64,000 nucleotides of DNA, taken from NCBI RefSeq assembly GCF_017983445.1, contig NZ_JAGOBJ010000010.1:1-64000 (forward strand). Direction: 5' to 3'. Shown here piece by piece: positions 1 to 64,000 of the stretch. Made by a program: the position numbers and the translations under genes. How positions within the stretch are numbered: the stretch's first letter is position 1; each line of letters opens with the position of its first letter. The notes under the pieces are model-generated. The model was not told the origin of the DNA, made no database searches, and saw only the letters and a list, made by a program, of their open reading frames with translations. The stretch is from Halomonas sp. Its GTDB lineage: Bacteria > Pseudomonadota > Gammaproteobacteria > Pseudomonadales > Halomonadaceae.

Positions 1-40
1 TTACACGCGCAATAGCGTCGATGGCTTGGCTAAAGTGCAT
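1..40 (-). CDS. N-terminus of an unidentified gene, cut by the left edge
   Basis: Reading leftwards from an ATG at 40-38 gives an open frame of 13 codons (MHFSQAIDAIARV) that runs off the window. No good ribosome binding site is visible upstream, only a GGAC followed by a run of T. A pair of GGTACC palindromes lies just upstream. It would be co-directional with the RidA gene at 178-534. Too little is visible to name it, and it may not be a gene. Confidence 0.3.
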   Translation of the reverse strand, partial: MHFSQAIDAIARV

Positions 41-51
41 AAAAAAAGTCC

Positions 52-74
52 GGTACCAGAGAATCACTGGTACC
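52..74. repeat. Inverted repeat GGTACCAG-N7-CTGGTACC
   Basis: Perfect 8-bp arms at 52-59 and 67-74. Each arm contains the palindrome GGTACC, so the two GGTACC units lie 17 bp apart on the same face of the helix. The element is immediately upstream of the possible gene start at position 40, where an operator would lie. No T-tract follows on either strand, so it is unlikely to be a terminator. No regulator can be assigned. Confidence 0.4.
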
Positions 75-177
75 AGACTGTCTCATGATCTGCTAATTGA
101 TGAAAACCTTAACTGACTGGCATTACGACCTGGGCCGGGGCTTTTTCGATGACTTACGCTGTTCAGCGCGTCATCAC

Positions 178-534
178 TTAGGCGTCGGGCAGTGCAGCGA
201 TCACCATGATTTCAACTTTCCACTCGGGCTTGGCAAGCTTGGCCTCAAGGGCTGCGCGAACCGGCGTGCGCCCTTCCACCACCCACGCTTCCCACGCGGC
301 GTTCATCTGATCGAACTCGGTCATATCGGTTACCCAGACCTGGGCAGAGATCAGGTGCTCTTTCGAGGTACCCGCCTGGGCCAGCAATCGATCGATACGC
401 GACAACACCTGCTCGGTCTGACCGCGCATGTCCGCCGTGGCATCCGCAGGCACCTGCCCTGCAAGGTAAACGGTGCCGTTGTGGATGGCCACTTGGCTCA
501 TGCGGGCATTGCTGTCTTGATAGGTAACGCTCAT
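178..534 (-). CDS. RidA family protein (enamine/imine deaminase family)
   Basis: 118 residues, the usual length for the RidA/YjgF family. Members hydrolyse reactive enamine/imine intermediates released by PLP enzymes; they are small cytosolic trimers. The core and C-terminal signature around residues 85-115 is present (RTPVRAALEAKL, then VEIMVIAAL), including the arginine that contacts the carboxylate of the substrate. The N-terminal half carries the expected GTVYLAGQVP strand. The subgroup is not canonical E. coli RidA, so the true substrate is uncertain. Downstream on the same strand, 137 bp away, lies a possible gene starting at 40. Confidence 0.85.
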   Translation of the reverse strand: MSVTYQDSNARMSQVAIHNGTVYLAGQVPADATADMRGQTEQVLSRIDRLLAQAGTSKEHLISAQVWVTDMTEFDQMNAAWEAWVVEGRTPVRAALEAKLAKPEWKVEIMVIAALPDA

Positions 535-639
535 TGGGTCTCTCCGTCAAAGAAATACAGCTGAGATTACCGCGTTTACGTTAGAAATGCTTGCTTGAAA
601 ACCCGGCATATTGGTGCTGAATCCCGGCAGGCGATTTAC

Positions 640-1230
640 CTAGCCACTAAACCCTACATACCAGATCACGAAAGGCACCGCCGCCAGAAATAGTGTAGAT
701 ATCATGGCGAGCAGCCCGTCCCTGGTCAGAAGCCCGGCCGCGAAGCAGGCGATGGCGGCGGAGGCTATCGAACCGGATGTAGGGATGACTTCCATAAACG
801 GCATAAAGGGAGTAACCGCCAAAATAACGGCGAGAGGCAGATATAACCAAGGCGGCTTGACGAAAAATACCAGGCGCGGTTTAAGAAAGCGCTCAACGAA
901 ATGTACCGGCTTGCGTAGCCAGCTAATCCCCTTGCAGAGTTTGCTGGTCGAAAGGCTTCTACGCGAAATCAGACGTGGCGGCCAGAGGCATTCTCGCCTC
1001 AGGAGCATCTGTCCCACAAGGATGAACTCGATGACGGCAACAACCGCGGTCACCCCTGGTATCGAACTTGCCGGAGACGTCGAAATGAGGGCAAACATCA
1101 GCATCAGTGATGCAAAGGAGTGTGGGCCGAGCTCGTCTACAAGCGAGCCGATCGTTACTTTTTGCCCTTGAACCGAGTGTTCGAGGTGATCAAGGACCTC
1201 GCTGAGCGCCCGCGTGGTGTTTTCGGCCAT
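640..1230 (-). CDS. ExoD-family membrane protein (exopolysaccharide synthesis ExoD-like)
   Basis: 196 residues matching the ExoD family: an N-terminal soluble helix (about residues 1-30, with VTIGSLVDELGPHSFASLML), a first hydrophobic hairpin at about 35-75 containing SIPGVTAVVAVIEF, a basic cytoplasmic loop, and two to three further membrane segments at 130-195 with the family-typical PFMEVIPTSGSIASAAI. ExoD was found in Rhizobium as affecting exopolysaccharide production and alkaline tolerance; its biochemical role is unknown. It stands alone here, with no polysaccharide genes nearby. Confidence 0.8.
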   Translation of the reverse strand: MAENTTRALSEVLDHLEHSVQGQKVTIGSLVDELGPHSFASLMLMFALISTSPASSIPGVTAVVAVIEFILVGQMLLRRECLWPPRLISRRSLSTSKLCKGISWLRKPVHFVERFLKPRLVFFVKPPWLYLPLAVILAVTPFMPFMEVIPTSGSIASAAIACFAAGLLTRDGLLAMISTLFLAAVPFVIWYVGFSG

Positions 1231-1451
1231 TATTGAGCTCCCTGCTCGCCATAAAGCCTTTCAAGCAATCAATGAAGCACCTGTATTCATGGCATTTGAA
1301 CAGCCGCCTGAAACACCTGTGCCGACACTTTCGAGTGTAGTCCAGATCGGGGCATTCAAAATATAGGAGAGATGTATGCCGCACGCTTGCCAATGCGAGA
1401 CAAGATGCGCAAAGCGCTGTGGATACGTTCTGAGGAGGCGTCGGAAATGCC

Positions 1452-1488
1452 AAAAACAAAAAAGGGCCTAGCGATGAACGCTAAGCCC
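1452..1488 (-). terminator. Rho-independent terminator of tRNA-Leu
   Basis: On the minus strand a 10-bp stem (GGGCTTAGCG / CGCTAGGCCC, one mismatch, 5-nt loop) at 1488-1464 is followed by TTTTTTGTTTTT. It begins 8 bp beyond the tRNA 3' end, in the right orientation. Confidence 0.85.
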
Positions 1489-1495
1489 CAAAATT

Positions 1496-1582
1496 TGGTG
1501 CCGGTGGCCAGACTCGAACTGGCACACCCGTAAAGGCGGCGGATTTTGAATCCGCTGCGTCTACCAATTCCGCCACACCGGC
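1496..1582 (-). tRNA. tRNA-Leu(CAA)
   Basis: 87-nt gene on the minus strand including an encoded CCA. The acceptor stem is GCCGGTG/CACCGGC with discriminator A. The anticodon stem is GCGGA/TCCGC around the loop TTCAAAA, giving anticodon CAA, which reads UUG. The D-arm GGTAGACGC, the long variable arm characteristic of class II tRNAs and the T-arm GTTCGAGTC are all present. Promoter and terminator are visible on either side, so it is a monocistronic unit. Confidence 0.97.
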
Positions 1583-1593
1583 AATGGATGCGC

Positions 1594-1621
1594 ATTATAC
1601 GGAGATAACCCTTGAGGTCAA
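1594..1621 (-). promoter_or_regulatory. Sigma-70 promoter of tRNA-Leu
   Basis: On the minus strand TTGACC (1621-1616), a 16-bp spacer and a perfect TATAAT (1599-1594), ending 11 bp before the tRNA 5' end. Confidence 0.8.
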
Positions 1622-1695
1622 TCACATTGACTGACTTTATCTAGCGAAGGGGGTATCCTATGCCGCCTGTTTGACCACCGGAAAGAGCCACTTCC

Positions 1696-2727
1696 ATGCA
1701 GCGCGCGGACTTTTATTTCGAGCTACCCGATGAGCTGATTGCTCGCTACCCTTCTGAGCAGCGCAGCGACTGCCGTTTGCTGTGCGTAGATGGTCAGAGC
1801 GGCGCGCTTGAGCATCGCCAGTTTACGGATCTTCTTGAGCGCCTGAACCCCGGCGATCTACTGGTGTTTAACGATACCCGAGTGATTCCCGCCCGCCTGC
1901 ACGGCCATAAAGTCAGCGGCGGCAAGGTAGAAATGCTGCTCGAGCGCCCGCTGGATAGCCATCGGGGCCTGGCGCATATTCGTTCGAGCAAATCGCCCAA
2001 GCCCGGCACCGAGCTGATCTTTGAAGGTGATATTCACGCTGTAGTGGAAGGCCGTCGCGACGCGCTGTTTGAGCTGCGCTTTTTGGGCGACACGCCGATG
2101 ATTGCGTTACTGGAGCAGCACGGCCATATGCCGCTGCCGCCCTATATCACCCGTGAAGATGAGCTCAGCGACCGCGAGCGTTACCAAACTGTCTACGCCC
2201 GCCGCGATGGCGCCGTAGCCGCCCCCACGGCAGGCCTGCATTTTGATCAGCCGTTGCTGGATGCCCTGGCCGAAAAAGGCATCAACAGCGCATTTGTCAC
2301 TCTGCATGTGGGCGCGGGCACCTTTCAGCCAGTGCGGGTGGACAATATTCTTGAACACCATATGCACAGCGAATGGATCGAGGTGTCGGAAGCTACCTGC
2401 CAGCAGGTGCGCGAGGCGCAAGCCGCGGGCAACCGGGTGATTGCCGTGGGCACTACCAGCGTGCGCTGTTTGGAAAGCGCCTGCCAGAAAAGCGATGATG
2501 GGCAGATAGCGCCCTACAGCGGGGATACGGATATCTTCATCTACCCAGGCTATGAGTGGCGCTGCGTGGATGCATTGATCACCAATTTCCACCTGCCTGA
2601 ATCGACGCTTTTGATGCTGGTGTCCGCGTTTGCCGGTTACGACACGATGATGAATGCCTACCGTGAGGCGGTTAATGAGCGCTACGCCTTCTTCAGTTAT
2701 GGCGATGCGATGCTGCTGACCCGTTAG
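1696..2727 (+). CDS. queA: S-adenosylmethionine:tRNA ribosyltransferase-isomerase QueA
   Basis: 343 residues, full length for the family. QueA transfers and isomerises the ribose of SAM onto preQ1 at position 34 of tRNA, forming epoxyqueuosine. The N-terminus ([19 protein letters not shown]) is the standard start. Family blocks [16 protein letters not shown] near residue 55, APTAGLHFD near 175, VGAGTFQPV near 205 and [20 protein letters not shown] near 295 are intact. tgt follows 79 bp downstream, the usual queuosine pair. Cytosolic. Confidence 0.98.
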
Positions 2728-2776
2728 CGGCTCCCCTTTTAAAGCCGCCACTACTGCTTTATCGATGATTACTTAA

Positions 2777-3925
<1,149 letters not shown>

Positions 3926-3994
3926 TCATCATCCGCTTTGGCGGGTGAGTTAACCTTTCACCCATTAAGGGTATTAACCCAGGAGTTCTCTGCA

Positions 3995-4321
3995 ATGCTG
4001 GATTTCTTCATCTCACCAGCCCACGCTCAAGAAGCGGCAGCTGGCGGTGGCATCGCGCAAATCGTCATGCTGGTCGGTTTTGTGCTGATTTTCTACTTCC
4101 TGCTGTGGCGTCCCCAAGCCAAGCGCGCCAAGCAGCACAAGCAGCTGGTCACTAGCTTGGACAAAGGCGATGAAGTCGTGATTGGCGGTGGTCTGGTAGG
4201 CCGCGTCACAAAGGTCAGCGATGAGTTTCTGACTCTTGAAGTGTCTGAAGGCACCGAAGTTAACGTGCAGAAGAATGCCGTTGCCGCCGTACTGCCTAAG
4301 GGCACCATTAAGTCCATCTAA
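3995..4321 (+). CDS. yajC: Sec translocase accessory subunit YajC
   Basis: 108 residues from the ATG at 3995, which has an AGGAG at 3981-3985; a longer in-frame opening from 3938 lacks a ribosome binding site and adds a sequence not found in YajC. One N-terminal membrane helix at about residues 18-40 (IVMLVGFVLIFYFLLWRPQ), then a basic cytoplasmic domain with KGDEVVIGGGLVGRV. YajC associates with SecDF and SecYEG at the inner membrane. Encoded just upstream of secD. Confidence 0.96.
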   Translation: MLDFFISPAHAQEAAAGGGIAQIVMLVGFVLIFYFLLWRPQAKRAKQHKQLVTSLDKGDEVVIGGGLVGRVTKVSDEFLTLEVSEGTEVNVQKNAVAAVLPKGTIKSI

Positions 4322-4333
4322 CGCCCGCAACTC

Positions 4334-4369
4334 CCCCTGCCGATCCAGTGCCAGCCACCCCGGCAGGGG
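4334..4369 (+). repeat. Hairpin in the yajC-secD gap
   Basis: Perfect 9-bp stem CCCCTGCCG (4334-4342) / CGGCAGGGG (4361-4369) with an 18-nt loop. No T-tract follows, so it is more likely a processing or stability element than a terminator. First of two hairpins in the secD leader. Confidence 0.5.
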
Positions 4370-4395
4370 TGCCATGGTAGGTACGATGGTAAATT

Positions 4396-4426
4396 TTGCT
4401 GTGCATGGGCTTTCCATGCACAGCAA
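4396..4426 (+). promoter_or_regulatory. Strong stem-loop in the secD leader
   Basis: A perfect 13-bp stem, TTGCTGTGCATGG / CCATGCACAGCAA, with a 5-nt loop, ends 29 bp before the secD ATG at 4456. It lacks a T-run directly after the 3' arm. It may be a partial terminator, an mRNA stability element or a translational control structure. Confidence 0.55.
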
Positions 4427-4455
4427 CTCCGTTTGTAATTGAAGGCAGGGCTTGC

Positions 4456-6309
4456 ATGCTCAACCGTTACCCTCTGTGGAAGTATCTACTGATACTGGTC
4501 GTCCTAGTAGTTGGCCTTATCTACTCGCTTCCCAACTTATTCCCCGCAGATCCCGCTATTCAGCTCAGCAGCGCTCAAGGTGAGACGCTGGATGAGCGTC
4601 AGATCGAGCGTGTCGAAAGCGCGCTTAGCGATAACAACATTGCCGTAAAAGCAACTGAAGAAATCAACGGCCTGTGGCTGATTCGCTTGCGCAGTGACGA
4701 TGACCAGCTAAACGCCCGTGATATTGCCGCCGACCTGTTAGGCAGCGATGCCACCGTGGCACTCAACCTTGCAGAAGCTACGCCTTCGTGGCTCCAGGCG
4801 TTTTCCGCCTCTCCCATGACTCTGGGGCTTGACCTGCGTGGTGGCGTTCACTTCTTGCTGGAAGTGGATATGGACGCGGCCCTTACCCAGCGCCTGGAAG
4901 TTAATGCCAGCGCCATGCGTGAGCTGCTGCGCAGCGAGCGTATCCGTTATCGCAACACCGAGGTTATAGACCGTACGCTTTCGATCGACTTTGCAAGCTC
5001 TGAAGACCGTGACAGCGCGCGCCGCTTGATTAGCCGCGATTTCCCTAATTTTGAATACAGTACTGAAGGCAGTGGTCGATCCTCGTCGTTGGTGATGACG
5101 CTGAGCGATCAGACCGTCAACGAAATTCAGGACTACGCGATCAACCAGAACTTGACCACTCTGCGTAACCGAGTAAATGAACTGGGCGTTGCCGAACCGA
5201 TGGTTCAACGTCAGGGGCCGAACCAGATTGTGGTAGAACTACCCGGCATACAGGACACCGTAGCCGCCAAACGGATTGTGGGTGCCACGGCAAACCTTGA
5301 ATTCCGCCTGGAAGCGCGCAACGACACGCCAGATGCTGAAACGGAAACTCTTGAATTCCGTAACGATTCAGCGCGCTCTGCCGCCCTTATGCGTGATGTG
5401 ATCATTACCGGTGACAGTGTTTCCAGCGCCAGCAACAGCTTTGATGAAAACGGCCGTCCTCAGGTGAATATCAACCTGGATGGCACCGGCGGCACGTTGA
5501 TGAACCGCGCCACGCGCACCAATATAGGTCGCAACATGGCAGTGCTGTTTATCGAGCATAAGAGCGAAGACAAGGTAGTAGTCGACCCGGCCACCGGGGA
5601 AGAAACCATTGAACGCGAACCCTATGTGGAACGCGGCATGATCAGCTTAGCAACCATTCAAAGCGCGCTGGGTAACAGCTTCCGGATTACTGGTCTGGAA
5701 TCTTCGACTGAAGCTGCAGAGCTTGCACTTCTGCTGCGTTCGGGTTCGCTTGCGGCGCCGATCTACTTTGTGCAGGAACGCACCATTGGCCCAAGCCTGG
5801 GTGCGGAAAATATTCAGCGCGGCTTGCTCTCTGTTCAGGTAGGTCTGCTGCTGCTCGTGCTGTTTATGCTGGCGCGCTACAAAGTGTTCGGTATTTTTGC
5901 CAACATTGCCCTGGCCCTTAATCTGACGATTCTAGTTGCGGTAATGTCGATACTGGGTGCCACGCTAACCATGCCAGGTATTGCGGGTATCGTACTAACG
6001 TTGGGCATGGCGGTGGATGCTAACGTACTGATCTTTGAGCGCATACGTGAAGAGCTACGTAACGGGTTATCGATTCCGCAGGCTATTCATGCGGGCTATG
6101 GGCGCGCTTTCACCTCAATCGTCGATGCCAATATCACCACGCTGCTTGTTGCGGTGATCCTATTTTCAATTGGTACCGGCCCGGTCAAAGGTTTTGCGGT
6201 CACGCTCTCTATCGGCATTTTAACCTCCATGTTCACAGCTCTGATGGTGACACGCGCCATGGTCAACCTGACCTACGGCAGAAAACCCGTCAAAAAGCTG
6301 TGGATCTGA
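4456..6309 (+). CDS. secD: Protein translocase subunit SecD
   Basis: 617 residues from the ATG at 4456, preceded by GAAGGCAGGG; the frame is open further upstream to 4396, but that stretch is the leader hairpin and is not SecD-like. SecD and SecF form a proton-driven RND-type complex that pulls exported proteins into the periplasm. One N-terminal membrane helix (YPLWKYLLILVVLVVGLIY), a large periplasmic P1 domain opening with GLDLRGGVHFLLEVD, and five C-terminal helices from about residue 455, including GMAVDANVLIFERIREE. The gene ends in a 15-bp tandem repeat that spans its stop codon. Confidence 0.98.
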   Translation: MLNRYPLWKYLLILVVLVVGLIYSLPNLFPADPAIQLSSAQGETLDERQIERVESALSDNNIAVKATEEINGLWLIRLRSDDDQLNARDIAADLLGSDATVALNLAEATPSWLQAFSASPMTLGLDLRGGVHFLLEVDMDAALTQRLEVNASAMRELLRSERIRYRNTEVIDRTLSIDFASSEDRDSARRLISRDFPNFEYSTEGSGRSSSLVMTLSDQTVNEIQDYAINQNLTTLRNRVNELGVAEPMVQRQGPNQIVVELPGIQDTVAAKRIVGATANLEFRLEARNDTPDAETETLEFRNDSARSAALMRDVIITGDSVSSASNSFDENGRPQVNINLDGTGGTLMNRATRTNIGRNMAVLFIEHKSEDKVVVDPATGEETIEREPYVERGMISLATIQSALGNSFRITGLESSTEAAELALLLRSGSLAAPIYFVQERTIGPSLGAENIQRGLLSVQVGLLLLVLFMLARYKVFGIFANIALALNLTILVAVMSILGATLTMPGIAGIVLTLGMAVDANVLIFERIREELRNGLSIPQAIHAGYGRAFTSIVDANITTLLVAVILFSIGTGPVKGFAVTLSIGILTSMFTALMVTRAMVNLTYGRKPVKKLWI

Positions 6310-6345
6310 ACAACATGGATCTGAAGAGCATGAACCTGAACCAAG
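6301..6345. repeat. Three tandem 15-bp units across the secD stop codon
   Basis: TGGATCTGAACAACA, TGGATCTGAAGAGCA and TGAACCTGAACCAAG follow each other directly. The first unit holds the last two codons and the stop of secD, so the end of the gene has been duplicated into the 64-bp secD-secF spacer. Confidence 0.7.
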
Positions 6346-6373
6346 CGCTCAGCCCAGAATTTAAGAGGTGGTA

Positions 6374-7300
6374 ATGAAACCCCTATCAAACCTGCAAATC
6401 GACTTTATGGGACAGCGCAAGTTTGCGTATATTGTCGCAGCTGTAATGCTCATTGTGTCGATTGGCGCCCTGCTGTTCCAACAACTTAACCTAGGGCTCG
6501 ACTTCACCGGCGGCACGCTGATTGAAGTTCGCTACGGCGCGGCGCCCTCGCTGGACGCCATTCGTCAGCTAATGGAGCAAAACGGCTTTAGGGATGTCTC
6601 GGTACAGACTTTCGGCGCATCTACTGAAGTGCTTATCCGCCTGCAGCAGGCGTTCGACACAAACGTGGGTAACGATGTCGTTGATCTGCTGCGCACCAGC
6701 GGCGAGACCGTCAACCTGGTACGTGCCGAGTTTGTCGGCTCCCAGGTGGGCGATCAGTTGCGCGACCAAAGCGGCCTTGGCCTGTTAGTGTCGCTAGGCG
6801 TTATCATGGTTTACGTGGCGATTCGCTTTCAGTACAAGTTTGCGATCGGCGCGGTGCTTGCCCAGTTCCACGACGTTATTATCGTGCTGGGCGTGTTCGC
6901 GTTGTTTCAGCTTGAGTTCGACCTGACGGTACTGGCGGCCATTCTGGCGGTTATCGGTTACTCACTGAACGACACGATCGTGGTGTATGACCGCATTCGT
7001 GAAACGATCCGCACCTCGCGAATCGACGATATGCCGCAAATCTTTAACGAAGCGATCAACGCAACGCTCTCGCGTACGTTAGCAACTTCCGGCACCACCA
7101 TGCTGGTGCTCCTCGCGCTGCTGATGCTAGGCGGCGACATGATCAAGAACTTCTCCATCGCCTTGCTGATCGGTATTGGAGTAGGCACGTTCTCTTCCAT
7201 CTACATCTCGGGCGCCCTCCTACTCCCACTAAAGCTGACGCGTGAGGACTTGATCCCCACCAAGAAAGCCATTGATGAAGAGGAAGAAGAGCTGCCCTGA
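6374..7300 (+). CDS. secF: Protein translocase subunit SecF
   Basis: 308 residues from the ATG at 6374, with AAGAGG at 6363-6368 as ribosome binding site; an in-frame GTG at 6368 lies inside that site and is unlikely. Inner-membrane partner of SecD. First helix near residues 16-38, then GLDFTGGTLIEVRYG opening the periplasmic domain, and five C-terminal helices containing AVIGYSLNDTIVVYDRIRE and SRTLATSGTTMLVLLALL, the RND-like core. Ends in an acidic tail. A terminator follows. Confidence 0.98.
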   Translation: MKPLSNLQIDFMGQRKFAYIVAAVMLIVSIGALLFQQLNLGLDFTGGTLIEVRYGAAPSLDAIRQLMEQNGFRDVSVQTFGASTEVLIRLQQAFDTNVGNDVVDLLRTSGETVNLVRAEFVGSQVGDQLRDQSGLGLLVSLGVIMVYVAIRFQYKFAIGAVLAQFHDVIIVLGVFALFQLEFDLTVLAAILAVIGYSLNDTIVVYDRIRETIRTSRIDDMPQIFNEAINATLSRTLATSGTTMLVLLALLMLGGDMIKNFSIALLIGIGVGTFSSIYISGALLLPLKLTREDLIPTKKAIDEEEEELP

Positions 7301-7326
7301 ATTTTCAAACACTGAAAAGCAGCTAC

Positions 7327-7363
7327 AAAAAAGGCTCTGCCGGTTTCCCGGCAGAGCCTTTTT
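7327..7363 (+). terminator. Rho-independent terminator of the yajC-secDF operon
   Basis: Perfect 11-bp stem GGCTCTGCCGG (7333-7343) / CCGGCAGAGCC (7348-7358), TTTC loop, A-run before and TTTTT after. The symmetrical A and T runs let it serve the convergent suhB-like gene too. Confidence 0.95.
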
Positions 7364-7427
7364 AATCTGCAAATAGCAAGCGGCAACCTACCCCTCGCTA
7401 TTCACCTCACCAATTACTATTTACCAC

Positions 7428-8222
7428 TTAAAAATGCGGCGCCAGCTGCTTGATCAGCGCTTTATAAAGGCGCGGGCCAGCGGCCATCAGCTGTCCTTCT
7501 ACCTTAACGCTGGGCTGACCATCGGGCGTGCCCATCAGCGCACCGGCTTCTTTAAGGATTAGGCTACCTACCTGCATATCCTGCTCTTCCATACCCAGCA
7601 CAAAGGCGCTATCGACACGACCGCTGGCCAGCTCGCACATATCCAGCAAGCCGCTGCCAGTTGCCAGCAGCGTCTCTACCTGAGGAGCAAGCTGTTGGGT
7701 AACACAAAGATAGGCAGGTAAATTACGAGGACGTAACCAGGCTTCGGGTAGGCTCATGGCCAGGCGCGTGCCGGTAATAGCTGTAGGTTTGCTAACCCGC
7801 ATACGTTTGCCGTTGTGCTGGGCGCCGCGGCCACGGCTGGCGATATATTCATCATCACCAAACGGGGAAATGACCACCGCGTGTTCCGGACGGTCTTTAA
7901 CAAGACACACCACTGAGAGAGCAAAGCCTTTACCCGCCACCGCTAAATTAGAGTAGCCGTGCAGGGGTTCAATCTTCCAGACGGTATCAGCACCCTCGCC
8001 TTCACCTGCTTTATGTGAAGTGTAACGGCCAACGTAGCCGTGCAGGGGGTAGCCGCGCTCCAATTGATGCACAATAGTCGCTTCAGCCTTGCGCGCCGTA
8101 TCTTCTAGCAGGCGGTCAAGATTGGACTCTTCATGGGCGTTTTCGATACGTTCACGGACACGTAAAAATTGTTCAACCGCGCTGCGCGCTGCGCGCAACG
8201 TAAATTGGACCATCGGATTCAT
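7428..8222 (-). CDS. suhB: SuhB-like inositol monophosphatase family protein with degenerate metal site
   Basis: 264 residues, same length and same neighbourhood (next to trmJ) as E. coli suhB, so it is the positional orthologue. SuhB is an inositol-1-phosphatase and also binds the NusA/antitermination complex on rRNA operons. Here the family metal motif DPLDGTTN reads EPLHGYSN (near residue 84), the ITEESGE block carrying another metal ligand reads VGRYTSHKAGE, and the WDxAAG block reads QDMQVG, keeping only its aspartate. The fold-typical C-terminal sequence is retained. I infer loss of phosphatase activity with retention of a structural or regulatory role. Frame and coding quality are intact, so it is not a pseudogene. 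Confidence 0.85.
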   Translation of the reverse strand: MNPMVQFTLRAARSAVEQFLRVRERIENAHEESNLDRLLEDTARKAEATIVHQLERGYPLHGYVGRYTSHKAGEGEGADTVWKIEPLHGYSNLAVAGKGFALSVVCLVKDRPEHAVVISPFGDDEYIASRGRGAQHNGKRMRVSKPTAITGTRLAMSLPEAWLRPRNLPAYLCVTQQLAPQVETLLATGSGLLDMCELASGRVDSAFVLGMEEQDMQVGSLILKEAGALMGTPDGQPSVKVEGQLMAAGPRLYKALIKQLAPHF

Positions 8223-8393
8223 GATCGGGCCTTGTCGCAGTGATGTTAAAGAACAGTAGGCAGGGGGTTGCCTTTGGCGCGCAATTCTAGCAGACCACTC
8301 GCAGGCATGCTATCGACTCGTGCTAAACTGGCCGTTTTCCACTTTTGATCATCAAGCCTGCTTACCGAGCCCTATCCACAGAGCCCCATCACT

Positions 8394-9143
8394 ATGCTTG
8401 AACGTATTCGTATTGTTTTAATTGGTACCAGTCATCCCGGCAACATAGGCGGCGTTGCCCGCGCCATGCACAATATGGGCTTGGCCGATCTAACCCTGGT
8501 TGCCCCCCGCTGTGACGTCATTACCCAAGACAGTATTTCCCGCGCTTCAGGTGCTGACCATCTGCTACATCAGGCAAGCGTACACGCAACGCTTGAAGAG
8601 GCCGTGGCTGACTGCACCCTAGCGGTAGGCGCCAGCGCCCGTTCGCGCACCCTGCCCTGGCCCATGCTGACGCCACGTGAGCTAGCAGACCGCCTGCCTG
8701 GCGAGTGCCAGACGACAGATTCACGCGTAGCGCTGGTCTTTGGCCGTGAAGATAGCGGCCTGACCAACGCCGAGCTGCAGCGCTGCCACGCCCATGTGCA
8801 TATTCCCACCAACGCAGACTTCAGCTCGCTAAACCTGGCCGCTGCGGTTCAAGTGCTTGCCTATGAGTGCCGCATGGCCTGGCTAAGCCAGCAAGATGCC
8901 TCACCTGCGCCTGATACAGATACAGATGCAGATGCAGAGCTTGTGCCCCACGAAGAGCTGGAGCGTTACTTCGAGCATCTGGAGCGCACGCTGATTGCGA
9001 TTGAGTTTCATGACCCGGCCCAGCCTCGCCAACTGATGGCACGTCTGCGCAGGCTCTATTTGCGCGCACGGCCCGAGAAAATGGAAATGAACATTTTACG
9101 CGGCATTTTATCCGCCACTGAAAAAGCCGCAGGCAAGTCATAA
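8394..9143 (+). CDS. trmJ: tRNA (cytidine/uridine-2'-O-)-methyltransferase TrmJ
   Basis: 249 residues of the SPOUT class. TrmJ 2'-O-methylates position 32 of several tRNAs. N-terminal MLERIRIVLIGTSHPGNIGGVARAM is diagnostic; the SAM-binding trefoil knot shows as ALVFGREDSGLTNAEL (near 120) and VHIPTNADFSSLNLAAAVQVLAYE (near 140). A short linker near residue 175 is a hexanucleotide repeat giving DTDTDADA. The C-terminal extension typical of TrmJ is present. Divergent from suhB, as in E. coli. Confidence 0.95.
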   Translation: MLERIRIVLIGTSHPGNIGGVARAMHNMGLADLTLVAPRCDVITQDSISRASGADHLLHQASVHATLEEAVADCTLAVGASARSRTLPWPMLTPRELADRLPGECQTTDSRVALVFGREDSGLTNAELQRCHAHVHIPTNADFSSLNLAAAVQVLAYECRMAWLSQQDASPAPDTDTDADAELVPHEELERYFEHLERTLIAIEFHDPAQPRQLMARLRRLYLRARPEKMEMNILRGILSATEKAAGKS

Positions 9144-9300
9144 CCAAACCCGGCAAATAAGCAGGGAAGGCGTAAACTTGAAGTTACTGTCAGGTGCCCC
9201 AACCTCGCTACCCTGCTAACGGTACTTGTACTTTAGTACTTTAATTGTTTGATTGGCCGTTTAATCGACCGTCGTGCCTGAGCTGACCCAAGGATCCTCC

Positions 9301-10176
9301 ATGTTCCAACGCCTACGTGAAGATATTAACAGCGTATTTGACCGCGACCCGGCAGCCCGCAATTTTCTAGAGGTTCTGACCAATTACCCAGGCCTCCACG
9401 CGCTGCTGCTTCACCGTTGCGGTCACTGGCTATGGAAAAAGAACCTGAAATGGCTGGCCCGGACGCTCTCCACGTTTTCACGCTGGCTGACCGGTATCGA
9501 GATCCACCCCGGCGCCACTATTGGCCGACGCTTTTTTATCGATCATGGAATGGGCGTAGTGATCGGCGAAACGGCACTGGTGGGCGATAACGTCACGCTT
9601 TACCAGGGCGTGACGCTGGGCGGCACCAGCTGGAATAAAGGCAAACGTCACCCCACCCTTGAAGACGGAGTGATCGTCGGAGCAGGCGCTAAAATACTCG
9701 GCCCCTTCACCGTAGGCGTTGGCGCTAAAATCGGCTCTAACGCGGTAGTTACCAAGGAAGTCCCCCCGGGTGCCACCGTTGTCGGCATTCCCGGCAAAAT
9801 CGTCAAGCGCGCCGACCCGGATGTCGAAGAGGCGCTGGATGTGGACCCGGTGCGCCGCGAGGCAATTTGCCAGAAATTCGGCTTTGACGCCTACGGGGTC
9901 AGCCAGGATATGCCCGATCCGGTGGCCCGCTCCATGCAGGCGATGCTCGATCATATGCATGCCGTGGACGAGCGTATTGAGCGTATGTGCTCAACGCTAA
10001 GCAAGCTGGACGCCAACTACCACGATGGGCACCTGCCAAAACTGCGCAATGAAGATTTTGCCGGCGTGCTGGATGAACACGACACCGGCTGCGCGGCACC
10101 GGAAAAACCCGCCATACCGGTAGGCAAGCCCGAAACAGACTCTAATGGTGATAGCTTACCGCCGCGTAATGGTTGA
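9301..10176 (+). CDS. cysE: Serine O-acetyltransferase CysE
   Basis: 291 residues from the ATG at 9301 with AGGA upstream; a longer opening from 9274 has no good ribosome binding site. Acetylates serine with acetyl-CoA, the first step of cysteine synthesis. The N-terminal helical segment is short (no long E. coli-type extension) and is followed by the left-handed beta-helix of hexapeptide repeats (about residues 60-165: [19 protein letters not shown], then [14 protein letters not shown]). A C-terminal tail of about 110 residues lies beyond the helix. Cysteine supply sits directly before the isc genes. Confidence 0.95.
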
Positions 10177-10202
10177 CCAAACTACTCGGGCTTTCCCATA
10201 AT
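10169..10202 (+). promoter_or_regulatory. iscR promoter with a type 1 IscR operator
   Basis: TTGACC at 10173-10178, 18-bp spacer, CATAAT at 10197-10202. The -35 overlaps the cysE stop codon. The segment 10169-10193 agrees with about 19 of 25 positions of the E. coli type 1 IscR site by my hand alignment, including YYGAC at its left side and TCRRS at its right. This would give [2Fe-2S]-IscR autorepression as in other Proteobacteria. Confidence 0.55.
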
Positions 10203-10254
10203 GGCAGCACATTTGTCGGGAGCACGCTGAAGGTTCAGCGTCGAGGTGCCTGTC

Positions 10255-10722
10255 ATGCGCTTAACTACCAAAGGCCGTTACGCGGTTACCGCCATGCTTG
10301 ATTTGGCCCTGAATGATCAGTGCGGCCCGACCAGCCTGGGGGATATTTCGCAACGTCAGGAAATATCACTTTCCTACCTTGAGCAGCTGTTTGCCCGGCT
10401 ACGCCGCTCTGGGCTAGTACGTAGTGTTCGCGGCCCGGGCGGTGGTTATCTGCTGAGCAAGCCGGCAAGCGACATTAGCGTTTCAGCGGTGATTGACGCC
10501 GTGGATGAAACGGTGGACGCCACGCGCTGTCAGGGATTATCCGACTGCCAACAGGGCAGCACGTGCCTGACACATCACCTGTGGTGCGAACTATCCGGCC
10601 AGATTCGGCACTTTTTAGATGACATCACCCTTGCCCAATTGATGCAGCGCCCCGATGTACTATGTATTGCCTCGCGGCAAAAAAATCGTGTTGAAGCAGG
10701 CATTCTCGCCTCATCACCGTAA
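10255..10722 (+). CDS. iscR: Fe-S cluster assembly regulator IscR
   Basis: 155 residues from the ATG at 10255 ([17 protein letters not shown] is the standard N-terminus; a start at 10246 would add three residues). Rrf2-family winged helix in the first 80 residues. The [2Fe-2S] ligands are conserved in [19 protein letters not shown] near residue 92: three cysteines and the histidine. Represses the isc genes when it carries a cluster. First gene of the reduced isc cluster. Confidence 0.97.
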
Positions 10723-10776
10723 TGGTCAAGCGGCACTATTATCGCTATCTGGCGTTTTTGAATTAAGCGGGTTCCC

Positions 10777-11952
10777 ATGACGACGACAACCACACCTTCG
10801 CTACCGATTTATCTGGATTACGCCGCCACCACGCCGGTGGACGCTCGCGTGGCCGAGGTTATGCAGCGCTACCTGACGGTTGATCAGCTGTTTGCCAACC
10901 CCGCCTCGCGCAGCCATATGCTGGGCTGGCAGGCCGAACAGGTGGTAGAGCAGGCACGTCGTCAGGTAGCCGACACGATTGGCGCCGACCCGCGTGAAAT
11001 CGTCTGGGCCAGCGGCGCAACAGAGGCCAATAACCTTGCGCTGATTGGCTACATGCGGGCCAACCGCGAACGCGGCATGCATCTGGTGACCTCGATCATC
11101 GAACACAAAGCGGTCGTGGACACAGCGCTGGCACTTGAAAGCGAAGGCTTTGAAGTCACCTGGCTAACGCCAAGCCAAGATGGCACCGTCACGCCCGAAC
11201 AGCTGCGCGCCGCCATGCGCGACGATACCGCGCTGGTTTCGTTGATGGCGGTCAACAACGAGCTAGGCAGCATTAACGACATTGCCGCGCTCGCCGCCAT
11301 CACCCACGAATTCGGTGCCGTTTTTCATACCGACGCCGCCCAGGCCGTGGGCCGAGTACCGCTGGATGTGGTGGCTCAGGAAATCGATTTGATGTCGCTG
11401 TCCGGACATAAATCCTACGGTCCCAAGGGGGTTGGCGCGCTATATGTTAAGCGCCATCCGGACATTCGTCTTGAAGCGCTGATTCATGGCGGCGGGCACG
11501 AACGAGGCATGCGCTCAGGCACTCTGCCCACCCATCAAATTGCCGGAATGGGTGAAGCCTTTGCGCTCATGCATAAAGAGCACGCCGAGGATCAGACGCA
11601 TATTGCCAGCCTGCAGCAGCGCTTTTTAGCCGGGCTTGCCGACCTTGACGGTGTGATAGCCAATACCCCGCTCAACCGGGCGGTGCCCAATATTTTGAAC
11701 CTCGCGTTTGAGGGTATCGACGGTGAGTCGCTGTTGATGGCCCTGCGCGATGTGGCCGTGTCCACCGGCTCGGCCTGCAACTCGGCAAGCGTTGACCCGT
11801 CTTATGTATTGTTGGCGGTGGGCGTGCCACGCGTACTGGCGCTTTCATCGCTACGCTTTAGCTTTGGGCGCTTCACCACCCAAGACGATATTGATCATGC
11901 GTTAACCCTCATTCGCCATGCGGTGAGCGGTTTACGAACACTGCCACGCTAA
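10777..11952 (+). CDS. iscS: Cysteine desulfurase IscS, C-terminally short form
   Basis: 391 residues; E. coli IscS has 404. PLP enzyme that takes sulfur from cysteine as a persulfide. N-terminal YLDYAATTPVD, the PLP lysine in SLSGHKSYGPKGVGALY (near 210) and the catalytic cysteine loop STGSACNSASVDPSYVL (near 330) are intact. The protein stops at HAVSGLRTLPR and lacks the last segment that in E. coli ends SIEWAHH and contacts IscU. iscU is also missing from the cluster; iscA follows 31 bp downstream. Confidence 0.95.
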   Translation: MTTTTTPSLPIYLDYAATTPVDARVAEVMQRYLTVDQLFANPASRSHMLGWQAEQVVEQARRQVADTIGADPREIVWASGATEANNLALIGYMRANRERGMHLVTSIIEHKAVVDTALALESEGFEVTWLTPSQDGTVTPEQLRAAMRDDTALVSLMAVNNELGSINDIAALAAITHEFGAVFHTDAAQAVGRVPLDVVAQEIDLMSLSGHKSYGPKGVGALYVKRHPDIRLEALIHGGGHERGMRSGTLPTHQIAGMGEAFALMHKEHAEDQTHIASLQQRFLAGLADLDGVIANTPLNRAVPNILNLAFEGIDGESLLMALRDVAVSTGSACNSASVDPSYVLLAVGVPRVLALSSLRFSFGRFTTQDDIDHALTLIRHAVSGLRTLPR

Positions 11953-11983
11953 GCGGCTGGCGCATTTATAAGGAGGACGCCTA

Positions 11984-12310
11984 ATGGCAACACTCAACAT
12001 TACCCCGGCTGCCGCACAACAGATCCGTCATGTGCTTGATGAGCGCGGGCAGGGTTTAGGCCTACGCGTGTCGGTCAAACCCAGCGGTTGCTCGGGCTAC
12101 AGCTACGTACTGGATTTTGCTGATGAAGTCGGCAGCGACGAAATCCACTTTGAAGACCATGGCGCCAGCGTTTATGTGGCACCCGATGCGCTTGAGATGC
12201 TCGATGGCAGCGAAGTGGACTACGTCAGCGAAGGGTTGAACCGCTTTTTCAAATTCAACAACCCGAATGTAAAAGATGAATGCGGCTGCGGCGAAAGCTT
12301 TACGGTGTAA
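11984..12310 (+). CDS. iscA: A-type Fe-S carrier IscA
   Basis: 108 residues, ATG preceded by AAGGAGGA. A-type carrier that receives and delivers Fe-S clusters. Conserved cysteines: KPSGCSGYSY near residue 35 and the C-terminal ECGCGESF pair. Its place directly after iscS argues for IscA rather than ErpA. Last gene of the isc cluster here; hscB, hscA, fdx and iscX are absent before ndk. Confidence 0.93.
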   Translation: MATLNITPAAAQQIRHVLDERGQGLGLRVSVKPSGCSGYSYVLDFADEVGSDEIHFEDHGASVYVAPDALEMLDGSEVDYVSEGLNRFFKFNNPNVKDECGCGESFTV

Positions 12311-12359
12311 TACGCAGGCGCCAATGTCATCATCGGTATTCAATGTTGGCTTGAGGCGC

Positions 12360-12365
12360 TATAAT
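12360..12365 (+). promoter_or_regulatory. Possible -10 element for ndk
   Basis: Perfect TATAAT in the iscA-ndk gap; the best -35 at a 17-bp spacing is poor (TATTCA), so support is weak. Confidence 0.3.
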
Positions 12366-12423
12366 CGCGCCTACTCGGTAATCGGTGAACACTACCGTAT
12401 TCTTGCCGAAACGATTTTCCTTC

Positions 12424-12447
12424 GCCGCCCCGGCTTGCCGAGGCGGC
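12424..12447 (+). terminator. Hairpin between iscA and ndk
   Basis: GCCGCCCCGG / CCGAGGCGGC stem with one C-A mismatch and a 4-nt CTTG loop. An eight-T run occurs about 20 bp later rather than directly after it, so termination strength is doubtful. It separates isc from ndk. Confidence 0.45.
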
Positions 12448-12495
12448 AATTTCTGCTTTATCCCTTTTTTTTAAAGGCCTCAAGGAGATATTTAC

Positions 12496-12921
12496 ATGGC
12501 TAATGAACGCACTCTGTCTATCATCAAGCCCGATGCCGTTGCTAAAAATGCGATCGGTGACATCATCGCTCGCTTCGAAAAAGCCGGCCTGCAGGTCGTT
12601 GCCGCTAAAATGACCCATCTTTCTGAAGAGAAAGCGGGCGGCTTCTACGCCGAGCATAAAGAGCGTCCTTTCTTTAAAGATCTGGTTGGCTTCATGACGT
12701 CAGGCCCGGTCGTAGTACAAGTACTGGAAGGCGAAGGCGCCATTGCCAAGAACCGTGACCTGATGGGTGCAACTAACCCGAAAGAAGCGGCACCGGGCAC
12801 TATCCGTGCTGACTTCGCGGAAACAATCGACGCAAACGCTGTCCATGGTTCAGATTCTCCTGAAAGTGCTGAGCGTGAAATTAGTTACTTCTTCGGTAAC
12901 GATGAAATCTGCTCGCGCTAA
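12496..12921 (+). CDS. ndk: Nucleoside diphosphate kinase
   Basis: 141 residues, typical bacterial length. Moves the gamma phosphate of NTPs to NDPs through a phosphohistidine. N-terminal [18 protein letters not shown] is the nucleotide-binding strand; the active-site histidine is in [16 protein letters not shown] near residue 117. Strong AAGGAG ribosome binding site. Usually lies between isc and rlmN in Pseudomonas relatives, as here. Confidence 0.98.
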
Positions 12922-12964
12922 TTAATTAGCGCCGCCGTTTCAACGTTCGTTGCCGGCCATTTTC

Positions 12965-12983
12965 GCGGGGGCTTTGCCCCCGC
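12965..12983 (+). terminator. Hairpin after ndk
   Basis: Perfect 8-bp GC stem GCGGGGGC / GCCCCCGC with a TTT loop, followed by CCCTTTCC rather than a clean T-tract. Probable terminator of ndk. It overlaps the region a longer rlmN reading frame would occupy, which favours the rlmN start at 13007. Confidence 0.6.
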
Positions 12984-13006
12984 CCCTTTCCAGAACGCTG
13001 ACCGCC

Positions 13007-14191
13007 ATGACCACCACCGTAGCCCAACATACGCCCGCTCCCCAGTCCACGCCTGACAGTAAAACGCCAGCGGAAAAAGCGCCTGAGCGCCAGAACCTGC
13101 TTGGCTTGTCCTGCGAACAGATGGAAGCGTTCTTTTTGTCGATTGGCGAGAAGAAGTTTCGCGCCGCCCAGCTGATGAAATGGATCCACCAGGAAGGTAG
13201 TGACGACTTTGCCGCCATGACCAACCTGTCTAAGCCGCTGCGGGAAAAGCTGGCGAAAGTGGCAGAGATTCGTGGCCCCAGCGTTATTTATGAAGGCACC
13301 TCAAGCGACGGAACGCGTAAGTGGGTGCTCGAAGTCGAAGATGGAAGCTATGTCGAAACGGTCCTGATTCCGGCCGAGAATGGCAAGCGCCGCACCCTGT
13401 GCGTCTCTTCCCAGGTTGGCTGTTCACTGGACTGTAGCTTTTGTTCCACCGGCAAACAGGGATTTCAGCGTAATTTAACCGCCGCTGAAATCATTGGCCA
13501 GGTATGGGTCGCCCAGCGCAGCGTAGGCCCGCGCCGTGATACCGCCAACCGCCCGGTCACCAACGTGGTCATGATGGGTATGGGTGAACCACTGCTCAAC
13601 TTCGACAACGTGCTGCCTGCCATGAAGCTGATGCTGGATGACAACGGCTATGGCCTATCCAAGCGCCGCGTCACGCTGTCTACCTCGGGCGTCGTACCCA
13701 TGATCGACAAACTGGGCGACGAGATTGACGTCAGCCTGGCCATTTCGCTCCACGCCTCGACCGATGAGCTGCGTAATGAGCTGGTGCCGATCAACCGCAA
13801 GTACAACATCCGCATGCTGCTGGATGCCTGTCATCGCTATCTATCCAAGTGCCCGGACAATCGCCAGGTCACGATCGAGTACACCTTGATCAGGGATGTG
13901 AATGACCAGCAAGAGCACGCCGAACAGCTAGCCGCGCTGCTTAAAGAGCTACCGTGCAAGATTAATCTGATACCGTTCAACCCGTTCCCAAATTCAGGGT
14001 ATGAGAAGCCATCACGCAATCAGGTAATGCGTTTTCAGCAATGGCTTTACGATTTGGAGTACAACGCCACGGTACGTGTTACCCGCGGCGATGATATCGA
14101 TGCCGCCTGTGGTCAGTTGGTGGGCCGCGTAAAAGACCGTACCAAACGCAGCGCGCGCTACATCCAATCCGTGCAGCTTGACGCTGACTAA
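13007..14191 (+). CDS. rlmN: 23S rRNA/tRNA adenine C2-methyltransferase RlmN
   Basis: 394 residues from the ATG at 13007; upstream in-frame starts (12950) would place the ndk terminator in the coding region. Radical-SAM enzyme that methylates A2503 of 23S rRNA and A37 of some tRNAs. The radical SAM cluster is [14 protein letters not shown] near residue 143. Other blocks: [29 protein letters not shown], and [15 protein letters not shown] at the C-terminus holding the catalytic cysteine. The first 30 residues are a low-complexity T/P/A stretch. Confidence 0.96.
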
Positions 14192-14292
14192 ACGGTGCTT
14201 ATCTTGACTTCCGGCGAGCACGGCGCTTTGATGGACACGTTTTTATGCGTCGTGTCGGCGGTTAGCTGGCGATTTACACCACCAGGGCAGCT

Positions 14293-14332
14293 ATGATTTC
14301 TCAAGGACGATTATGATTTCTCAAGGGCGATT
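14293..14332 (+). repeat. 20-bp direct repeat duplicating a ribosome binding site and start codon
   Basis: Two copies of a 20-bp unit (14293-14312 and 14313-14332, differing at one base) lie directly in front of pilW, and the first bases of a third coincide with the pilW start. Each copy begins with ATG and encodes MISQGRL followed by a TGA that overlaps the next ATG as ATGA. The AAGGA/AAGGG inside each copy is spaced correctly for the next ATG. Confidence 0.75.
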
Positions 14333-15067
14333 ATGATTGGTCACTGCAGGCGCTTTAACCCATTCAGGGTGCCCATGCTTGCTGCTCTGTTCAGCAGTGT
14401 GTGGCTAGCCGGCTGCGCCACGTCAAACCATTTGCCTGCCACGGCCAGCACCGACGCCAAGGATGCTTACACCCAATTGGGCGTCGCATACCTAGAACGT
14501 GATAACCTGCCCAGGGCGCGTGTCGCTTTAGGGCGTGCTTTGGAAATCGCCCCTAATCACGGCGAAGCATTGCAGGCTCTGGCGCTGGTTTATCAACAGC
14601 AGGGCGACGTTGAACTTGCTGACACGTATTTTCAACAGGCCATTGATGTCGAACCCATGTTTACCCGTGCCCGTAATAACTACGCGGCATTTTTGTATCA
14701 GCAGGGGGATATTGCCGCCGCCTGCGAACAGTTGGAACACGCATCGACAGATGCCCAGTATGCCAACCGTGCCCAGCTTTTCACTAACCTGGGACAATGT
14801 TATCTGGCACTGGAAGAATTTGATAAAGCGCGCGGCCGATTAGACCGCGCGCAGCGTATCGACCCGCAGAGTCCGCGGGGATATTTTTTATTAGCCGAAT
14901 TGGAAGTTTCCCAGGGCAATTACGGTAATGCCTGGTCGCCACTGCAAACCTACCTGCAGTTGGCCGGACCAGACCAAGCAGCGCTGGAAATGGCGATAGA
15001 CATCGCCCGCGCCCAAGGCGACCACGCGACGGCAGCTGACTACCAGCGCAGGCTTGGCACTTATTAA
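14333..15067 (+). CDS. pilW: Type IV pilus biogenesis/stability lipoprotein PilW (PilF)
   Basis: 244 residues. Signal peptide with lipobox LAGC at about residues 25-28, so an outer-membrane lipoprotein. The rest is tetratricopeptide repeats (YTQLGVAYLERDNLPRARVALGRAL, QALALVYQQQGDVELADTYFQQA and two to three more). In Pseudomonas the equivalent protein is the pilotin that places the PilQ secretin. No pilus genes lie nearby; the position between rlmN and rodZ is conserved. The start at 14333 follows two mini-ORFs, giving a possible ATGA coupling. Confidence 0.9.
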   Translation: MIGHCRRFNPFRVPMLAALFSSVWLAGCATSNHLPATASTDAKDAYTQLGVAYLERDNLPRARVALGRALEIAPNHGEALQALALVYQQQGDVELADTYFQQAIDVEPMFTRARNNYAAFLYQQGDIAAACEQLEHASTDAQYANRAQLFTNLGQCYLALEEFDKARGRLDRAQRIDPQSPRGYFLLAELEVSQGNYGNAWSPLQTYLQLAGPDQAALEMAIDIARAQGDHATAADYQRRLGTY

Positions 15068-15107
15068 TTGGCGCCCTGACCACCTAATTATTTAAGGATG
15101 CTCAGCC

Positions 15108-16073
15108 ATGAGCGAGACACAGTTACAAGATAGCGTCACTACTTCCCGCACTGCCGCCTCACCTGGCGAAATTCTCTTGCGCCAGCGTGAACAGCTAGGC
15201 GTACCGCTGGGCGAGGCTGCCCGAGCGCTCAACTTGCGTCCGGCCGTTGTCGAAGGCCTTGAACAGGATCGCTATGACGAAATCCCGGTAACCGCTTACC
15301 GTCGTGGCTACCTGCGCTCTTACGCTAAATACCTGGGCTTGAACGAACACCTGGTGCTAGACGCCTATCAGGAGCGTTATGGCGTCGCGGATACCGAACG
15401 TAAAGTAGCGCCGGTGTCGGTCAGTCGCCCGCCCTCAAAGCTCGGTGCCTGGCTTTTCAGGCTGGTAACGGTATTGGTGATTGCAGGTCTGATCGGCGTG
15501 ACCGTCATGTGGTGGCAAAGCCGCGGTGGGAGCGAGCCGCCCAGCTTTGGCGATAACCCTCCCGCCGAAGAAGGCGGCGAACCCATGTCCGCAGCCGACG
15601 AAGGTGCCGAACCCACACCGCCAACGACCCCGGCGCTCTCTTCAGAGCAGCCAAGCCAGCCTGACAGTGCCAGCGACACGACGGATGTGGAGGAAAGCAA
15701 TGCTGCAGCACAGGACGTGGCAACCGGCGAGCAAGCCCCCACGGTGAACGATGTAGCGGCTCTGGATATTGCCGCCTCGACCGACACGGATACTGCTGAC
15801 GAAGAGGAAACGACACCTCCGACAGGCAGTGCCAACCGTATGGAGCTTACGTTTAACGAGCAGTCCTGGACTGAAATTTTCGATGCCAACAACCAGCGCG
15901 TGTTTGTTGGCCTGCAAACGCCCGGCACCACCGCGACCGTTGAAGGTGAGCCGCCGTTTCGTTTAACCGTAGGAAACGCCACTGGCGTCGAGCTGCGCTA
16001 TCAAGGTGAGCAGGTCAACCTTGCACAACGCGCAGGCGCCAACAATGTAGCCCGATTTACCCTGGGAGAGTGA
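15108..16073 (+). CDS. rodZ: Cytoskeletal membrane protein RodZ
   Basis: 321 residues. N-terminal cytoplasmic helix-turn-helix at about 20-90 ([20 protein letters not shown]) that in E. coli binds MreB, one membrane helix near 110-130 ([18 protein letters not shown]), a long acidic S/T/P/A-rich periplasmic linker (about 135-235) and a C-terminal DUF4115 domain ([16 protein letters not shown]). Helps set rod shape. Stop codon sits just before ispG. Confidence 0.93.
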
Positions 16074-16081
16074 CCCGTCTT

Positions 16082-17197
16082 ATGCACGCCCCTTCTCCGA
16101 TAAAACGCCGTCTTTCGCGTCAAATTCATGTCGGCAACGTTGCGGTAGGCGGAAACGCGCCTATCTCCGTACAGAGCATGACCAACACCAACACGCTGGA
16201 CGTGGCGGCTACCGTTGGGCAGATTCAGCAGCTGGAAAAAGCCGGTGCTGACATCGTGCGCGTTTCCGTACCGGACATGGATGCCGCCGAAGCCTTTGGC
16301 AAGATCAAGAAGCTAGTGGACGTACCGCTAGTGGCCGATATTCACTTTGATTACAAGATCGCCCTGCGCGTCGCCGAACTCGGCGTTGACTGCCTGCGCA
16401 TCAACCCCGGCAACATTGGTCGTGAAGACCGCGTACGCGCGGTGGTGAGTGCGGCGCGTGATAACGGTATTCCTATCCGCATTGGCGTCAACGCCGGTTC
16501 GCTGGAAAAAGACCTTCAGAAAAAGTATGGCGAGCCCACGCCTGCCGCGCTGGTGGAATCCGCCATGCGTCATATCGACCACCTGGATCGGCTCGATTTT
16601 CAAGAGTACAAGGTCAGCGTTAAAGCCTCTGACGTGTTTATGGCCGTAGCGGCGTACCGTGATCTTGCCACGCGCATCGAGCAGCCGCTTCACTTGGGCA
16701 TCACCGAAGCAGGCGGACTACGCTCGGGTACCGTTAAATCGTCTATTGGCCTGGGCATGCTGCTGATGGACGGTATCGGTGACACGATTCGTGTGTCACT
16801 TGCCGCCGACCCGGTGGAAGAGATCAAGGTCGGCTTTGATATGCTCAAAAGCCTGCGCCTGCGCGCCAAGGGGATCAACTTTATCGCCTGCCCCAGCTGC
16901 TCGCGGCAGAACTTTGACGTTATCAGCACCATGAACCAGCTTGAAGAACGCCTGGAAGACGTCATGACGCCGCTTGATGTTTCAGTTATCGGCTGTGTCG
17001 TTAACGGCCCGGGTGAAGCCAAAGAGACCGATATCGGCCTGACTGGCGGCAGCCCGGCAAACCTTGTATATATCGACGGCAAACCGGCCAGCAAGCTGCG
17101 CAACGATCACTTAGTGGATGACTTAGAGCGGCTGATCCGCGAAAAAGTGCGCCAAAAACAGCAGCAAGAAGATGACATGATTGCCCGCAGCGTTTAA
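16082..17197 (+). CDS. ispG: (E)-4-hydroxy-3-methylbut-2-enyl-diphosphate synthase IspG
   Basis: 371 residues from the ATG at 16082, where [10 protein letters not shown] matches the family N-terminus; a GTG at 16070 overlapping the rodZ stop is possible but too near GGGAG. Penultimate step of the MEP isoprenoid route. TIM-barrel domain with [13 protein letters not shown] and INPGNIG, and the [4Fe-4S] cysteines in CPSCSRQ (near 270) and GCVVNGPGE (near 305). Confidence 0.97.
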
Positions 17198-17242
17198 CGC
17201 CGGGCCCATGCGTCAGCCAGGATGCAGAACAAGGAGTTTTCA

Positions 17243-18538
17243 TTGAGCAAGTCCGCCGCTAAAAAGATTCAAGCCATCCGTGGTATGAACGACCTGTTGC
17301 CCAGCGATAGCCCTCGCTGGCAATTTTTTGAGGCTAAAGTACGTCATTTGATGCAGCGCTACGGCTTCGATGAAATTCGCACGCCCATCGTTGAGCAAAC
17401 CGCCCTGTTCGCTCGCTCTATCGGCGAAGTGACCGATATTGTCGAAAAAGAGATGTACACCTTTGACGACCGTAATGGCGATAGCCTGACGCTACGTCCT
17501 GAAGGCACGGCCAGCTGCGTCCGCGCGGCGATGGAGCACGGCTTATTACACAACCAGACCCAACGGCTCTGGTACCAGGGTCCGATGTTCCGCCATGAAC
17601 GTCCCCAAAAAGGTCGCTACCGCCAGTTTCATCAGGTAGGTGTTGAAACGTACGGCTTTGAAGGGCCGGATATCGATGCCGAAGTGATTCTGCTCTCGGC
17701 GCGCCTGTGGAAAGAGCTGGGTCTGTTTGAGCATGTAACGCTTGAGCTTAACTCGCTGGGTTCGACAGAGGCGCGCGCCGCCTACCGCGATAAGCTGGTG
17801 ACCTACTTCGAGCAGCACCGCGAGATTCTCGATGAAGACTCTCAGCGCCGCCTGATCAGCAACCCGCTGCGCATCCTGGATTCCAAAAATCCGGCCATGG
17901 CCGACATGCTCAACGGCGCGCCCCAGTTGATGGATCACCTTGATGATGCATCGCGCGAGCACTTCGAGCAGCTCAAAACCATGCTCGATGCGGCGGGCAT
18001 TCCCTTCGTGATCAACCCTCGCCTGGTGCGTGGGCTCGACTACTACTGCCGCACGGTGTTCGAATGGACCACGAGTGCGCTGGGTAGCCAGGGCACAGTA
18101 TGTGCCGGCGGGCGTTACGATGGCATGGTCGAACAGCTGGGCGGCAAGCCGACCCCGGCGGTAGGCTTCGCGATGGGTATCGAGCGACTGATTCTACTGC
18201 TTGAGACGCTAAATCTGGTTCCCGATGAAGCGCTGGGTGGCTGTGATGTCTATCTTGTGCCGATGGACGATAGCGCAACGATTGCCGCGCTGACACTTGC
18301 CGAGCAGCTTCGCAGCGACCTCCCCGATTTACGCCTGCAGCTTCATTGCGGCGGCGGCAGCTTTAAAAGCCGTATGAAAAAAGCCGATAAAAGCGCGGCG
18401 CCCGTTGCCATTTTGCTCGGCGAGACAGAACTTGCCGAACAGGCGGTCACGCTCAAGTTCTTACGTGATGATCGCGAGCAACAGCGCGTAAGTCAGGCAA
18501 CGCTTTCTTCTGCGCTGGGTGAGCTGCTGGTCCGCTAA
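17243..18538 (+). CDS. hisS: Histidyl-tRNA synthetase
   Basis: 431 residues if translation starts at the TTG at 17243, which has AAGGAG six bases upstream and aligns with the usual [13 protein letters not shown]-terminus; an ATG at 17222 would put that AAGGAG inside the gene. Class II synthetase: motif 2 in [21 protein letters not shown] near 115, histidine-specific [15 protein letters not shown] near 262, motif 3 in [11 protein letters not shown] near 310, and a C-terminal anticodon domain. Confidence 0.97.
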
Positions 18539-18619
18539 GCCACACAGGCACGCGCTGCGTGCTTATAAATAACTGATCGTCGCGATTGCGGTGATTTTAT
18601 AGGTAATAGGAGGCCGCCC

Positions 18620-19279
18620 GTGGCGGAGCTGAGAAGCGAAGAAGAACAGCTGGAAGTCGTTAAGCGTTGGTGGAAAGAGAATGGGACTTCGCTGATTGCA
18701 GGTGCCGCTCTTGCCGCTGCGGGCGTGTTTGGCTGGCATACCTGGCAAAACTACCAGGAAGGACAGTCGGAAGCCGCGTCGGTTCGCTATCAGCAACTGG
18801 TCAATGTTGCCATGGCAAGCGAACTCGACGAACAGCAAACCGCAAGCGCGCGTGAGCTGATCAGCGAACTCACCGACGACTACGGCAAAACGCTTTATGC
18901 CGAACTTGCCCTCCTGATGGATGCCCGTTTAGCCGTTCAGCAGGACAATCTGGACGAGGCCAAAGCATCGCTTGAGCAGGTAGCCAACGACTCCTCGCGC
19001 CGCTATGTGCAAAGTCTGGCCTGGCTGCGTTTGGCACGTATTGAAGTCGCCAATGGCGATCCTGAAGCAGCACTGGCCCTGCTGGATGAGCCCATCAGCG
19101 AAGCGCTGGCAGCTCAGCAAGCCGATGTACGCGGTGATGCCCATGCCGCCCTTGGCCAAACCGAAGAGGCGCGCAGCGCTTGGGAAAATGCTTTAGCGCT
19201 TGCTGAAAATCAGAACCAGACGCTTTACGGCGTGCAATTCAAGCTTGACGATCTTGGCGCCGAGGAGGCGACTCAATGA
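18620..19279 (+). CDS. yfgM: SecYEG-ancillary tetratricopeptide protein YfgM
   Basis: 219 residues from a GTG at 18620 with AGGAGG six bases upstream. YfgM_2/TPR family: short cytoplasmic N-terminus (RSEEEQLEVVKRWWKENG), one membrane helix at about 23-42 and a periplasmic TPR domain. In E. coli it joins PpiD at the Sec translocon. Its last four bases overlap bamB (ATGA-type), giving a yfgM-bamB-der operon. Confidence 0.92.
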   Translation: MAELRSEEEQLEVVKRWWKENGTSLIAGAALAAAGVFGWHTWQNYQEGQSEAASVRYQQLVNVAMASELDEQQTASARELISELTDDYGKTLYAELALLMDARLAVQQDNLDEAKASLEQVANDSSRRYVQSLAWLRLARIEVANGDPEAALALLDEPISEALAAQQADVRGDAHAALGQTEEARSAWENALALAENQNQTLYGVQFKLDDLGAEEATQ

Positions 19280-20445
19280 TGAATCTGCGTCTATCCAAAC
19301 AGATCATGCGCGTAACGCTCGGAGCAGTAGCCGTTGCCTTGTTGGCCGGTTGTGCCAGTAAGGGCGAGCCAGCCTACACGCCTAAAGAGTTGCAAAGCTT
19401 TAATGAAGCCGCAACGCTTGAAACCCAGTGGCGCCATAATGTGGGCGACGGCCTGGGCCGGGCACGCAACCCCATTGCACCCGCGCGTGAAGGCAACACG
19501 GTGTTTGCCGCTGATGCCCAAGGCCTGGTGATGGCGTTTAACGCTGGCAGCGGTGAGCGTGAATGGCGAGTCGAGCTTGATACCCCTATTTCCAGCGCGC
19601 TCAATGCCATCGCTGGCCACGTATATCTGGGTACGAGCAACGGTGAAGTCATTGCACTTGACCAGCGTGACGGCAGCGTAAGCTGGCGCTCCAGGGTTTC
19701 CAGCGAAGTGCTGGCGGCTCCTCAGGCCAACCAGCAGCTGCTGATCGTGCAGAGCGTGGATGGCCAGGTAACGGCGCTGGACCGCCTCAGCGGTGAAGAG
19801 CGTTGGGTTTATACAAGCTCCCAGCCGGCCCTTACGCTGCGCGGTACAGGCACGCCCATGGTGATTGAGCCGGTGACGTTTGTCGGCATGGCTAACGGCC
19901 GCCTGGCAACACTTGATAACCGTAACGGTCAACCGCTTTGGGACATGCAGATCGCAACCCCCAGCGGGCGTAGCGAAGTCGAACGGCTGGTTGATCTCTC
20001 CGGCCAGCCGCTGATCACTCCCGACGGCCGCCTGTTTGTAACCAGTTATAACGGCCGGGTCGTGGGGCTTGAAGCCACTCGCGGCAACGTACTCTGGGAA
20101 AGCAATATCTCTAGCCGCCACACGCCGATGCTGGTGGGCGATTACCTGATCGTGGTGACTGACGATAGCCAAGTGGTTGCACTTGACGCCAGTAACGGTC
20201 AGGAAATCTGGCGTAACGATAAACTTGAAGATCGCTGGTTAACCGCCCCAGCTTTTGCCAGCGGCAACATCGTGGTGGGCGATTTTGAAGGTTATCTCCA
20301 TCTGATCGACGTGCGTGAAGGTAGCATCGTGGGGCGCACCCGGGTTCATAAATCCGGTATTAGCGTCGTCCCGGTTACCGAAGGCAGCACCATTCATGTC
20401 CAGGCCAACAATGGTCGCCTGGAAACCCTGGAAGTCACTCCATGA
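19276..20445 (+). CDS. bamB: Outer-membrane assembly lipoprotein BamB
   Basis: 389 residues; lipobox LAGC near residues 25-28. The rest is an eight-bladed PQQ-type beta-propeller with repeated GxxxW and LDxxxG blocks ([52 protein letters not shown]). BamB supports BamA in inserting outer-membrane proteins. Overlaps yfgM by four bases and der by four bases. Confidence 0.96.
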
Positions 20446-21845
20446 CACCCGTCATTGCTTTGGTCGGTCGCCCCAATGTGGGCAAATCGACTCTGTTTAA
20501 CCGACTAACGCGCTCGCGTGATGCGCTAGTCGCTGATTTTCCCGGCCTGACACGCGACCGTAAGTACGGTAACGGCATGCTGGGCGGCAAGACCTACACC
20601 GTGATCGATACCGGCGGTATCAGCGGTGATGAAGAAGGCATCGATGCCGCCATGGCCGAACAGTCGTTGGCCGCTATCGATGAAGCCGATATTGTTCTGT
20701 TTCTGGTCGATGCCCGCGCCGGGTTGAACGTGGCCGATGAAGCCATTGCCAACCACCTGCGGGTCAACCAGAAGAAAACCTGGCTGGTGGTCAACAAGAT
20801 CGACGGCCTGGAAGAGCATTCGGCCATGGCCGACTTCTGGAAGCTGGGCTTGGGCGACCCGTGGCCGATCGCTGCGGCACACGGGCGCAACGTTTCCACG
20901 TTGATCGATGTTGTGCTTGAGCCGTTTCCTGAGCGCGATGCCAGCATTCCTGCCGATACCGGCAGCAAAGGCATTCGCATTGGCGTCATTGGTCGCCCGA
21001 ACGTGGGTAAATCCACGCTGGTCAATCGCATGCTCGGCGAAGAACGGGTCGTGGTGTTTGATGAAGCAGGCACCACGCGTGATGCCATCGAAATTCCCTT
21101 CGAGCGGCGCGGCAAGCCGTATGTCCTGATCGATACCGCGGGTATTCGGCGGCGTAAAAACGTCAGCGAAATTGCTGAAAAATTCTCTATCATCAAGACT
21201 CTGGACGCGATCAAAGAGTCTCATGTCGCGGTGATGGTACTGGATGCACGCAGCGGCCTGGTAGAGCAGGATCTACACCTGCTGGACTACGTATTGACGA
21301 CCGGGCGCGCGCTGGTGCTCGCCATCAATAAGTGGGACGGTGTGGAAAGCGAAGCGAAAGAAAAAATGCGCTCGGATATCAAGCGCCGCCTGGGCTTTGC
21401 CGACTACGCCGAAATGCACTTTATTTCGGCCCTGCACGGCACGGCAGTCGGTGATTTATACCCATCGATTGAGCGGGCGTTCAACGCCGCTAACGCGCAC
21501 TGGTCCACCAACCGCCTAACCACTCTGCTGCAAGATGCGGTCAGCCAGCATCCGCCTCCTATGGTCAACGGGCGGCGTATCAAGCTGCGCATGGCCCACC
21601 AGGGCGGCAGCAATCCGCCGATTATCGTGGTGCATGGCAACCAGACCGCGTCGGTACCCGAAGCGTATCGCCGCTACCTGATCAACACGTTCCGTAAGGT
21701 GCTTAAAGTGCGCGGTACGCCGATGCGCTTTGAGTTCCGCTCGGGCGATAATCCGTTCGATCATATGGCGGGGGCCAGCGACAAAGAGAAGGCCAAGAAG
21801 CGCGAGCTTAACCGCACTAAAGAGGCGCGTCAGAAGCGCCGTTAA
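20442..21845 (+). CDS. der: Ribosome assembly GTPase Der (EngA)
   Basis: 467 residues with two G domains: G1 motifs GRPNVGKS near residues 9 and 186, NKID near 119 and NKWD near 300, and a C-terminal KH-like domain. Needed for 50S subunit maturation. The C-terminus is lysine/arginine-rich. A strong terminator follows, closing the operon. Confidence 0.98.
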
Positions 21846-21870
21846 TCGCCACATGCTCTACGCACTTAAA

Positions 21871-21896
21871 ACGCCTGCTTTAACAGCAGGCGTTTT
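21871..21896 (+). terminator. Rho-independent terminator of the yfgM-bamB-der operon
   Basis: Perfect 9-bp stem ACGCCTGCT / AGCAGGCGT with a 5-nt loop, A-run before, TTTTTGTTTT after. Confidence 0.93.
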
Positions 21897-21903
21897 TGTT
21901 TTA

Positions 21904-21996
21904 ACCAGTCAATTGTTCTAGCCGATCAACTACCCTTGCCGACCAACTATTCTTGCCGATCAACTACTCTTGCCAACCAGCTGTTCTGGCCAATTA
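21904..21996. repeat. 17-bp tandem repeat, five copies plus a partial
   Basis: Consensus GCCGAYCAACTAYYCTT. Units begin at 21904 (diverged), 21921, 21938, 21955, 21972 (diverged) and a partial at 21989. The three central units differ by one to three bases. It fills most of the der-lipoprotein gap, beyond the der terminator and before any promoter I can see. Confidence 0.85.
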
Positions 21997-22119
21997 GACG
22001 TCTCATGCTTTGCCGTCATAAATTCGCTTGACAGAAAATCCTGCGGGCCCTCCAATAGCCGCGCTTTTAAGCTCATGATCCCTGGCTTTGCCACTATTGC
22101 CCTTCTTAGGAGGGAACTT

Positions 22120-22734
22120 ATGCATTATGCGGTTCGTCACTGGCGTTGGCTTGTGACTCTTAGTTTGGCCAGCTTGCTCACCGGCTGTCTGGCGCTTCCC
22201 CAAACGGGCCTGTTTGCGTTTCGTTTGGCAGTGACATCGCTTGGTGTAGAAGATGTACGCATTGGCCCCTACAGCATCAATGCGGGCCTGGATACCAGCG
22301 ATTTGACCAGCCTGCTGGCTTCGAGCCTGGGTGCTGGCAGCCTGCCGGTACAGGCAACGCTTGCATTGGGGCTGGGGCTGCCTGCAGGCATGCCGGCAGT
22401 CGCCATGTCAGGCTTTGACTGGACGCTGAACATGCCGGGCGTAGAGCCGGTACAGGGCGAATACAAGCAGGATGTGTCATTAACTCCAGGCGACGGTGCT
22501 AATCTACGACTGCCGGTGGCCTTCGACGTTTTGGGTACGAATACTCAAAAGATGGCGCCGATGCTGAACTTAGCCAGACAGCTCGCTGCTCAGGGCGAGC
22601 TGCCAGCGGGCAGTCAACTGGCCATCACCCCGGGAGATCTACGCGGCCTGGGCATGACGCTGCCTGCCGGGTTGTTAACGCCGACTATTCGCCTGAATGT
22701 GGGCGAAGATGGTCAGCTAACACCTCAGCGTTAG
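22120..22734 (+). CDS. Predicted lipoprotein of unknown function
   Basis: 204 residues from the ATG at 22120 with AGGAGGGA just upstream; an open extension back to 21970 lies in the repeat region and has no ribosome binding site. Signal peptide with lipobox LTGC (about residues 20-23). The mature part has repeated hydrophobic strands and G/L/P-rich turns (IGPYSINAGLDTSDLTSLLASSL), no cysteines after the lipobox and no motif I recognise. Closely spaced PVQ/PVA strands suggest a beta-sandwich, which is a guess. Confidence 0.7.
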   Translation: MHYAVRHWRWLVTLSLASLLTGCLALPQTGLFAFRLAVTSLGVEDVRIGPYSINAGLDTSDLTSLLASSLGAGSLPVQATLALGLGLPAGMPAVAMSGFDWTLNMPGVEPVQGEYKQDVSLTPGDGANLRLPVAFDVLGTNTQKMAPMLNLARQLAAQGELPAGSQLAITPGDLRGLGMTLPAGLLTPTIRLNVGEDGQLTPQR

Positions 22735-22749
22735 CGTTTCTCACCAGGC

Positions 22750-22778
22750 GTTTGCGGCCAGCTCAGCGGGCCGCAAAC
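22750..22778 (+). terminator. Hairpin downstream of the lipoprotein gene
   Basis: Perfect 10-bp stem GTTTGCGGCC / GGCCGCAAAC, 9-nt loop, starting 16 bp after the stop. No T-tract, so a weak or Rho-assisted terminator. A second, longer inverted repeat (GCCACCAG ... CTGGTGGC) follows in the same gap. Confidence 0.5.
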
Positions 22779-22988
22779 TGCCACATAGCCACCAGTGGAT
22801 ATCTCAATCAATCGGTTCTTGAGCTGGTGGCAATCATCGGTCCACATGGTCAAGCAGGTTAAACGTTGGCTCAGCTTAGCGCCCATACCTATCCTCAAGT
22901 AAAGTCAGTTATGATGGCAGTACTGCTTGACCGCTCTCAATGGTTATCTTGTGAGCAGGGAACCCATTCGTCTAGAAGGAAACATCTT

Positions 22989-23792
22989 ATGCGTTGGCTT
23001 CGTCCATTAGCTGTTACCGCGTTATGCGCTTCGCTCGCGGCTTGTTCTACCTCACCCACCGGGCGCTCACAATTATTGCTGCTTTCCGACGATCAGCTTA
23101 ACGAGATGGGTCAGCAGGCATTTGCCCAGTACCAGAAGGATATCCCCACCGCTGACCAGGCCAGTCTGCGCTATGTGCAATGTATCACCGATGCGATTGT
23201 TGACGTGCTGCCTGACGATCAGCGCAGCCTGGATTGGCAGGTGCGTGTGTTCAAGGCCGAACAGCCTAATGCCTTCGCCTTGCCCGGCGGTTACATGGGC
23301 GTAAACACCGGCATGTTGAATGTTGCCACTACCCAGGATCAACTGGCAGCCGTAGTCGGCCATGAAATTGGCCACGTGCTCGCCCGCCATGCCAATGAGC
23401 GCGCCTCCACTCAAAATGCTACGTCGCTGGGGCTATCGGTGATTTCCAGCGCCTCGGGTATGCAAACCCCGGGTGGGCAGCAGTTGATGGGCGTACTGGG
23501 CATGGGCGCGCAATATGGCATTGCTCTGCCGTTCTCACGCCGCCACGAAAGCGAAGCGGATGTTATTGGTCTGGACCTGATGGCTCAGGCAGGTTTCGAT
23601 CCCCGCCAAAGCGTGACGCTTTGGGAAAACATGCAGGCCGCCTCAGGTGGCAGTGCGCCCCCCGCCTGGATGTCGACCCACCCCAATCAAGGCCAGCGTA
23701 TCGAAGGCTTGCAAGCCAACATGGACAGAGCACTGGCCACTTACGAGCAGGCCCGCAGCAGCGGACACACGCCTAACTGCCCACGTCCTTAA
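22989..23792 (+). CDS. M48 family zinc metalloprotease, lipoprotein (LoiP/BepA-like)
   Basis: 267 residues from the ATG at 22989 (AGAAGGA upstream); the open frame back to 22866 lacks coding character. Lipobox LAAC near residue 20 places it in the envelope. Zinc site HEIGHVLARH near residue 128, and ESEADVIGLDLMAQAGFDP near 188 supplies the third ligand. E. coli LoiP and BepA, of the same family, act in outer-membrane protein quality control. Lacks the C-terminal TPR domain of BepA, so closer to LoiP. Confidence 0.9.
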   Translation: MRWLRPLAVTALCASLAACSTSPTGRSQLLLLSDDQLNEMGQQAFAQYQKDIPTADQASLRYVQCITDAIVDVLPDDQRSLDWQVRVFKAEQPNAFALPGGYMGVNTGMLNVATTQDQLAAVVGHEIGHVLARHANERASTQNATSLGLSVISSASGMQTPGGQQLMGVLGMGAQYGIALPFSRRHESEADVIGLDLMAQAGFDPRQSVTLWENMQAASGGSAPPAWMSTHPNQGQRIEGLQANMDRALATYEQARSSGHTPNCPRP

Positions 23793-23816
23793 GCCATCTG
23801 GATGTACTGATGTATT

Positions 23817-23848
23817 CGCCAAGATGAGGTATAACCCTCGTCTTGGCG
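23817..23848. terminator. Hairpin between convergent genes (M48 protease and aroE)
   Basis: 13-bp stem CGCCAAGATGAGG / CCTCGTCTTGGCG with one G-T wobble and a 6-nt loop. Likely a shared terminator, although neither strand has a clean T-tract. Confidence 0.6.
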
Positions 23849-23862
23849 TCATGATCTGGATG

Positions 23863-24684
23863 TTACGCGGCATTCAACATCCGGCGTATGATCTGGCGTA
23901 TCTGGGTCGTGTCAGGGCGTACGTTTCGCCATAAAAAGAACGCCTCCGCCGCCTGTTCAACCAGCATTCCCAGGCCATCCAACCGCTTGGCTCCATGAGT
24001 GCCCGCCCATTTCAAGAACACCGTTTGCATGGCGCCATACATCATGTCGTAGGCCCAGGCGCCTTCCGTAAACAGGTTGCCCGGCAGCGGGGGCAAGTCA
24101 CCGTTCAAGCTTGCGCTACTGCCATTGATGACGACATCAAAGGGGCCCTTGATCGCCTTGAACCCCCCACTGTGCAGCTCTCCAAGGTCGGCAAAATCAT
24201 CTGCCAGCTGCTGGGCTTTTTCAGCCGTGCGATTCACCAGGACGACCTCGCCGGGCTGCTCAGCAAGCAGCGGTTCCAGAGCGCCCCGTACGGCGCCGCC
24301 CGCGCCAATGACCAGTATCCGTTTATCGGCCAGAGACACCCGGTGATACTTCAGATCACGAATCAAGCCCACGCCATCCGTGTTATCGCCATACACCTGA
24401 CCATTGCCACCCACTGTCAGCGTATTAACCGCTTTGGCACGCTGGGCGCGCTTACTTAAGGTATCGCATAGCGCAAAGGCGTCACCTTTAAACGGCACGG
24501 TTACGTTGGCACCGCGCCCGCCTTTCTCGACAAACGAACGCCAGGCGTCGGCAAAGCCATCCACAGGCGCCTGTTGCGTGGTGTATTCAATGTCTTGTTT
24601 GGTTTGCTGGGCAAACTCGGTGTGAATCAGTGGCGACTTTGAGTGCTCGACAGGATTACCAAACACGCAGTAACGGTCACTCAT
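23863..24684 (-). CDS. aroE: Shikimate dehydrogenase (NADP+)
   Basis: 273 residues from the ATG at 24684, with AGGAGCG upstream; the frame is open to 24717 but MSDRYCVFGNPVEHSKSPLIH is the family start. Reduces 3-dehydroshikimate. SKSPLIH binds substrate, VTVPFK carries the catalytic lysine (near 64), and GAGGAVRGALEPLL (near 127) with VNRTAEKA binds NADP+. hemF lies 90 bp upstream on the same strand, the pairing common in Pseudomonas relatives. Confidence 0.96.
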   Translation of the reverse strand: MSDRYCVFGNPVEHSKSPLIHTEFAQQTKQDIEYTTQQAPVDGFADAWRSFVEKGGRGANVTVPFKGDAFALCDTLSKRAQRAKAVNTLTVGGNGQVYGDNTDGVGLIRDLKYHRVSLADKRILVIGAGGAVRGALEPLLAEQPGEVVLVNRTAEKAQQLADDFADLGELHSGGFKAIKGPFDVVINGSSASLNGDLPPLPGNLFTEGAWAYDMMYGAMQTVFLKWAGTHGAKRLDGLGMLVEQAAEAFFLWRNVRPDTTQIRQIIRRMLNAA

Positions 24685-24773
24685 TGGCTCGCTCCTATGC
24701 ATTCTTTCATGTTCCAAGGGGTCGCTTGCCCAGATACATGCGCATTGTCAGCAAGCGTTGTTTTAATCACTCA

Positions 24774-25718
<945 letters not shown>

Positions 25719-25784
25719 TTAATCACAATGGTAAGGGGTGTCAGGCGAATCGGCAAAAGGCAGGCAGGCCCCAGTGCGTTACGG

Positions 25785-26621
25785 TCATGTCTGGAAGCGA
25801 GCCAGCGCTCGGCGATAGGCGCCGCTTCGCACCGCACGGCTGATCATCGGCATGGCGCCTTTGATCCCGGCCCGCACCAGACGGCGCTGAAGTCGGGACA
25901 TGTCCAGTTCAAGCTGGCTTGCGGTCCATTCGGGAAGCAGGTCGATTCCCGCGCGCATGAAAAGCGCACCGGCCGGACGAAAGATCACATGCCGCGGCGG
26001 GGCGTTCAGCAATACCTGCACGACTTCCCGGGTGCGCTCGTCGCAGATGAGTTCGTGCCTTTTAGCGTCAAGGTACGCATCGACCGCAGCGCGGCTATCA
26101 GGCACGTTGCGCGCGCCCAGAGCCTCGGCGATACAGGCAGTCTCGAAAAAGTAACGATCCTGGCTTTCGCGCTCAAGCTGGGGGTTACGATATCGCAGAT
26201 GTGCGGCCATGAAGCGGCTCATCTCGGCGACATGCACCCAGGTGAGAAGATCCGGGTCGTCGGCCGAATAAGGCCGGCCATCAGCGGCGTGACCGCGTAC
26301 CTTGGCATGCACCCGACGCACCCGGGCGATCGCCTCTTCGGCCTGCTCAAAGGTGCCGAAGCTGGTGGTGGCGATAAAGTCGCTGGTGCGCCTTAGCCGC
26401 CCGACCATATCGTGACGAAAGCTTGAGTGATCCCATACGCCAGCCAGCGCCAGCGGGTGCAGCATCTGCAAGAGTAGCGCGCTGATGCCGCCGCACATCA
26501 TGGGCGTGAAGTCGCCATGAATGTTGCGCACCAGTCCATCCAGAGGAAAGGGGCCAGGATTTTGCGCGGCGCGCGCCTCGCCCAGGCGCGCCGCCATGGC
26601 GTCATACAAGAAGGTAGTCAC
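25785..26621 (-). CDS. Oxygenase MpaB family protein (DUF2236)
   Basis: 278 residues of DUF2236, a family containing fungal MpaB and the rubber-cleaving latex clearing protein, some of which bind heme. Conserved block GGISALLLQMLHPLALAGVWDHS near residue 43, RRTSDFI...FG near 76 and the histidine of RVRRVHAKVRG near 101 are seen; TWVHVAEMSRF near 128 is also family-typical. The substrate is unknown. It is next to hemF and tsaC with no obvious functional link. No signal peptide. Confidence 0.8.
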   Translation of the reverse strand: MTTFLYDAMAARLGEARAAQNPGPFPLDGLVRNIHGDFTPMMCGGISALLLQMLHPLALAGVWDHSSFRHDMVGRLRRTSDFIATTSFGTFEQAEEAIARVRRVHAKVRGHAADGRPYSADDPDLLTWVHVAEMSRFMAAHLRYRNPQLERESQDRYFFETACIAEALGARNVPDSRAAVDAYLDAKRHELICDERTREVVQVLLNAPPRHVIFRPAGALFMRAGIDLLPEWTASQLELDMSRLQRRLVRAGIKGAMPMISRAVRSGAYRRALARFQT

Positions 26622-26623
26622 GG

Positions 26624-27181
26624 CTAGGCGCGCAGCACCTGGCCCGTGGCAAGATCACGGATAGTGCTGGGCCGCGAGTTGCCGCCAAGCTCGCCGGGAA
26701 CAATCGCGGCGACCTCCTGACCAAAGATGCCGACAATTTCGTCACTGCTCATGGCCGGTGGTTCTCCGGCGCGATTGGCTGACGTCGACACCAGCGGCCC
26801 GCCAAACGCTTCGCACAGCGCCTTCATCAGAGGATGATCGGTTACCCGCAAGGCTACGCGCTGGTGGGCACCACGAACCAGAGGATGACTGCGGCCGTGA
26901 TCCGGCACCAGCCAGGTATTGGGGCCAGGCCAGCTGGCGGCCAATGGCGCGTGCAATGCGAGCGGCAGCTGGCTTAACCAGGGTTGAAACTGCTTGATGC
27001 TGGCAGCCACCAAAATAACGCCCTTGGCGGGGTCACGGTCTTTCATGCGCATCAGATGCGTCAGCGCTTCGCCGTTATCCGGGTCGCAGCTAAACCCCCA
27101 TACTGCTTCGGTGGGGCAGGCAATCACGCCTCCTGCATGTAGCGCATTAACGGCAGTTTCGAGGTTGGTGGCCGGTTTCAT
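26624..27181 (-). CDS. tsaC: Threonylcarbamoyl-AMP synthase TsaC
   Basis: 185 residues, the short form without the Sua5 C-terminal domain. Makes threonylcarbamoyl-AMP for t6A37 in tRNAs reading ANN. YrdC fold blocks: GGVIACPTEAVWGFSCDP near residue 17, SWPGPNTWLVP near 85, and PLVSTSANRAGEPPA near 128. dprA lies upstream on the same strand. Confidence 0.95.
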   Translation of the reverse strand: MKPATNLETAVNALHAGGVIACPTEAVWGFSCDPDNGEALTHLMRMKDRDPAKGVILVAASIKQFQPWLSQLPLALHAPLAASWPGPNTWLVPDHGRSHPLVRGAHQRVALRVTDHPLMKALCEAFGGPLVSTSANRAGEPPAMSSDEIVGIFGQEVAAIVPGELGGNSRPSTIRDLATGQVLRA

Positions 27182-27236
27182 GGCAACTCCTGCTCTACTA
27201 GAGGCGACGGGCGATGATGAGAATACTCATATTTTA

Positions 27237-28418
27237 TCACGGCCTGGGCAAACGCACCCAGCCACCCGCCTGCTGGGCGACCCACCCATCAAGCTCCAGC
27301 ATCAGTAATCGCTGCTGGCAGCTGCTAACGGTTTCGCCCGTATTGTGTACCAACACATCAATGGGCACAGGCGTTGTGGATAACGCGTTAAGCAGCGTAT
27401 CCGGCAGCGGCTCGCTTTCGCGCGGGGGTAGTGAAGATGGTAGTGGAGGTAAAGGTGCGGCCGCTAGCTGATCACGCCCTGCTTGTTGATGGCCTGTCTG
27501 ATCATAGTCTGCCTGGCCATGGCCTGCTTGAGGAAGAAAATGGCCTGCCCACTGCTGCAGCTCATCAACAATATCATCAACGTGGCGCACCAAGGTTGCC
27601 CCGTTGCGCAGCAGATGCAGGCAGCCTTGTGCCTGGACGTTATGCAGCGAGCCCGGTAGAGCAAATAGCTCTTTTCCCTGCTCCAGCGCTAAACGCGCGC
27701 TGACCAGCGAGCCGCTTTTCTCCGTGGCCTCCACCACTAACGTGCCTAGCGAAAGGCCGGTCACAATTCGGTTGCGACGCGGAAAGAACGCTGGGCGAGC
27801 CGTTGTGCCTGGCGGGTGTTCTGATAACACCAGCCCACCGGGGGCATGGCTTAGCTGTTCGTGAAGGTCGCGGTGTCGGGCAGGATAAATAACGTCCACG
27901 CCACAACCCAGCACCGCGATACTGCTGCCACCAGCATTGAGCGCTGCGCGCTGGGCAATGCCGTCGATCCCCAATGCCATACCGCTGACGATGCACCAGC
28001 CCCGGTGAGCCAACTCCCGTGCAAACCCTTGCGCATTGGCGCTACCTTCGGAAGTCGGTTTGCGCGTCCCCACTATGGCAAGCGTTGGCCCGTTAAGTGC
28101 CCTTAAATCTCCCTGTGCCCATAAAATAGCAGGTGGATCCGGCAGCTGGTTTAACAGCTCAGGCCAGGCCGGGTGATGACGATGCAAGATATGCCGATTA
28201 GGGCCGCCCTGCTGCCATGCCAGAGCGTCGTCTACGCATTGCTGAAGCTGGCTACGTTCAGGATGCTCAAGCCATAGCCTCAATGCGCTGGCGGCGTTAC
28301 TCGGCAGCGCGGCAAGCCAGCCTTCGGGCCAGCGTGGCTTGCGGGCCACCAATTGGCTAATTCGCAGGGCGCCCATTCCCGGCAAGGCGTTAACGACTAA
28401 CCACTCGCTGGCATCCAT
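27237..28418 (-). CDS. dprA: DNA-processing protein DprA (Smf)
   Basis: 393 residues. Loads RecA on incoming single-stranded DNA in natural transformation. Rossmann-like core from about residue 105 to 300: AIVGTRKPTSEGSANAQGFA, GWCIVSGMALGIDGIAQRAAL, FFPRRNRIVTGLSLGTLVVEA, LFALPGSLHN. A winged-helix domain ends the protein. Between them lies a linker of about 45 residues with an imperfect QAGxxQADxDQ repeat and a P/S-rich stretch. Confidence 0.95.
   Translation of the reverse strand: MDASEWLVVNALPGMGALRISQLVARKPRWPEGWLAALPSNAASALRLWLEHPERSQLQQCVDDALAWQQGGPNRHILHRHHPAWPELLNQLPDPPAILWAQGDLRALNGPTLAIVGTRKPTSEGSANAQGFARELAHRGWCIVSGMALGIDGIAQRAALNAGGSSIAVLGCGVDVIYPARHRDLHEQLSHAPGGLVLSEHPPGTTARPAFFPRRNRIVTGLSLGTLVVEATEKSGSLVSARLALEQGKELFALPGSLHNVQAQGCLHLLRNGATLVRHVDDIVDELQQWAGHFLPQAGHGQADYDQTGHQQAGRDQLAAAPLPPLPSSLPPRESEPLPDTLLNALSTTPVPIDVLVHNTGETVSSCQQRLLMLELDGWVAQQAGGWVRLPRP
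27478..27537 (-). repeat. Imperfect 15-bp repeats in the dprA linker
   Basis: In-frame copies of a unit reading roughly as CAGGCNGRNNATGRN on the minus strand encode HGQADYDQTGHQQAGRDQ between the Rossmann core and the winged helix. The frame stays open. Confidence 0.5.
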
Positions 28419-28454
28419 TGGCTCTCCTTAAAGCACCTGTTCGATGTAAATACG

Positions 28455-29369
28455 TTATTGATCCGGAGACACTACCCGGTCTCCGATTTCCAGCACGTTG
28501 GATGCCTGCATCACCAGCGCGAAACTCACCTGCTGATAAGGCTTGATGACCATTACTTTGCCCGAGGGCGTTGGCGGCAGTTGCGTCACTGCCTGGGTGC
28601 GCGGGTCATTAAGGGTTTCGCCTGGCTGGTTAACCTGCAGAATATGCCCGGCTTGCAAGCCATCCTGAATTCCCATATCTACGCTCACGATCTGCATACG
28701 GCCTATAAAACGCAGCCCGCCCGGTACGCCGAGAATACGCCCACTTACGTGGTGAAGAGGAAAATGCGGCCGTAGCGTAGAGGGAGCCGGGTGCTGTTCC
28801 AAGGCAAGGATAAGATCGTTACGCCGGACTTCCTGATGGGCACGGCGTATTTCCAGTGTCAGCATATCGCCATCGGTACGCAGGTGGCGCGCCTGGCCAA
28901 TGTTGGTGAGCGCTTGGCCCAACGGCGTGCCATCCTCAGCGGTATAGGTTTGCGTCTGGCGATAAATACCTAGAGCGGCATTCTCCGGAACATTTTCCTG
29001 TGCGCTGCCTCGCGCAAAAATCGTATCGCCCGACGCATGGAGCAGGCGCTGATTCTCGCCCCCAATAACGTAGGCCAGCTCCTGCATGGCTTCGCCCGGC
29101 TCCACTACGCGATATTCACGCCAGAAGGCATCCAGACTTTCAGGCGATAGCGGGTTTGATGCATCAAGCCGCGCATCGTGATGACCGCTACCTGCCGCAG
29201 CCGTGCTTACCCATAGCATAACGCTGATCAGCGCGGCGCCTTTTAGGCCCAATGCTGAGTAGCGTGGCCGCTTGAGCAATACACGGATGGTGTGCTGCAT
29301 GGCCGTGATATCGCTAAAGGTTAGTCTTGTCATCCCAAGCTCCATGAGGATGTTTTGATCGACTTTCAC
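28455..29369 (-). CDS. Secreted protein of the dprA-def LysM family, LysM module absent
   Basis: 304 residues as the longest frame; internal methionines at 9, 13 and 24 are alternative starts. A hydrophobic signal segment lies near residues 43-60 (GAALISVMLWVSTAAAG). The body matches the C-terminal domain of the LysM-containing protein usually found between dprA and def in Pseudomonas relatives (REYRVVEPGEAMQELAYVIGG, HASGDTIFARG, MQIVSVDMGIQDGLQAGHILQV, SFALVMQASNVLEIGDRV). The LysM repeat expected between signal peptide and this domain is missing. Divergent from def. Confidence 0.75.
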   Translation of the reverse strand: MKVDQNILMELGMTRLTFSDITAMQHTIRVLLKRPRYSALGLKGAALISVMLWVSTAAAGSGHHDARLDASNPLSPESLDAFWREYRVVEPGEAMQELAYVIGGENQRLLHASGDTIFARGSAQENVPENAALGIYRQTQTYTAEDGTPLGQALTNIGQARHLRTDGDMLTLEIRRAHQEVRRNDLILALEQHPAPSTLRPHFPLHHVSGRILGVPGGLRFIGRMQIVSVDMGIQDGLQAGHILQVNQPGETLNDPRTQAVTQLPPTPSGKVMVIKPYQQVSFALVMQASNVLEIGDRVVSPDQ

Positions 29370-29496
29370 TGAGCGGCAGGCCCTGCGCCGATGCCCAGTA
29401 ACGCTGCCAGCGTGATATAATGGTTATTAGAAAGTGTGGGGCCGCAATAACCCGGCCTGATTATCTAAGATTCAGCATAACGGTGATTGTAAACTC

Positions 29497-30012
29497 ATGG
29501 CCAAACTGCCTATTCTCGAATTCCCCGATGAGCGCCTGCGCACCAAGGCGGTACCGGTGGAGACCGTTGACGATGAGGTCCGCCAACTTGTCGACGATAT
29601 GTTAGAGACCATGTACGACGCTCGCGGTATTGGCCTTGCGGCCACTCAGATCGATGTTCATCGGCGCGTCGTCGTGATGGATGTCAGCGAAGACAATTCG
29701 CAGCCGCTTGTCTTGATTAACCCCCGTTACACGCCTATTGGCGAAGAGCAGGAACTGCTTTCAGAAGGCTGCCTGTCGATTCCCGAGCACTACGCCGAAG
29801 TGCCGCGTTACCTGAAGGTCAAACTCAACGCGCTTGACCGCAACGGCGATGCTTACGAAATCGAGGCTGACGGGCTACTGGCACACTGTATTCAGCATGA
29901 GTACGACCACCTGGAAGGCGTACTGTTTGTTGATTACCTGTCGCCACTCAAGCGTGAGCGCATTATGAAAAAAATGCAGAAACGCCATAAGCTGATGCAG
30001 GACAACGGCTAG
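29497..30012 (+). CDS. def: Peptide deformylase
   Basis: 171 residues. Removes the formyl group from nascent N-termini. The three motifs are present: GIGLAATQ (near 45), EGCLSIPE (near 91) and HEYDHLEG (near 134) with two metal histidines and the catalytic glutamate. fmt follows about 200 bp downstream. Confidence 0.98.
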
Positions 30013-30107
30013 CTGCGTTTTATCACAGCCTTGTTTTACCATAGTTTACTTCGGTTTTCGCAAGAAAGTTTTGCTGAAACGTTTGCGACAGCGTGATGAC
30101 AACGCTT

Positions 30108-30164
30108 AAGGCCGAGAAGCCCGGTGATCACAACAGTTGTTGTATGCCTTCGCTTCTCGGCCTT
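30108..30164 (+). terminator. Long hairpin between def and fmt
   Basis: Perfect 13-bp stem AAGGCCGAGAAGC / GCTTCTCGGCCTT; the 31-nt loop itself contains a short inverted repeat ACAACA / TGTTGT. T-rich sequence follows. A terminator or attenuator that splits def from fmt. Confidence 0.6.
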
Positions 30165-30215
30165 TATTGTTGGTTTGGGCTTTCTCTTTTCCCCTGTTAT
30201 TAGGTAGCTATTGTC

Positions 30216-31199
30216 ATGTCACAGTTGCGCGTTGTTTTTGCTGGCACGCCTGATTTCGCAGCCTCGAGCCTTGCGGCTCTACTGGATGGCAATCACAAGG
30301 TGGTGGCGGTGTATACTCAGCCCGACCGCCCTGCGGGGCGCGGACGCAAACTCACGCCCAGCCCTGTAAAAAAGCTTGCCCTTGAACACGACCTGCCGGT
30401 TTACCAACCCCAGACGCTTAAAGATGCCGCTGCCCAGGCCGAACTGGCGGCGCTCAACGCAGATATCATGGTGGTCGTCGCTTACGGATTGCTGCTCCCT
30501 CAGGTGGTGCTCGATACGCCGCGCCTGGGCTGCATTAACGTGCATGCATCACTCCTGCCCCGCTGGCGCGGTGCGGCCCCCATTCAACGCGCGATTGAAG
30601 CGGGCGACTCTGCCTCGGGCGTAACCATCATGCAAATGGATGCGGGGCTTGATACCGGTGCGATGCTGCACGAAGTGCGCACCCCGATTACCGAGCGCAC
30701 CACCGGCGGCGACCTTCACGACCGCCTGGCCATTCAAGGTGCCGGTGCGTTGATGAGCGTTATGGACGACATAGCCCAGGGCACGGCAAGCGCCACGCCT
30801 CAGCCTGCAGAAGGCGTTACCTACGCCACTAAACTGAGTAAAGCCGAAGCTGAACTCGACTTTACCCAGCCAGCTTGCGAGCTTGCGCGTAAAATTCGCG
30901 CCTTTAACCCCTGGCCGGTCGCTTGGTGTCAATTGGGTGATGACCGCCTGCGCCTGCTGATGGCAAGCGTTGAGACCGGCGAGCATGCTTCGCAGCTTCC
31001 CGGAATGCTTTTGGAGCATGGCGAAGATCACCTGCGCATCGCCTGTGGCGCTGAAGGCCGCGAGGTTCTCTGCATCAGCAGCGCTCAACTTCCAGGCGGC
31101 AAAGCCATGGCGGTGCGCGACTTACTCAATGCCCGCCACGCACGCCTTACCACCGGCACCCGCCTTGGCACGCAATCCCAGCAAGGAGACTCTTTATGA
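30216..31199 (+). CDS. fmt: Methionyl-tRNA formyltransferase
   Basis: 327 residues. Formylates Met-tRNAfMet. FAGTPDFAA at the N-terminus, YTQPDRPAGRGRKL near 35, the formyl-folate and catalytic block INVHASLLPRWRGAAPIQRAI near 108, and MQMDAGLDTGAML near 145. The C-terminal OB domain is present. Overlaps rsmB by four bases (ATGA). Confidence 0.98.
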   Translation: MSQLRVVFAGTPDFAASSLAALLDGNHKVVAVYTQPDRPAGRGRKLTPSPVKKLALEHDLPVYQPQTLKDAAAQAELAALNADIMVVVAYGLLLPQVVLDTPRLGCINVHASLLPRWRGAAPIQRAIEAGDSASGVTIMQMDAGLDTGAMLHEVRTPITERTTGGDLHDRLAIQGAGALMSVMDDIAQGTASATPQPAEGVTYATKLSKAEAELDFTQPACELARKIRAFNPWPVAWCQLGDDRLRLLMASVETGEHASQLPGMLLEHGEDHLRIACGAEGREVLCISSAQLPGGKAMAVRDLLNARHARLTTGTRLGTQSQQGDSL

Positions 31200-32545
31200 G
31201 CCAACAACGTTCTGCGCAACGCGGGCGCCCGTCAGCCAACAGCGGCCAAGACGTTCGCGCCGCCGCCGCTCGCGCCCTGGCGCCGGTCATCAGCCAGCAA
31301 GGCTCGCTTTCAAGCCTGGATGAACACAGCGTGGTTGCCCGCGACCGTGGCCTTCTAAAAGAGCTCTGCTTTGGCACCTGCCGCCGGCTTCCACGCCTGG
31401 AAGCCCTTGCCAACACGCTGCTGAAACAGCCTTTCAAAAAGCGTGACAGCGATATCCATGCCCTGCTGCTGTTGGGTATTTATCAGCTGCTGTATATGCG
31501 CATTCCCGCCCACGCGGCGGTCGGTGAAACGGCGGGCGCGGCGCGTTTGCTGGGTAAGGAGTGGGCAACCCGCGTGCTGAATGGCTGCCTGCGCCGCCTG
31601 CAGCGTGAGTCCGATGCGCTTCAGGAAGCGGTCGACCGTGATGAAAGCGTTGCGCTGTCGCACCCCCGCTGGCTGCTGGATACGTTGCGCAACGCCTGGC
31701 CCGAGCAGTGGCGTACCATCGTCGAGGCCAATAATGAGCCTGGCCCCATGACCTTGCGCGTTAACCAGCGCTATAACGATCGTGAAGCGTACCTGGAAAA
31801 ACTGGTAGAGGCAGGGCTAAACGGCGAGCTATGCACCCACTCGCCGGATGGCATTACGCTGAATATCCCGTGTGACGTTACGACCCTGCCTGGGTTTGCC
31901 GAAGGCCATGTCAGTGTGCAGGATGAGGCGGCTCAGCTTAGCGCCGCCCTGCTTGGCCCGGCGCTTGCTCCCCGGGCAGGTGCTCATGTGCTGGATGCGT
32001 GTAGCGCCCCCGGCGGTAAAACCGCTCATTTACTAGAGCAGTTCGATATTGCCCTGACCGCTCTGGACAGTGACAACCATCGCTTATCGCGCGTTGAAGA
32101 CACCCTCAGCCGGTTAGGCCTATCCGCGCAATTGCAGCATGCCGATGCCGCCGAGCGGGACTGGTGGAACGGCACGCCGTTTGAAGCTATTCTGCTGGAT
32201 GCCCCTTGCTCCGGCACCGGGGTTATCCGGCGCCACCCGGATATCAAGGCGTTGCGGCGTAAAGAGGACATCCGTCAGCTAGCCAAGCTGCAACAGCAGC
32301 TGCTGGACAACTTATGGCCTCTGCTACGCGAAGGCGGCACGCTGCTTTATGCCACCTGTTCAGTGCTGCCTGAAGAGAATGCCAAGCAGATCGATGCATT
32401 TTTAGCCCGCACACCGGATGCCAAGGTGACCACGCCCAATGACGTTGCCTGGGGAGTACCTAGCGGCCAAGGCCGTCAGCTGTTTCCTGAAGCGGGACGT
32501 CACGATGGCTTTTTTTATGCCAGACTAGAGAAGCATACTGCTTGA
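31196..32545 (+). CDS. rsmB: 16S rRNA (cytosine(967)-C(5))-methyltransferase RsmB
   Basis: 449 residues. N-terminal NusB-like RNA-binding domain (about 15-140) joined to a SAM-dependent m5C methyltransferase. [17 protein letters not shown] near 263 binds [18 protein letters not shown] near 332 and [11 protein letters not shown] near 385 hold the two cysteines of the reaction. Coupled to fmt. Confidence 0.97.
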
Positions 32546-32583
32546 GCGTAAGCAGTGAATTCATGACTAAGGATGGAGATAAC

Positions 32584-32790
32584 ATGACTCATCACACCTA
32601 CAAGCACGTAGAAATTACCGGCTCTTCCGAGAAAGGTATCGAGGACGCCGTGCAGAACGCACTCGCCAAAGCATCAGAATCCGTGCACAACATGCGCTGG
32701 CTGGAAGTGACCGACACCCGTGGTCATATTGAAGATGGCCGCGTTGCTCACTGGCAGGTCACTGTTAAAGTTGGCTTCACGCTGGAATAA
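32584..32790 (+). CDS. Dodecin family flavin-binding protein
   Basis: 68 residues from the ATG at 32584, with AAGGATGGAG upstream; the in-frame ATG at 32563 and the TTG at 32542 would add residues not seen in dodecins. Dodecins form hollow 12-mers that bind flavins. [21 protein letters not shown], then the tryptophan of [11 protein letters not shown] that stacks on flavin, and [13 protein letters not shown]. Own ribosome binding site; terminator follows. Confidence 0.94.
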
Positions 32791-32807
32791 ATCCTCACCT
32801 GCTTTTC

Positions 32808-32840
32808 GACGGCGGCTGGTTTACACTGGCCGCCGTCTTT
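32808..32840 (+). terminator. Rho-independent terminator after the dodecin gene
   Basis: 9-bp stem GACGGCGGC / GCCGCCGTC with a 12-nt loop, followed by TTTATT. Confidence 0.8.
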
Positions 32841-32858
32841 ATTGCAGCGCATTACGTT

Positions 32859-32948
32859 AGAACTGTATATAAAACTGTATATAAGAACTGTATATAAGAA
32901 CTTCATATCAGAGCTTCATATTAGAGTTTTATAGTAGAACTTAACGTT
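32859..32948. repeat. 13-bp AT-rich tandem repeat, seven degenerate copies
   Basis: Units AGAACTGTATATA, AAACTGTATATA (12 bp), AGAACTGTATATA, AGAACTTCATATC, AGAGCTTCATATT, AGAGTTTTATAGT and AGAACTTAACGTT run head to tail and end 41 bp before trkA. Homogeneity falls towards trkA. It may contain or replace the trkA promoter, since no clean -35/-10 pair is visible outside it. Confidence 0.85.
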
Positions 32949-32989
32949 AGACATGGCGCTGGCGCTTTTAATGGAACCGATGCTCAGTA

Positions 32990-34363
32990 ATGAAAATCAT
33001 CATTCTCGGCGCCGGCCAGGTCGGCGGCACCCTGGCGGAGCACCTTGCTCGCGAGGAAAACGACATTACCGTGGTCGATACCGACGCCAATAAGCTGCGC
33101 GAGCTGCACACCAAGCTCGATATTCGCACCGTGACCGGCGCCGCTTCCTACCCTAACGTTCTGCGCCAGGCCGGCTGTGAAGATGCCGATATGTTGATTG
33201 CGGTCACCAACTCCGACGAAGTCAACATGATCGCCTGTCAGGTTGCGCATACCCTGTTTCGTACTCCCACCAAAATCGCCCGCGTGCGCGCCACCCCCTA
33301 CCTGACCCGTAAAGGACTGTTTGCCCACGAAGCCATTCCTATCGATGTATTGATCAGCCCCGAACAGGTGGTGACGGATCACGTGCGCCGTCTGATCGAG
33401 CACCCCGGTGCGCTTCAGGTACTCGATTTTGCCGGGGGCCTGGTGCAGCTGGTGGCGGTAAAAGCCGTGTTTGGCGGCCCGCTGGTGGGTCAGGACCTGG
33501 CGTTCTTGCGCCATCATATGCCCAACGTGGATACCCGCGTGGCGGCGATCTATCGACGCAATCGGCCGATCATTCCGCGCGGCGATACGGTGATCGAGGC
33601 CGACGATGAGGTGTTCTTCCTCGCCGCCCGGCGCGATATCCGCGCGGTGATGAGCGAGCTTCGGCGTATCGAGCGCGGCTTTCGCCGGGTAGTGATTGCG
33701 GGGGGCGGGAATATCGGCGAGCGTCTGGCCGAACACCTAGAGCACAGCCACCAGGTCAAGATCATCGAGCATAGCCTTGAGCGCTGCACGACGCTTTCCG
33801 AGCGGTTGAACCGCACCGTGGTGCTGCACGGCAGTGCCACCAGCAAACGGCTGCTCGAAGAAGAGAACATCGAAGACTGCGATATCTTTTGCGCGCTGAC
33901 CAACGACGACGAGGTCAATATCATGTCGTCGCTGCTCGCCAAACGTCTGGGGGCCAAGAAAGTCCTTACGCTGATCAACAACGCCGCCTACGTGGACCTG
34001 GTCCAGGGCGGCGATATCGATATTGCGATCTCCCCCCAGCAGGCGACCATCGGCAGCCTGCTGACCCACGTACGCCGGGGCGACATCGTTAACGTGCACT
34101 CGCTGCGCCGCGGGGCGGCGGAAGCCATTGAGGCCATCGCTCACGGCGACAGGAACTCCTCAAAGGTGGTGGGCCGCACCATTCGCGAGATTAACCTGCC
34201 GGATGGCACCACCATCGGTGCGATTGTGCGCGGCAAGGACGTCATGATCGCCCACGGCGATGTACTGGTGGAAAGCGGTGACCACGTGATTCTGTTTGTG
34301 ATCGACAAGCGCCGCATCCGTGATGTCGAGCGCTTGTTCCAGGTCGGTTTGACGTTCTTTTAG
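32990..34363 (+). CDS. trkA: Trk K+ uptake regulatory subunit TrkA
   Basis: 457 residues, cytosolic NAD(H)-binding subunit gating TrkH-type K+ channels. Two consecutive RCK units: the first begins [19 protein letters not shown], the second near residue 232 with [20 protein letters not shown], each followed by an RCK_C ligand domain. K+ uptake is central to osmoadaptation in halophiles. trkH follows after 15 bp. Confidence 0.97.
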
Positions 34364-34378
34364 GAGCATGCAACAACC

Positions 34379-35827
34379 ATGAGTCTGCGGGTCATTTCAC
34401 GCATTTTAGGGCTACTGCTGATGCTATTTAGCCTGACCATGCTCCCCCCCATGTTAATTTCCCTATGGTTTCGTGACGGGGTCTGGCACGCCTTCATGAT
34501 CGGTCTCGCCATTACGGTGGTGACCGGATTGATTATTTATCTGCCTAACCGCAATGCCCGTAAAGAGCTGCGCATCCGCGATGGATTTTTAATTGCGGCC
34601 ATGTTCTGGACAGTATTGGCCCTGTTCGGCTCGCTGCCCTTGATGCTGTTTGGCGATGCCGCACTCAGCATTACCGACGCGGTGTTTGAATCTTTTTCCG
34701 GCTTGACCACAACGGGTGCCACGGTAATTACCGGGATCGACTTTTTACCCGAATCGATTCGTTATTATCGTCAGCAGCTACAGTGGTTAGGCGGGATGGG
34801 TATCGTGGTGCTGGCCGTGGCAATTCTGCCCATGCTGGGCGTTGGCGGCATGGCCCTCTACCGTACCGAGATTCCAGGACCGCTAAAGGATTCCAAGCTG
34901 ACGCCCAGGATTACCGAAACGGCCAAGGCGCTGTGGTATATCTACGCCACGTTGACCATTGCCTGCATGGTGGCCTATATGCTCGCGGGCATGAACTGGT
35001 TCGATGCGCTCGGACACAGCTTTTCGACTGTCGCAATTGGCGGCTTCTCGACTCACGATGCCAGCATCGGTTACTTCAATAGCCCGTCTATCGAGCTGAT
35101 CTGCGTGGGTTTTATGCTGATTTCAGCGTTCAGCTTCAGCCTGCACTTTATCGCCTGGCGTGAAAAGCGCTTGCTGCACTACTTCCAGGATCCCGAAGCG
35201 CGCTTTTTAATGCTGTTTCTGGCGGGGCTGGTCTCCATTGCCGCGATAACTCTGTGGCTGACGCAAACCTACGATACGATGAGCGGCTTGCGCTACGGCC
35301 TTTTTGAGGTGGTGTCGGTCGCCACCACAGCGGGCTTTTCAGTGGCCGATTTCTCGGCCTGGCCAGGCGCGCTGCCCTTTTTACTGTTCATTGCGGCATT
35401 TGTGGGTGGCTGTTCAGGTTCAACTGCGGGCGGCATGAAGGTTATTCGTATTATCCTGATCCTCAAGCAGGGCATGCGCGAAGTCATGCGCCTGATTCAT
35501 CCCAACGCGGTGATTGCGGTCAAAGTGGGTAAAGTAAGCGTACCGGATAGCATTGCCCAGGCGGTTTGGGGGTTTTTCTCCGCTTACGTCATGCTGTTCT
35601 TTTTAATGATGGTCGGCGTAATGGCCACCGGTGTCGATCAGATCACGGCCTGGTCATCGGTGGGTTCAGCCCTTAACAACCTGGGCCCCGCGCTTGGTGA
35701 AGCCAGCAGCCACTACGGCGAGCTGCCTGACCTTGCGAAATGGATACTGGTACTTGCGATGCTCTTGGGCCGCCTGGAAATTTTTACCGTGTTAGTGTTG
35801 TTTACCCCGGCCTTCTGGCGACGCTAG
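34379..35827 (+). CDS. trkH: TrkH-family potassium transporter
   Basis: 482 residues, ten or more hydrophobic segments. The four selectivity-filter regions of the TrkH/KtrB superfamily can be seen: SGLTTTGATVI near 110, FSTVAIGGFSTHD near 218, VVSVATTAGFSVADF near 312 and the last near 430. GGCSGSTAGGMKVIRI near 343 is typical. Paired with trkA, so probably co-transcribed. Could be named trkI in Halomonas nomenclature. Confidence 0.94.
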   Translation: MSLRVISRILGLLLMLFSLTMLPPMLISLWFRDGVWHAFMIGLAITVVTGLIIYLPNRNARKELRIRDGFLIAAMFWTVLALFGSLPLMLFGDAALSITDAVFESFSGLTTTGATVITGIDFLPESIRYYRQQLQWLGGMGIVVLAVAILPMLGVGGMALYRTEIPGPLKDSKLTPRITETAKALWYIYATLTIACMVAYMLAGMNWFDALGHSFSTVAIGGFSTHDASIGYFNSPSIELICVGFMLISAFSFSLHFIAWREKRLLHYFQDPEARFLMLFLAGLVSIAAITLWLTQTYDTMSGLRYGLFEVVSVATTAGFSVADFSAWPGALPFLLFIAAFVGGCSGSTAGGMKVIRIILILKQGMREVMRLIHPNAVIAVKVGKVSVPDSIAQAVWGFFSAYVMLFFLMMVGVMATGVDQITAWSSVGSALNNLGPALGEASSHYGELPDLAKWILVLAMLLGRLEIFTVLVLFTPAFWRR

Positions 35828-35860
35828 CACCCGCTTTATTATTTGAGTTGAGATCCCTTA

Positions 35861-37114
35861 ATGAATCAAGACGATACCACCCTACCGCCAGCTGCGCCTG
35901 AAGCGTTGCCAGCGATCAGCGGGCCACTGAAAACGGTGACCGTTGGCACAACCACCTATACGCTATTGGGCACGGCACACGTTTCGGCGCAAAGTGCTGA
36001 CGACGTACGCAGTCTTGCCGATAGCGGCCAGTTTGACGCCATCGCCATTGAGCTCTGCGATGCCCGCCACCACAGCATGACCAACCCGGATGCCATGGGC
36101 GAGCAGGACCTGTTCCAGGTATTCAAGCAGGGCAAGGCTGGCATGGTGGCAGCAAGTCTGGCGCTGGGTGCTTTCCAGCAGCGGATCGCCGAGCAGTCGG
36201 GTATAGAACCGGGCGCCGAGATGCGTGCCGCCCTTGAAGAGTGCCGCAACCGCAATCTGCCGCTGCTGCTGGTCGACCGTGATGTGGGTGTTACGCTTAA
36301 GCGTATCTACCGTAACGTTCCCTGGTGGCAGCGTTTTTCTCTCTTTTCAGGCTTGATTGGCAGCGTGCTATCGCGCCAGGACGTGTCCAAGGAAGAGATC
36401 GAAAAGCTGAAAGAAGGCGATATGTTGGAAGCCACTTTCAGTGAGTTTGCCGCCGAGTCGGAAGCGCTTTATACCCCGCTGATTCGCGAACGCGACCGCT
36501 ATATGGCCCTGCGCCTTGCCGAGCAGGCCCCACCCGGGCGCTATAAAAATGTATTGGTGGTTCTGGGCGCCGGGCATCTCAAAGGTACCGTCGAGCACCT
36601 AGAAGCCCCACTTCCTGAAAACCCCACGGTTGAGCGCGAAGCCCTGGAAGCCACACCGGCGCCCTCCAAGCTTTGGAAAGCCCTGCCCTGGGTGATTACT
36701 GTATTGGTGATCACGGGTTTTGCGATTGGCTTCTCACGCAATACGGATCTTGGCTGGCAGCTGGTCGTCGAGTGGTTTTTGATCAACGGGATTTTATCCG
36801 GCGGGGCGACCATTCTCGCGCTTGCCCATCCGCTGACGGTGATTGCCACCTTCTTTGCCGCACCCTTGACCTCGCTTAACCCAACCATCGGCGCAGGTTT
36901 TGTCGCCGCCGGGGTCGAGCTTTACATGCGCAAGCCCAAAGTGCGTGACTTTTCATCGCTGCGTAAAGACGTCACCCACCTTAAAGGCTGGTGGAAAAAC
37001 CGTGTGTCGCGCACGCTGCTGGTGTTTATTCTGGCAACGTTAGGCTCGGCGGTGGGTACCTGGGTCGCGGGCTTCAGGATCGCAGGCGCCCTGTTTGGTG
37101 GCGACGTCGCGTGA
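35861..37114 (+). CDS. TraB family membrane protein
   Basis: 417 residues. N-terminal TraB/PrgY domain with TLLGTAHVSAQSADDV (GTAHVS motif near 38) and a second block IELCDARH near 66; VLGAGHLKGTVEHL near 230 matches the third conserved region. Four hydrophobic segments follow from about residue 275. The enterococcal relative TraB/PrgY lowers pheromone activity; in bacteria outside plasmids the role is unknown, although the motif suggests metal-dependent proteolysis. The EamA gene starts within four bases of its stop. Confidence 0.85.
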   Translation: MNQDDTTLPPAAPEALPAISGPLKTVTVGTTTYTLLGTAHVSAQSADDVRSLADSGQFDAIAIELCDARHHSMTNPDAMGEQDLFQVFKQGKAGMVAASLALGAFQQRIAEQSGIEPGAEMRAALEECRNRNLPLLLVDRDVGVTLKRIYRNVPWWQRFSLFSGLIGSVLSRQDVSKEEIEKLKEGDMLEATFSEFAAESEALYTPLIRERDRYMALRLAEQAPPGRYKNVLVVLGAGHLKGTVEHLEAPLPENPTVEREALEATPAPSKLWKALPWVITVLVITGFAIGFSRNTDLGWQLVVEWFLINGILSGGATILALAHPLTVIATFFAAPLTSLNPTIGAGFVAAGVELYMRKPKVRDFSSLRKDVTHLKGWWKNRVSRTLLVFILATLGSAVGTWVAGFRIAGALFGGDVA

Positions 37115-37116
37115 GC

Positions 37117-38016
37117 ATGCACCGGCGCGCGCCCTGGCAGGCGGATGCCCTGCTGCTGCTGGTAACCATACTGGCGGCAGGCGGGTGGATTTTCTCGAAA
37201 GAGGCGCTTGCCGGGATGCCGCCACTGCTGTTTATCGGCACACGCTTTTTGCTGGCCGGGCTTATCCTGCTGGGGTTTGCCTGGCCTGCGCTGAGCCGCA
37301 TGCCAGCACGGCGTATTCGGCGCGGTATTTTTGTAGGCTTTCTGTTTAGCGTCGCCATTGGCTTCTGGATCATGGGGCTTAAAACGTCCAGCCACCTGGG
37401 CGAAAGCGCGTTTATCAATAGCCTGGGGATACTGCTGGTTCCCGTGGTCGCCAAGTTACTGTTTGGCGACCGGCCGCCACGCACCACTTGGATAGCCCTA
37501 CCCGTTGCCCTGCTGGGTTTCGCCCTACTCTCGCTCAATGCGGGCTTTAAAGTAGAGCAAAGCCAGCTATTGATGGTGTGCGCGGCACTCTGCTTTGCGT
37601 TACTGATTAACGTTAATACCCGTGTGGTGCGTAACGTACCCGCCCTGCCGCTGACAACGCTGCAGCTTTTATCGGTGGGTGCTGTGTTAACCCTGGTGTC
37701 GTTTGCGTTTGAGCGCCAGCCCGTGACGCTTGATACGTCCATTTTAGGCTGGTTTATAGCCAGCGTGCTGCTCTCAAGCTCTGCGCGGTTTTTCCTGCAA
37801 ATCACCGCCCAGGGGATGACCACACCAAGCCACGCCTCGGTCGTTTTGATGCTTGAGGCGGTATGGACGGCTTTATTCGCCGCCTGGTGGTTTGGCGAAA
37901 TCATGGCACCGCTTCAGCTGCTCGGCTGCGGGCTGATTTTTGCTGCCCTGCTGATTAACCGCTGGTATTGGGTGCGGAAAATACTGCTGCGGTGGCTACC
38001 CGGCGCTGCGCGTTAG
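37117..38016 (+). CDS. EamA/DMT family permease
   Basis: 299 residues from the ATG at 37117 (a GTG at 37111 overlapping the traB-like stop is the alternative). Ten predicted membrane helices arranged as two EamA halves, the first including GWIFSKEALAGMPPLLFIGTR, the second from about residue 150. Substrate unknown. The arginine-rich segment RMPARRIRRG is a cytoplasmic loop. Likely co-transcribed with the TraB-family gene. Confidence 0.88.
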   Translation: MHRRAPWQADALLLLVTILAAGGWIFSKEALAGMPPLLFIGTRFLLAGLILLGFAWPALSRMPARRIRRGIFVGFLFSVAIGFWIMGLKTSSHLGESAFINSLGILLVPVVAKLLFGDRPPRTTWIALPVALLGFALLSLNAGFKVEQSQLLMVCAALCFALLINVNTRVVRNVPALPLTTLQLLSVGAVLTLVSFAFERQPVTLDTSILGWFIASVLLSSSARFFLQITAQGMTTPSHASVVLMLEAVWTALFAAWWFGEIMAPLQLLGCGLIFAALLINRWYWVRKILLRWLPGAAR

Positions 38017-38019
38017 CCT

Positions 38020-38772
38020 CTAGTCTTCCAACATTTCCTGACGTGCCAGCAGGCGCGTCATTGCTTCGGTGGGTTCGGCAATTTTCTTGTAGAACCGGCT
38101 GGCGGCGTAGCTATCGTTAAATACATCAAAGTAGTCATCCAGCACCGCCGCCGCGTTGTCGTCGCCCCCCTGACGCAGCAGCTCAATGGCCACTTCCGCC
38201 GTGCATAAGTGCGCTTTGGAAGCAGGCTTTCTCAGCCGGTAGCGGGTTTCACGCTCGGTACGTAAAGGCAGTACCGGCAAGCCATTCAGGTACGCGCTTT
38301 TACGAAACATACGCCGCGCCTGACGCCAGGTGCCATCCAGAATAATAAATACCGGAATGCGAGATTCTCGCTTGGCGCTGTGCACCGCGTCCATTCCCAC
38401 CACACGATCCGCATAGTCGGGCTGGTCATCGGGAAAAATCACAAAGGGCGCATAGCGCGGATCTGCCAGAAGAGCGGTCAGCTGCGCATCGGGCGCCGTA
38501 CGGTACCAGGTAAACACCTGGGTCTGCGCCAGCACATCACCGATCAGCCGACCTGTGTTGGTCGGTTTATAGTGCTCCAGCGGGTGTGTCAGCAGCCACA
38601 CTTGGGCATGGCTTTCAGCCTTTACCTGATACGGGCACAGGCAGTTCAGTTTGGGTAGATTGCAGCCTTCACAGCGTATTACAAAACTGCCCCGCGCCTT
38701 GAACTCACGCCGCAGCGGGCGCGGATGGCCGGTTGCCGGATCACACTCAGGGGAAGTATCAGAGGCAGACAT
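38020..38772 (-). CDS. DTW-domain tRNA-uridine aminocarboxypropyltransferase (TapT-like)
   Basis: 250 residues from the ATG at 38772; the frame stays open upstream to 38871 but that part reads into the bioB promoter. Transfers the aminocarboxypropyl group of SAM to uridine 47 (acp3U) in E. coli TapT. N-terminal cysteine cluster CEGCNLPKLNCLCPY near residue 33, and the DTW-type motif DGTWRQARRMFRKSAYL near 142; LRKPASKAHLCTAEVAIELL near 175 is conserved. Divergent from bioB. Confidence 0.9.
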   Translation of the reverse strand: MSASDTSPECDPATGHPRPLRREFKARGSFVIRCEGCNLPKLNCLCPYQVKAESHAQVWLLTHPLEHYKPTNTGRLIGDVLAQTQVFTWYRTAPDAQLTALLADPRYAPFVIFPDDQPDYADRVVGMDAVHSAKRESRIPVFIILDGTWRQARRMFRKSAYLNGLPVLPLRTERETRYRLRKPASKAHLCTAEVAIELLRQGGDDNAAAVLDDYFDVFNDSYAASRFYKKIAEPTEAMTRLLARQEMLED

Positions 38773-38864
38773 CCGCGCTCCAGAGAGAAGAAAAGGGCGC
38801 AGAGTATAAAGCAGGGCATCGCGAATGACGAACCCAACCATGTAAACCAGAAGAATTCTTGAAG

Positions 38865-38894
38865 TTGACATAACGCTCTTGGCGCCGATAAAAT
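38865..38894 (+). promoter_or_regulatory. bioB promoter
   Basis: Perfect TTGACA at 38865-38870, 18-bp spacer, TAAAAT at 38889-38894. Confidence 0.7.
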
Positions 38895-38897
38895 CTA

Positions 38898-38925
38898 GTC
38901 AACTTTTTAAATCAAAATAGTTTAC
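38898..38925 (+). promoter_or_regulatory. Candidate BirA operator
   Basis: Half-sites GTCAAC (38898-38903) and GTTTAC (38920-38925) are inverted and 16 bp apart; the proteobacterial BirA box has GTAAAC and GTTTAC at this distance, so one base differs. It covers the expected transcription start and ends two bases before the bioB ATG. Confidence 0.45.
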
Positions 38926-38927
38926 CG

Positions 38928-39992
38928 ATGACTGCGACTGCCGCCCCGCGCCATGACTGGACGCTAGACGAAATCAATGCGCTTTTTGCGCTGCCGTTCA
39001 ATGATCTGCTGTTTCAGGCTCAGCAGGTTCACCGGGCGCACTTCGATGCCAATGCCGTGCAGATATCCACGCTACTGTCGATAAAAACCGGCGCCTGCCC
39101 GGAAGACTGCAAGTACTGTCCGCAATCCGGCCACTACACCACGCAGCTCGAGAAAGAGAAGCTGCTGGAAATCGAGAAAGTCGTCGAACAGGCAAAAGCG
39201 GCCAAAGAGGCCGGCGCCAGCCGTTTCTGCATGGGCGCCGCATGGCGCAGCCCCCGGGATAAAGACCTGCTAGTCGTTGAAGAGATGGTGCGTCAGGTAA
39301 AAGCTTTGGGGCTTGAGACCTGCATGACGCTGGGCATGGTGAACGCCGAACAGGCCAGCCGATTGGCCAGCGCAGGCCTTGATTACTACAACCATAACCT
39401 GGATACCTCGCCCGAGTATTACGGCGAAATTATCACCACGCGTACCTATAGCGACCGTCTGGAAACGCTAGCCACCGTACGCGACGCAGGCATGAAAGTA
39501 TGCTCAGGCGGAATTTTGGGGATGGGTGAAGGTGCGCAGGATAGAAGCGCTCTGCTGCAACAGCTTGCCCGACTCAATCCGTACCCGGAATCGGTGCCGA
39601 TCAATATGCTGGTTAAAGTACCCGGCACGCCGCTTGAAAACGTGGAGGATCTCGACCCATTGACGTTTATCCGTGCCATTGCCGTGGCGCGTATTCTAAT
39701 GCCCCAAAGCCACGTGCGCCTTTCCGCTGGCCGCGAGCAGATGAGCGAATCGACCCAGGCGCTGGCCTTTTTAGCCGGGGCCAACTCCATCTTCTACGGC
39801 GATAAGCTGCTGACGACCGGCAACCCGCAAGCGGCTCGTGACCGAGCGCTGTTTGCCAAGCTGGGCTTGCATCCGGAAACGCGCGAAACCTGCGAAAGCG
39901 AGGTCGCGCAAAGCGCACGCCTGACCCTGCAGGCAGAACAAAATGCGCGTAATAAACGCGTAGCGGATCTAGCGGTCGAGGCAAGTACTTAG
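38928..39992 (+). CDS. bioB: Biotin synthase BioB
   Basis: 354 residues. Radical-SAM enzyme inserting sulfur into dethiobiotin. Cluster motif [12 protein letters not shown] near residue 55; the second-cluster region with [16 protein letters not shown] (near 97), [13 protein letters not shown] (near 155) and LSAGREQM (near 265) is conserved. The rest of the bio pathway is not in the window. Its last four bases overlap the convergent sirtuin gene. Confidence 0.98.
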
Positions 39993-40696
39993 ATCGATAA
40001 ATGATCCTGTTCTATCCACTGTTCGACCAGCGCGGGCACGCCATCGCCTGCCGTGGCATTAATCGCCAGCACGCCGGGCGTGCTCAAGGCATCGGCATCC
40101 GGGTCTACCAGTGCGCAGGGCGTATCGTAGTCGATATACGAGAGCAGCGAGGCGGCGGGCATCACCGCAAGCGACGTGCCCACCACCAGTAAAAAGTCGG
40201 CTTGGCTTGCGATTTCGCAGGCCTCTTCAAACAGCGGTACGCTCTCACCAAACCAGACTACATCCGGGCGTAGCTGGCTGCCTTTATCGCACACATCGCC
40301 CAGCGCAATATTGCCTTTCAGCGGGTAACGCATGCGCTCATCCACGCTTGAGCGAGCATTGAGTATTTCACCATGCAGATGAATTACCTGACTCGAGCCT
40401 GCCCGCTCGTGCAGGTCATCGATATTCTGGGTAATGATGGTGACCTTGAACCCGGCCTGTTCAAGGCTTGCCAACGCCTTGTGCGCCGCATTGGGTTGGG
40501 CCTTGCGGATCTGCTCGCGACGCTGGTTATAAAAACCCAATACGCGCTCGGGGTCGCGCTGCCAGCCTTGCGGCGTGGCCACTTCTTCAACCGGATGGTC
40601 TTCCCACAGCCCGTCGCTTGCGCGAAACGTCTTGATACCGCTTTCGGCGCTGATCCCGGAGCCGGTAAACACCACTAAGTGATACGGTTTTGTCAT
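39989..40696 (-). CDS. cobB: Sirtuin, NAD-dependent protein deacylase, zinc-cysteine-poor type
   Basis: 235 residues. NAD-binding [16 protein letters not shown] (near 10), catalytic [20 protein letters not shown] (near 93-112) and [13 protein letters not shown] are intact. The YxxR pair associated with desuccinylase activity is present as YNQR. The zinc module normally has four cysteines; between [10 protein letters not shown] and [10 protein letters not shown] only one (GDVCDKG) remains. This layout resembles zinc-less sirtuins known from other bacteria, so the enzyme may still be active. Confidence 0.9.
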
Positions 40697-40739
40697 GATT
40701 ATCTCGCTGACCTAAGCATGCCGAATAGCGTATATAAAC

Positions 40740-40777
40740 ATACCCGCCAAAGCGGAATAAACCACCTTGGCGGGTAT
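40740..40777 (-). terminator. Hairpin downstream of the ethanolamine permease gene
   Basis: Perfect 11-bp stem ATACCCGCCAA / TTGGCGGGTAT with a 16-nt loop; on the minus strand it is followed by GTTTATAT. It separates the eut transcript from the sirtuin gene. Confidence 0.6.
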
Positions 40778-40891
40778 CTAGCGTCAATCGTTACGCCGCA
40801 CTAAAATCCGCTCATTGCATCCGATTTTGCAGCACGGTGTAAGTGTTAGTGCGCCCGTGAGAGCACACCGGCGCCCGTTTCAAATGGCGGG

Positions 40892-42328
40892 TTACGACTT
40901 AACCGCGGCCACGCCCGACTCCCCTGTGTTTGGCGCTAAATCCGGATCGGCGATGACCAGCGCAAATTCCTCTTCAGCGGTTTTGGCCACCAGCTTGTTC
41001 TTGCTGTACAGGAAGTAATAAGCCGCTCCGGCGATAAACAGCACGATGGTGTAGTTAAACGCACGCGGATCAAACGCATAAACGCCGGTCAGGGCAACCA
41101 GCGCCAGCACCAAAGCGATGGAGGATGTAACGATACCCCCGGGCGTTTTATAGGGGCGCGGCAGGTCCGGGCGTTTAAAGCGCAGCAGGATATGGCTAAG
41201 CGCCATCAGCGCATAGGAAAGCGTGGCACCCACCACGGCCATCGCCAGAATCAGATCGCCCTCGCCACTGAGCGAGACCAGAAAACCGAAAATTCCGGGC
41301 ACGATCAGCGCCAGATAAGGCACTTTACGGCTACTGGTCAATGACAGCTGCTTGGGCAAATAGCCCGCGCGGGAAAGTGCAAACACCAGACGGCTATAGC
41401 CATAAATGATCGAGAAGAAAGAGGCGATCAGGCCCGCAAGCCCCAGCACGTTAACCAGCGTGGCAAGCGTTGGGTTACCCACTGCGTTGAGTGCATCCAC
41501 CAGCGGCACACCACTTTGGCCAATCATTTCAGCGCCCGCGGCCCCGGCCAGCAATACCACGACCAGCAAGGCGGTAAAGAGCAGAAACAGCATCGCGCCA
41601 ATAATCCCTCTGGGCATATCGCGGGCAGGATCTTTGGCTTCTTCTGCGGCAAGCGGTACGCCTTCCACGGCTAAAAACAGCCACATGCCAAACGGCAGCG
41701 CCGCCCAGATACCGTACCACCCATAAGGCATAAAGGTGCTGGCGCCTGCCGCGTCAGTGGGCGCAATATCGAATAGATTAGTGGCATCGAAACTGCCGAT
41801 CAGCGCCACCGCCGTGGCCAGAATGGCAAACACGGCCAAGCCACTGATCACCATCATCACCTTTAGCGCTTCCCCTACGCCTGCCAGATGAATACCGATA
41901 AAGGCTGCGTAAAACAGCAGATACACCAAGGGGCCGTCCAACCCGGTGAGGGCTTCCACTGCGGAGCCGATAAAGATCACGATCGCGGCGGGCGCCAGGG
42001 CGTACTCAATCAGCACGGCAAGCCCGGTTAAATAGCCCCCGGCGGGGCCCATCGCCTGGCGGGCAAAGCTGTAGCCGCCCCCGGCCGCGGGAATGGCGGC
42101 GGACATCTCGGCCAATGACAACACCAGCGCCAGATACATCAAGGCCATTAAACAGGCGGCAATCGCAAACCCGCCCCACCCGGCCTCGGCGATGCCAAAG
42201 TTCCAACCCGCGAAATCACCCGAGATAACGTAGGAAACCCCAAGCCCTGCCAACAGTAGCCAGCCTGCCGTGCCTTTACGTAGCTGACGCTTGGCCAGGT
42301 ACGCCTGATCAACAGAAGATTGTGTCAT
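40892..42328 (-). CDS. eat: Ethanolamine permease (APC family)
   Basis: 478 residues, about twelve hydrophobic segments, amino acid-polyamine-organocation family. GLGVSYVISGDFAGWNFGIAEAGWGGF near residue 28 is typical of ethanolamine permeases; FLAVEGVPLAAEEAKDPARDMPRG near 218 is the central family block. Lies just downstream of eutBC in the same direction, which supports the substrate. The cytoplasmic C-terminus is acidic. Confidence 0.88.
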   Translation of the reverse strand: MTQSSVDQAYLAKRQLRKGTAGWLLLAGLGVSYVISGDFAGWNFGIAEAGWGGFAIAACLMALMYLALVLSLAEMSAAIPAAGGGYSFARQAMGPAGGYLTGLAVLIEYALAPAAIVIFIGSAVEALTGLDGPLVYLLFYAAFIGIHLAGVGEALKVMMVISGLAVFAILATAVALIGSFDATNLFDIAPTDAAGASTFMPYGWYGIWAALPFGMWLFLAVEGVPLAAEEAKDPARDMPRGIIGAMLFLLFTALLVVVLLAGAAGAEMIGQSGVPLVDALNAVGNPTLATLVNVLGLAGLIASFFSIIYGYSRLVFALSRAGYLPKQLSLTSSRKVPYLALIVPGIFGFLVSLSGEGDLILAMAVVGATLSYALMALSHILLRFKRPDLPRPYKTPGGIVTSSIALVLALVALTGVYAFDPRAFNYTIVLFIAGAAYYFLYSKNKLVAKTAEEEFALVIADPDLAPNTGESGVAAVKS

Positions 42329-42430
42329 TGTCTTGCCCTTTTAGTGAGGAACGAAGCGAATGTCAGCGGCGTGCTGTCAGGCTCTTCTGCCAAGTCCTCT
42401 ATTATTGTTAGTAGTGATACGTCATTGAGT

Positions 42431-43264
42431 TTAATCAGCAACCAAAAAATTCTGCGTTGAGCCCGACGTAGCGGGGTCACCTTCCAGCACGTTTTCCTCA
42501 CTGCGATCTTTTAATTTAACGCCGGACGTTTTTAATTCACGGGCCTCCTTGAGGAGCAACAGCAGCCGCCGGGCCGCCTCTTCCATATTCAGGCCGGCGG
42601 GGCGCACGTTAGAAATACAGTTGCGCCGGTCGTCCTTGAGCCCCGGCTCGGGTGCCCAGGTCATATATAGCCCCAGGCTATCCGGCGAGCTAAGCCCCGG
42701 GCGTTCACCGATCATCACCAATACCGCATCGGCATTGAGCAACGCACCTATTTCATCGCCAATCGCCACCCGGCCCTGTTCGACAATAGTGAGCGGTGCC
42801 AGCTGCCACTCGGCGGTGTCCTGCTCAAGCTTCCGATAAAGCGCTTTTAAAAACGCCTGGCTGTTCTGTTGAACAGCCAGGGCCGAAAGCCCATCGACGA
42901 CGACCACGGCTAAATTCACGCGAGATTGCGAACCCCCAGCGTCCTGCAAGCGCTCGCGCGACTCATCATTCAAGCGGCGGCCAAAATCCGGGCGTTGAAG
43001 ATACATGGGCCGGTCTTCTGCCTGGCTATGCAAGCGCAGCGGCTCATGTTCGAGTACCAGAGCTTCTTGAAGCTCGCGGGCCAGTGTGTCGACTTCAAGC
43101 GCGCAGTGCACTGCGTCCTGCGCTTGGGCGTGGGCCAGCTGGAACTCAAGCAGTTTGCTGGTGGGCAAGCTGATACCCGCCCTTCCCAGGCCAATGCGCG
43201 CATCGGTAAACGCCCGCAGCCGCTCCCAGGGGTTTTCAACCACGATAGGCTTGCTAGACGTCAT
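42431..43264 (-). CDS. eutC: Ethanolamine ammonia-lyase small subunit EutC
   Basis: 277 residues from the ATG at 43264; the frame is open back to 43303, inside eutB. With EutB it converts ethanolamine to acetaldehyde and ammonia using adenosylcobalamin. N-terminal NPWERLRAFTDARIGLGRAGISLPT, SRVNLAVVVVDGLSALAV near 120, VMIGERPGLSSPDSLGLYMTW near 188 and CISNVRPAGL near 223 are all EutC blocks. Overlaps the eutB end by 11 bases. Confidence 0.96.
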   Translation of the reverse strand: MTSSKPIVVENPWERLRAFTDARIGLGRAGISLPTSKLLEFQLAHAQAQDAVHCALEVDTLARELQEALVLEHEPLRLHSQAEDRPMYLQRPDFGRRLNDESRERLQDAGGSQSRVNLAVVVVDGLSALAVQQNSQAFLKALYRKLEQDTAEWQLAPLTIVEQGRVAIGDEIGALLNADAVLVMIGERPGLSSPDSLGLYMTWAPEPGLKDDRRNCISNVRPAGLNMEEAARRLLLLLKEARELKTSGVKLKDRSEENVLEGDPATSGSTQNFLVAD

Positions 43265-44669
43265 GATGCGGCTCCTTGGGCAGGTGGCGCAGGCTGTTGG
43301 CAAATGCCGCGGGCAGCTGGTCGTTTAGCTGGTGGGTTTTGACATCTTTGAAAATCTGCATCTCGGCAAGCCAGCGCTCAAACTCCGGCGCAGCTTTTAG
43401 CCCGAGTACTCGGCGAGCGTAAAGCGCATCGTGAAACGAGGTGGTCTGATAATTGAGCATGATGTCGTCAGAGCCTGGAATACCCATCACAAAATTGCAG
43501 CCTGCCACGCCTAACAGGGTCAGCAGGTTATCCATATCGTTCTGGTCGGCTTCAGCATGGTTGGTGTAGCAGACGTCACAGCCCATGGGCACGCCCAAAA
43601 GCTTGCCGCAGAAATGATCCTCAAGCCCGGCCCGAGTAATCTCCTTGCCGTCGAACAGGTACTCGGGGCCAATAAAACCGACAACCGTATTGACCAGCAG
43701 CGGGTTGAATTTACGCGCAACCGCATAGGCACGAGCCTCGCAGGTCTGCTGATCAAGCCCATGATGAGCATCGGCAGAAAGCGCGCTGCCCTGGCCGGTT
43801 TCAAAGTACATGACGTTGCGCCCCACCGTACCCCGGTTCAGTGACTGGGCTGCTGCTTCGGCCTCGGCCAAAATACTTAAATCGAACCCAAAGCTCTTAT
43901 TGGTCGCTTCGGTACCGCCAATCGACTGAAATACCAGATCCACTGGCGCGCCCTGCTCTATCGCCTCCAAGGTGTTGGTGACATGGGTAAGCACACAGGA
44001 TTGGGTGGGGATCTGGTACTTCTGAATCACGTCATCCATCAGACGCATCAGCTTCACGCTCTGAGCCACGTTATCGGTTGCGGGGTTGATGCCAATCACG
44101 GCGTCACCGCTACCGTATAAAAGGCCGTCCAGAATGCTCGCCGCAATGCCGGTGACATCATCCGTTGGATGGTTGGGCTGTAGCCTTGTGGAAAGCCGGC
44201 CCGGCAGGCCGATGGTGTTACGAAACGCTGTAGTCACCCGGCACTTTTTGCCTACCAGAATCAGATCCTGGTTACGCATCAGCTTGCTTACCGCGGCGGC
44301 CATTTCCGGCGTAATCCCGAGGCGAACGGCGGTGAGGGCTTCAGAAGTTGCCTGATCCGAGAGCAGCCAGTTGCGAAAATCCCCCACCGTTAAATGCTGA
44401 AGGGGTGCAAAGGCGTCCGCGTCATGATCATCGATAATCAGCCGGGTGATTTCATCTTGCTCATAAGGGATCAGCGCGTCGTTCAAGAACGTGCTCAGCG
44501 GAAGCTCCGCCAATACCATCTGCGCGACCACACGCTCTTCGGCGCTTTCAGCGATCACACCCGCCAATCGGTCACCCGAACGGGCCGGAGTAGCCTTGGC
44601 CATCAGCTCGGCTAAACTCTTAAAGCGATAGTGTCGGCTGCCTACCGTGGATTGAAAGGTTTGAGCCAT
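43254..44669 (-). CDS. eutB: Ethanolamine ammonia-lyase large subunit EutB
   Basis: 471 residues; CAAGGAAA ribosome binding site. TIM-barrel catalytic subunit. FRNTIGLPGRLSTRLQPNHPTDD near 150, GDAVIGINPATDN near 190, MYFETGQGSALSADAHHG near 285 and GCDVCYTNHAEADQNDM near 372 match EutB. First gene of eutB-eutC-eat. No microcompartment shell genes, eutA reactivase or acetaldehyde dehydrogenase are present in the window. Confidence 0.97.
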   Translation of the reverse strand: MAQTFQSTVGSRHYRFKSLAELMAKATPARSGDRLAGVIAESAEERVVAQMVLAELPLSTFLNDALIPYEQDEITRLIIDDHDADAFAPLQHLTVGDFRNWLLSDQATSEALTAVRLGITPEMAAAVSKLMRNQDLILVGKKCRVTTAFRNTIGLPGRLSTRLQPNHPTDDVTGIAASILDGLLYGSGDAVIGINPATDNVAQSVKLMRLMDDVIQKYQIPTQSCVLTHVTNTLEAIEQGAPVDLVFQSIGGTEATNKSFGFDLSILAEAEAAAQSLNRGTVGRNVMYFETGQGSALSADAHHGLDQQTCEARAYAVARKFNPLLVNTVVGFIGPEYLFDGKEITRAGLEDHFCGKLLGVPMGCDVCYTNHAEADQNDMDNLLTLLGVAGCNFVMGIPGSDDIMLNYQTTSFHDALYARRVLGLKAAPEFERWLAEMQIFKDVKTHQLNDQLPAAFANSLRHLPKEPHHDV

Positions 44670-44853
44670 GGGGTTTCCTTGTATTTATTTTCCCAACGCC
44701 AAGCGTTACGAAATAGAAACTGTCTGGGTTAACCATAGCGCTTTTAAGATCGCTACGCCCGGTGTTCACGGTTCCCCCGCACACCCAATATTCTCTAAGC
44801 ACATTTCGTACCAATTTTAAGCTCCCCTGAACCACTGGCTGCTTTTGGTGCCC

Positions 44854-44859
44854 TATAAT
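44854..44859 (+). promoter_or_regulatory. Possible -10 element for the DUF2805 gene
   Basis: Perfect TATAAT 46 bp before the start at 44906; no good -35 is seen at 16-18 bp. Confidence 0.35.
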
Positions 44860-44905
44860 GGCGCCATTGCATCGCCGTTCATTTATCGACCCTAGAGGTG
44901 CCAAC

Positions 44906-45181
44906 ATGCCCAACGCATCGGTAAAACGTTTCTGCCGCCTGCCGGATGATGAGCAGTCCCGCGTGATTGAAATGGCCTGGGAAGACCGTACGCCCTTTGA
45001 AGCCATCCAAACGCTGTTTGGTCTTTCAGAGCCGGATGTTATTGATGTAATGCGCCAACAGCTAAAACCCGCGTCATTTCGTCTTTGGCGCAGGCGCGTC
45101 ACCGGCCGTGCCACTAAACACCGCGCTTTGCGCTCACCAAATGTGCTACGCGGCTACTGCCCTACCCAGTACAAGCGCTGA
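44906..45181 (+). CDS. TIGR03643/DUF2805 family protein
   Basis: 91 residues from the ATG at 44906 (TAGAGGTG upstream); an earlier in-frame ATG at 44858 overlaps the -10-like TATAAT. Family of small basic proteins of unknown function. It has an HTH-like first half (RVIEMAWEDRTPFEAIQTLFGLSEPDVIDVMR) and a conserved basic second half with SFRLWRRRVTGRATKH. DNA or RNA binding is a guess. Confidence 0.8.
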   Translation: MPNASVKRFCRLPDDEQSRVIEMAWEDRTPFEAIQTLFGLSEPDVIDVMRQQLKPASFRLWRRRVTGRATKHRALRSPNVLRGYCPTQYKR

Positions 45182-45224
45182 GATTTTCCTCTCCAAGCTG
45201 GCGTACGCTTTTTAATTGCCCTTT

Positions 45225-45247
45225 AAATTGTTATATTATTACATAAC
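45225..45247 (+). promoter_or_regulatory. Candidate Zur operator
   Basis: TGTTATATTATTACA matches the gammaproteobacterial Zur core GTTATANTATAAC at 12 of 13 core positions. It lies 28 bp before the metallochaperone ATG. Confidence 0.55.
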
Positions 45248-45274
45248 ATAAAACCATTTAGAGGCGTGCTAGCA

Positions 45275-46501
45275 ATGACTGCGTTTCCTCCCTTGCCCGT
45301 TACCGTGCTGTCGGGCTTTTTAGGTGCGGGCAAAACTACCGTGCTCAATCATATTCTCGCCAACCGTGAAGGACTGCGGGTGGCGGTGATCGTCAATGAT
45401 ATGAGCGAGGTGAATATCGATGCCGCGCTGGTCCGCGGCGGCCCGGGCGAGTCAACGCTTGAGAGCGAGGTGGCACTCAACCGCTCTGAAGAGCGCCTGG
45501 TGGAGATGAGCAACGGCTGCATTTGCTGCACCTTGCGCGAAGATTTACTTATCGAGGTTAATCAGCTCGCCAAAGAGGGCAAGTTTGATTACCTGGTGAT
45601 TGAATCCACCGGGGTTTCCGAGCCGTTGCCCGTGGCTGAGACGTTTACCTTTGAAGATGAAAGCGGCCAGAGCCTTTCCCATGTAGCCCGGCTGGATACG
45701 CTGGTAACGGTGGTGGATGGCGCCAACTTCCTCAAGCAGTACCGCGAAGCGCAAAGCCTTAAAGAGGCTGGTGAGAGCTTAAATGATGAAGACGAGCGTA
45801 ACGTTGCCGACCTGCTGGTCGATCAGATCGAGTTCTGCGATGTGCTATTAATCAGTAAAACGGATCTGATCAGCGATAAGGAGCTAGCCTCACTTAAGGC
45901 CATTCTACGCTCACTTAATCCAGATGCCGAACTGGTGCCTATTAGTCGGGGAAATGTGCCGTTGGATAAGGTACTGAATACCGGCAGGTTCAACTTTGAG
46001 CGCGCTCAGCAGGCACCGGGCTGGCTGAAAGAGATGCGCGGCGAGCACGTGCCGGAAACCGAAGAGTATGGCATTGGCAGCTTCGCTTATCACGCCCGGC
46101 GTCCTTTTCATCCAGCGAAGTTTCACGATCTGTTGCATTCGGAGTGGTTCGGCGAGGGTCTATTGCGCTCCAAAGGCTTTTTCTGGCTGGCCACTCGCCC
46201 CCAGTGGGCCGGGCAGTGGAGCCAGGCAGGCGGAATTGCCCACCACGGCGTAGCGGGCATGTTCTGGAAAGCCATTCCGGAAGAACGCTGGCCCGAGGAT
46301 GACGAATATCGCGCATTTATTCAGGAAAAATGGCAGGAGCCGTTTGGCGATATGCGCCAGGAGCTGGTGTTTATCGGCCAAGGGCTGGATCAGGCGCGCA
46401 TGCGTGAAGCGCTGGATGCCTGCTTACTCAGCGAAGCCGAGCTATTGGAAGGCATGGAGGTTTGGAAAACGCTGCCTGACCCTTTTCCCGCGTGGGAATA
46501 A
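45275..46501 (+). CDS. COG0523 GTPase metallochaperone, zinc-responsive type (ZigA-like)
   Basis: 408 residues from the ATG at 45275 (a GTG at 45266 is in frame but less likely). G1 motif GFLGAGKTT near 14, the metal motif [11 protein letters not shown] near 76, SKTD near 195 as the guanine motif, and a C-terminal CobW_C domain with [11 protein letters not shown] and the [10 protein letters not shown] block. Zur-regulated relatives insert zinc into clients during zinc shortage. The Zur-like box upstream supports this subgroup. Confidence 0.88.
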
Positions 46502-46519
46502 ACCCTTCTTGAGTCAGCC

Positions 46520-46549
46520 AAAAGCCCCAGGCATCGACCTGAGGCTTTT
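46520..46549. terminator. Bidirectional terminator between convergent genes
   Basis: AAAAGCCCCAGG / CCTGAGGCTTTT, 12-bp stem with one mismatch and a 6-nt loop; A and T ends serve both the zinc GTPase and the PepSY gene. Confidence 0.8.
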
Positions 46550-46579
46550 CCAAATAGGGCGTAATAGCAGCGCTTTTGC

Positions 46580-47974
46580 TTAGACTTTTTGAGCTTTCTT
46601 CGAGACCAACCAGCGTAGCGCATCAATGATTACAATGATGATCAGGCTGCCGCCCAGTACCGGCAAGGCGAACCCTAGCCCCACCATAATGGCGATCAAA
46701 CCCAACTGAATAGATAGGGGCAAAAGGATAAACAGTGCCGTCATGGTCTGCGCCTGATTAACCGTGTTGATTTTGATGCGCTGCCACCACATCCGATAAC
46801 CCCAAACAATCAGGAAAACCAGGGCGGAGGCAAACAGAGCCAATACCAGTTGGTTGATCAGCCCAAAGAGGACGCCCATGTGTAAATCGATGCCCCAGCG
46901 CGTGAGCTTTGCCGCCAGAGGGAAGGTAGAAAAATCCGTTTGATCAAGAATCTGCATATCATCGGGGTTCAGGGCGACTTGATCTACCTGAGTAGGCCAG
47001 CGGCGGTCTATTTCAGCCACGCGCCACGCCCGGCCTTCACTGGCAGGTGGCTCTATCTGAATCCTTTCCGCCATTAGCCCGGCACCTCTAGCCACCGACA
47101 ACGCCTGATCAAATCCTTCAGAGCTTGCGTACTCACCCACTTCGGGGGCACTACTCACGCCGTGGTCGGCATGCATATCGTGATGGGCATGGGAGGCATG
47201 ACTTGCTGCATTGTCAGGCACTTGAAGCACGGTAGACACACTGGGCGTACCCCATCCCCAGGCTTGCCTTAGCTCGCCGATATTGCCTCCAGCCCACTGC
47301 GACCAGGTAAGCCCGGTGGCCGAAAAGAACAGTAGTCCGACAAATGCCAACGCACCCACCGTTGCATGCAGGCGCCGCGCGGCCATCCGTGGGCTTGCGC
47401 CATTCAACGCTTTACGCCGCGCAAGCCACAATACCAAGCCCAGCAGAGCAATGATCCATAGCCATGAAGCCGCCAGCTCGCTGTAAAGGCGCCCTAAATC
47501 ACCTAGCAGTAAGCCGCGGTGAAACTGATCGATCGCCGTACGAAAAGGCAATATGCCGCTGGTGCCGTAAACCGTCATATCGCCTTTGACTTCAAGCGTT
47601 GCCGGGTCGACGAAAATGGCACGATGCTCGGAAGGGCCAAGCGCTGAGTCGGCAAACATGACCCGCGTGGTGCTGTACACGTCCGGCGCGGGGCGAACTG
47701 CCGCCGGTAATGCATCCTGCCCGGCAGCTAGCTGGGCGGTCTCGATTTGCCGAGCCAGTGGCTGCGCAGAGCTCTGCGTAGTAGCGGTTAACGCATCTCG
47801 GTAAAGCCATGTTTCTACCGAAGGCGTTAACACGTATACGATGCCGGTCAAGGCCGCTATCAGTATGAAAGGACCTATCAATAAGCCTACGTAGAAGTGC
47901 ATCCGCATCAGTAGCGCAAAGAGAATTTTCCCACTTCGCCCAGGCGGTGCTGGGTTAGACTCTTTCTTTAGCAT
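46580..47974 (-). CDS. PepSY-associated transmembrane protein (PiuB/DUF-type)
   Basis: 464 residues with a PepSY_TM architecture: a first helix near 22-48 (YVGLLIGPFILIAALTGIVYVL), a periplasmic PepSY region, two mid helices with ALLGLVLWLARRKAL and ATVGALAFVGLLFFSATGL, and C-terminal helices. A histidine-rich stretch near 265-280 (ASHASHAHHDMHADHG) is likely a metal-binding loop. Such proteins are often linked to siderophore uptake or ferric reduction; no receptor is nearby. Divergent from a DUF2946 gene that also has a His-rich region. Confidence 0.85.
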   Translation of the reverse strand: MLKKESNPAPPGRSGKILFALLMRMHFYVGLLIGPFILIAALTGIVYVLTPSVETWLYRDALTATTQSSAQPLARQIETAQLAAGQDALPAAVRPAPDVYSTTRVMFADSALGPSEHRAIFVDPATLEVKGDMTVYGTSGILPFRTAIDQFHRGLLLGDLGRLYSELAASWLWIIALLGLVLWLARRKALNGASPRMAARRLHATVGALAFVGLLFFSATGLTWSQWAGGNIGELRQAWGWGTPSVSTVLQVPDNAASHASHAHHDMHADHGVSSAPEVGEYASSEGFDQALSVARGAGLMAERIQIEPPASEGRAWRVAEIDRRWPTQVDQVALNPDDMQILDQTDFSTFPLAAKLTRWGIDLHMGVLFGLINQLVLALFASALVFLIVWGYRMWWQRIKINTVNQAQTMTALFILLPLSIQLGLIAIMVGLGFALPVLGGSLIIIVIIDALRWLVSKKAQKV

Positions 47975-48242
47975 ATTTAATTCCCTAAGGATTTAGAGCA
48001 GGCTTTCTATAAACACAGAGTGCTAAAAACTTTTTAATTATTTAAAAGCCGCCCAACTACAGGCAGTACGTTAGACAGCTTTTCAAATACTGGGCGTATA
48101 AAGCATGTGATGATATGTCGCATAAGACTTAGCGCTTTCAGGCGTTAAAAACCAACAAATCATTTATTTCATAATGTGATAGCGGCCACGAACAGGGCTG
48201 CTACAATAACGCCACTTATGAATACCTTGAGGGTTGGATTTG

Positions 48243-48824
48243 ATGGCGCTGTCTCGCTCAGCACGCTTGCTCTACTATCGCTTTACGTTAGCGATGGCAT
48301 GGGTAGCCATGTGTCTGTTATTTGCGGGCCCGCTCATTTCTCAGTTACAGGCCAGTCATAACGCTCACGGCCATCATGGTCATACGCATATTAAGCATGC
48401 CCACAGCCATGGGCACCCGGCTGGTGACGAACATTATACCCACTCTGCCGCTGAGCATGCCGGGCATCCTGTAGCCCTTCAAGCCGCCCCCGCTGCCAGC
48501 TCGCCGGATAAGGCTATCGGTTTATCCCCGTCAAACCCCTTATCGGATTGGCACAATCAGTGCGGCTACTGTGAGTTGTGGCAACACAGCCCGTCGCTTT
48601 CAATCGCGTTACCAGCCATTGCCAGTGACGCTTTTTTGGTACTTGGTGGTAAGTTTCTTGTGCCTCAAGCTGGGGCACTCTTTCAGTATAACTTCCCGCA
48701 TGCATTAACCCGAGGGCCGCCCCTCTTTTCCTATGACCACTTAAAACATCATACGCGAACAGTGTTTATAGTAACGCGTAAAAGTAAAAAAGAAACAGGG
48801 CTGTTAAGCTTTTTAAAAGCATAA
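48243..48824 (+). CDS. DUF2946 family membrane protein with His-rich segment
   Basis: 193 residues from the ATG at 48243, with GAGGG 9-10 bases upstream; a TTG at 48234 is in frame. One membrane segment near residues 15-35, then a histidine-rich stretch of about 40 residues (HNAHGHHGHTHIKHAHSHGH), the family cysteine motif CGYC near 110 and a C-terminal RGPP motif. The family is often found beside copper or iron transport genes. Role unknown; the composition points to metal binding in the periplasm. Confidence 0.78.
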   Translation: MALSRSARLLYYRFTLAMAWVAMCLLFAGPLISQLQASHNAHGHHGHTHIKHAHSHGHPAGDEHYTHSAAEHAGHPVALQAAPAASSPDKAIGLSPSNPLSDWHNQCGYCELWQHSPSLSIALPAIASDAFLVLGGKFLVPQAGALFQYNFPHALTRGPPLFSYDHLKHHTRTVFIVTRKSKKETGLLSFLKA

Positions 48825-48945
48825 CAAGGCTCGGCTTTAGTGCGCTTTAAATCCATCCACCAAACTTTAAAGTTTAAGCTTTTATTAAACACCTCCTCTC
48901 AAACTTTGTGTATTAGCCATTTAATTTCGCTTAAAAGCATCAGTA

Positions 48946-48975
48946 AGAAATAAAAAAGCCAGCTAAGCGCTGGCT
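48946..48975 (-). terminator. Rho-independent terminator of the TRAP operon
   Basis: On the minus strand AGCCAGC / GCTGGCT with a 5-nt loop is followed by TTTTTTATTTC, about 65 bp beyond the dctM stop. Confidence 0.85.
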
Positions 48976-49039
48976 ATAAAGATAATCATAAGCTGGACTC
49001 TTAAAAGCCCGATCTAGGCGTACCTTCTTTAAACCATGC

Positions 49040-50353
49040 TTACCGCACCATACTGGGAAGCCACGTCGCCAAGCTGGGGAATACTACCAGCAAGGCCACC
49101 AGCAGCATGGAGCAGACGATATACGGAACGGCTGCCGAATAGATTTCGCGCATGGTAGTGCCGGGCGGGGCAACGCCTTTCATGACGAACAGCAAGAGCC
49201 CAAGCGGTGGTGTCGAGAAGCTGATTTCCAGCGCCAAGAGAACCACGACGCCAAACCAGACCAGATCAAATCCCAGCGCCTGCGCCAGCGGGAAGAAAAT
49301 CGGCACGGTGAGCATCATGATGGAGATCTGCTCCATAAACGTACCCAGTACCAGCAGCACCGCAAACATGGCCAGCAGCATAAGGATGGGTGACAAATCA
49401 AAACTGGTCGCCCACTGAATCAGGCCGCCTGAAGCGCCAGAGAAGCCTAGAAGCTGACTGAACGTGGCCGAACCAAACACGATCAGGTAGGCCATCAAGG
49501 TGACTTTGAGCGCGCCGATAACGGAAAGCTTGAACGCATCCCAGGTCATGCAGCGAAAGATAAACCCTAAAATGATCACACCCAGCGCCCCGAATGCAGC
49601 AGCTTCTGAGGGAGTGGCAAACCCAATGAGCATAAGCCCGACGATAATCACCATCACGCTGAGCATCGGCAGAATATCGGTCACGACAAGACGCAGCTTG
49701 GTGGCGAGCGAGACGGGTTCCAACTCGTAGTTGGGTGCTGCGTCAGGGTCCAGCTTTGTTTGGATGAAAATCGTCACGATATAAAAACCGGCAAGCGTAA
49801 GCCCGGGTAAAATACCAGCGATCAACAAAGCCCCGATATCCACCTTGGCAAGCGTGGCCAGAAGCACTGCCAGCGCCGAAGGCGGGATAATAATGGCCAG
49901 ACCGCCGGTGCCCAGAATAGGGCCAATCGCCATTTTCTTTTTATAGCCGCGCCGCTCCATTTCCGGCACCAGAAGTGACCCCATCAGGGCAGTCGATCCC
50001 ATGGAAGAGCCGCTTAATGTCGAAAATGCCGTTCCACCCACCACCGTTACGTAAGACAACCGGCCAGGTACCTTACCCATCAGTTGATCAATGGCGTTAA
50101 ACATCTTCATGCCAAGCCCAGTACGGAAAAACAGCTCCCCCATCAGCAGAAATAGCGGAATAGGCACCAGGTTAAAGCTGGAAAGCGCGCCGAACCCATT
50201 GTTGAGCATTTGAATAATGCCCGCCTGGCCACCCATGAAGTGCCAGGCCCCAATTACGTTGGCGGCTAAAAAAGCCAGGGCAATCGGGGTACCGATGGCC
50301 ATAAACAGCAGAATGAGCGAAAGTAGAAAAGCGAGTGCAAAGTACCATTCCAT
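49040..50353 (-). CDS. dctM: TRAP transporter large permease DctM
   Basis: 437 residues with about twelve hydrophobic segments, DctM superfamily. FRTGLGMKMFNAIDQLMGKVPG near 76, GTAFSTLSGSSMGSTALMGS near 107 and the GPILGTGGLAIIIPPSALAVLLA block near 145 are characteristic. Na+-driven uptake of an organic acid together with DctQ and DctP. Its start shares one base with the dctQ stop. Confidence 0.95.
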   Translation of the reverse strand: MEWYFALAFLLSLILLFMAIGTPIALAFLAANVIGAWHFMGGQAGIIQMLNNGFGALSSFNLVPIPLFLLMGELFFRTGLGMKMFNAIDQLMGKVPGRLSYVTVVGGTAFSTLSGSSMGSTALMGSLLVPEMERRGYKKKMAIGPILGTGGLAIIIPPSALAVLLATLAKVDIGALLIAGILPGLTLAGFYIVTIFIQTKLDPDAAPNYELEPVSLATKLRLVVTDILPMLSVMVIIVGLMLIGFATPSEAAAFGALGVIILGFIFRCMTWDAFKLSVIGALKVTLMAYLIVFGSATFSQLLGFSGASGGLIQWATSFDLSPILMLLAMFAVLLVLGTFMEQISIMMLTVPIFFPLAQALGFDLVWFGVVVLLALEISFSTPPLGLLLFVMKGVAPPGTTMREIYSAAVPYIVCSMLLVALLVVFPSLATWLPSMVR

Positions 50354-50859
50354 TATTCTTTAATCCCCGCTTCGCCGCTGTGAAGAATGTCGTGACCCAC
50401 TACAAAACGACCAAACTCAATGGCCATCAGAGTAAAGCTGATCGGAAACACAATGGTCAGCATCCACTTGGGCACGAAAAAGGCGCGCACATCATAGTCG
50501 TTGCGCTCTAGGTTAAGCAGGAAAAGATCCAGCCCTTTCCACGCCAAGACGCCGCATACCACCACACAGATAAGCGATACACCGCGGCTTAACACGTTAA
50601 GTATCGGCGGGGGGAGCGCGGCGGTCAGGAGCTCGATATGCACATGCCCTTTCTGACGCACCAGCCAAGGGGCGCCCAATAGCGTGAGGTAGAACATGGC
50701 GTACTCGGTCGACAAAAAATACCAGGCCGAAGGCTGAAGCCCTAAATTGCGAATCACCACTGAAAGCACCACCGCTACCATCAGCCAGACCAGCATGATG
50801 CCCGCCAGTAGCGCCATGCCGTTAAGCAACAGCAGATAACCACGTTGTACGTAGCGCAT
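50353..50859 (-). CDS. dctQ: TRAP transporter small permease DctQ
   Basis: 168 residues, four membrane helices. The DctQ block FYLTLLGAPWLVRQKGHVHIELL near 52 and SLICVVVCGVLAWKGLDL near 95 are seen. Middle gene of dctP-dctQ-dctM. Confidence 0.93.
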   Translation of the reverse strand: MRYVQRGYLLLLNGMALLAGIMLVWLMVAVVLSVVIRNLGLQPSAWYFLSTEYAMFYLTLLGAPWLVRQKGHVHIELLTAALPPPILNVLSRGVSLICVVVCGVLAWKGLDLFLLNLERNDYDVRAFFVPKWMLTIVFPISFTLMAIEFGRFVVGHDILHSGEAGIKE

Positions 50860-50939
50860 AGAAAAACCTAACTCAGTAACTGCCCGAATCAGAGGCGCCC
50901 TAAAACCGGCGCCCCATATGTTTTACAGATTCATGCGTT

Positions 50940-51941
50940 TTATAGATCGTTAAATTTTTCCAGCAGCGCGTCGTAGTGCTCAAGCCCCATGGGATGGCGT
51001 TCCATTTGACGGCGCATACGCTCCCATGTGGCATCGCGGGCGGCATCGGCATAGCGCTGACTGGCTTCGCCTTCCAGAGTGATGACCTGCATACCATCGG
51101 CTTCCAGCTGAGCCTGCTGTTCCAGGGAGCGTTCTTCAAGCTTCTCGGCACTTTCACGCTCGTGTTCGATCGCCACTTCCTGAAGAATCTGCTGAGACTC
51201 TTCGCTTAGCTGGTTCCACTTATTCAGGTTGACGATGACGCCCATGTCGGTGGAGAAGAACGCTGGATCAACGCGGTAGTTTAAAAAGCGGTCCCAGTTA
51301 AGGTCTTTAAGGCCAATCTGGGTCCAGCCCGTGGCATTCACCACGCCGCGCTCAAGGGCGGCGTAGACATCGGTCGTCGGCAGGCTAATGGGTTGAGCCC
51401 CCAGGTAGTCCTGGAAGAAGGCGTCATACACAGGGTTACTGCGCAGGCGCAGGCCAGAGATGCTTAGATTGCCCTCGGCATCCATTTTGGGTTCATCGAT
51501 GGTATACAGGTTGTAGCTCACCCCACTGTCGAACCATCCCAGGTAGTAAGTACCCATTTTTTCCTGGTGGATTTCATTTAGCAGGTCAATCCCGCCATTT
51601 TCACGGGCATAAATCGCGTTGGTATTGGAGGCGACCATGGCGTCGCGCTCAGGCACGGTACCGGCATAAAAACTCGCGGCGGTATAGGCCATATCCACCA
51701 CGCCATTGCGCACGGCATCAGGCTGCTCGGAAAGGCCAATGACTTCAGGGCCACCGCGCACGTTGATCTGCACGATGCCTTCGCCGCGCTCGTTGACCTT
51801 ATCAACGAACTCCAAAAAGCTTTGGGTATAAATCAAGGAGGGAGGAAACGCATGCACGGCGGTGATTTGATCCATCGCCATGGCATAGGTTGAAGACAAG
51901 GCGGTCAGCACGCCAAAAGTTATCACTGTTTTTTTCATCAT
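50940..51941 (-). CDS. dctP: TRAP transporter substrate-binding protein DctP
   Basis: 333 residues from the ATG at 51941 (AGGAGACAG upstream). Signal peptide of about 23 residues (KKTVITFGVLTALSSTYAMA) for export to the periplasm. The family arginine that binds the ligand carboxylate is probably in ISGLRLRSNPVYDAFF near 173; QPISLPTTDVYAALERGVV near 190 and FNLTDMG-like FFSTDMGVIVNLNKW near 232 are DctP blocks. Ligand probably an organic acid. Lies 111 bp downstream of the leuD-like gene on the same strand. Confidence 0.92.
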   Translation of the reverse strand: MMKKTVITFGVLTALSSTYAMAMDQITAVHAFPPSLIYTQSFLEFVDKVNERGEGIVQINVRGGPEVIGLSEQPDAVRNGVVDMAYTAASFYAGTVPERDAMVASNTNAIYARENGGIDLLNEIHQEKMGTYYLGWFDSGVSYNLYTIDEPKMDAEGNLSISGLRLRSNPVYDAFFQDYLGAQPISLPTTDVYAALERGVVNATGWTQIGLKDLNWDRFLNYRVDPAFFSTDMGVIVNLNKWNQLSEESQQILQEVAIEHERESAEKLEERSLEQQAQLEADGMQVITLEGEASQRYADAARDATWERMRRQMERHPMGLEHYDALLEKFNDL

Positions 51942-52052
51942 CTGTCTCCTGCACAAGGTGGTCTGTTATATCGTCGTTATTGTTGCGAATCCGTTGCGGC
52001 AAGCGTGCTTACTGTTCTTATAAATGGGTAAATCTTGAGGACAGCCTAAGCG

Positions 52053-52691
52053 CTACCCTTTACTAATAATGTTCGCTTCGGGCGGCTGGGGCGCTGCCCA
52101 TGAAAACGTTCGTGCGTAGTCCTGGGCAAAACGGGTAATCGTTTCTGCATGCTGGCGGGTCATATCAATATCATCCCAGCCGTTCAGAAGCTTGGTACGC
52201 CAAACAGGGCTAACGCTAAACTCAACATCCACTTCGGCGACGCGAATACGCTGCTCTACCAGATCCACCTGAATCTTGGCGGGTTGATCACTCAGCGCGG
52301 CAAGCAGCCGTTCGGCATCGTCTTCTTCTACCACGGCGGGCAACAAGCCGTTATTCACCGCATTGGATGCAAAAATATCGCCAAAGCTTGGAGCGATAAC
52401 ACACCGAAAGCCGTAATCGACCAATGCATATACCGCAGCCTCCCGGGAGGAACCCGCGCCAAAGTTGCGGCGACTTACCAGCACCTCAGCATCACCAGCA
52501 CCCGGACGATGCAGGATAAACTCAGGATCAGGCGTGCCCTGCTCGTCGTGACGAACGTCATAAAGCAGAAACTGACCGTAGCCGACACTGCGCGGCTCTT
52601 TCATGAAGCGGGCGGGGATCAGCTGGTCGGTATCCACATTGGCGGCCGGTAGCGCGCAGCCCAGGGCCTCTAATACGGTCAAAGGTTGCAT
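52053..52691 (-). CDS. LeuD-like dehydratase small subunit, probable catabolic paralogue
   Basis: 212 residues. Small (swivelling) domain of an aconitase-family hydro-lyase. N-terminal AANVDTDQLIPARFM is the LeuD signature. The substrate loop of true LeuD, NFGCGSSREHAPWAL, reads NFGAGSSREAAVYAL (near residue 74), which changes residues next to the substrate. leuA and leuB are absent, and the operon contains a TRAP transporter, so I doubt a role in leucine synthesis. Starts on the last base of the leuC-like stop. Confidence 0.85.
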   Translation of the reverse strand: MQPLTVLEALGCALPAANVDTDQLIPARFMKEPRSVGYGQFLLYDVRHDEQGTPDPEFILHRPGAGDAEVLVSRRNFGAGSSREAAVYALVDYGFRCVIAPSFGDIFASNAVNNGLLPAVVEEDDAERLLAALSDQPAKIQVDLVEQRIRVAEVDVEFSVSPVWRTKLLNGWDDIDMTRQHAETITRFAQDYARTFSWAAPQPPEANIISKG

Positions 52692-54118
52692 TAGTGAGCT
52701 CCTGTCGCGTTGGCTTGGGAAGACAGCGTGCGTATATCGGTGAGCCGCCCCCGTATGGCGGCGGCAGCCACCATGGCAGGCGACATCAAGTGGGTACGTG
52801 CGCCAGGCCCCTGGCGGCCTTTAAAGTTACGGTTGGTAGTTGATGCACAGCGCTCGCCGCTGGCAACCAGGTCACCGTTCATGCCTACGCACATGGAGCA
52901 CCCTGAATGGCGCCACTCAAGACCCGCTTCGATAAAGATGCGGTCCAGCCCTTCGGCCTCCGCCTGGATCTTCACCAATGTAGAGCCCGGCGACACCATG
53001 CCAGGCACCCGGCTTTTGTGGCCTGCCAACACGCTGGCCGCCGCACGCAAATCTTCAATCCGGGCATTGGTACACGAGCCGATAAACACACGGTCGATCA
53101 CAATGTCAGTCAGTTTCTGGCCCGCCGTTAACCCCATGTACGCCAAGCTGTCGCGCGCCTGGCGCGCTTTGGCAGGATCGCTAATCTGCTCGGGTTCAGG
53201 TACCGCCTGATCGATGGGTAACGCCTCTTCAGGAGACACGCCCCAGGTGACGGTTGGGGCGATTTCATCGGCGTGTAGCGTGACCTCAAGATCAAATTGG
53301 GCTTCCGGGTCGCTGTGCAGCGTTGACCAGTAAGCGCAGGCCTGCTCGAAAGTCTCACCTTTCGGGCTCCAGGGTCGGTCACGCAGATAGTCGAACGTGG
53401 TTTGATCCGGGGCAATCATGCCACAGCGCCCACCACCTTCAATGGAAAGGTTACACAGCGTTAGCCGGGCTTCCATGGAGAGTGAGCGGATAGCCTCGCC
53501 TGCGTACTCAATCGCGTAACCGCGGGCGCCGTCAGCACCCAGCCGGGCGATCCAGGTAAGCGCGATATCTTTCGCGGTCGTTCCTGAAGCAAGCTGACCC
53601 TCAATGGTAATGCGCATTACCTTGGGCTTGCTCTGCCAGAGGGTTTGCGTTGCCAGAACATGCGCCACTTCTGAGGCGCCTATGCCAAAGGCGATACTAC
53701 CGAATGCGCCGTGGGTGGCGGTGTGGCTGTCACCGCAGACCATTACTAACCCAGGCTGAGTGAGTCCCTGTTCAGGGCCCATCACGTGAACAATGCCCTG
53801 TCGTGGATCATCCAGGCCAAACAGGGTGACCCCGTGACGCTGGGTATTGTTCGAGAGCTGTTCGATCATGGAGCGCACTTTCGGATCCGCCACACTTTCA
53901 AGATCGCGAGACTGAGTGGGCACGTAGTGGTCTGCGATACCGAAGGTCAGGTCGGGCCGGGCAACGGGCAGCTGGCGTTCGCCTAACTTGTTGAACGCAT
54001 GAAAAGAGCCTTCGTGAACGAAGTGGCGATCAATCCATAAAAGGCTTTGCCCGCTCTCGCTGCGATGAATCTCGTGGGCACGCCAGACCTTATCAAACAG
54101 CGTTGTGGGTGTACTCAT
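52691..54118 (-). CDS. LeuC-like dehydratase large subunit, probable catabolic paralogue
   Basis: 475 residues from the ATG at 54118. Aconitase superfamily; the three [4Fe-4S] cysteines are in FIGSCTNARIEDL (near 355) and SGCSMCVGMNGDL (near 415). Highly similar to LeuC in VCGDSHTATHGAFGSIAFGIG (residues near 135) and GERCASTTNRNFKGRQG. The N-terminus differs from E. coli LeuC in its substrate region (VHEGSFHAF, ADHYVPTQS). Dimethylmaleate hydratase and citraconate/maleate hydratases use the same two-subunit form. A GntR-type palindrome lies about 160 bp upstream. Confidence 0.85.
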   Translation of the reverse strand: MSTPTTLFDKVWRAHEIHRSESGQSLLWIDRHFVHEGSFHAFNKLGERQLPVARPDLTFGIADHYVPTQSRDLESVADPKVRSMIEQLSNNTQRHGVTLFGLDDPRQGIVHVMGPEQGLTQPGLVMVCGDSHTATHGAFGSIAFGIGASEVAHVLATQTLWQSKPKVMRITIEGQLASGTTAKDIALTWIARLGADGARGYAIEYAGEAIRSLSMEARLTLCNLSIEGGGRCGMIAPDQTTFDYLRDRPWSPKGETFEQACAYWSTLHSDPEAQFDLEVTLHADEIAPTVTWGVSPEEALPIDQAVPEPEQISDPAKARQARDSLAYMGLTAGQKLTDIVIDRVFIGSCTNARIEDLRAAASVLAGHKSRVPGMVSPGSTLVKIQAEAEGLDRIFIEAGLEWRHSGCSMCVGMNGDLVASGERCASTTNRNFKGRQGPGARTHLMSPAMVAAAAIRGRLTDIRTLSSQANATGAH

Positions 54119-54280
54119 TGTATTAACTCGTTGTATCGGCACGGTCTACGTTGGAATCATTTTCAGGCAATTATTCTTAGCGTTTGATAAACCTTCATTA
54201 TCGCGCTGCCTTACCTCACCCCAATACAACTAGCGCACTATCACAACACAGGTCAAATGTATTTTTTGTATTTTTAAATC

Positions 54281-54298
54281 TGTATTAAACTTAATACA
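54281..54298. promoter_or_regulatory. GntR-type operator upstream of leuC-like gene
   Basis: TGTATTA-AACT-TAATACA, a perfect 7-bp palindrome with a 4-bp spacer, between the gntR stop and the leuC-like start. Two further TGTATT half-sites lie beside it (54258 and 54267). Identical in arms and spacing to the element at 55202. Confidence 0.7.
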
Positions 54299-54324
54299 TT
54301 AAAATCGTAAGCTCGACCTCACCA

Positions 54325-55128
54325 TTACCCTTCATTTTGGGTAGGCATTCCGCCCACTTTGGGCTCCCAGTAGCGCGAGTTGTCGTCGCCGTTTCGCTCC
54401 AGGTCAATCTGGAAACGGTAGCGGTCAGGACGATACAGCGCCTCCAGATGCTCCACTCCCCGACCCTGTTCGTCGTATACCACGCGGGTCAATGAAATCA
54501 GCGGCGAACCTACGGCCACGTCTAACGCTTCGGCAATCTCGTGATTGGCCAAGGTAGCGGAAATGGATTGGGAAGCGTGGTCGACCTTTACACCACTACG
54601 CTCCAACAGCACGAACAGAGGCGTATTCGCCAGATCCATTTCGTTATAGTGCAGTGCTACCGACTCCGGCACATGGGTCACCAGATAGGAGAATGGCTTG
54701 TCATTGACCATACGCACCCTCACCGAGCGCTGCACTTTAACGCCATGAGCCATCCCCAGAAGCTCGCGAATCATTTCCGGTGGCAACGCATAGGCAAACT
54801 CAAGCAGCCGCACCTGAGACGCCTGGCTCATCTTGACCATGTTGGGCAGCAGGTTTGACACGCTGGCAGTCATTACCGTGGCATCCAGCGGGTGTTCCAG
54901 CACTACCGTACCCACCCCCGCCTTGCGTTCAACCAGCCCTGAGGACTGCAGCGCTTCCATGGCACGCCGAACGGTAACGCGCGATACGCCATGCTGCTCG
55001 GCCAGCTTGTTTTCACCCGGCAGCTTACTGCCTGCCGGTAACCGGCCGCTGAGGATGGCGTCTTTCAACAGCAGATAAATTCGGTGGGATTTTGTACCGC
55101 CCATCGCCGCAGGCTGCGCCTCACTCAT
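54325..55128 (-). CDS. GntR family regulator, HutC/UTRA subfamily
   Basis: 267 residues. N-terminal winged helix (about 12-78) with the GntR block LPGENKLAEQHGVSRVTVRRAMEAL, then a UTRA ligand domain (about 95-245) with SVRVRMVNDKPFSYLVTHVPE and SLTRVVYDEQGRGVEHLEALYRPDRYRF. UTRA domains bind small effectors that release DNA. It sits between two arms of the catabolic locus and probably controls both and itself. Confidence 0.93.
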   Translation of the reverse strand: MSEAQPAAMGGTKSHRIYLLLKDAILSGRLPAGSKLPGENKLAEQHGVSRVTVRRAMEALQSSGLVERKAGVGTVVLEHPLDATVMTASVSNLLPNMVKMSQASQVRLLEFAYALPPEMIRELLGMAHGVKVQRSVRVRMVNDKPFSYLVTHVPESVALHYNEMDLANTPLFVLLERSGVKVDHASQSISATLANHEIAEALDVAVGSPLISLTRVVYDEQGRGVEHLEALYRPDRYRFQIDLERNGDDNSRYWEPKVGGMPTQNEG

Positions 55129-55171
55129 TCATGCCGCTCCTTTTGCTGTTGTTAAAAAAAACACGTCAGGC

Positions 55172-55199
55172 TTGACGCGGGGATAATAATAGACATAAA
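55172..55199 (+). promoter_or_regulatory. Possible promoter of the plus-strand catabolic operon
   Basis: TTGACG at 55172-55177 and CATAAA at 55194-55199, 16-bp spacer. The palindrome at 55202 would then cover the transcription start. Confidence 0.35.
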
Positions 55200-55201
55200 A
55201 A

Positions 55202-55219
55202 TGTATTACATATAATACA
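55202..55219. promoter_or_regulatory. GntR-type operator in the gntR/NTF2 intergenic gap
   Basis: TGTATTA-CATA-TAATACA; the arms extend to 8 bp (ATGTATTA / TAATACAT, 55201-55220). Same arms and spacer length as the site at 54281. Placed to control the divergent gntR and six-gene operon. Confidence 0.75.
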
Positions 55220-55342
55220 TATAGAAAGACAACTAATAACACAACTGCTGTCGTTTAACGTCATTATTGCAGAATCATCGTCCTGCCAGTAGCGCAGCTG
55301 GCGAGGCTTTAAACGAGCGGCCAACCGTATGGAAATTTTACG

Positions 55343-55738
55343 ATGACTAACGCGGCACCGGCTAACGTAACAGACAGCGATTCGCAGCGCGTGCGCGCTT
55401 TTTTAAATGCGCTGGAAATGCGCAATCTGGCAAAAGCGGAACCGTTTCTTGCGCCAGGCGCTGTCATGCAATTCCCCGATTCGCCACCCATGTACCAGCT
55501 AAGCGAGCTGGTGGAGTGGGCCAAAACCCGTTACCGCCATGTTCACAAAACTTTTCACGCCATCGACAGCGTCAGCAAGGAAAACCACACCATCGTGTTT
55601 TGCCACGGTGAACTGCACGTGGAATGGCTGGACGATACGACATCAACCGGCGTGCGCTTTATCGACCGCTTTGAATTAACCGATGGCCTGATTACCCGTC
55701 AGGACGTTTGGAACGATCTGGCGCTGATTTCACGCTAA
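55343..55738 (+). CDS. NTF2/SnoaL-like protein
   Basis: 131 residues of the SnoaL/NTF2 fold, an alpha-beta cone used by small hydratases, isomerases and cyclases. RVRAFLNALEMRNLAKAEPFLAPGAVMQFP near 17 and the repeated strand pairs IVFCHGELHVEW and GVRFIDRFELTDGLITRQDVW near 90-120 fit. Charged residues lie inside the predicted cone, so it could be an enzyme. First gene of the plus-strand catabolic operon; its stop codon is inside a short tandem repeat. Confidence 0.75.
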   Translation: MTNAAPANVTDSDSQRVRAFLNALEMRNLAKAEPFLAPGAVMQFPDSPPMYQLSELVEWAKTRYRHVHKTFHAIDSVSKENHTIVFCHGELHVEWLDDTTSTGVRFIDRFELTDGLITRQDVWNDLALISR

Positions 55739-55781
55739 CGCCCTGATTCATCACTAACGCTCCGACTCAATCGCTAACGCT
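55733..55781. repeat. 19-20 bp tandem repeat across the NTF2 gene stop codon
   Basis: Units begin CGCTAACGCCCTGATT (55733), CACTAACGCTCCGACTC (55752) and CGCTAACGCT (55772). The first contains the stop TAA of the NTF2-like gene, so two extra copies of the gene end fill most of the gap to the lyase gene. Confidence 0.6.
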
Positions 55782-55805
55782 TAACTGGAAAATAACGAGA
55801 CGTTT

Positions 55806-56699
55806 ATGACACGCCAACAAACCGCTACACATAAGCCAACGCAGCTCAAGCAACTGCTCCATGAAAAGCCCATTGTCGTAGCGCCTGGCGTGTTCGATGC
55901 CTTGGGTGCGTCACTGGCTGAGCAGGCAGGATTTGATACGGTCTACCTTTCGGGTGCGAGCCTTGCCTACACTCAGCTGGGTCGACCCGATATTGGTCTT
56001 TTAAGCATTACCGAAATCTGCACCGCCATGGCGCATATTCGCGAGCGCACCAATCTATCGGTGGTCGTGGATTGCGATACCGGTTTCGGTAACGCCATGA
56101 ACGTGATGCGCAGTGTGCATATGCTGGAGCGCTCAGGCGCCAACGCTATTCAGCTTGAAGACCAGACCTACCCCAAGCGCTGCGGCCATCTGCGCGGCAA
56201 GACACTGGTTTCCAAAAGCGAAATGGTCGGAAAATTGCATGCAGCCCTGGACGCCAGGGAAAGTGATAAGACGCTGATCATTGGCCGAACCGATGCCTTG
56301 GGTGTGGAAGGCACCGACAGCGCCATCGAGCGTGCCCAGGCTTATTTCGAAGCCGGCGTGGATATGCTGTTTATCGAAGGCATTCGTAGCGATGACGATA
56401 TCCAGAAAATCATGGCGCAGTTCAAAGGCAAGGTGCCCATCATGGCCAACATGGTAGAGGGTGGTGATACGCCGCTGCAGAATGCCCAGACGCTCGAAGC
56501 GTTGGGCTTTTCGCTGGTCATTTTCCCCGGTGCTTTGGTGCGAGCGATCACTCATATGGCCAGCCGCTTCTTTGCCACACTCAAGCAGGATGGCACCACC
56601 GACGCTTTCCGCGACCAGATGCTTGATTTCAAACAGCTCAACGACTACCTGGGCACCCAGGCGATGCTGGAGCTTGGCGAGCAGTACGATAACCGCTAA
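55806..56699 (+). CDS. Isocitrate lyase/PEP mutase superfamily lyase, dimethylmalate-lyase-like
   Basis: 297 residues. TIM-barrel enzymes that cleave C-C bonds of 2-hydroxy acids next to a carboxylate. VDCDTGFGNAMNVMRSV near 80 carries metal-binding aspartate; AIQLEDQTYPKRCGHLRGK near 115 is the gating loop with the catalytic cysteine (KRCGH), which separates lyases from PEP mutase; IIGRTDAL near 158 and GTVPIMANMVEGG-like VPIMANMVEGGDTP near 210. PrpB (2-methylisocitrate lyase) and 2,3-dimethylmalate lyase are the closest types. With the LeuCD-like pair, the latter is favoured. Confidence 0.85.
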   Translation: MTRQQTATHKPTQLKQLLHEKPIVVAPGVFDALGASLAEQAGFDTVYLSGASLAYTQLGRPDIGLLSITEICTAMAHIRERTNLSVVVDCDTGFGNAMNVMRSVHMLERSGANAIQLEDQTYPKRCGHLRGKTLVSKSEMVGKLHAALDARESDKTLIIGRTDALGVEGTDSAIERAQAYFEAGVDMLFIEGIRSDDDIQKIMAQFKGKVPIMANMVEGGDTPLQNAQTLEALGFSLVIFPGALVRAITHMASRFFATLKQDGTTDAFRDQMLDFKQLNDYLGTQAMLELGEQYDNR

Positions 56700-56763
56700 A
56701 GCCTTGATCATTGATAGGCGTGGCGAGTAATAAGTTTCAATAAATAAAATTCAGGAGACGACG

Positions 56764-57429
56764 ATGCAGACCACCGATAAAACAGCCAAAGAGATCTTTT
56801 TTGACGTCATGGCCAACCCCCAGCGGGTGCCGTTCGGCTTTGGCAAAAAGGCCGTTTTGGTCAACGTGGACCCGCAAAAGGCCTACACCCGCACCGATCT
56901 TTTCAAGACCGCGTATGAAACCGACCCAAAACAGCTGGAGTACACCAACCAGCTGGCACGCGGTTTTCGGGAGAAAGGCTGGCCGGTGGTCTGGACACAC
57001 GTCGCTTTTCTGGACTCGGCCGAGGATGCAGGCGTCTGGGGCACGCGCACCGATACGCCGGATTCCTTGCAAAACATCAAGTACGACTCGGAGCGCGCCG
57101 AGTTCGACGAGCGCTGTGAGATCGACCGCCGCCGTGACGTTATCTACACCAAGCGCATGCCCTCGGCGTTTTTTGAGACGCCGCTGCAGTCGCTGCTGGT
57201 CTGGCATCAAGTCGATACCGTGATCATTACCGGCGGCTCAACGTCGGGCTGCATTCGCGCCACTGCGGTAGAAAGTCTCTCACGCGGGTATCGCACGATT
57301 GTGCCCATGGAGTGCGTATCGGATAAACACGAAAGCTACCACTACGCCAACCTGACCGACCTGCACTTGAAGTATGCCGATGTGATGCCCGTGGCCGATG
57401 TATTGACCTGGCTTGACGGCAACGCGTAA
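56764..57429 (+). CDS. Isochorismatase-family amidohydrolase
   Basis: 221 residues. The Asp-Lys-Cys catalytic triad of the cysteine-hydrolase family is present: VNVDPQKAYTR (Asp near 36), YTKRMPSAFF (Lys near 124) and GGSTSGCIRATAVESL (Cys near 160). Closer to N-carbamoylsarcosine amidase and maleamate amidohydrolase than to isochorismatase, since no ArCP domain or enterobactin genes occur. A half-amide or carbamoyl group is the likely substrate. Followed by two polysaccharide-deacetylase-like genes. Confidence 0.85.
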   Translation: MQTTDKTAKEIFFDVMANPQRVPFGFGKKAVLVNVDPQKAYTRTDLFKTAYETDPKQLEYTNQLARGFREKGWPVVWTHVAFLDSAEDAGVWGTRTDTPDSLQNIKYDSERAEFDERCEIDRRRDVIYTKRMPSAFFETPLQSLLVWHQVDTVIITGGSTSGCIRATAVESLSRGYRTIVPMECVSDKHESYHYANLTDLHLKYADVMPVADVLTWLDGNA

Positions 57430-57457
57430 CGCATACCAAGGCAGCGAGGAGCCGGTA

Positions 57458-58459
57458 ATGAAAGAGAGCTTAAAAGAGAACTTGAAAGAGAACTTGAAAG
57501 AGAACTTAAAAGAGAGCCTGGACGTATACGACTACTGGGCCTACGACCAGCGCCCCAGGATCGAGTGGCCGGGCGGCGCCAAGGTGGCCTTCTGGGTCGC
57601 GCCCAATATCGAGTATTACGAACTCGACCCGCCCCAGAACCCCAGCCGCAAACCTTGGCCCCACCCACACCCTGCGGTACCAGGCTACAGCATCCGTGAT
57701 TACGGCAACCGGGTGGGCCACCAGCGCCAGATGGCACTGTTGGACAAGTACGGCATTCGCGGATCGATATCGCTGTCGACGGCGCTGTGCGAGCACCATC
57801 CCGAAATTATCGACATGTGCCGCGAGCGCAACTGGGAGTTCTTCAGCCACGGCATCTACAACACGCGCTACACCTACGGCTTAAGTGAAGCGCAAGAGCG
57901 GGCGATGATCCGCGACAGCATGGAAACCATTCACCGCCATACGGGGCAAGCCTGCGCGGGCTATCTGGCGCCTGCGCTCTCCCACTCTGAGCGCACGCTG
58001 GATCTGTTTGCCGAGGTGGGCGAAGAACTGTTTGGCGCCAACGGCGGGCTTTATACCTGCGACCTGTTCCACGACGACCAGCCCACGCCCGTCAGGGTGC
58101 GCTCCGGCAAGCGGTTTATCTCCATGCCCTACTCGCTGGAAATGAACGACACCATCGTGTATGCGGTAAATAAGGTGGAGCCGCGCCAGTATTCGACCAT
58201 GTTAAAACGCCACTTTGACCGCCTGTATCTGGAAGGGGCCGAGTCCGGCACGGTGATGTGCATTCCCACCCACAATTATCAGGTGAGCTGCCCGCACCGC
58301 ATAAAGGCCTTCGAAGAGGCGCTTGAGTACATTACCGGCCATCCGGATGTCTGGGTCGCCACAGGGCGTGAAATTGCCGACTACTACATGACCCATTATT
58401 ACGACGGTGCGCTCGACAGCATGGCAGCCCAGGCCGTCACCGCAGGCAGGGAGAGATAA
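57458..58459 (+). CDS. Polysaccharide deacetylase family hydrolase (PuuE/allantoinase/imidase type), first copy
   Basis: 333 residues from the ATG at 57458, preceded by GAGGAGCC. The first 20 residues are a repetitive lysine/glutamate helix made of LKEN/LKES units. The barrel starts at VAFWVAPNIEYYELDPP; YSIRDYGNRVGHQRQMALLDKYGIRG, FFSHGIYNTRYTYG and GYLAPALSHSERTLDLFAEVG follow. The NodB TFDDG motif of true sugar deacetylases is not seen. PuuE-type allantoinase and cyclic imide hydrolase belong to this branch. Paralogous to the next gene. Confidence 0.82.
   Translation: MKESLKENLKENLKENLKESLDVYDYWAYDQRPRIEWPGGAKVAFWVAPNIEYYELDPPQNPSRKPWPHPHPAVPGYSIRDYGNRVGHQRQMALLDKYGIRGSISLSTALCEHHPEIIDMCRERNWEFFSHGIYNTRYTYGLSEAQERAMIRDSMETIHRHTGQACAGYLAPALSHSERTLDLFAEVGEELFGANGGLYTCDLFHDDQPTPVRVRSGKRFISMPYSLEMNDTIVYAVNKVEPRQYSTMLKRHFDRLYLEGAESGTVMCIPTHNYQVSCPHRIKAFEEALEYITGHPDVWVATGREIADYYMTHYYDGALDSMAAQAVTAGRER
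57470..57517 (+). repeat. In-frame 12-bp tandem repeat encoding LKEN units
   Basis: Four units (TTAAAAGAGAAC type) encode LKEN-LKEN-LKEN-LKES directly after the start MKES. Units differ only at third codon positions and the last Asn/Ser codon. Confidence 0.85.
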
Positions 58460-58463
58460 CGCC

Positions 58464-59396
58464 ATGGCGCTTAACGATGACTACCTCGACTACCCGCTGC
58501 GCCGCCACGGCTACGACCATAAGCGTTTTGAGTGGTCGATGCTGAGCGAACGCCCACCCATTACCTGGCCGGAAGGCAAGACTCTGGCGGTATGGATCAA
58601 TATTTCACTCCAGCTCTATCCGCTTAACCAGCGCGGCGAGCCGTTCAAGGTGCCTAACGGCATGACCATGCCCTACCCGGACCTGCGCCACTTCTCGCTG
58701 CGCGATTACGGCAACCGGGTGGGCATCTATCGGGTACTCAAGGCACTGGCGGCACACAATATTACCCCTACCTTTGCGATCAACGCGCAGTTGGCGGAGC
58801 AGACGCCTTACCTGGTTCAGCGCTTGAAAGAGCATGGCGGCGAATTTATTGCCCACGGCTGGAACATGGACCACCTGCACTACGGCGGCCAGCCCCTCGA
58901 AGAAGAGGCCGAGCTGGTCAAACGCTCGGTGGACACCCTGCGCCGCGTGACCGGCCAGCCCGTTCGCGGCTGGCTTAGCCCTGCCAAGCATCAGAGTTTC
59001 AACACGCTGGATCTTCTGGCCGAGAACGGTATCGAGTACTGCGCCGATTGGGTCAACGACGACATGCCCTATGCGTGTCATACCCAGACGGGCAGCCTCA
59101 CCATGATGCCGCTGGCGACTGAAATCGAAGACCAGTTCGTGATGAGCCAGAACCTGCACTCGGAAGATTCGTGGGTAACGCAGGTAAAAGACGCCTTCGA
59201 TTTTGTGTTGGAAGAGTCTCGCGAGCACGGTGGACGCCTGTTTGCATTGAATCTGCACCCTTGGCTTGTGGGCCAGCCTCACCGCATTGCCTGCCTGGAA
59301 GAAGTGCTGGCGCATATCAGCGGGCATAACGAAGTGTGGCAGGCTCCGGCAGGTGAGATTCTCGATGCGTTTAGTGCGGCAACGGAGCAAGCATAA
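58464..59396 (+). CDS. Polysaccharide deacetylase family hydrolase, second copy
   Basis: 310 residues from the ATG at 58464 with GGGAGAG upstream; the frame is open into the previous gene but lacks a start signal there. Same layout as the first copy without the repetitive N-terminus: LAVWINISLQLYPL, HFSLRDYGNRVGIYRVLKAL, EFIAHGWNMDHLHYG, GWLSPAKHQSFNTLDLLAENG, NLHPWLVGQPHRI. Histidines in AHGWNMDH and NLHPW are likely metal ligands. The two may form a heteromer or act on successive substrates. Confidence 0.82.
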   Translation: MALNDDYLDYPLRRHGYDHKRFEWSMLSERPPITWPEGKTLAVWINISLQLYPLNQRGEPFKVPNGMTMPYPDLRHFSLRDYGNRVGIYRVLKALAAHNITPTFAINAQLAEQTPYLVQRLKEHGGEFIAHGWNMDHLHYGGQPLEEEAELVKRSVDTLRRVTGQPVRGWLSPAKHQSFNTLDLLAENGIEYCADWVNDDMPYACHTQTGSLTMMPLATEIEDQFVMSQNLHSEDSWVTQVKDAFDFVLEESREHGGRLFALNLHPWLVGQPHRIACLEEVLAHISGHNEVWQAPAGEILDAFSAATEQA

Positions 59397-60820
59397 TGGC
59401 TATCGTCCCCTACACTGAGCACCATGTATTTGACGCGCATGTGCCGCTTTTAATCATTGGCGCCGGTGCCTGCGGTTTGGTGGCAGCACTGGCCGCGCAT
59501 GAGGCGGGGGTTGAACTAGCCGTGCTTGAGCGCGATGCGCTGCCCCGCGGCAGTACGGCGATGTCATCGGGTTTCATTCCGGCCGCCAATACGCGGTTTC
59601 AAAAAGCGCTTGGCGTCAACGACACGCCCGCCGACATGGCCGAAGATATTCAGCATAAAAACGGTTATGAAGCCGACCCCGCCATCGTTGACCTGCTGGC
59701 GACGTCGTCAGGCCCTGTGATCGAGTGGCTGGCGGACCAGTATAAGTTGCCCTTTGAACTGGTGGAGGGCTTCTTATACCCAGGCCATACCCATCTGCGC
59801 ATGCATGCCACTCCCAGGCGTACGGGGGAGGAGCTGATGGGCGCCCTGTTAAGCGCCGCTGAAACGGCAGGTATCGATATTCTTACCCAGGCCCGGGTGG
59901 TAGACCTTCACGTGGACGCTGCCCAGCGGGTGCGCGGCGTGACGCTCGAACGCCCGGACGGCAGTCGCGAAAACATCAGCTGCGAAGCACTGATACTGGC
60001 GTGTAACGGCTATGGAGGTAACCCCGAACTGGTGGAACGCTATATTCCCTCGCTCAAACATGCGCTTTATTATGGCCATGAGGGCAACCAGGGCGATGCT
60101 CTGTTATGGGGTCAGGCGATGGGTGCCAGCACTAGGGATCTGGCCGCCTGCCAGGGGCATGGTTCTCTCGCCACGCCCCATCAAACCCTGATCAGTTGGG
60201 CGGTGATGATGCAAGGGGGCGTTCAGGTTAACGTGCAGGGCGCGCGATTTTCCAATGAACACGGCGGCTATTCAGAACAAGCCGCCAGGGTGCTGGCCCA
60301 GCCTGACAAAATTGCCTGGAACCTCTTTGACGAGCGTATTCACCAGTCGGTACTGGCGTTTGAAGACTATCGCAACGCGTTCGATGCCGGCGCCGTACGC
60401 CGTTTCGAAAACCTGGAAACGATGGCCGCTGGCCTGAACCTGCCGCTTGACACACTGCAAAGCACGTTTGCCGAGATGCACCAACTGGTCCAGGATCAAA
60501 AAGCCGACCCGTTTGGGCGCGCCTTTGATCCAGCCAGCCTGTTGAAGCCGCCCTACTACGCCATTCGCGTAACGGGTGCCTTGTTTCATACCCAGGGCGG
60601 ACTTGAGATCAATGTGCAGGCACGCGTACTCGATCAACAGGGCCAGGTGCTGCCCAATCTGTTTGCAGCGGGCGGGGCGGCGCGCGGTGTGTCAGGCTCC
60701 AACGATAGCGGCTACCTTTCCGGTAATGGTTTACTCAGCGCGGTCGTGCTGGGGGCGGTCGCCGGTAAACATGCCGCTGAGCTGCTTCGCTTGAAACTTC
60801 ACTCGGCGGTGCTGCCCTGA
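59396..60820 (+). CDS. FAD-binding dehydrogenase of the fumarate reductase/ketosteroid dehydrogenase family
   Basis: 474 residues. Dinucleotide motif LLIIGAGACGLVAALAAHEAG near 18, FAD_binding_2 blocks RGSTAMSSGFIPAANTRFQ near 50 and the C-terminal FAAGGAARGVSGSNDSGYLSGNGLLSA near 425. No signal peptide, heme or cytochrome domain, so a cytosolic flavoprotein. The family removes or adds hydrogens across C-C bonds next to carbonyls; in this operon a desaturation to an unsaturated acid or imide is plausible. Starts on the last base of the preceding stop (TAATG). Confidence 0.85.
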   Translation: MAIVPYTEHHVFDAHVPLLIIGAGACGLVAALAAHEAGVELAVLERDALPRGSTAMSSGFIPAANTRFQKALGVNDTPADMAEDIQHKNGYEADPAIVDLLATSSGPVIEWLADQYKLPFELVEGFLYPGHTHLRMHATPRRTGEELMGALLSAAETAGIDILTQARVVDLHVDAAQRVRGVTLERPDGSRENISCEALILACNGYGGNPELVERYIPSLKHALYYGHEGNQGDALLWGQAMGASTRDLAACQGHGSLATPHQTLISWAVMMQGGVQVNVQGARFSNEHGGYSEQAARVLAQPDKIAWNLFDERIHQSVLAFEDYRNAFDAGAVRRFENLETMAAGLNLPLDTLQSTFAEMHQLVQDQKADPFGRAFDPASLLKPPYYAIRVTGALFHTQGGLEINVQARVLDQQGQVLPNLFAAGGAARGVSGSNDSGYLSGNGLLSAVVLGAVAGKHAAELLRLKLHSAVLP

Positions 60821-60852
60821 CCCCAGTCATATTATCAGGGCAGCAAACACAA

Positions 60853-60879
60853 ACCGGGGTGCCTATCAGGCACCCCGGT
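60853..60879. terminator. Strong hairpin between convergent genes
   Basis: Perfect 12-bp stem ACCGGGGTGCCT / AGGCACCCCGGT, 3-nt loop. T-rich but interrupted sequence on both sides; probable shared terminator. Confidence 0.75.
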
Positions 60880-60904
60880 CGTCGTTCTACTGAAAGCATG
60901 CTAT

Positions 60905-61963
60905 TTAAGGAATAATGCGTTCTGCGCGCAAGCGGGTAAACAGATCGAAAAACGCGCCGCGGGTTTCGCGGAAGTGGTCAAAGCCGTAATCGCGGGACTT
61001 GGTCACATCGTTGACGCACTCAAGCTCACGGCCAAGGTCGGCATCGGAGTGCCACCAGGAAGCCAACTTGGTGACATCGGCTTCAACAAGGTCATGCTTT
61101 TCAGCGATGTCGGCCCAGATCGGCGCGCTATCGGCCATTTGCGTTTCCAGCGGCAGCGGCGTTTCTGGGCAGTCGGCAACTTCCAGCTCAAAGAACTCGC
61201 CAATTTCACGCCACATCCGGCGCCAGCGGAAAACGTCACCGTTAACGGTATTGAACGCTTCGTTATGCGCGCCTGGCGTTGTCGCTGCCCACTCCAGTTG
61301 ACGCGCCAGCACCAGTGCATCGGTCAGGTCGGTCAACGCATTCCATTGAGTCTGCGAACCTGGGAAGGTAAATGGCTTGCCGGTTGCCTTGCAGATGGAA
61401 GCATAAACTGCCAGCGTTACGCCCATGTTCATGGCGTTACCCAGGGCATAGCCGATCACGGTATGCGGGCGGTGCACGTTCCAGCTGAAACCATCGCGTT
61501 CGGCGGCGGCGAACATGGTGTCTTCCAAGGCGTAGTAGAAGTTCTCACCCGGCACGCGCGGCGCGGATTCACGAAACGGTGTTTCGGTCTTGCCGCTGCC
61601 ATAGCTCTCAAAAGAGCCCAGGTACTGCTTGGTGCCGGTTACCAGCGAAACATGCTTGATTTTTGCGCCCTGCAAAGCATCCAGCGTGTTCTGCATCATC
61701 GCACCGTTGGCCTCAACGTTAGCCTTTTCGCTATCACGCTTGATCCAGGTGCAGTAAAACACGTGTGTGATAGGTAAATCGGCCAAGGCCTTCTCGGTGG
61801 CTTCACGATCCAGCAGATCAGCGGCAACAGGGATAATGCCGGTCTGGGTAGTGGGGCGGCGTGATAAACCATAAACGGTCCAGCCGCTGGCATTGAGATA
61901 GCTTGCCAGGTTACCGCCGGTAATACCGGTCGCGCCTACTACAAGAGCATTGCCTTTACGCAT
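60905..61963 (-). CDS. PRISE-type short-chain dehydrogenase/reductase
   Basis: 352 residues from the ATG at 61963, with AAGGAGTC upstream. Atypical SDR related to plant progesterone 5-beta-reductase and iridoid synthase, NAD(P)H-dependent 1,4-enone reductases. LVVGATGITGGNLASYL binds the cofactor. PRISE signatures: HVSLVTGTKQYLGSFESYG with the lysine (near 110), and ENFYYALEDTMF with the tyrosine (near 148). FNTVNGDVFRWRRMW near 235 is also typical. Divergent LysR regulator next door. Confidence 0.88.
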   Translation of the reverse strand: MRKGNALVVGATGITGGNLASYLNASGWTVYGLSRRPTTQTGIIPVAADLLDREATEKALADLPITHVFYCTWIKRDSEKANVEANGAMMQNTLDALQGAKIKHVSLVTGTKQYLGSFESYGSGKTETPFRESAPRVPGENFYYALEDTMFAAAERDGFSWNVHRPHTVIGYALGNAMNMGVTLAVYASICKATGKPFTFPGSQTQWNALTDLTDALVLARQLEWAATTPGAHNEAFNTVNGDVFRWRRMWREIGEFFELEVADCPETPLPLETQMADSAPIWADIAEKHDLVEADVTKLASWWHSDADLGRELECVNDVTKSRDYGFDHFRETRGAFFDLFTRLRAERIIP

Positions 61964-62016
61964 TATCGACTCCTTATCCAAACGAGATAACCCGCTGCAT
62001 TCAACATTGCTTTGAA

Positions 62017-62066
62017 AGAGTTAGCTCTGAGAAAAACTCTGAAACGACAAACGCTGTGTTCGTTTC
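62017..62066. promoter_or_regulatory. Two inverted repeats in the SDR/LysR intergenic gap
   Basis: AGAGTT-N12-AACTCT (62017-62040) and GAAACGA-N12-TCGTTTC (62041-62066) lie back to back, both with 12-bp spacers. Candidate LysR-type binding sites between divergent genes. Confidence 0.4.
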
Positions 62067-62147
62067 GGTTATGGCTTATTCTGGATAGCTATCAGAGTTG
62101 CTACAATTGGAAAAATCGCAAATCTTTATTGCTTAAGGCGCAACTCA

Positions 62148-63098
62148 ATGGATCTCAATGCATTACGCGTTTTTGAGCGTGTTGCCGCGACCGGCAGTTT
62201 TACCGCCACAGCGCGCCATTTCCATCGCGCGGTGTCGTCCGTCTCACGCCAGATTGCGTCTCTGGAGGAGTCATTGGGCCAGCAGTTGCTCTACCGGCAC
62301 ACGCGGGCGGTGACCCTGACCGAGGCGGGCCTGCGCTATTATCAGGACGTGCGCGAGATTCTGGAACAGCTCGATCTGGCGACCGAAGCGCTAACGGCGC
62401 CTGATGCCGAGCCTTCCGGCGTGCTGCGCTTAAACGCGCCGGTCGCTTTCGGCCAGCGGCAAATCATGCCGATTCTGCACTCATTTCAGCAGCGCTACCC
62501 GGCCATCAAGGTCGAGCTGATGTTGACCGATCAATTGACCGACCCGGTACGCGAGGGCATCGATATCACGTTTCGCGTTGGTGAACTGGCCGACACCACG
62601 CTGGTAGCACGCCGCCTGGCACCCATGAATTACGTGGTGGCCGCCGCGCCGAGCTATTTAAAGCATGCAGGCACGCCGAATACGCCCGATGACCTGGGCC
62701 AGCACAGCTGCTTGCTGTACCAGGGCGAGATGGGCCGCCAGCGCTGGTACTTTCACCACGCCGAGCAGCCACAACCCATTACCTGTAAGGTCGATGGCCC
62801 CCTGTATAGCAACGATGCCGAGAGCCTGGTGCAAGCGGCGCTCATGGGTCAGGGCTTCGTCATGTTTCCTACCTGGTTAATCGCCGATGAGTTGGCTGCA
62901 AAGAAACTGCTGCCGGTACTTGAGGCATGGCGCTGCGAGGTTGCCCCCGGCAAGCGCGATATTCATGTGCTGTATACCCAGCGGCGCCTGCATACACGCA
63001 AGGTAAGCGCTTTTCTGGATCATCTGTTCGAAATAGTCGGGCCAACCCCCACATGGGATAACTGGCGTGAAAAACGCCTGCCCGGTGACTGTATCTAG
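62148..63098 (+). CDS. LysR-type transcriptional regulator
   Basis: 316 residues. Winged helix at 1-60 (ALRVFERVAATGSFTATARHFHRAVSSVSRQIASLEE), then a substrate-binding domain with GVLRLNAPVAFGQRQIMPIL and GIDITFRVGEL, of the CrgA/AaeR-like subgroup. Divergent from the PRISE SDR with 184 bp between starts, the usual layout for a LysR and its target. Confidence 0.93.
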   Translation: MDLNALRVFERVAATGSFTATARHFHRAVSSVSRQIASLEESLGQQLLYRHTRAVTLTEAGLRYYQDVREILEQLDLATEALTAPDAEPSGVLRLNAPVAFGQRQIMPILHSFQQRYPAIKVELMLTDQLTDPVREGIDITFRVGELADTTLVARRLAPMNYVVAAAPSYLKHAGTPNTPDDLGQHSCLLYQGEMGRQRWYFHHAEQPQPITCKVDGPLYSNDAESLVQAALMGQGFVMFPTWLIADELAAKKLLPVLEAWRCEVAPGKRDIHVLYTQRRLHTRKVSAFLDHLFEIVGPTPTWDNWREKRLPGDCI

Positions 63099-63116
63099 AG
63101 ACCGTACCTAGAGGGC

Positions 63117-63193
63117 CGCGCTTAGGAGCAGCACTTAAAAACAGCACTTAGGAACAGCACTTAGAAACGCACTTAAAAACAGCACTGAGCTTC
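63117..63193. repeat. 13-bp tandem repeat, six copies
   Basis: Consensus AGCACTTARRAAC. Units begin at 63117 (diverged), 63130, 63143, 63156, 63169 (12 bp) and 63181 (diverged). It starts 18 bp beyond the LysR stop and fills much of the gap to the next gene. Confidence 0.85.
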
Positions 63194-63282
63194 GAACCAG
63201 GCAATCACTCGCTTTTTTGCCGAATAGCTAATTTAGTTTTTTATCTATATAACTACGCCACCCCTTTACGCGAGCGCCATTG

Positions 63283-64000
63283 ATGTTTCACTTCGTCGTT
63301 GCCATACCCTGCCTGATTGTGATCGCCCGCTACCTTGCGCCGCTACGCTGGCCTCTCTGGATCAAGATTTTACTCAGTGCCTTGCTGCTACTCGTTTCAC
63401 AGCACCACCTGCTGACGTATCTGGCTTTCGGCAGCATGTTTTCTCCCGAGGTGCCAAGGAGTATGGTGCTGGCCATTAATTGGCTGTTCGGCACCTTACT
63501 TTTGCTCGCCGTGCTACAGCTAGTCGTTGATCTGGCGACGGCCCTATTGATGGTGATAAAGAGACGTCGGCTCGCGATTCCTGTCTTTTTACGTTACGCC
63601 ATCGGGGTGGTCGCACTGGGAACTGCGGCCTTTGCGGTCAACCAAGCGGCGCGTGTACCGCCCATGAAAGAAGTCGAGGTGGCCATTAACGGGCTTCCCA
63701 CCCAGTTTGACGGGTATCAAATTATCCACTTAACCGACCTGCATATCAGTCGGTTATTCGAGGCGCCCTGGGTTGAAGCAGTGGTCGCCAAAACCAACGC
63801 CTTGGCACCTGACCTGATCGTGATTACCGGCGACCTGATCGACGGGGACCTTGAAGCCCGGCGCGCCGACGTGGCACCGCTTCAATCGCTTTCAGCGCCT
63901 GACGGCGTTTACGCAAGCCCCGGCAATCACGAGTACTACTTTGGTTACGAGCAGTGGATGGCGCATTACCAATCATTAGGGTTGCAGACGCTTGCCAACC
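63283..64000 (+). CDS. Membrane metallophosphoesterase, cut by the right edge
   Basis: 239 codons visible with no stop. Three to four hydrophobic segments in the first 120 residues (VVAIPCLIVIARYLAP; ILLSALLLLVSQ; LLLLAVLQLVVDLATALLMV; YAIGVVALGTAAFAV) precede a calcineurin-like domain. Metal motifs HLTDLHIS (near 148), VITGDLIDGD (near 186) and SPGNHEYYFG (near 210) are seen. YaeI/YkuE-type enzymes of this architecture hydrolyse phosphodiesters such as UDP-sugar lipids, but the substrate here is unknown. Confidence 0.88.
   Translation, partial: MFHFVVAIPCLIVIARYLAPLRWPLWIKILLSALLLLVSQHHLLTYLAFGSMFSPEVPRSMVLAINWLFGTLLLLAVLQLVVDLATALLMVIKRRRLAIPVFLRYAIGVVALGTAAFAVNQAARVPPMKEVEVAINGLPTQFDGYQIIHLTDLHISRLFEAPWVEAVVAKTNALAPDLIVITGDLIDGDLEARRADVAPLQSLSAPDGVYASPGNHEYYFGYEQWMAHYQSLGLQTLAN

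What the first reader, a model, noticed from the sequence alone, without database searches (positions are those of the whole stretch)
49040..60820. A two-arm catabolic locus that may degrade cyclic imides or substituted maleates
Seen: minus arm gntR, leuC-like, leuD-like, dctP-dctQ-dctM; plus arm NTF2-like, isocitrate-lyase-family lyase with KRCGH, isochorismatase-family amidase with Asp-Lys-Cys, two polysaccharide-deacetylase-family hydrolases, FAD dehydrogenase. Known: a LeuCD-type hydratase plus a dimethylmalate lyase act in sequence in Eubacterium barkeri nicotinate fermentation; maleamate amidohydrolase (NicF) is isochorismatase-family; to my recollection a Pseudomonas putida cyclic imide hydrolase and PuuE allantoinase are in the polysaccharide deacetylase branch. 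Inference: ring opening of a cyclic imide, release of ammonia from the half-amide, hydration of the substituted maleate, cleavage to a 2-oxo acid plus a carboxylate. Dialkylmaleimides from tetrapyrrole breakdown (such as ethylmethylmaleimide or hematinic acid) would fit all steps. I know of no described pathway with this full set.
Basis: partly seen in the sequence, partly recalled or inferred. Interest (0 to 1): 0.8.

Follow-up and report, generated by a model that had tools for sequence, protein, structure and literature searches.

The report
Regulon for degrading substituted maleimides
A salt-loving bacterium carries one self-contained set of twelve genes that looks built to take up and break down ring-shaped nitrogen compounds of the kind left over when heme or chlorophyll decays, a breakdown route for which my limited searches found no description.

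Summary
All twelve genes are present at the stated coordinates. They look like one regulon: a perfect operator-like palindrome (TGTATTA-N4-TAATACA) stands on each side of gntR, and the 3.9 Mb genome holds no other exact copy. In relatives (up to 2 mismatches) 40 of 42 two-arm loci have at least one site and 33 have both.

The core is an isochorismatase-like amidase, PuuE1 and PuuE2. Around it, in 111 loci sorted into 60 groups, the commonest neighbours are LeuC (24 groups), the isocitrate-lyase-family lyase (21) and class III CoA-transferase (21); an HMG-CoA-lyase-like enzyme follows further down (12). Unlike hydratases and two unlike cleavage routes thus serve the same core.

New evidence favours hematinic acid over ethylmethylmaleimide: glutaryl-CoA dehydrogenase lies beside the locus in five lineages, and hematinic acid would give pyruvate plus glutarate. 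But a pre-stated linkage test found no new case, and 12 of 71 genomes showed no such enzyme, so the substrate stays open.

By score PuuE1/PuuE2 lie nearer PuuE than HpPgdA, the imidase-related branch. No activity is shown.

The parts
49040..50353 (-). dctM, large membrane subunit of a TRAP transporter
   Evidence: PF06808 E 9.4e-73; present in 45 of 80 loci
50353..50859 (-). dctQ, small membrane subunit of the TRAP transporter
   Evidence: PF04290 E 9.2e-21
50940..51956 (-). dctP, TRAP solute-binding protein; Arg of the LRSNP stretch kept in at least 97% of 46 sequences, window included
   Evidence: PF03480; conservation. That this Arg binds a carboxylate is recalled from other TRAP proteins
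52053..52691 (-). leuD-like hydratase small subunit
   Evidence: TIGR00171 180.7 bits, cut-off 116.25
52691..54142 (-). leuC-like hydratase large subunit; a second LeuC, 54% identical, lies on another contig of the genome
   Evidence: TIGR00170 665.5 bits, cut-off 560.25; genome copy G000:C16
54281..54298 (.). operator-like perfect palindrome 1 (TGTATTA-N4-TAATACA), between leuC and gntR
54325..55128 (-). gntR, HutC/UTRA-type regulator
   Evidence: PF00392 and PF07702
55202..55219 (.). operator-like perfect palindrome 2, between gntR and the plus arm
55343..55738 (+). SnoaL/NTF2-like protein; listed in 37 of 46 window-type loci by my reading and not detected in the other 9 (one of them, L058, a short contig), so probably dispensable
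   Evidence: PF12680 E 1.9e-8; 30 of 80 in the overlap-filtered count
55806..56699 (+). ICL/PEP-mutase-family lyase, proposed substituted-malate lyase; KRCGH and NMVEGG motifs
   Evidence: PF13714; prpB model below cut-off; motifs
56764..57429 (+). isochorismatase-family amidase, proposed half-amide (maleamate-type) amidase
   Evidence: PF00857; TSGCxRA motif shared with 3ot4/3uao and N-carbamoylsarcosine amidase 26st
57413..58459 (+). PuuE1, proposed imide ring-opening hydrolase (an ATG lies at 57458; the listed start is TTG)
   Evidence: PF01522; nearest solved structure by sequence PuuE 3cl6, 81 bits
58407..59396 (+). PuuE2, partner of PuuE1, 34% identical to it
   Evidence: TIGR03212 119.8 bits, below cut-off 424.6
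59396..60820 (+). FAD protein of the flavocytochrome c/fumarate reductase group; proposed to desaturate dihydro (succinimide or succinate) forms
   Evidence: TIGR01813 261 bits, below cut-off 285.45; its role is inferred

Best explanation
The locus is one GntR-controlled catabolic regulon for a carboxylated, carbon-substituted maleimide or the maleate made from it. Inferred route: the TRAP transporter takes up the acid; PuuE1 with PuuE2 open the imide ring to the half-amide; the isochorismatase-family amidase releases ammonia and leaves a substituted maleate; the LeuCD pair adds water across the double bond to give a substituted malate; the ICL-family lyase splits this into a 2-oxo acid and a carboxylate. 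The FAD enzyme would feed in saturated (succinimide or succinate) forms; the SnoaL-like protein is an unknown accessory. Shown here: gene content, conservation, the shared palindrome, and CoA-transferase plus HMG-CoA-lyase-like genes standing in for the lyase in relatives. Inferred: every reaction and the binding of GntR. Most likely substrate: hematinic acid, giving pyruvate plus glutarate.
For: One regulon: 2 palindromes in the window, both exact, 0.08 expected at up to 2 mismatches; only these two are exact in the whole genome, and the 6 weaker sites are no more than the 7 of the reversed control; both sites in 33 of 42 two-arm loci, at least one in 40, and 2 matches elsewhere in 837 kb. 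Chemistry: the neighbour count puts LeuC, ICL and CaiB on top and HMGL in 12 of 60 groups. In Acidiphilium CaiB and HMGL lie beside the core and no ICL-family frame was found in the 24 kb; Sphingomonas pJE1 has both routes and two LeuCD pairs; the LeuC of Burkholderia, Alkalimonas and Paraferrimonas is only 34-36% identical to the window's. The lyase has NMVEGG, close to NMIEGG of petal death protein 1zlp, and not the NxTEFG of methylisocitrate lyases or of the genome's own PrpB-like copy.
Against: LeuCD passes the curated scores for isopropylmalate dehydratase, so sequence alone does not show a new substrate. By the overlap-filtered count only 51 of 80 loci have both a LeuCD gene and an ICL or HMGL gene in the fetched flanks; two window-type loci from MAG contigs (L082, L088) show no LeuCD between dctP and gntR. 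Of 31 genomes with the core, 14 have the lyase at 46% identity or more and 7 have no match at E 1e-30. Some core-linked lyases lack EGG (NGG in L118, L099, L112). Glutaryl-CoA dehydrogenase lay within 15 kb in 2 of 31 genomes (24 with a hit; one of the two already known, before the 15 kb rule was written) and, with the rule written beforehand, in 2 of 40 (35 with a hit), both already known, so 0 of 38 new ones. Shewanella has it about 18 kb away. 7 of 31 and 5 of 40 genomes had no hit at E 1e-90. In the window's genome it lies on another contig, G000:C10, far from any operator-like site. The linkage was noticed after the fact. PDP-type lyases, as recalled, may favour the other regioisomer (2-oxoglutarate plus propionate).
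Confidence: 0.63

Rival explanations
1. Same pathway chemistry, but the substrate is a neutral dialkylmaleimide such as ethylmethylmaleimide or dimethylmaleimide; the lyase gives pyruvate plus butyrate, or 2-oxobutyrate plus propionate.
For: The lyase has the petal-death-protein-like NMVEGG stretch; by recall that enzyme cleaves 2-ethyl-3-methylmalate and dimethylmalate. No residue binding a tail carboxylate was identified. The pre-stated test found no new link to glutaryl-CoA dehydrogenase.
Against: Glutaryl-CoA dehydrogenase beside the locus in five lineages; a TRAP transporter, which by recall carries carboxylates, in 45 of 80 loci.
Confidence: 0.2
2. The amidase/PuuE core opens a hydantoin, ureide or lactam, and the LeuCD/lyase genes belong to a separate acid pathway that merely shares the regulator.
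For: PuuE1 scores nearest to PuuE allantoinase and PuuE2 to the same group; relatives of PuuE1 at about 38-52% identity sit beside hydantoinase/oxoprolinase, amidase, nitrilase or a molybdenum hydroxylase.
Against: LeuCD and cleavage genes are the commonest neighbours of the core across many groups and in unlike versions; both arms share one palindrome; both PuuE-like proteins score far below the allantoinase cut-off (106.7 and 119.8 against 424.6).
Confidence: 0.12
3. The locus degrades a pyridine-type ring that reaches a maleamate, as in nicotinate pathways.
For: Amidase motif TSGCxRA shared with the 3ot4/3uao entry, by recall maleamate amidase NicF; a FAD monooxygenase, second isochorismatase, alpha/beta hydrolase and aldehyde dehydrogenase set lies near the trio in L081, L101 and L110.
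Against: No ring-oxidising enzyme was recognised in the window locus; no further exact operator site in the genome; by recall maleate itself needs no lyase of this family.
Confidence: 0.05

Closest known systems
Dimethylmaleate hydratase plus 2,3-dimethylmalate lyase of Eubacterium barkeri nicotinate fermentation (recalled)
   Same: LeuCD-type hydratase followed by a PEP-mutase/ICL-family lyase
   Different: Here joined to imide-opening and half-amide genes and a TRAP transporter, in proteobacteria; substrate unknown
HxnM/HxnN of Aspergillus nidulans nicotinate breakdown (passages of PMC9304392)
   Same: Cyclic imide hydrolase related to HpPgdA and PuuE, followed by an amide hydrolase
   Different: HxnM is 64% identical to a P. 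putida cyclic imide hydrolase homologue and structurally closest to HpPgdA; the window pair scores nearer PuuE, and its amidase is isochorismatase-family
PuuE allantoinase
   Same: Best-scoring solved relative of PuuE1 (81 bits); third for PuuE2 (88 bits, after 3s6o and 1z7a)
   Different: Far below the curated PuuE score; paired; next to LeuCD and lyase genes; a separate PuuE-like gene exists in the genome
Methylisocitrate lyase PrpB and petal death protein
   Same: Same lyase family; PrpB is the best NCBIfam model (293 bits), 1zlp the second best solved structure
   Different: Below the PrpB cut-off; EGG instead of TEFG stretch
Itaconate/citramalate-type CoA-transferase plus lyase routes (recalled)
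   Same: CoA activation of a substituted malate followed by lyase cleavage, as proposed for the loci with CaiB and HMGL
   Different: The window has the direct ICL-family lyase instead

Membership tests
Isopropylmalate dehydratase LeuCD | curated LeuC and LeuD scores | tested here: met
   665.5 against 560.25 and 180.7 against 116.25
Isopropylmalate dehydratase LeuCD | role in leucine synthesis | tested here: inconclusive
   A second LeuC (54%) lies elsewhere in the genome, and the window copy shares a palindrome-flanked regulator with catabolic genes; role not shown
Dimethylmaleate hydratase | hydration of dimethylmaleate | not testable with these tools
   needs enzyme assay
Methylisocitrate lyase PrpB | curated PrpB score | tested here: not met
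   293.1 against 354.4
Methylisocitrate lyase PrpB | NxTEFG stretch | tested here: not met
   NMVEGG in the window; NITEFG in the genome's own PrpB-like copy
ICL/PEP-mutase-family lyase | K[KR]CGH loop | tested here: met
   KRCGH at residue 124
PuuE allantoinase | curated PuuE score | tested here: not met
   106.7 and 119.8 against 424.6
P. putida/HxnM-type cyclic imide hydrolase | closest similarity to the HpPgdA branch | tested here: not met
   40 and 44 bits to 3qbu against 81 and 88 to 3cl6; the P. putida and HxnM sequences themselves were not compared
Isochorismatase-family half-amide amidase (NicF, CSHase like) | Asp, Lys, Cys positions and TSGCxRA | tested here: met
   kept in at least 95% of 93 sequences and aligned with 3ot4 and 26st
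Isochorismatase-family half-amide amidase (NicF, CSHase like) | curated score of a named amidase or hydrolase model | tested here: not met
   three weak NCBIfam matches only, best 37.9 against 195; biuret amidohydrolase 28 against 370; RutB 20.1 against 377.95

The most novel reading that the evidence does not exclude
This is the terminal pathway for tetrapyrrole-derived hematinic acid (3-(2-carboxyethyl)-4-methylmaleimide): ring opening and deamidation give methyl-cis-homoaconitate, the LeuCD pair makes 2-methylhomoisocitrate, and the PrpB-like lyase cuts it to pyruvate and glutarate. That is a one-carbon-longer copy of the last steps of the 2-methylcitrate cycle. The mass balance closes (C8H9NO4 + 3 H2O = C3H4O3 + C5H8O4 + NH3), and glutaryl-CoA dehydrogenase takes the glutarate. 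The route would be widespread in marine and soil bacteria and would close the nitrogen and carbon loop of heme and chlorophyll decay.
Probability: 0.33. Interest if true: 0.82.

Novelty: new variant of a known kind. Interest (0 to 1): 0.62.

Why it matters
Chlorophyll is made and degraded on a scale of 10^12 kg a year, and hematinic acid was found in leaves (PMC7318184, passages). None of the papers listed in my searches (listings and starts of abstracts, often only a part of the hits) describes how bacteria use such one-ring leftovers. A defined regulon with a readable operator-like site, a testable transporter and candidate enzymes makes the question directly testable. The paired PuuE-like proteins may also be a general two-part hydrolase for cyclic imides and amides.

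Tried and rejected
Rfam scan of the window: only a tRNA at 1499-1582, nothing in the locus. Homarine catabolism was considered; the listing (10 of 606 papers) showed no homarine gene set. HutC-type GTNTANAC operator: no site near gntR; reading the two intergenic stretches then showed the TGTATTA palindrome. An apparent isochor-puuE1 fusion in L085 (543-codon frame) was dropped, because the amidase is listed as a separate frame there. Link of the neighbouring PepSY/DUF2946-like genes to the DUF2946/TonB/PepSY genes near the trio in Comamonas: no protein match at E 0.01. Structure prediction was to be used on the conserved unknown protein c6 of loci without the two-arm form, but was switched off; fold searches were therefore not run. 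Phage collection: no match. Plasmid collection with the whole locus: three short partial matches. The class-wide survey (369 genomes) gave only two new genomes with a close PuuE1, and these were not followed further.
Full report
WHAT IS THERE. The twelve genes are present as described. The source is most likely a Halomonadaceae genome; the closest related locus is Vreelandella zhanjiangensis, 95% over PuuE1. The genome also holds, elsewhere, a second LeuC (54% identical), a PuuE-like gene (32%) and a PrpB-like lyase (37%), so the window copies are extra paralogues.

ONE REGULON. Two exact palindromes TGTATTA-N4-TAATACA lie at 54281-54298 and 55202-55219, one in each intergenic region beside gntR. 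The window has no other match at up to two mismatches; 0.08 were expected from 100 shuffles and none of the shuffles had two. In the whole genome these are the only exact sites; 6 further sites with two mismatches compare with 7 for the reversed control pattern. In 42 two-arm loci from other genomes (up to two mismatches) at least one site is found in 40 and both in 33, with 2 matches elsewhere in 837 kb. These 42 are related: 19 from the Halomonas/Vreelandella group, 9 Billgrantia, 14 others; both sites in 18, 6 and 9 of them. L064 and L069 have neither. In 13 of 14 loci of other layout scanned in the same script no site was found; one (L144) had two weak matches. The two arms therefore look like one closed regulon; that GntR binds the site is inferred.

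CONSERVED CORE AND EXCHANGEABLE PARTS. I took the best 80 of 420 confirmed PuuE1 relatives. PuuE2 is listed with PuuE1 in 80 of 80 and the amidase in 79 of 80; a strict, overlap-filtered test gave 74 and 71 of 80. In 293 genomes of the order, 31 had a match at E 1e-30, 22 of them two matches, and in all 22 the two lie side by side; the other nine have a single match of 31-34% identity. 46 of the 80 loci are of the window's type, defined as dctM present, or FAD protein plus lyase. Clustering of all non-core neighbours in 111 loci (60 groups) ranks LeuC 24 groups, lyase 21, CaiB 21, FAD protein 15, TRAP parts 14, an unknown protein c6 14, GntR 13, HMGL 12. On an Acidiphilium plasmid HMGL, amidase, PuuE1, PuuE2, LeuC, LeuD and FAD run in one direction with CaiB divergent, and no ICL-family frame was found there. 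On Sphingomonas pJE1 both cleavage routes and two LeuCD pairs are present. On the Burkholderia plantarii plasmid the LeuCD pair is of the homoaconitase/DmdB-like group, 36% identical to the window's LeuC; Alkalimonas and Paraferrimonas are at 34% and a Saprospiraceae MAG at 29%. Recruitment of unlike hydratases and unlike lyases to the same core is the best evidence that the steps form one path. Against it: by the overlap-filtered count 51 of 80 loci have both a LeuCD gene and an ICL or HMGL gene in the fetched flanks; two window-type MAG loci, L082 and L088, lack LeuCD between dctP and gntR; of 31 genomes with the core, 14 have the lyase at 46% identity or more and 7 have no match at E 1e-30.

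RESIDUES. The lyase keeps KRCGH and has NMVEGG, close to petal death protein 1zlp (NMIEGG), while the methylisocitrate lyases shown have NxTEFG. Not all core-linked lyases have EGG: a second, KKCGH-type group has NGG. The amidase keeps its Asp, Lys and Cys positions in at least 95% of 93 sequences and TSGCxRA as in 3ot4 and N-carbamoylsarcosine amidase. PuuE1 is nearest PuuE, PuuE2 nearest 3s6o, 1z7a and PuuE; both score lower with HpPgdA. HxnM is 64% identical to a P. putida cyclic imide hydrolase homologue and structurally closest to HpPgdA (PMC9304392, passages; see also PMC8478523 and PMC3084791, passages).

WHICH SUBSTRATE. Glutaryl-CoA dehydrogenase was noticed in two loci and then looked for. 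The plasmid copy of B. plantarii is a clear member (735 bits to 3gnc; 574 bits to 1sir, by recall human) and stands in one same-strand row, CaiB, dehydrogenase, ETF alpha, ETF beta, porin, lyase, FAD, LeuD, LeuC, GntR; its CaiB is closest to succinate-glutarate CoA-transferase (542 bits, below the cut-off of 750). The enzyme is also near in three of three Marinobacter loci (one gene beyond dctM), Alkalimonas (which has a second copy elsewhere) and Paraferrimonas, and in G245 as a LysR, dehydrogenase, CaiB set convergent with the FAD gene. Glutarate follows from a carboxyethyl-substituted maleimide such as hematinic acid, and not from ethylmethylmaleimide. Against this: it lay within 15 kb in 2 of 31 genomes (24 with a hit; G146, already known as L077, and G245). 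Shewanella has the gene about 18 kb away on the same contig. 7 of 31 and 5 of 40 genomes lack a hit at E 1e-90. By hand estimate about 0.6% of genomes would show such closeness by chance, so five lineages are unlikely, but they were picked after the fact and the new test added none. The TRAP transporter, found in 45 of 80 loci, also points to an acid (recalled property of TRAP proteins).

PRINT. Searches for imidase/half-amidase, dimethylmaleate hydratase, petal death protein, maleimides, hematinic acid with bacteria, and the gene set together listed no paper that describes this locus or bacterial use of hematinic acid. Only the open-access library was searched; several searches had more hits than were listed (for example 15 of 110, 12 of 119, 20 of 56), and apart from the passages named I saw only listings and starts of abstracts. 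PMC7318184 (passages) reports hematinic acid in leaves, where maleimides were not detected, and the yearly scale of chlorophyll turnover.

VERDICT. No enzyme activity was tested.

Noticed in passing
57458-57520: The N-terminus of PuuE1 carries a short repeated peptide (ENLK units); most relatives align only from about residue 29-32 on.
   Followed up: no
L086:5799-6545, L083, L091, L105, L118 and others: An unknown protein c6 (about 240 aa, weak DUF3108 similarity) recurs near the trio in 14 of 60 groups, in part with a glyoxalase-like protein, a cupin, c8 and a methyltransferase-like protein c9; possibly the upstream part of the pathway.
   Followed up: partly
L147:6231-12824 (Arthrobacter crystallopoietes plasmid pLDW-10): A PuuE-like gene and its neighbour of the same size, without the isochorismatase-family amidase, between a molybdenum hydroxylase and an asparaginase-like gene: another amidase may replace the isochorismatase type.
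   Followed up: partly
L081, L101, L110: A module of FAD monooxygenase, second isochorismatase, alpha/beta hydrolase and aldehyde dehydrogenases lies near the trio in three genera, as in pyridine-ring breakdown.
   Followed up: no
60905-63098: An NAD-dependent epimerase-like gene and a LysR regulator flank the locus; in L046 and L049 the same pair lies at the other end.
   Followed up: no
45266-48824: A CobW-like GTPase, a PepSY-like membrane protein and a DUF2946-like histidine-rich protein (names by recall from the sequence) precede the locus; Comamonas L117 has DUF2946/TonB/PepSY genes near its trio, without detectable similarity.
   Followed up: partly
L114 (Acidiphilium plasmid), L116/L163 (Burkholderia plasmid): The pathway genes lie near insertion sequences on plasmids typed as conjugative, so they may move between bacteria.
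   Followed up: no
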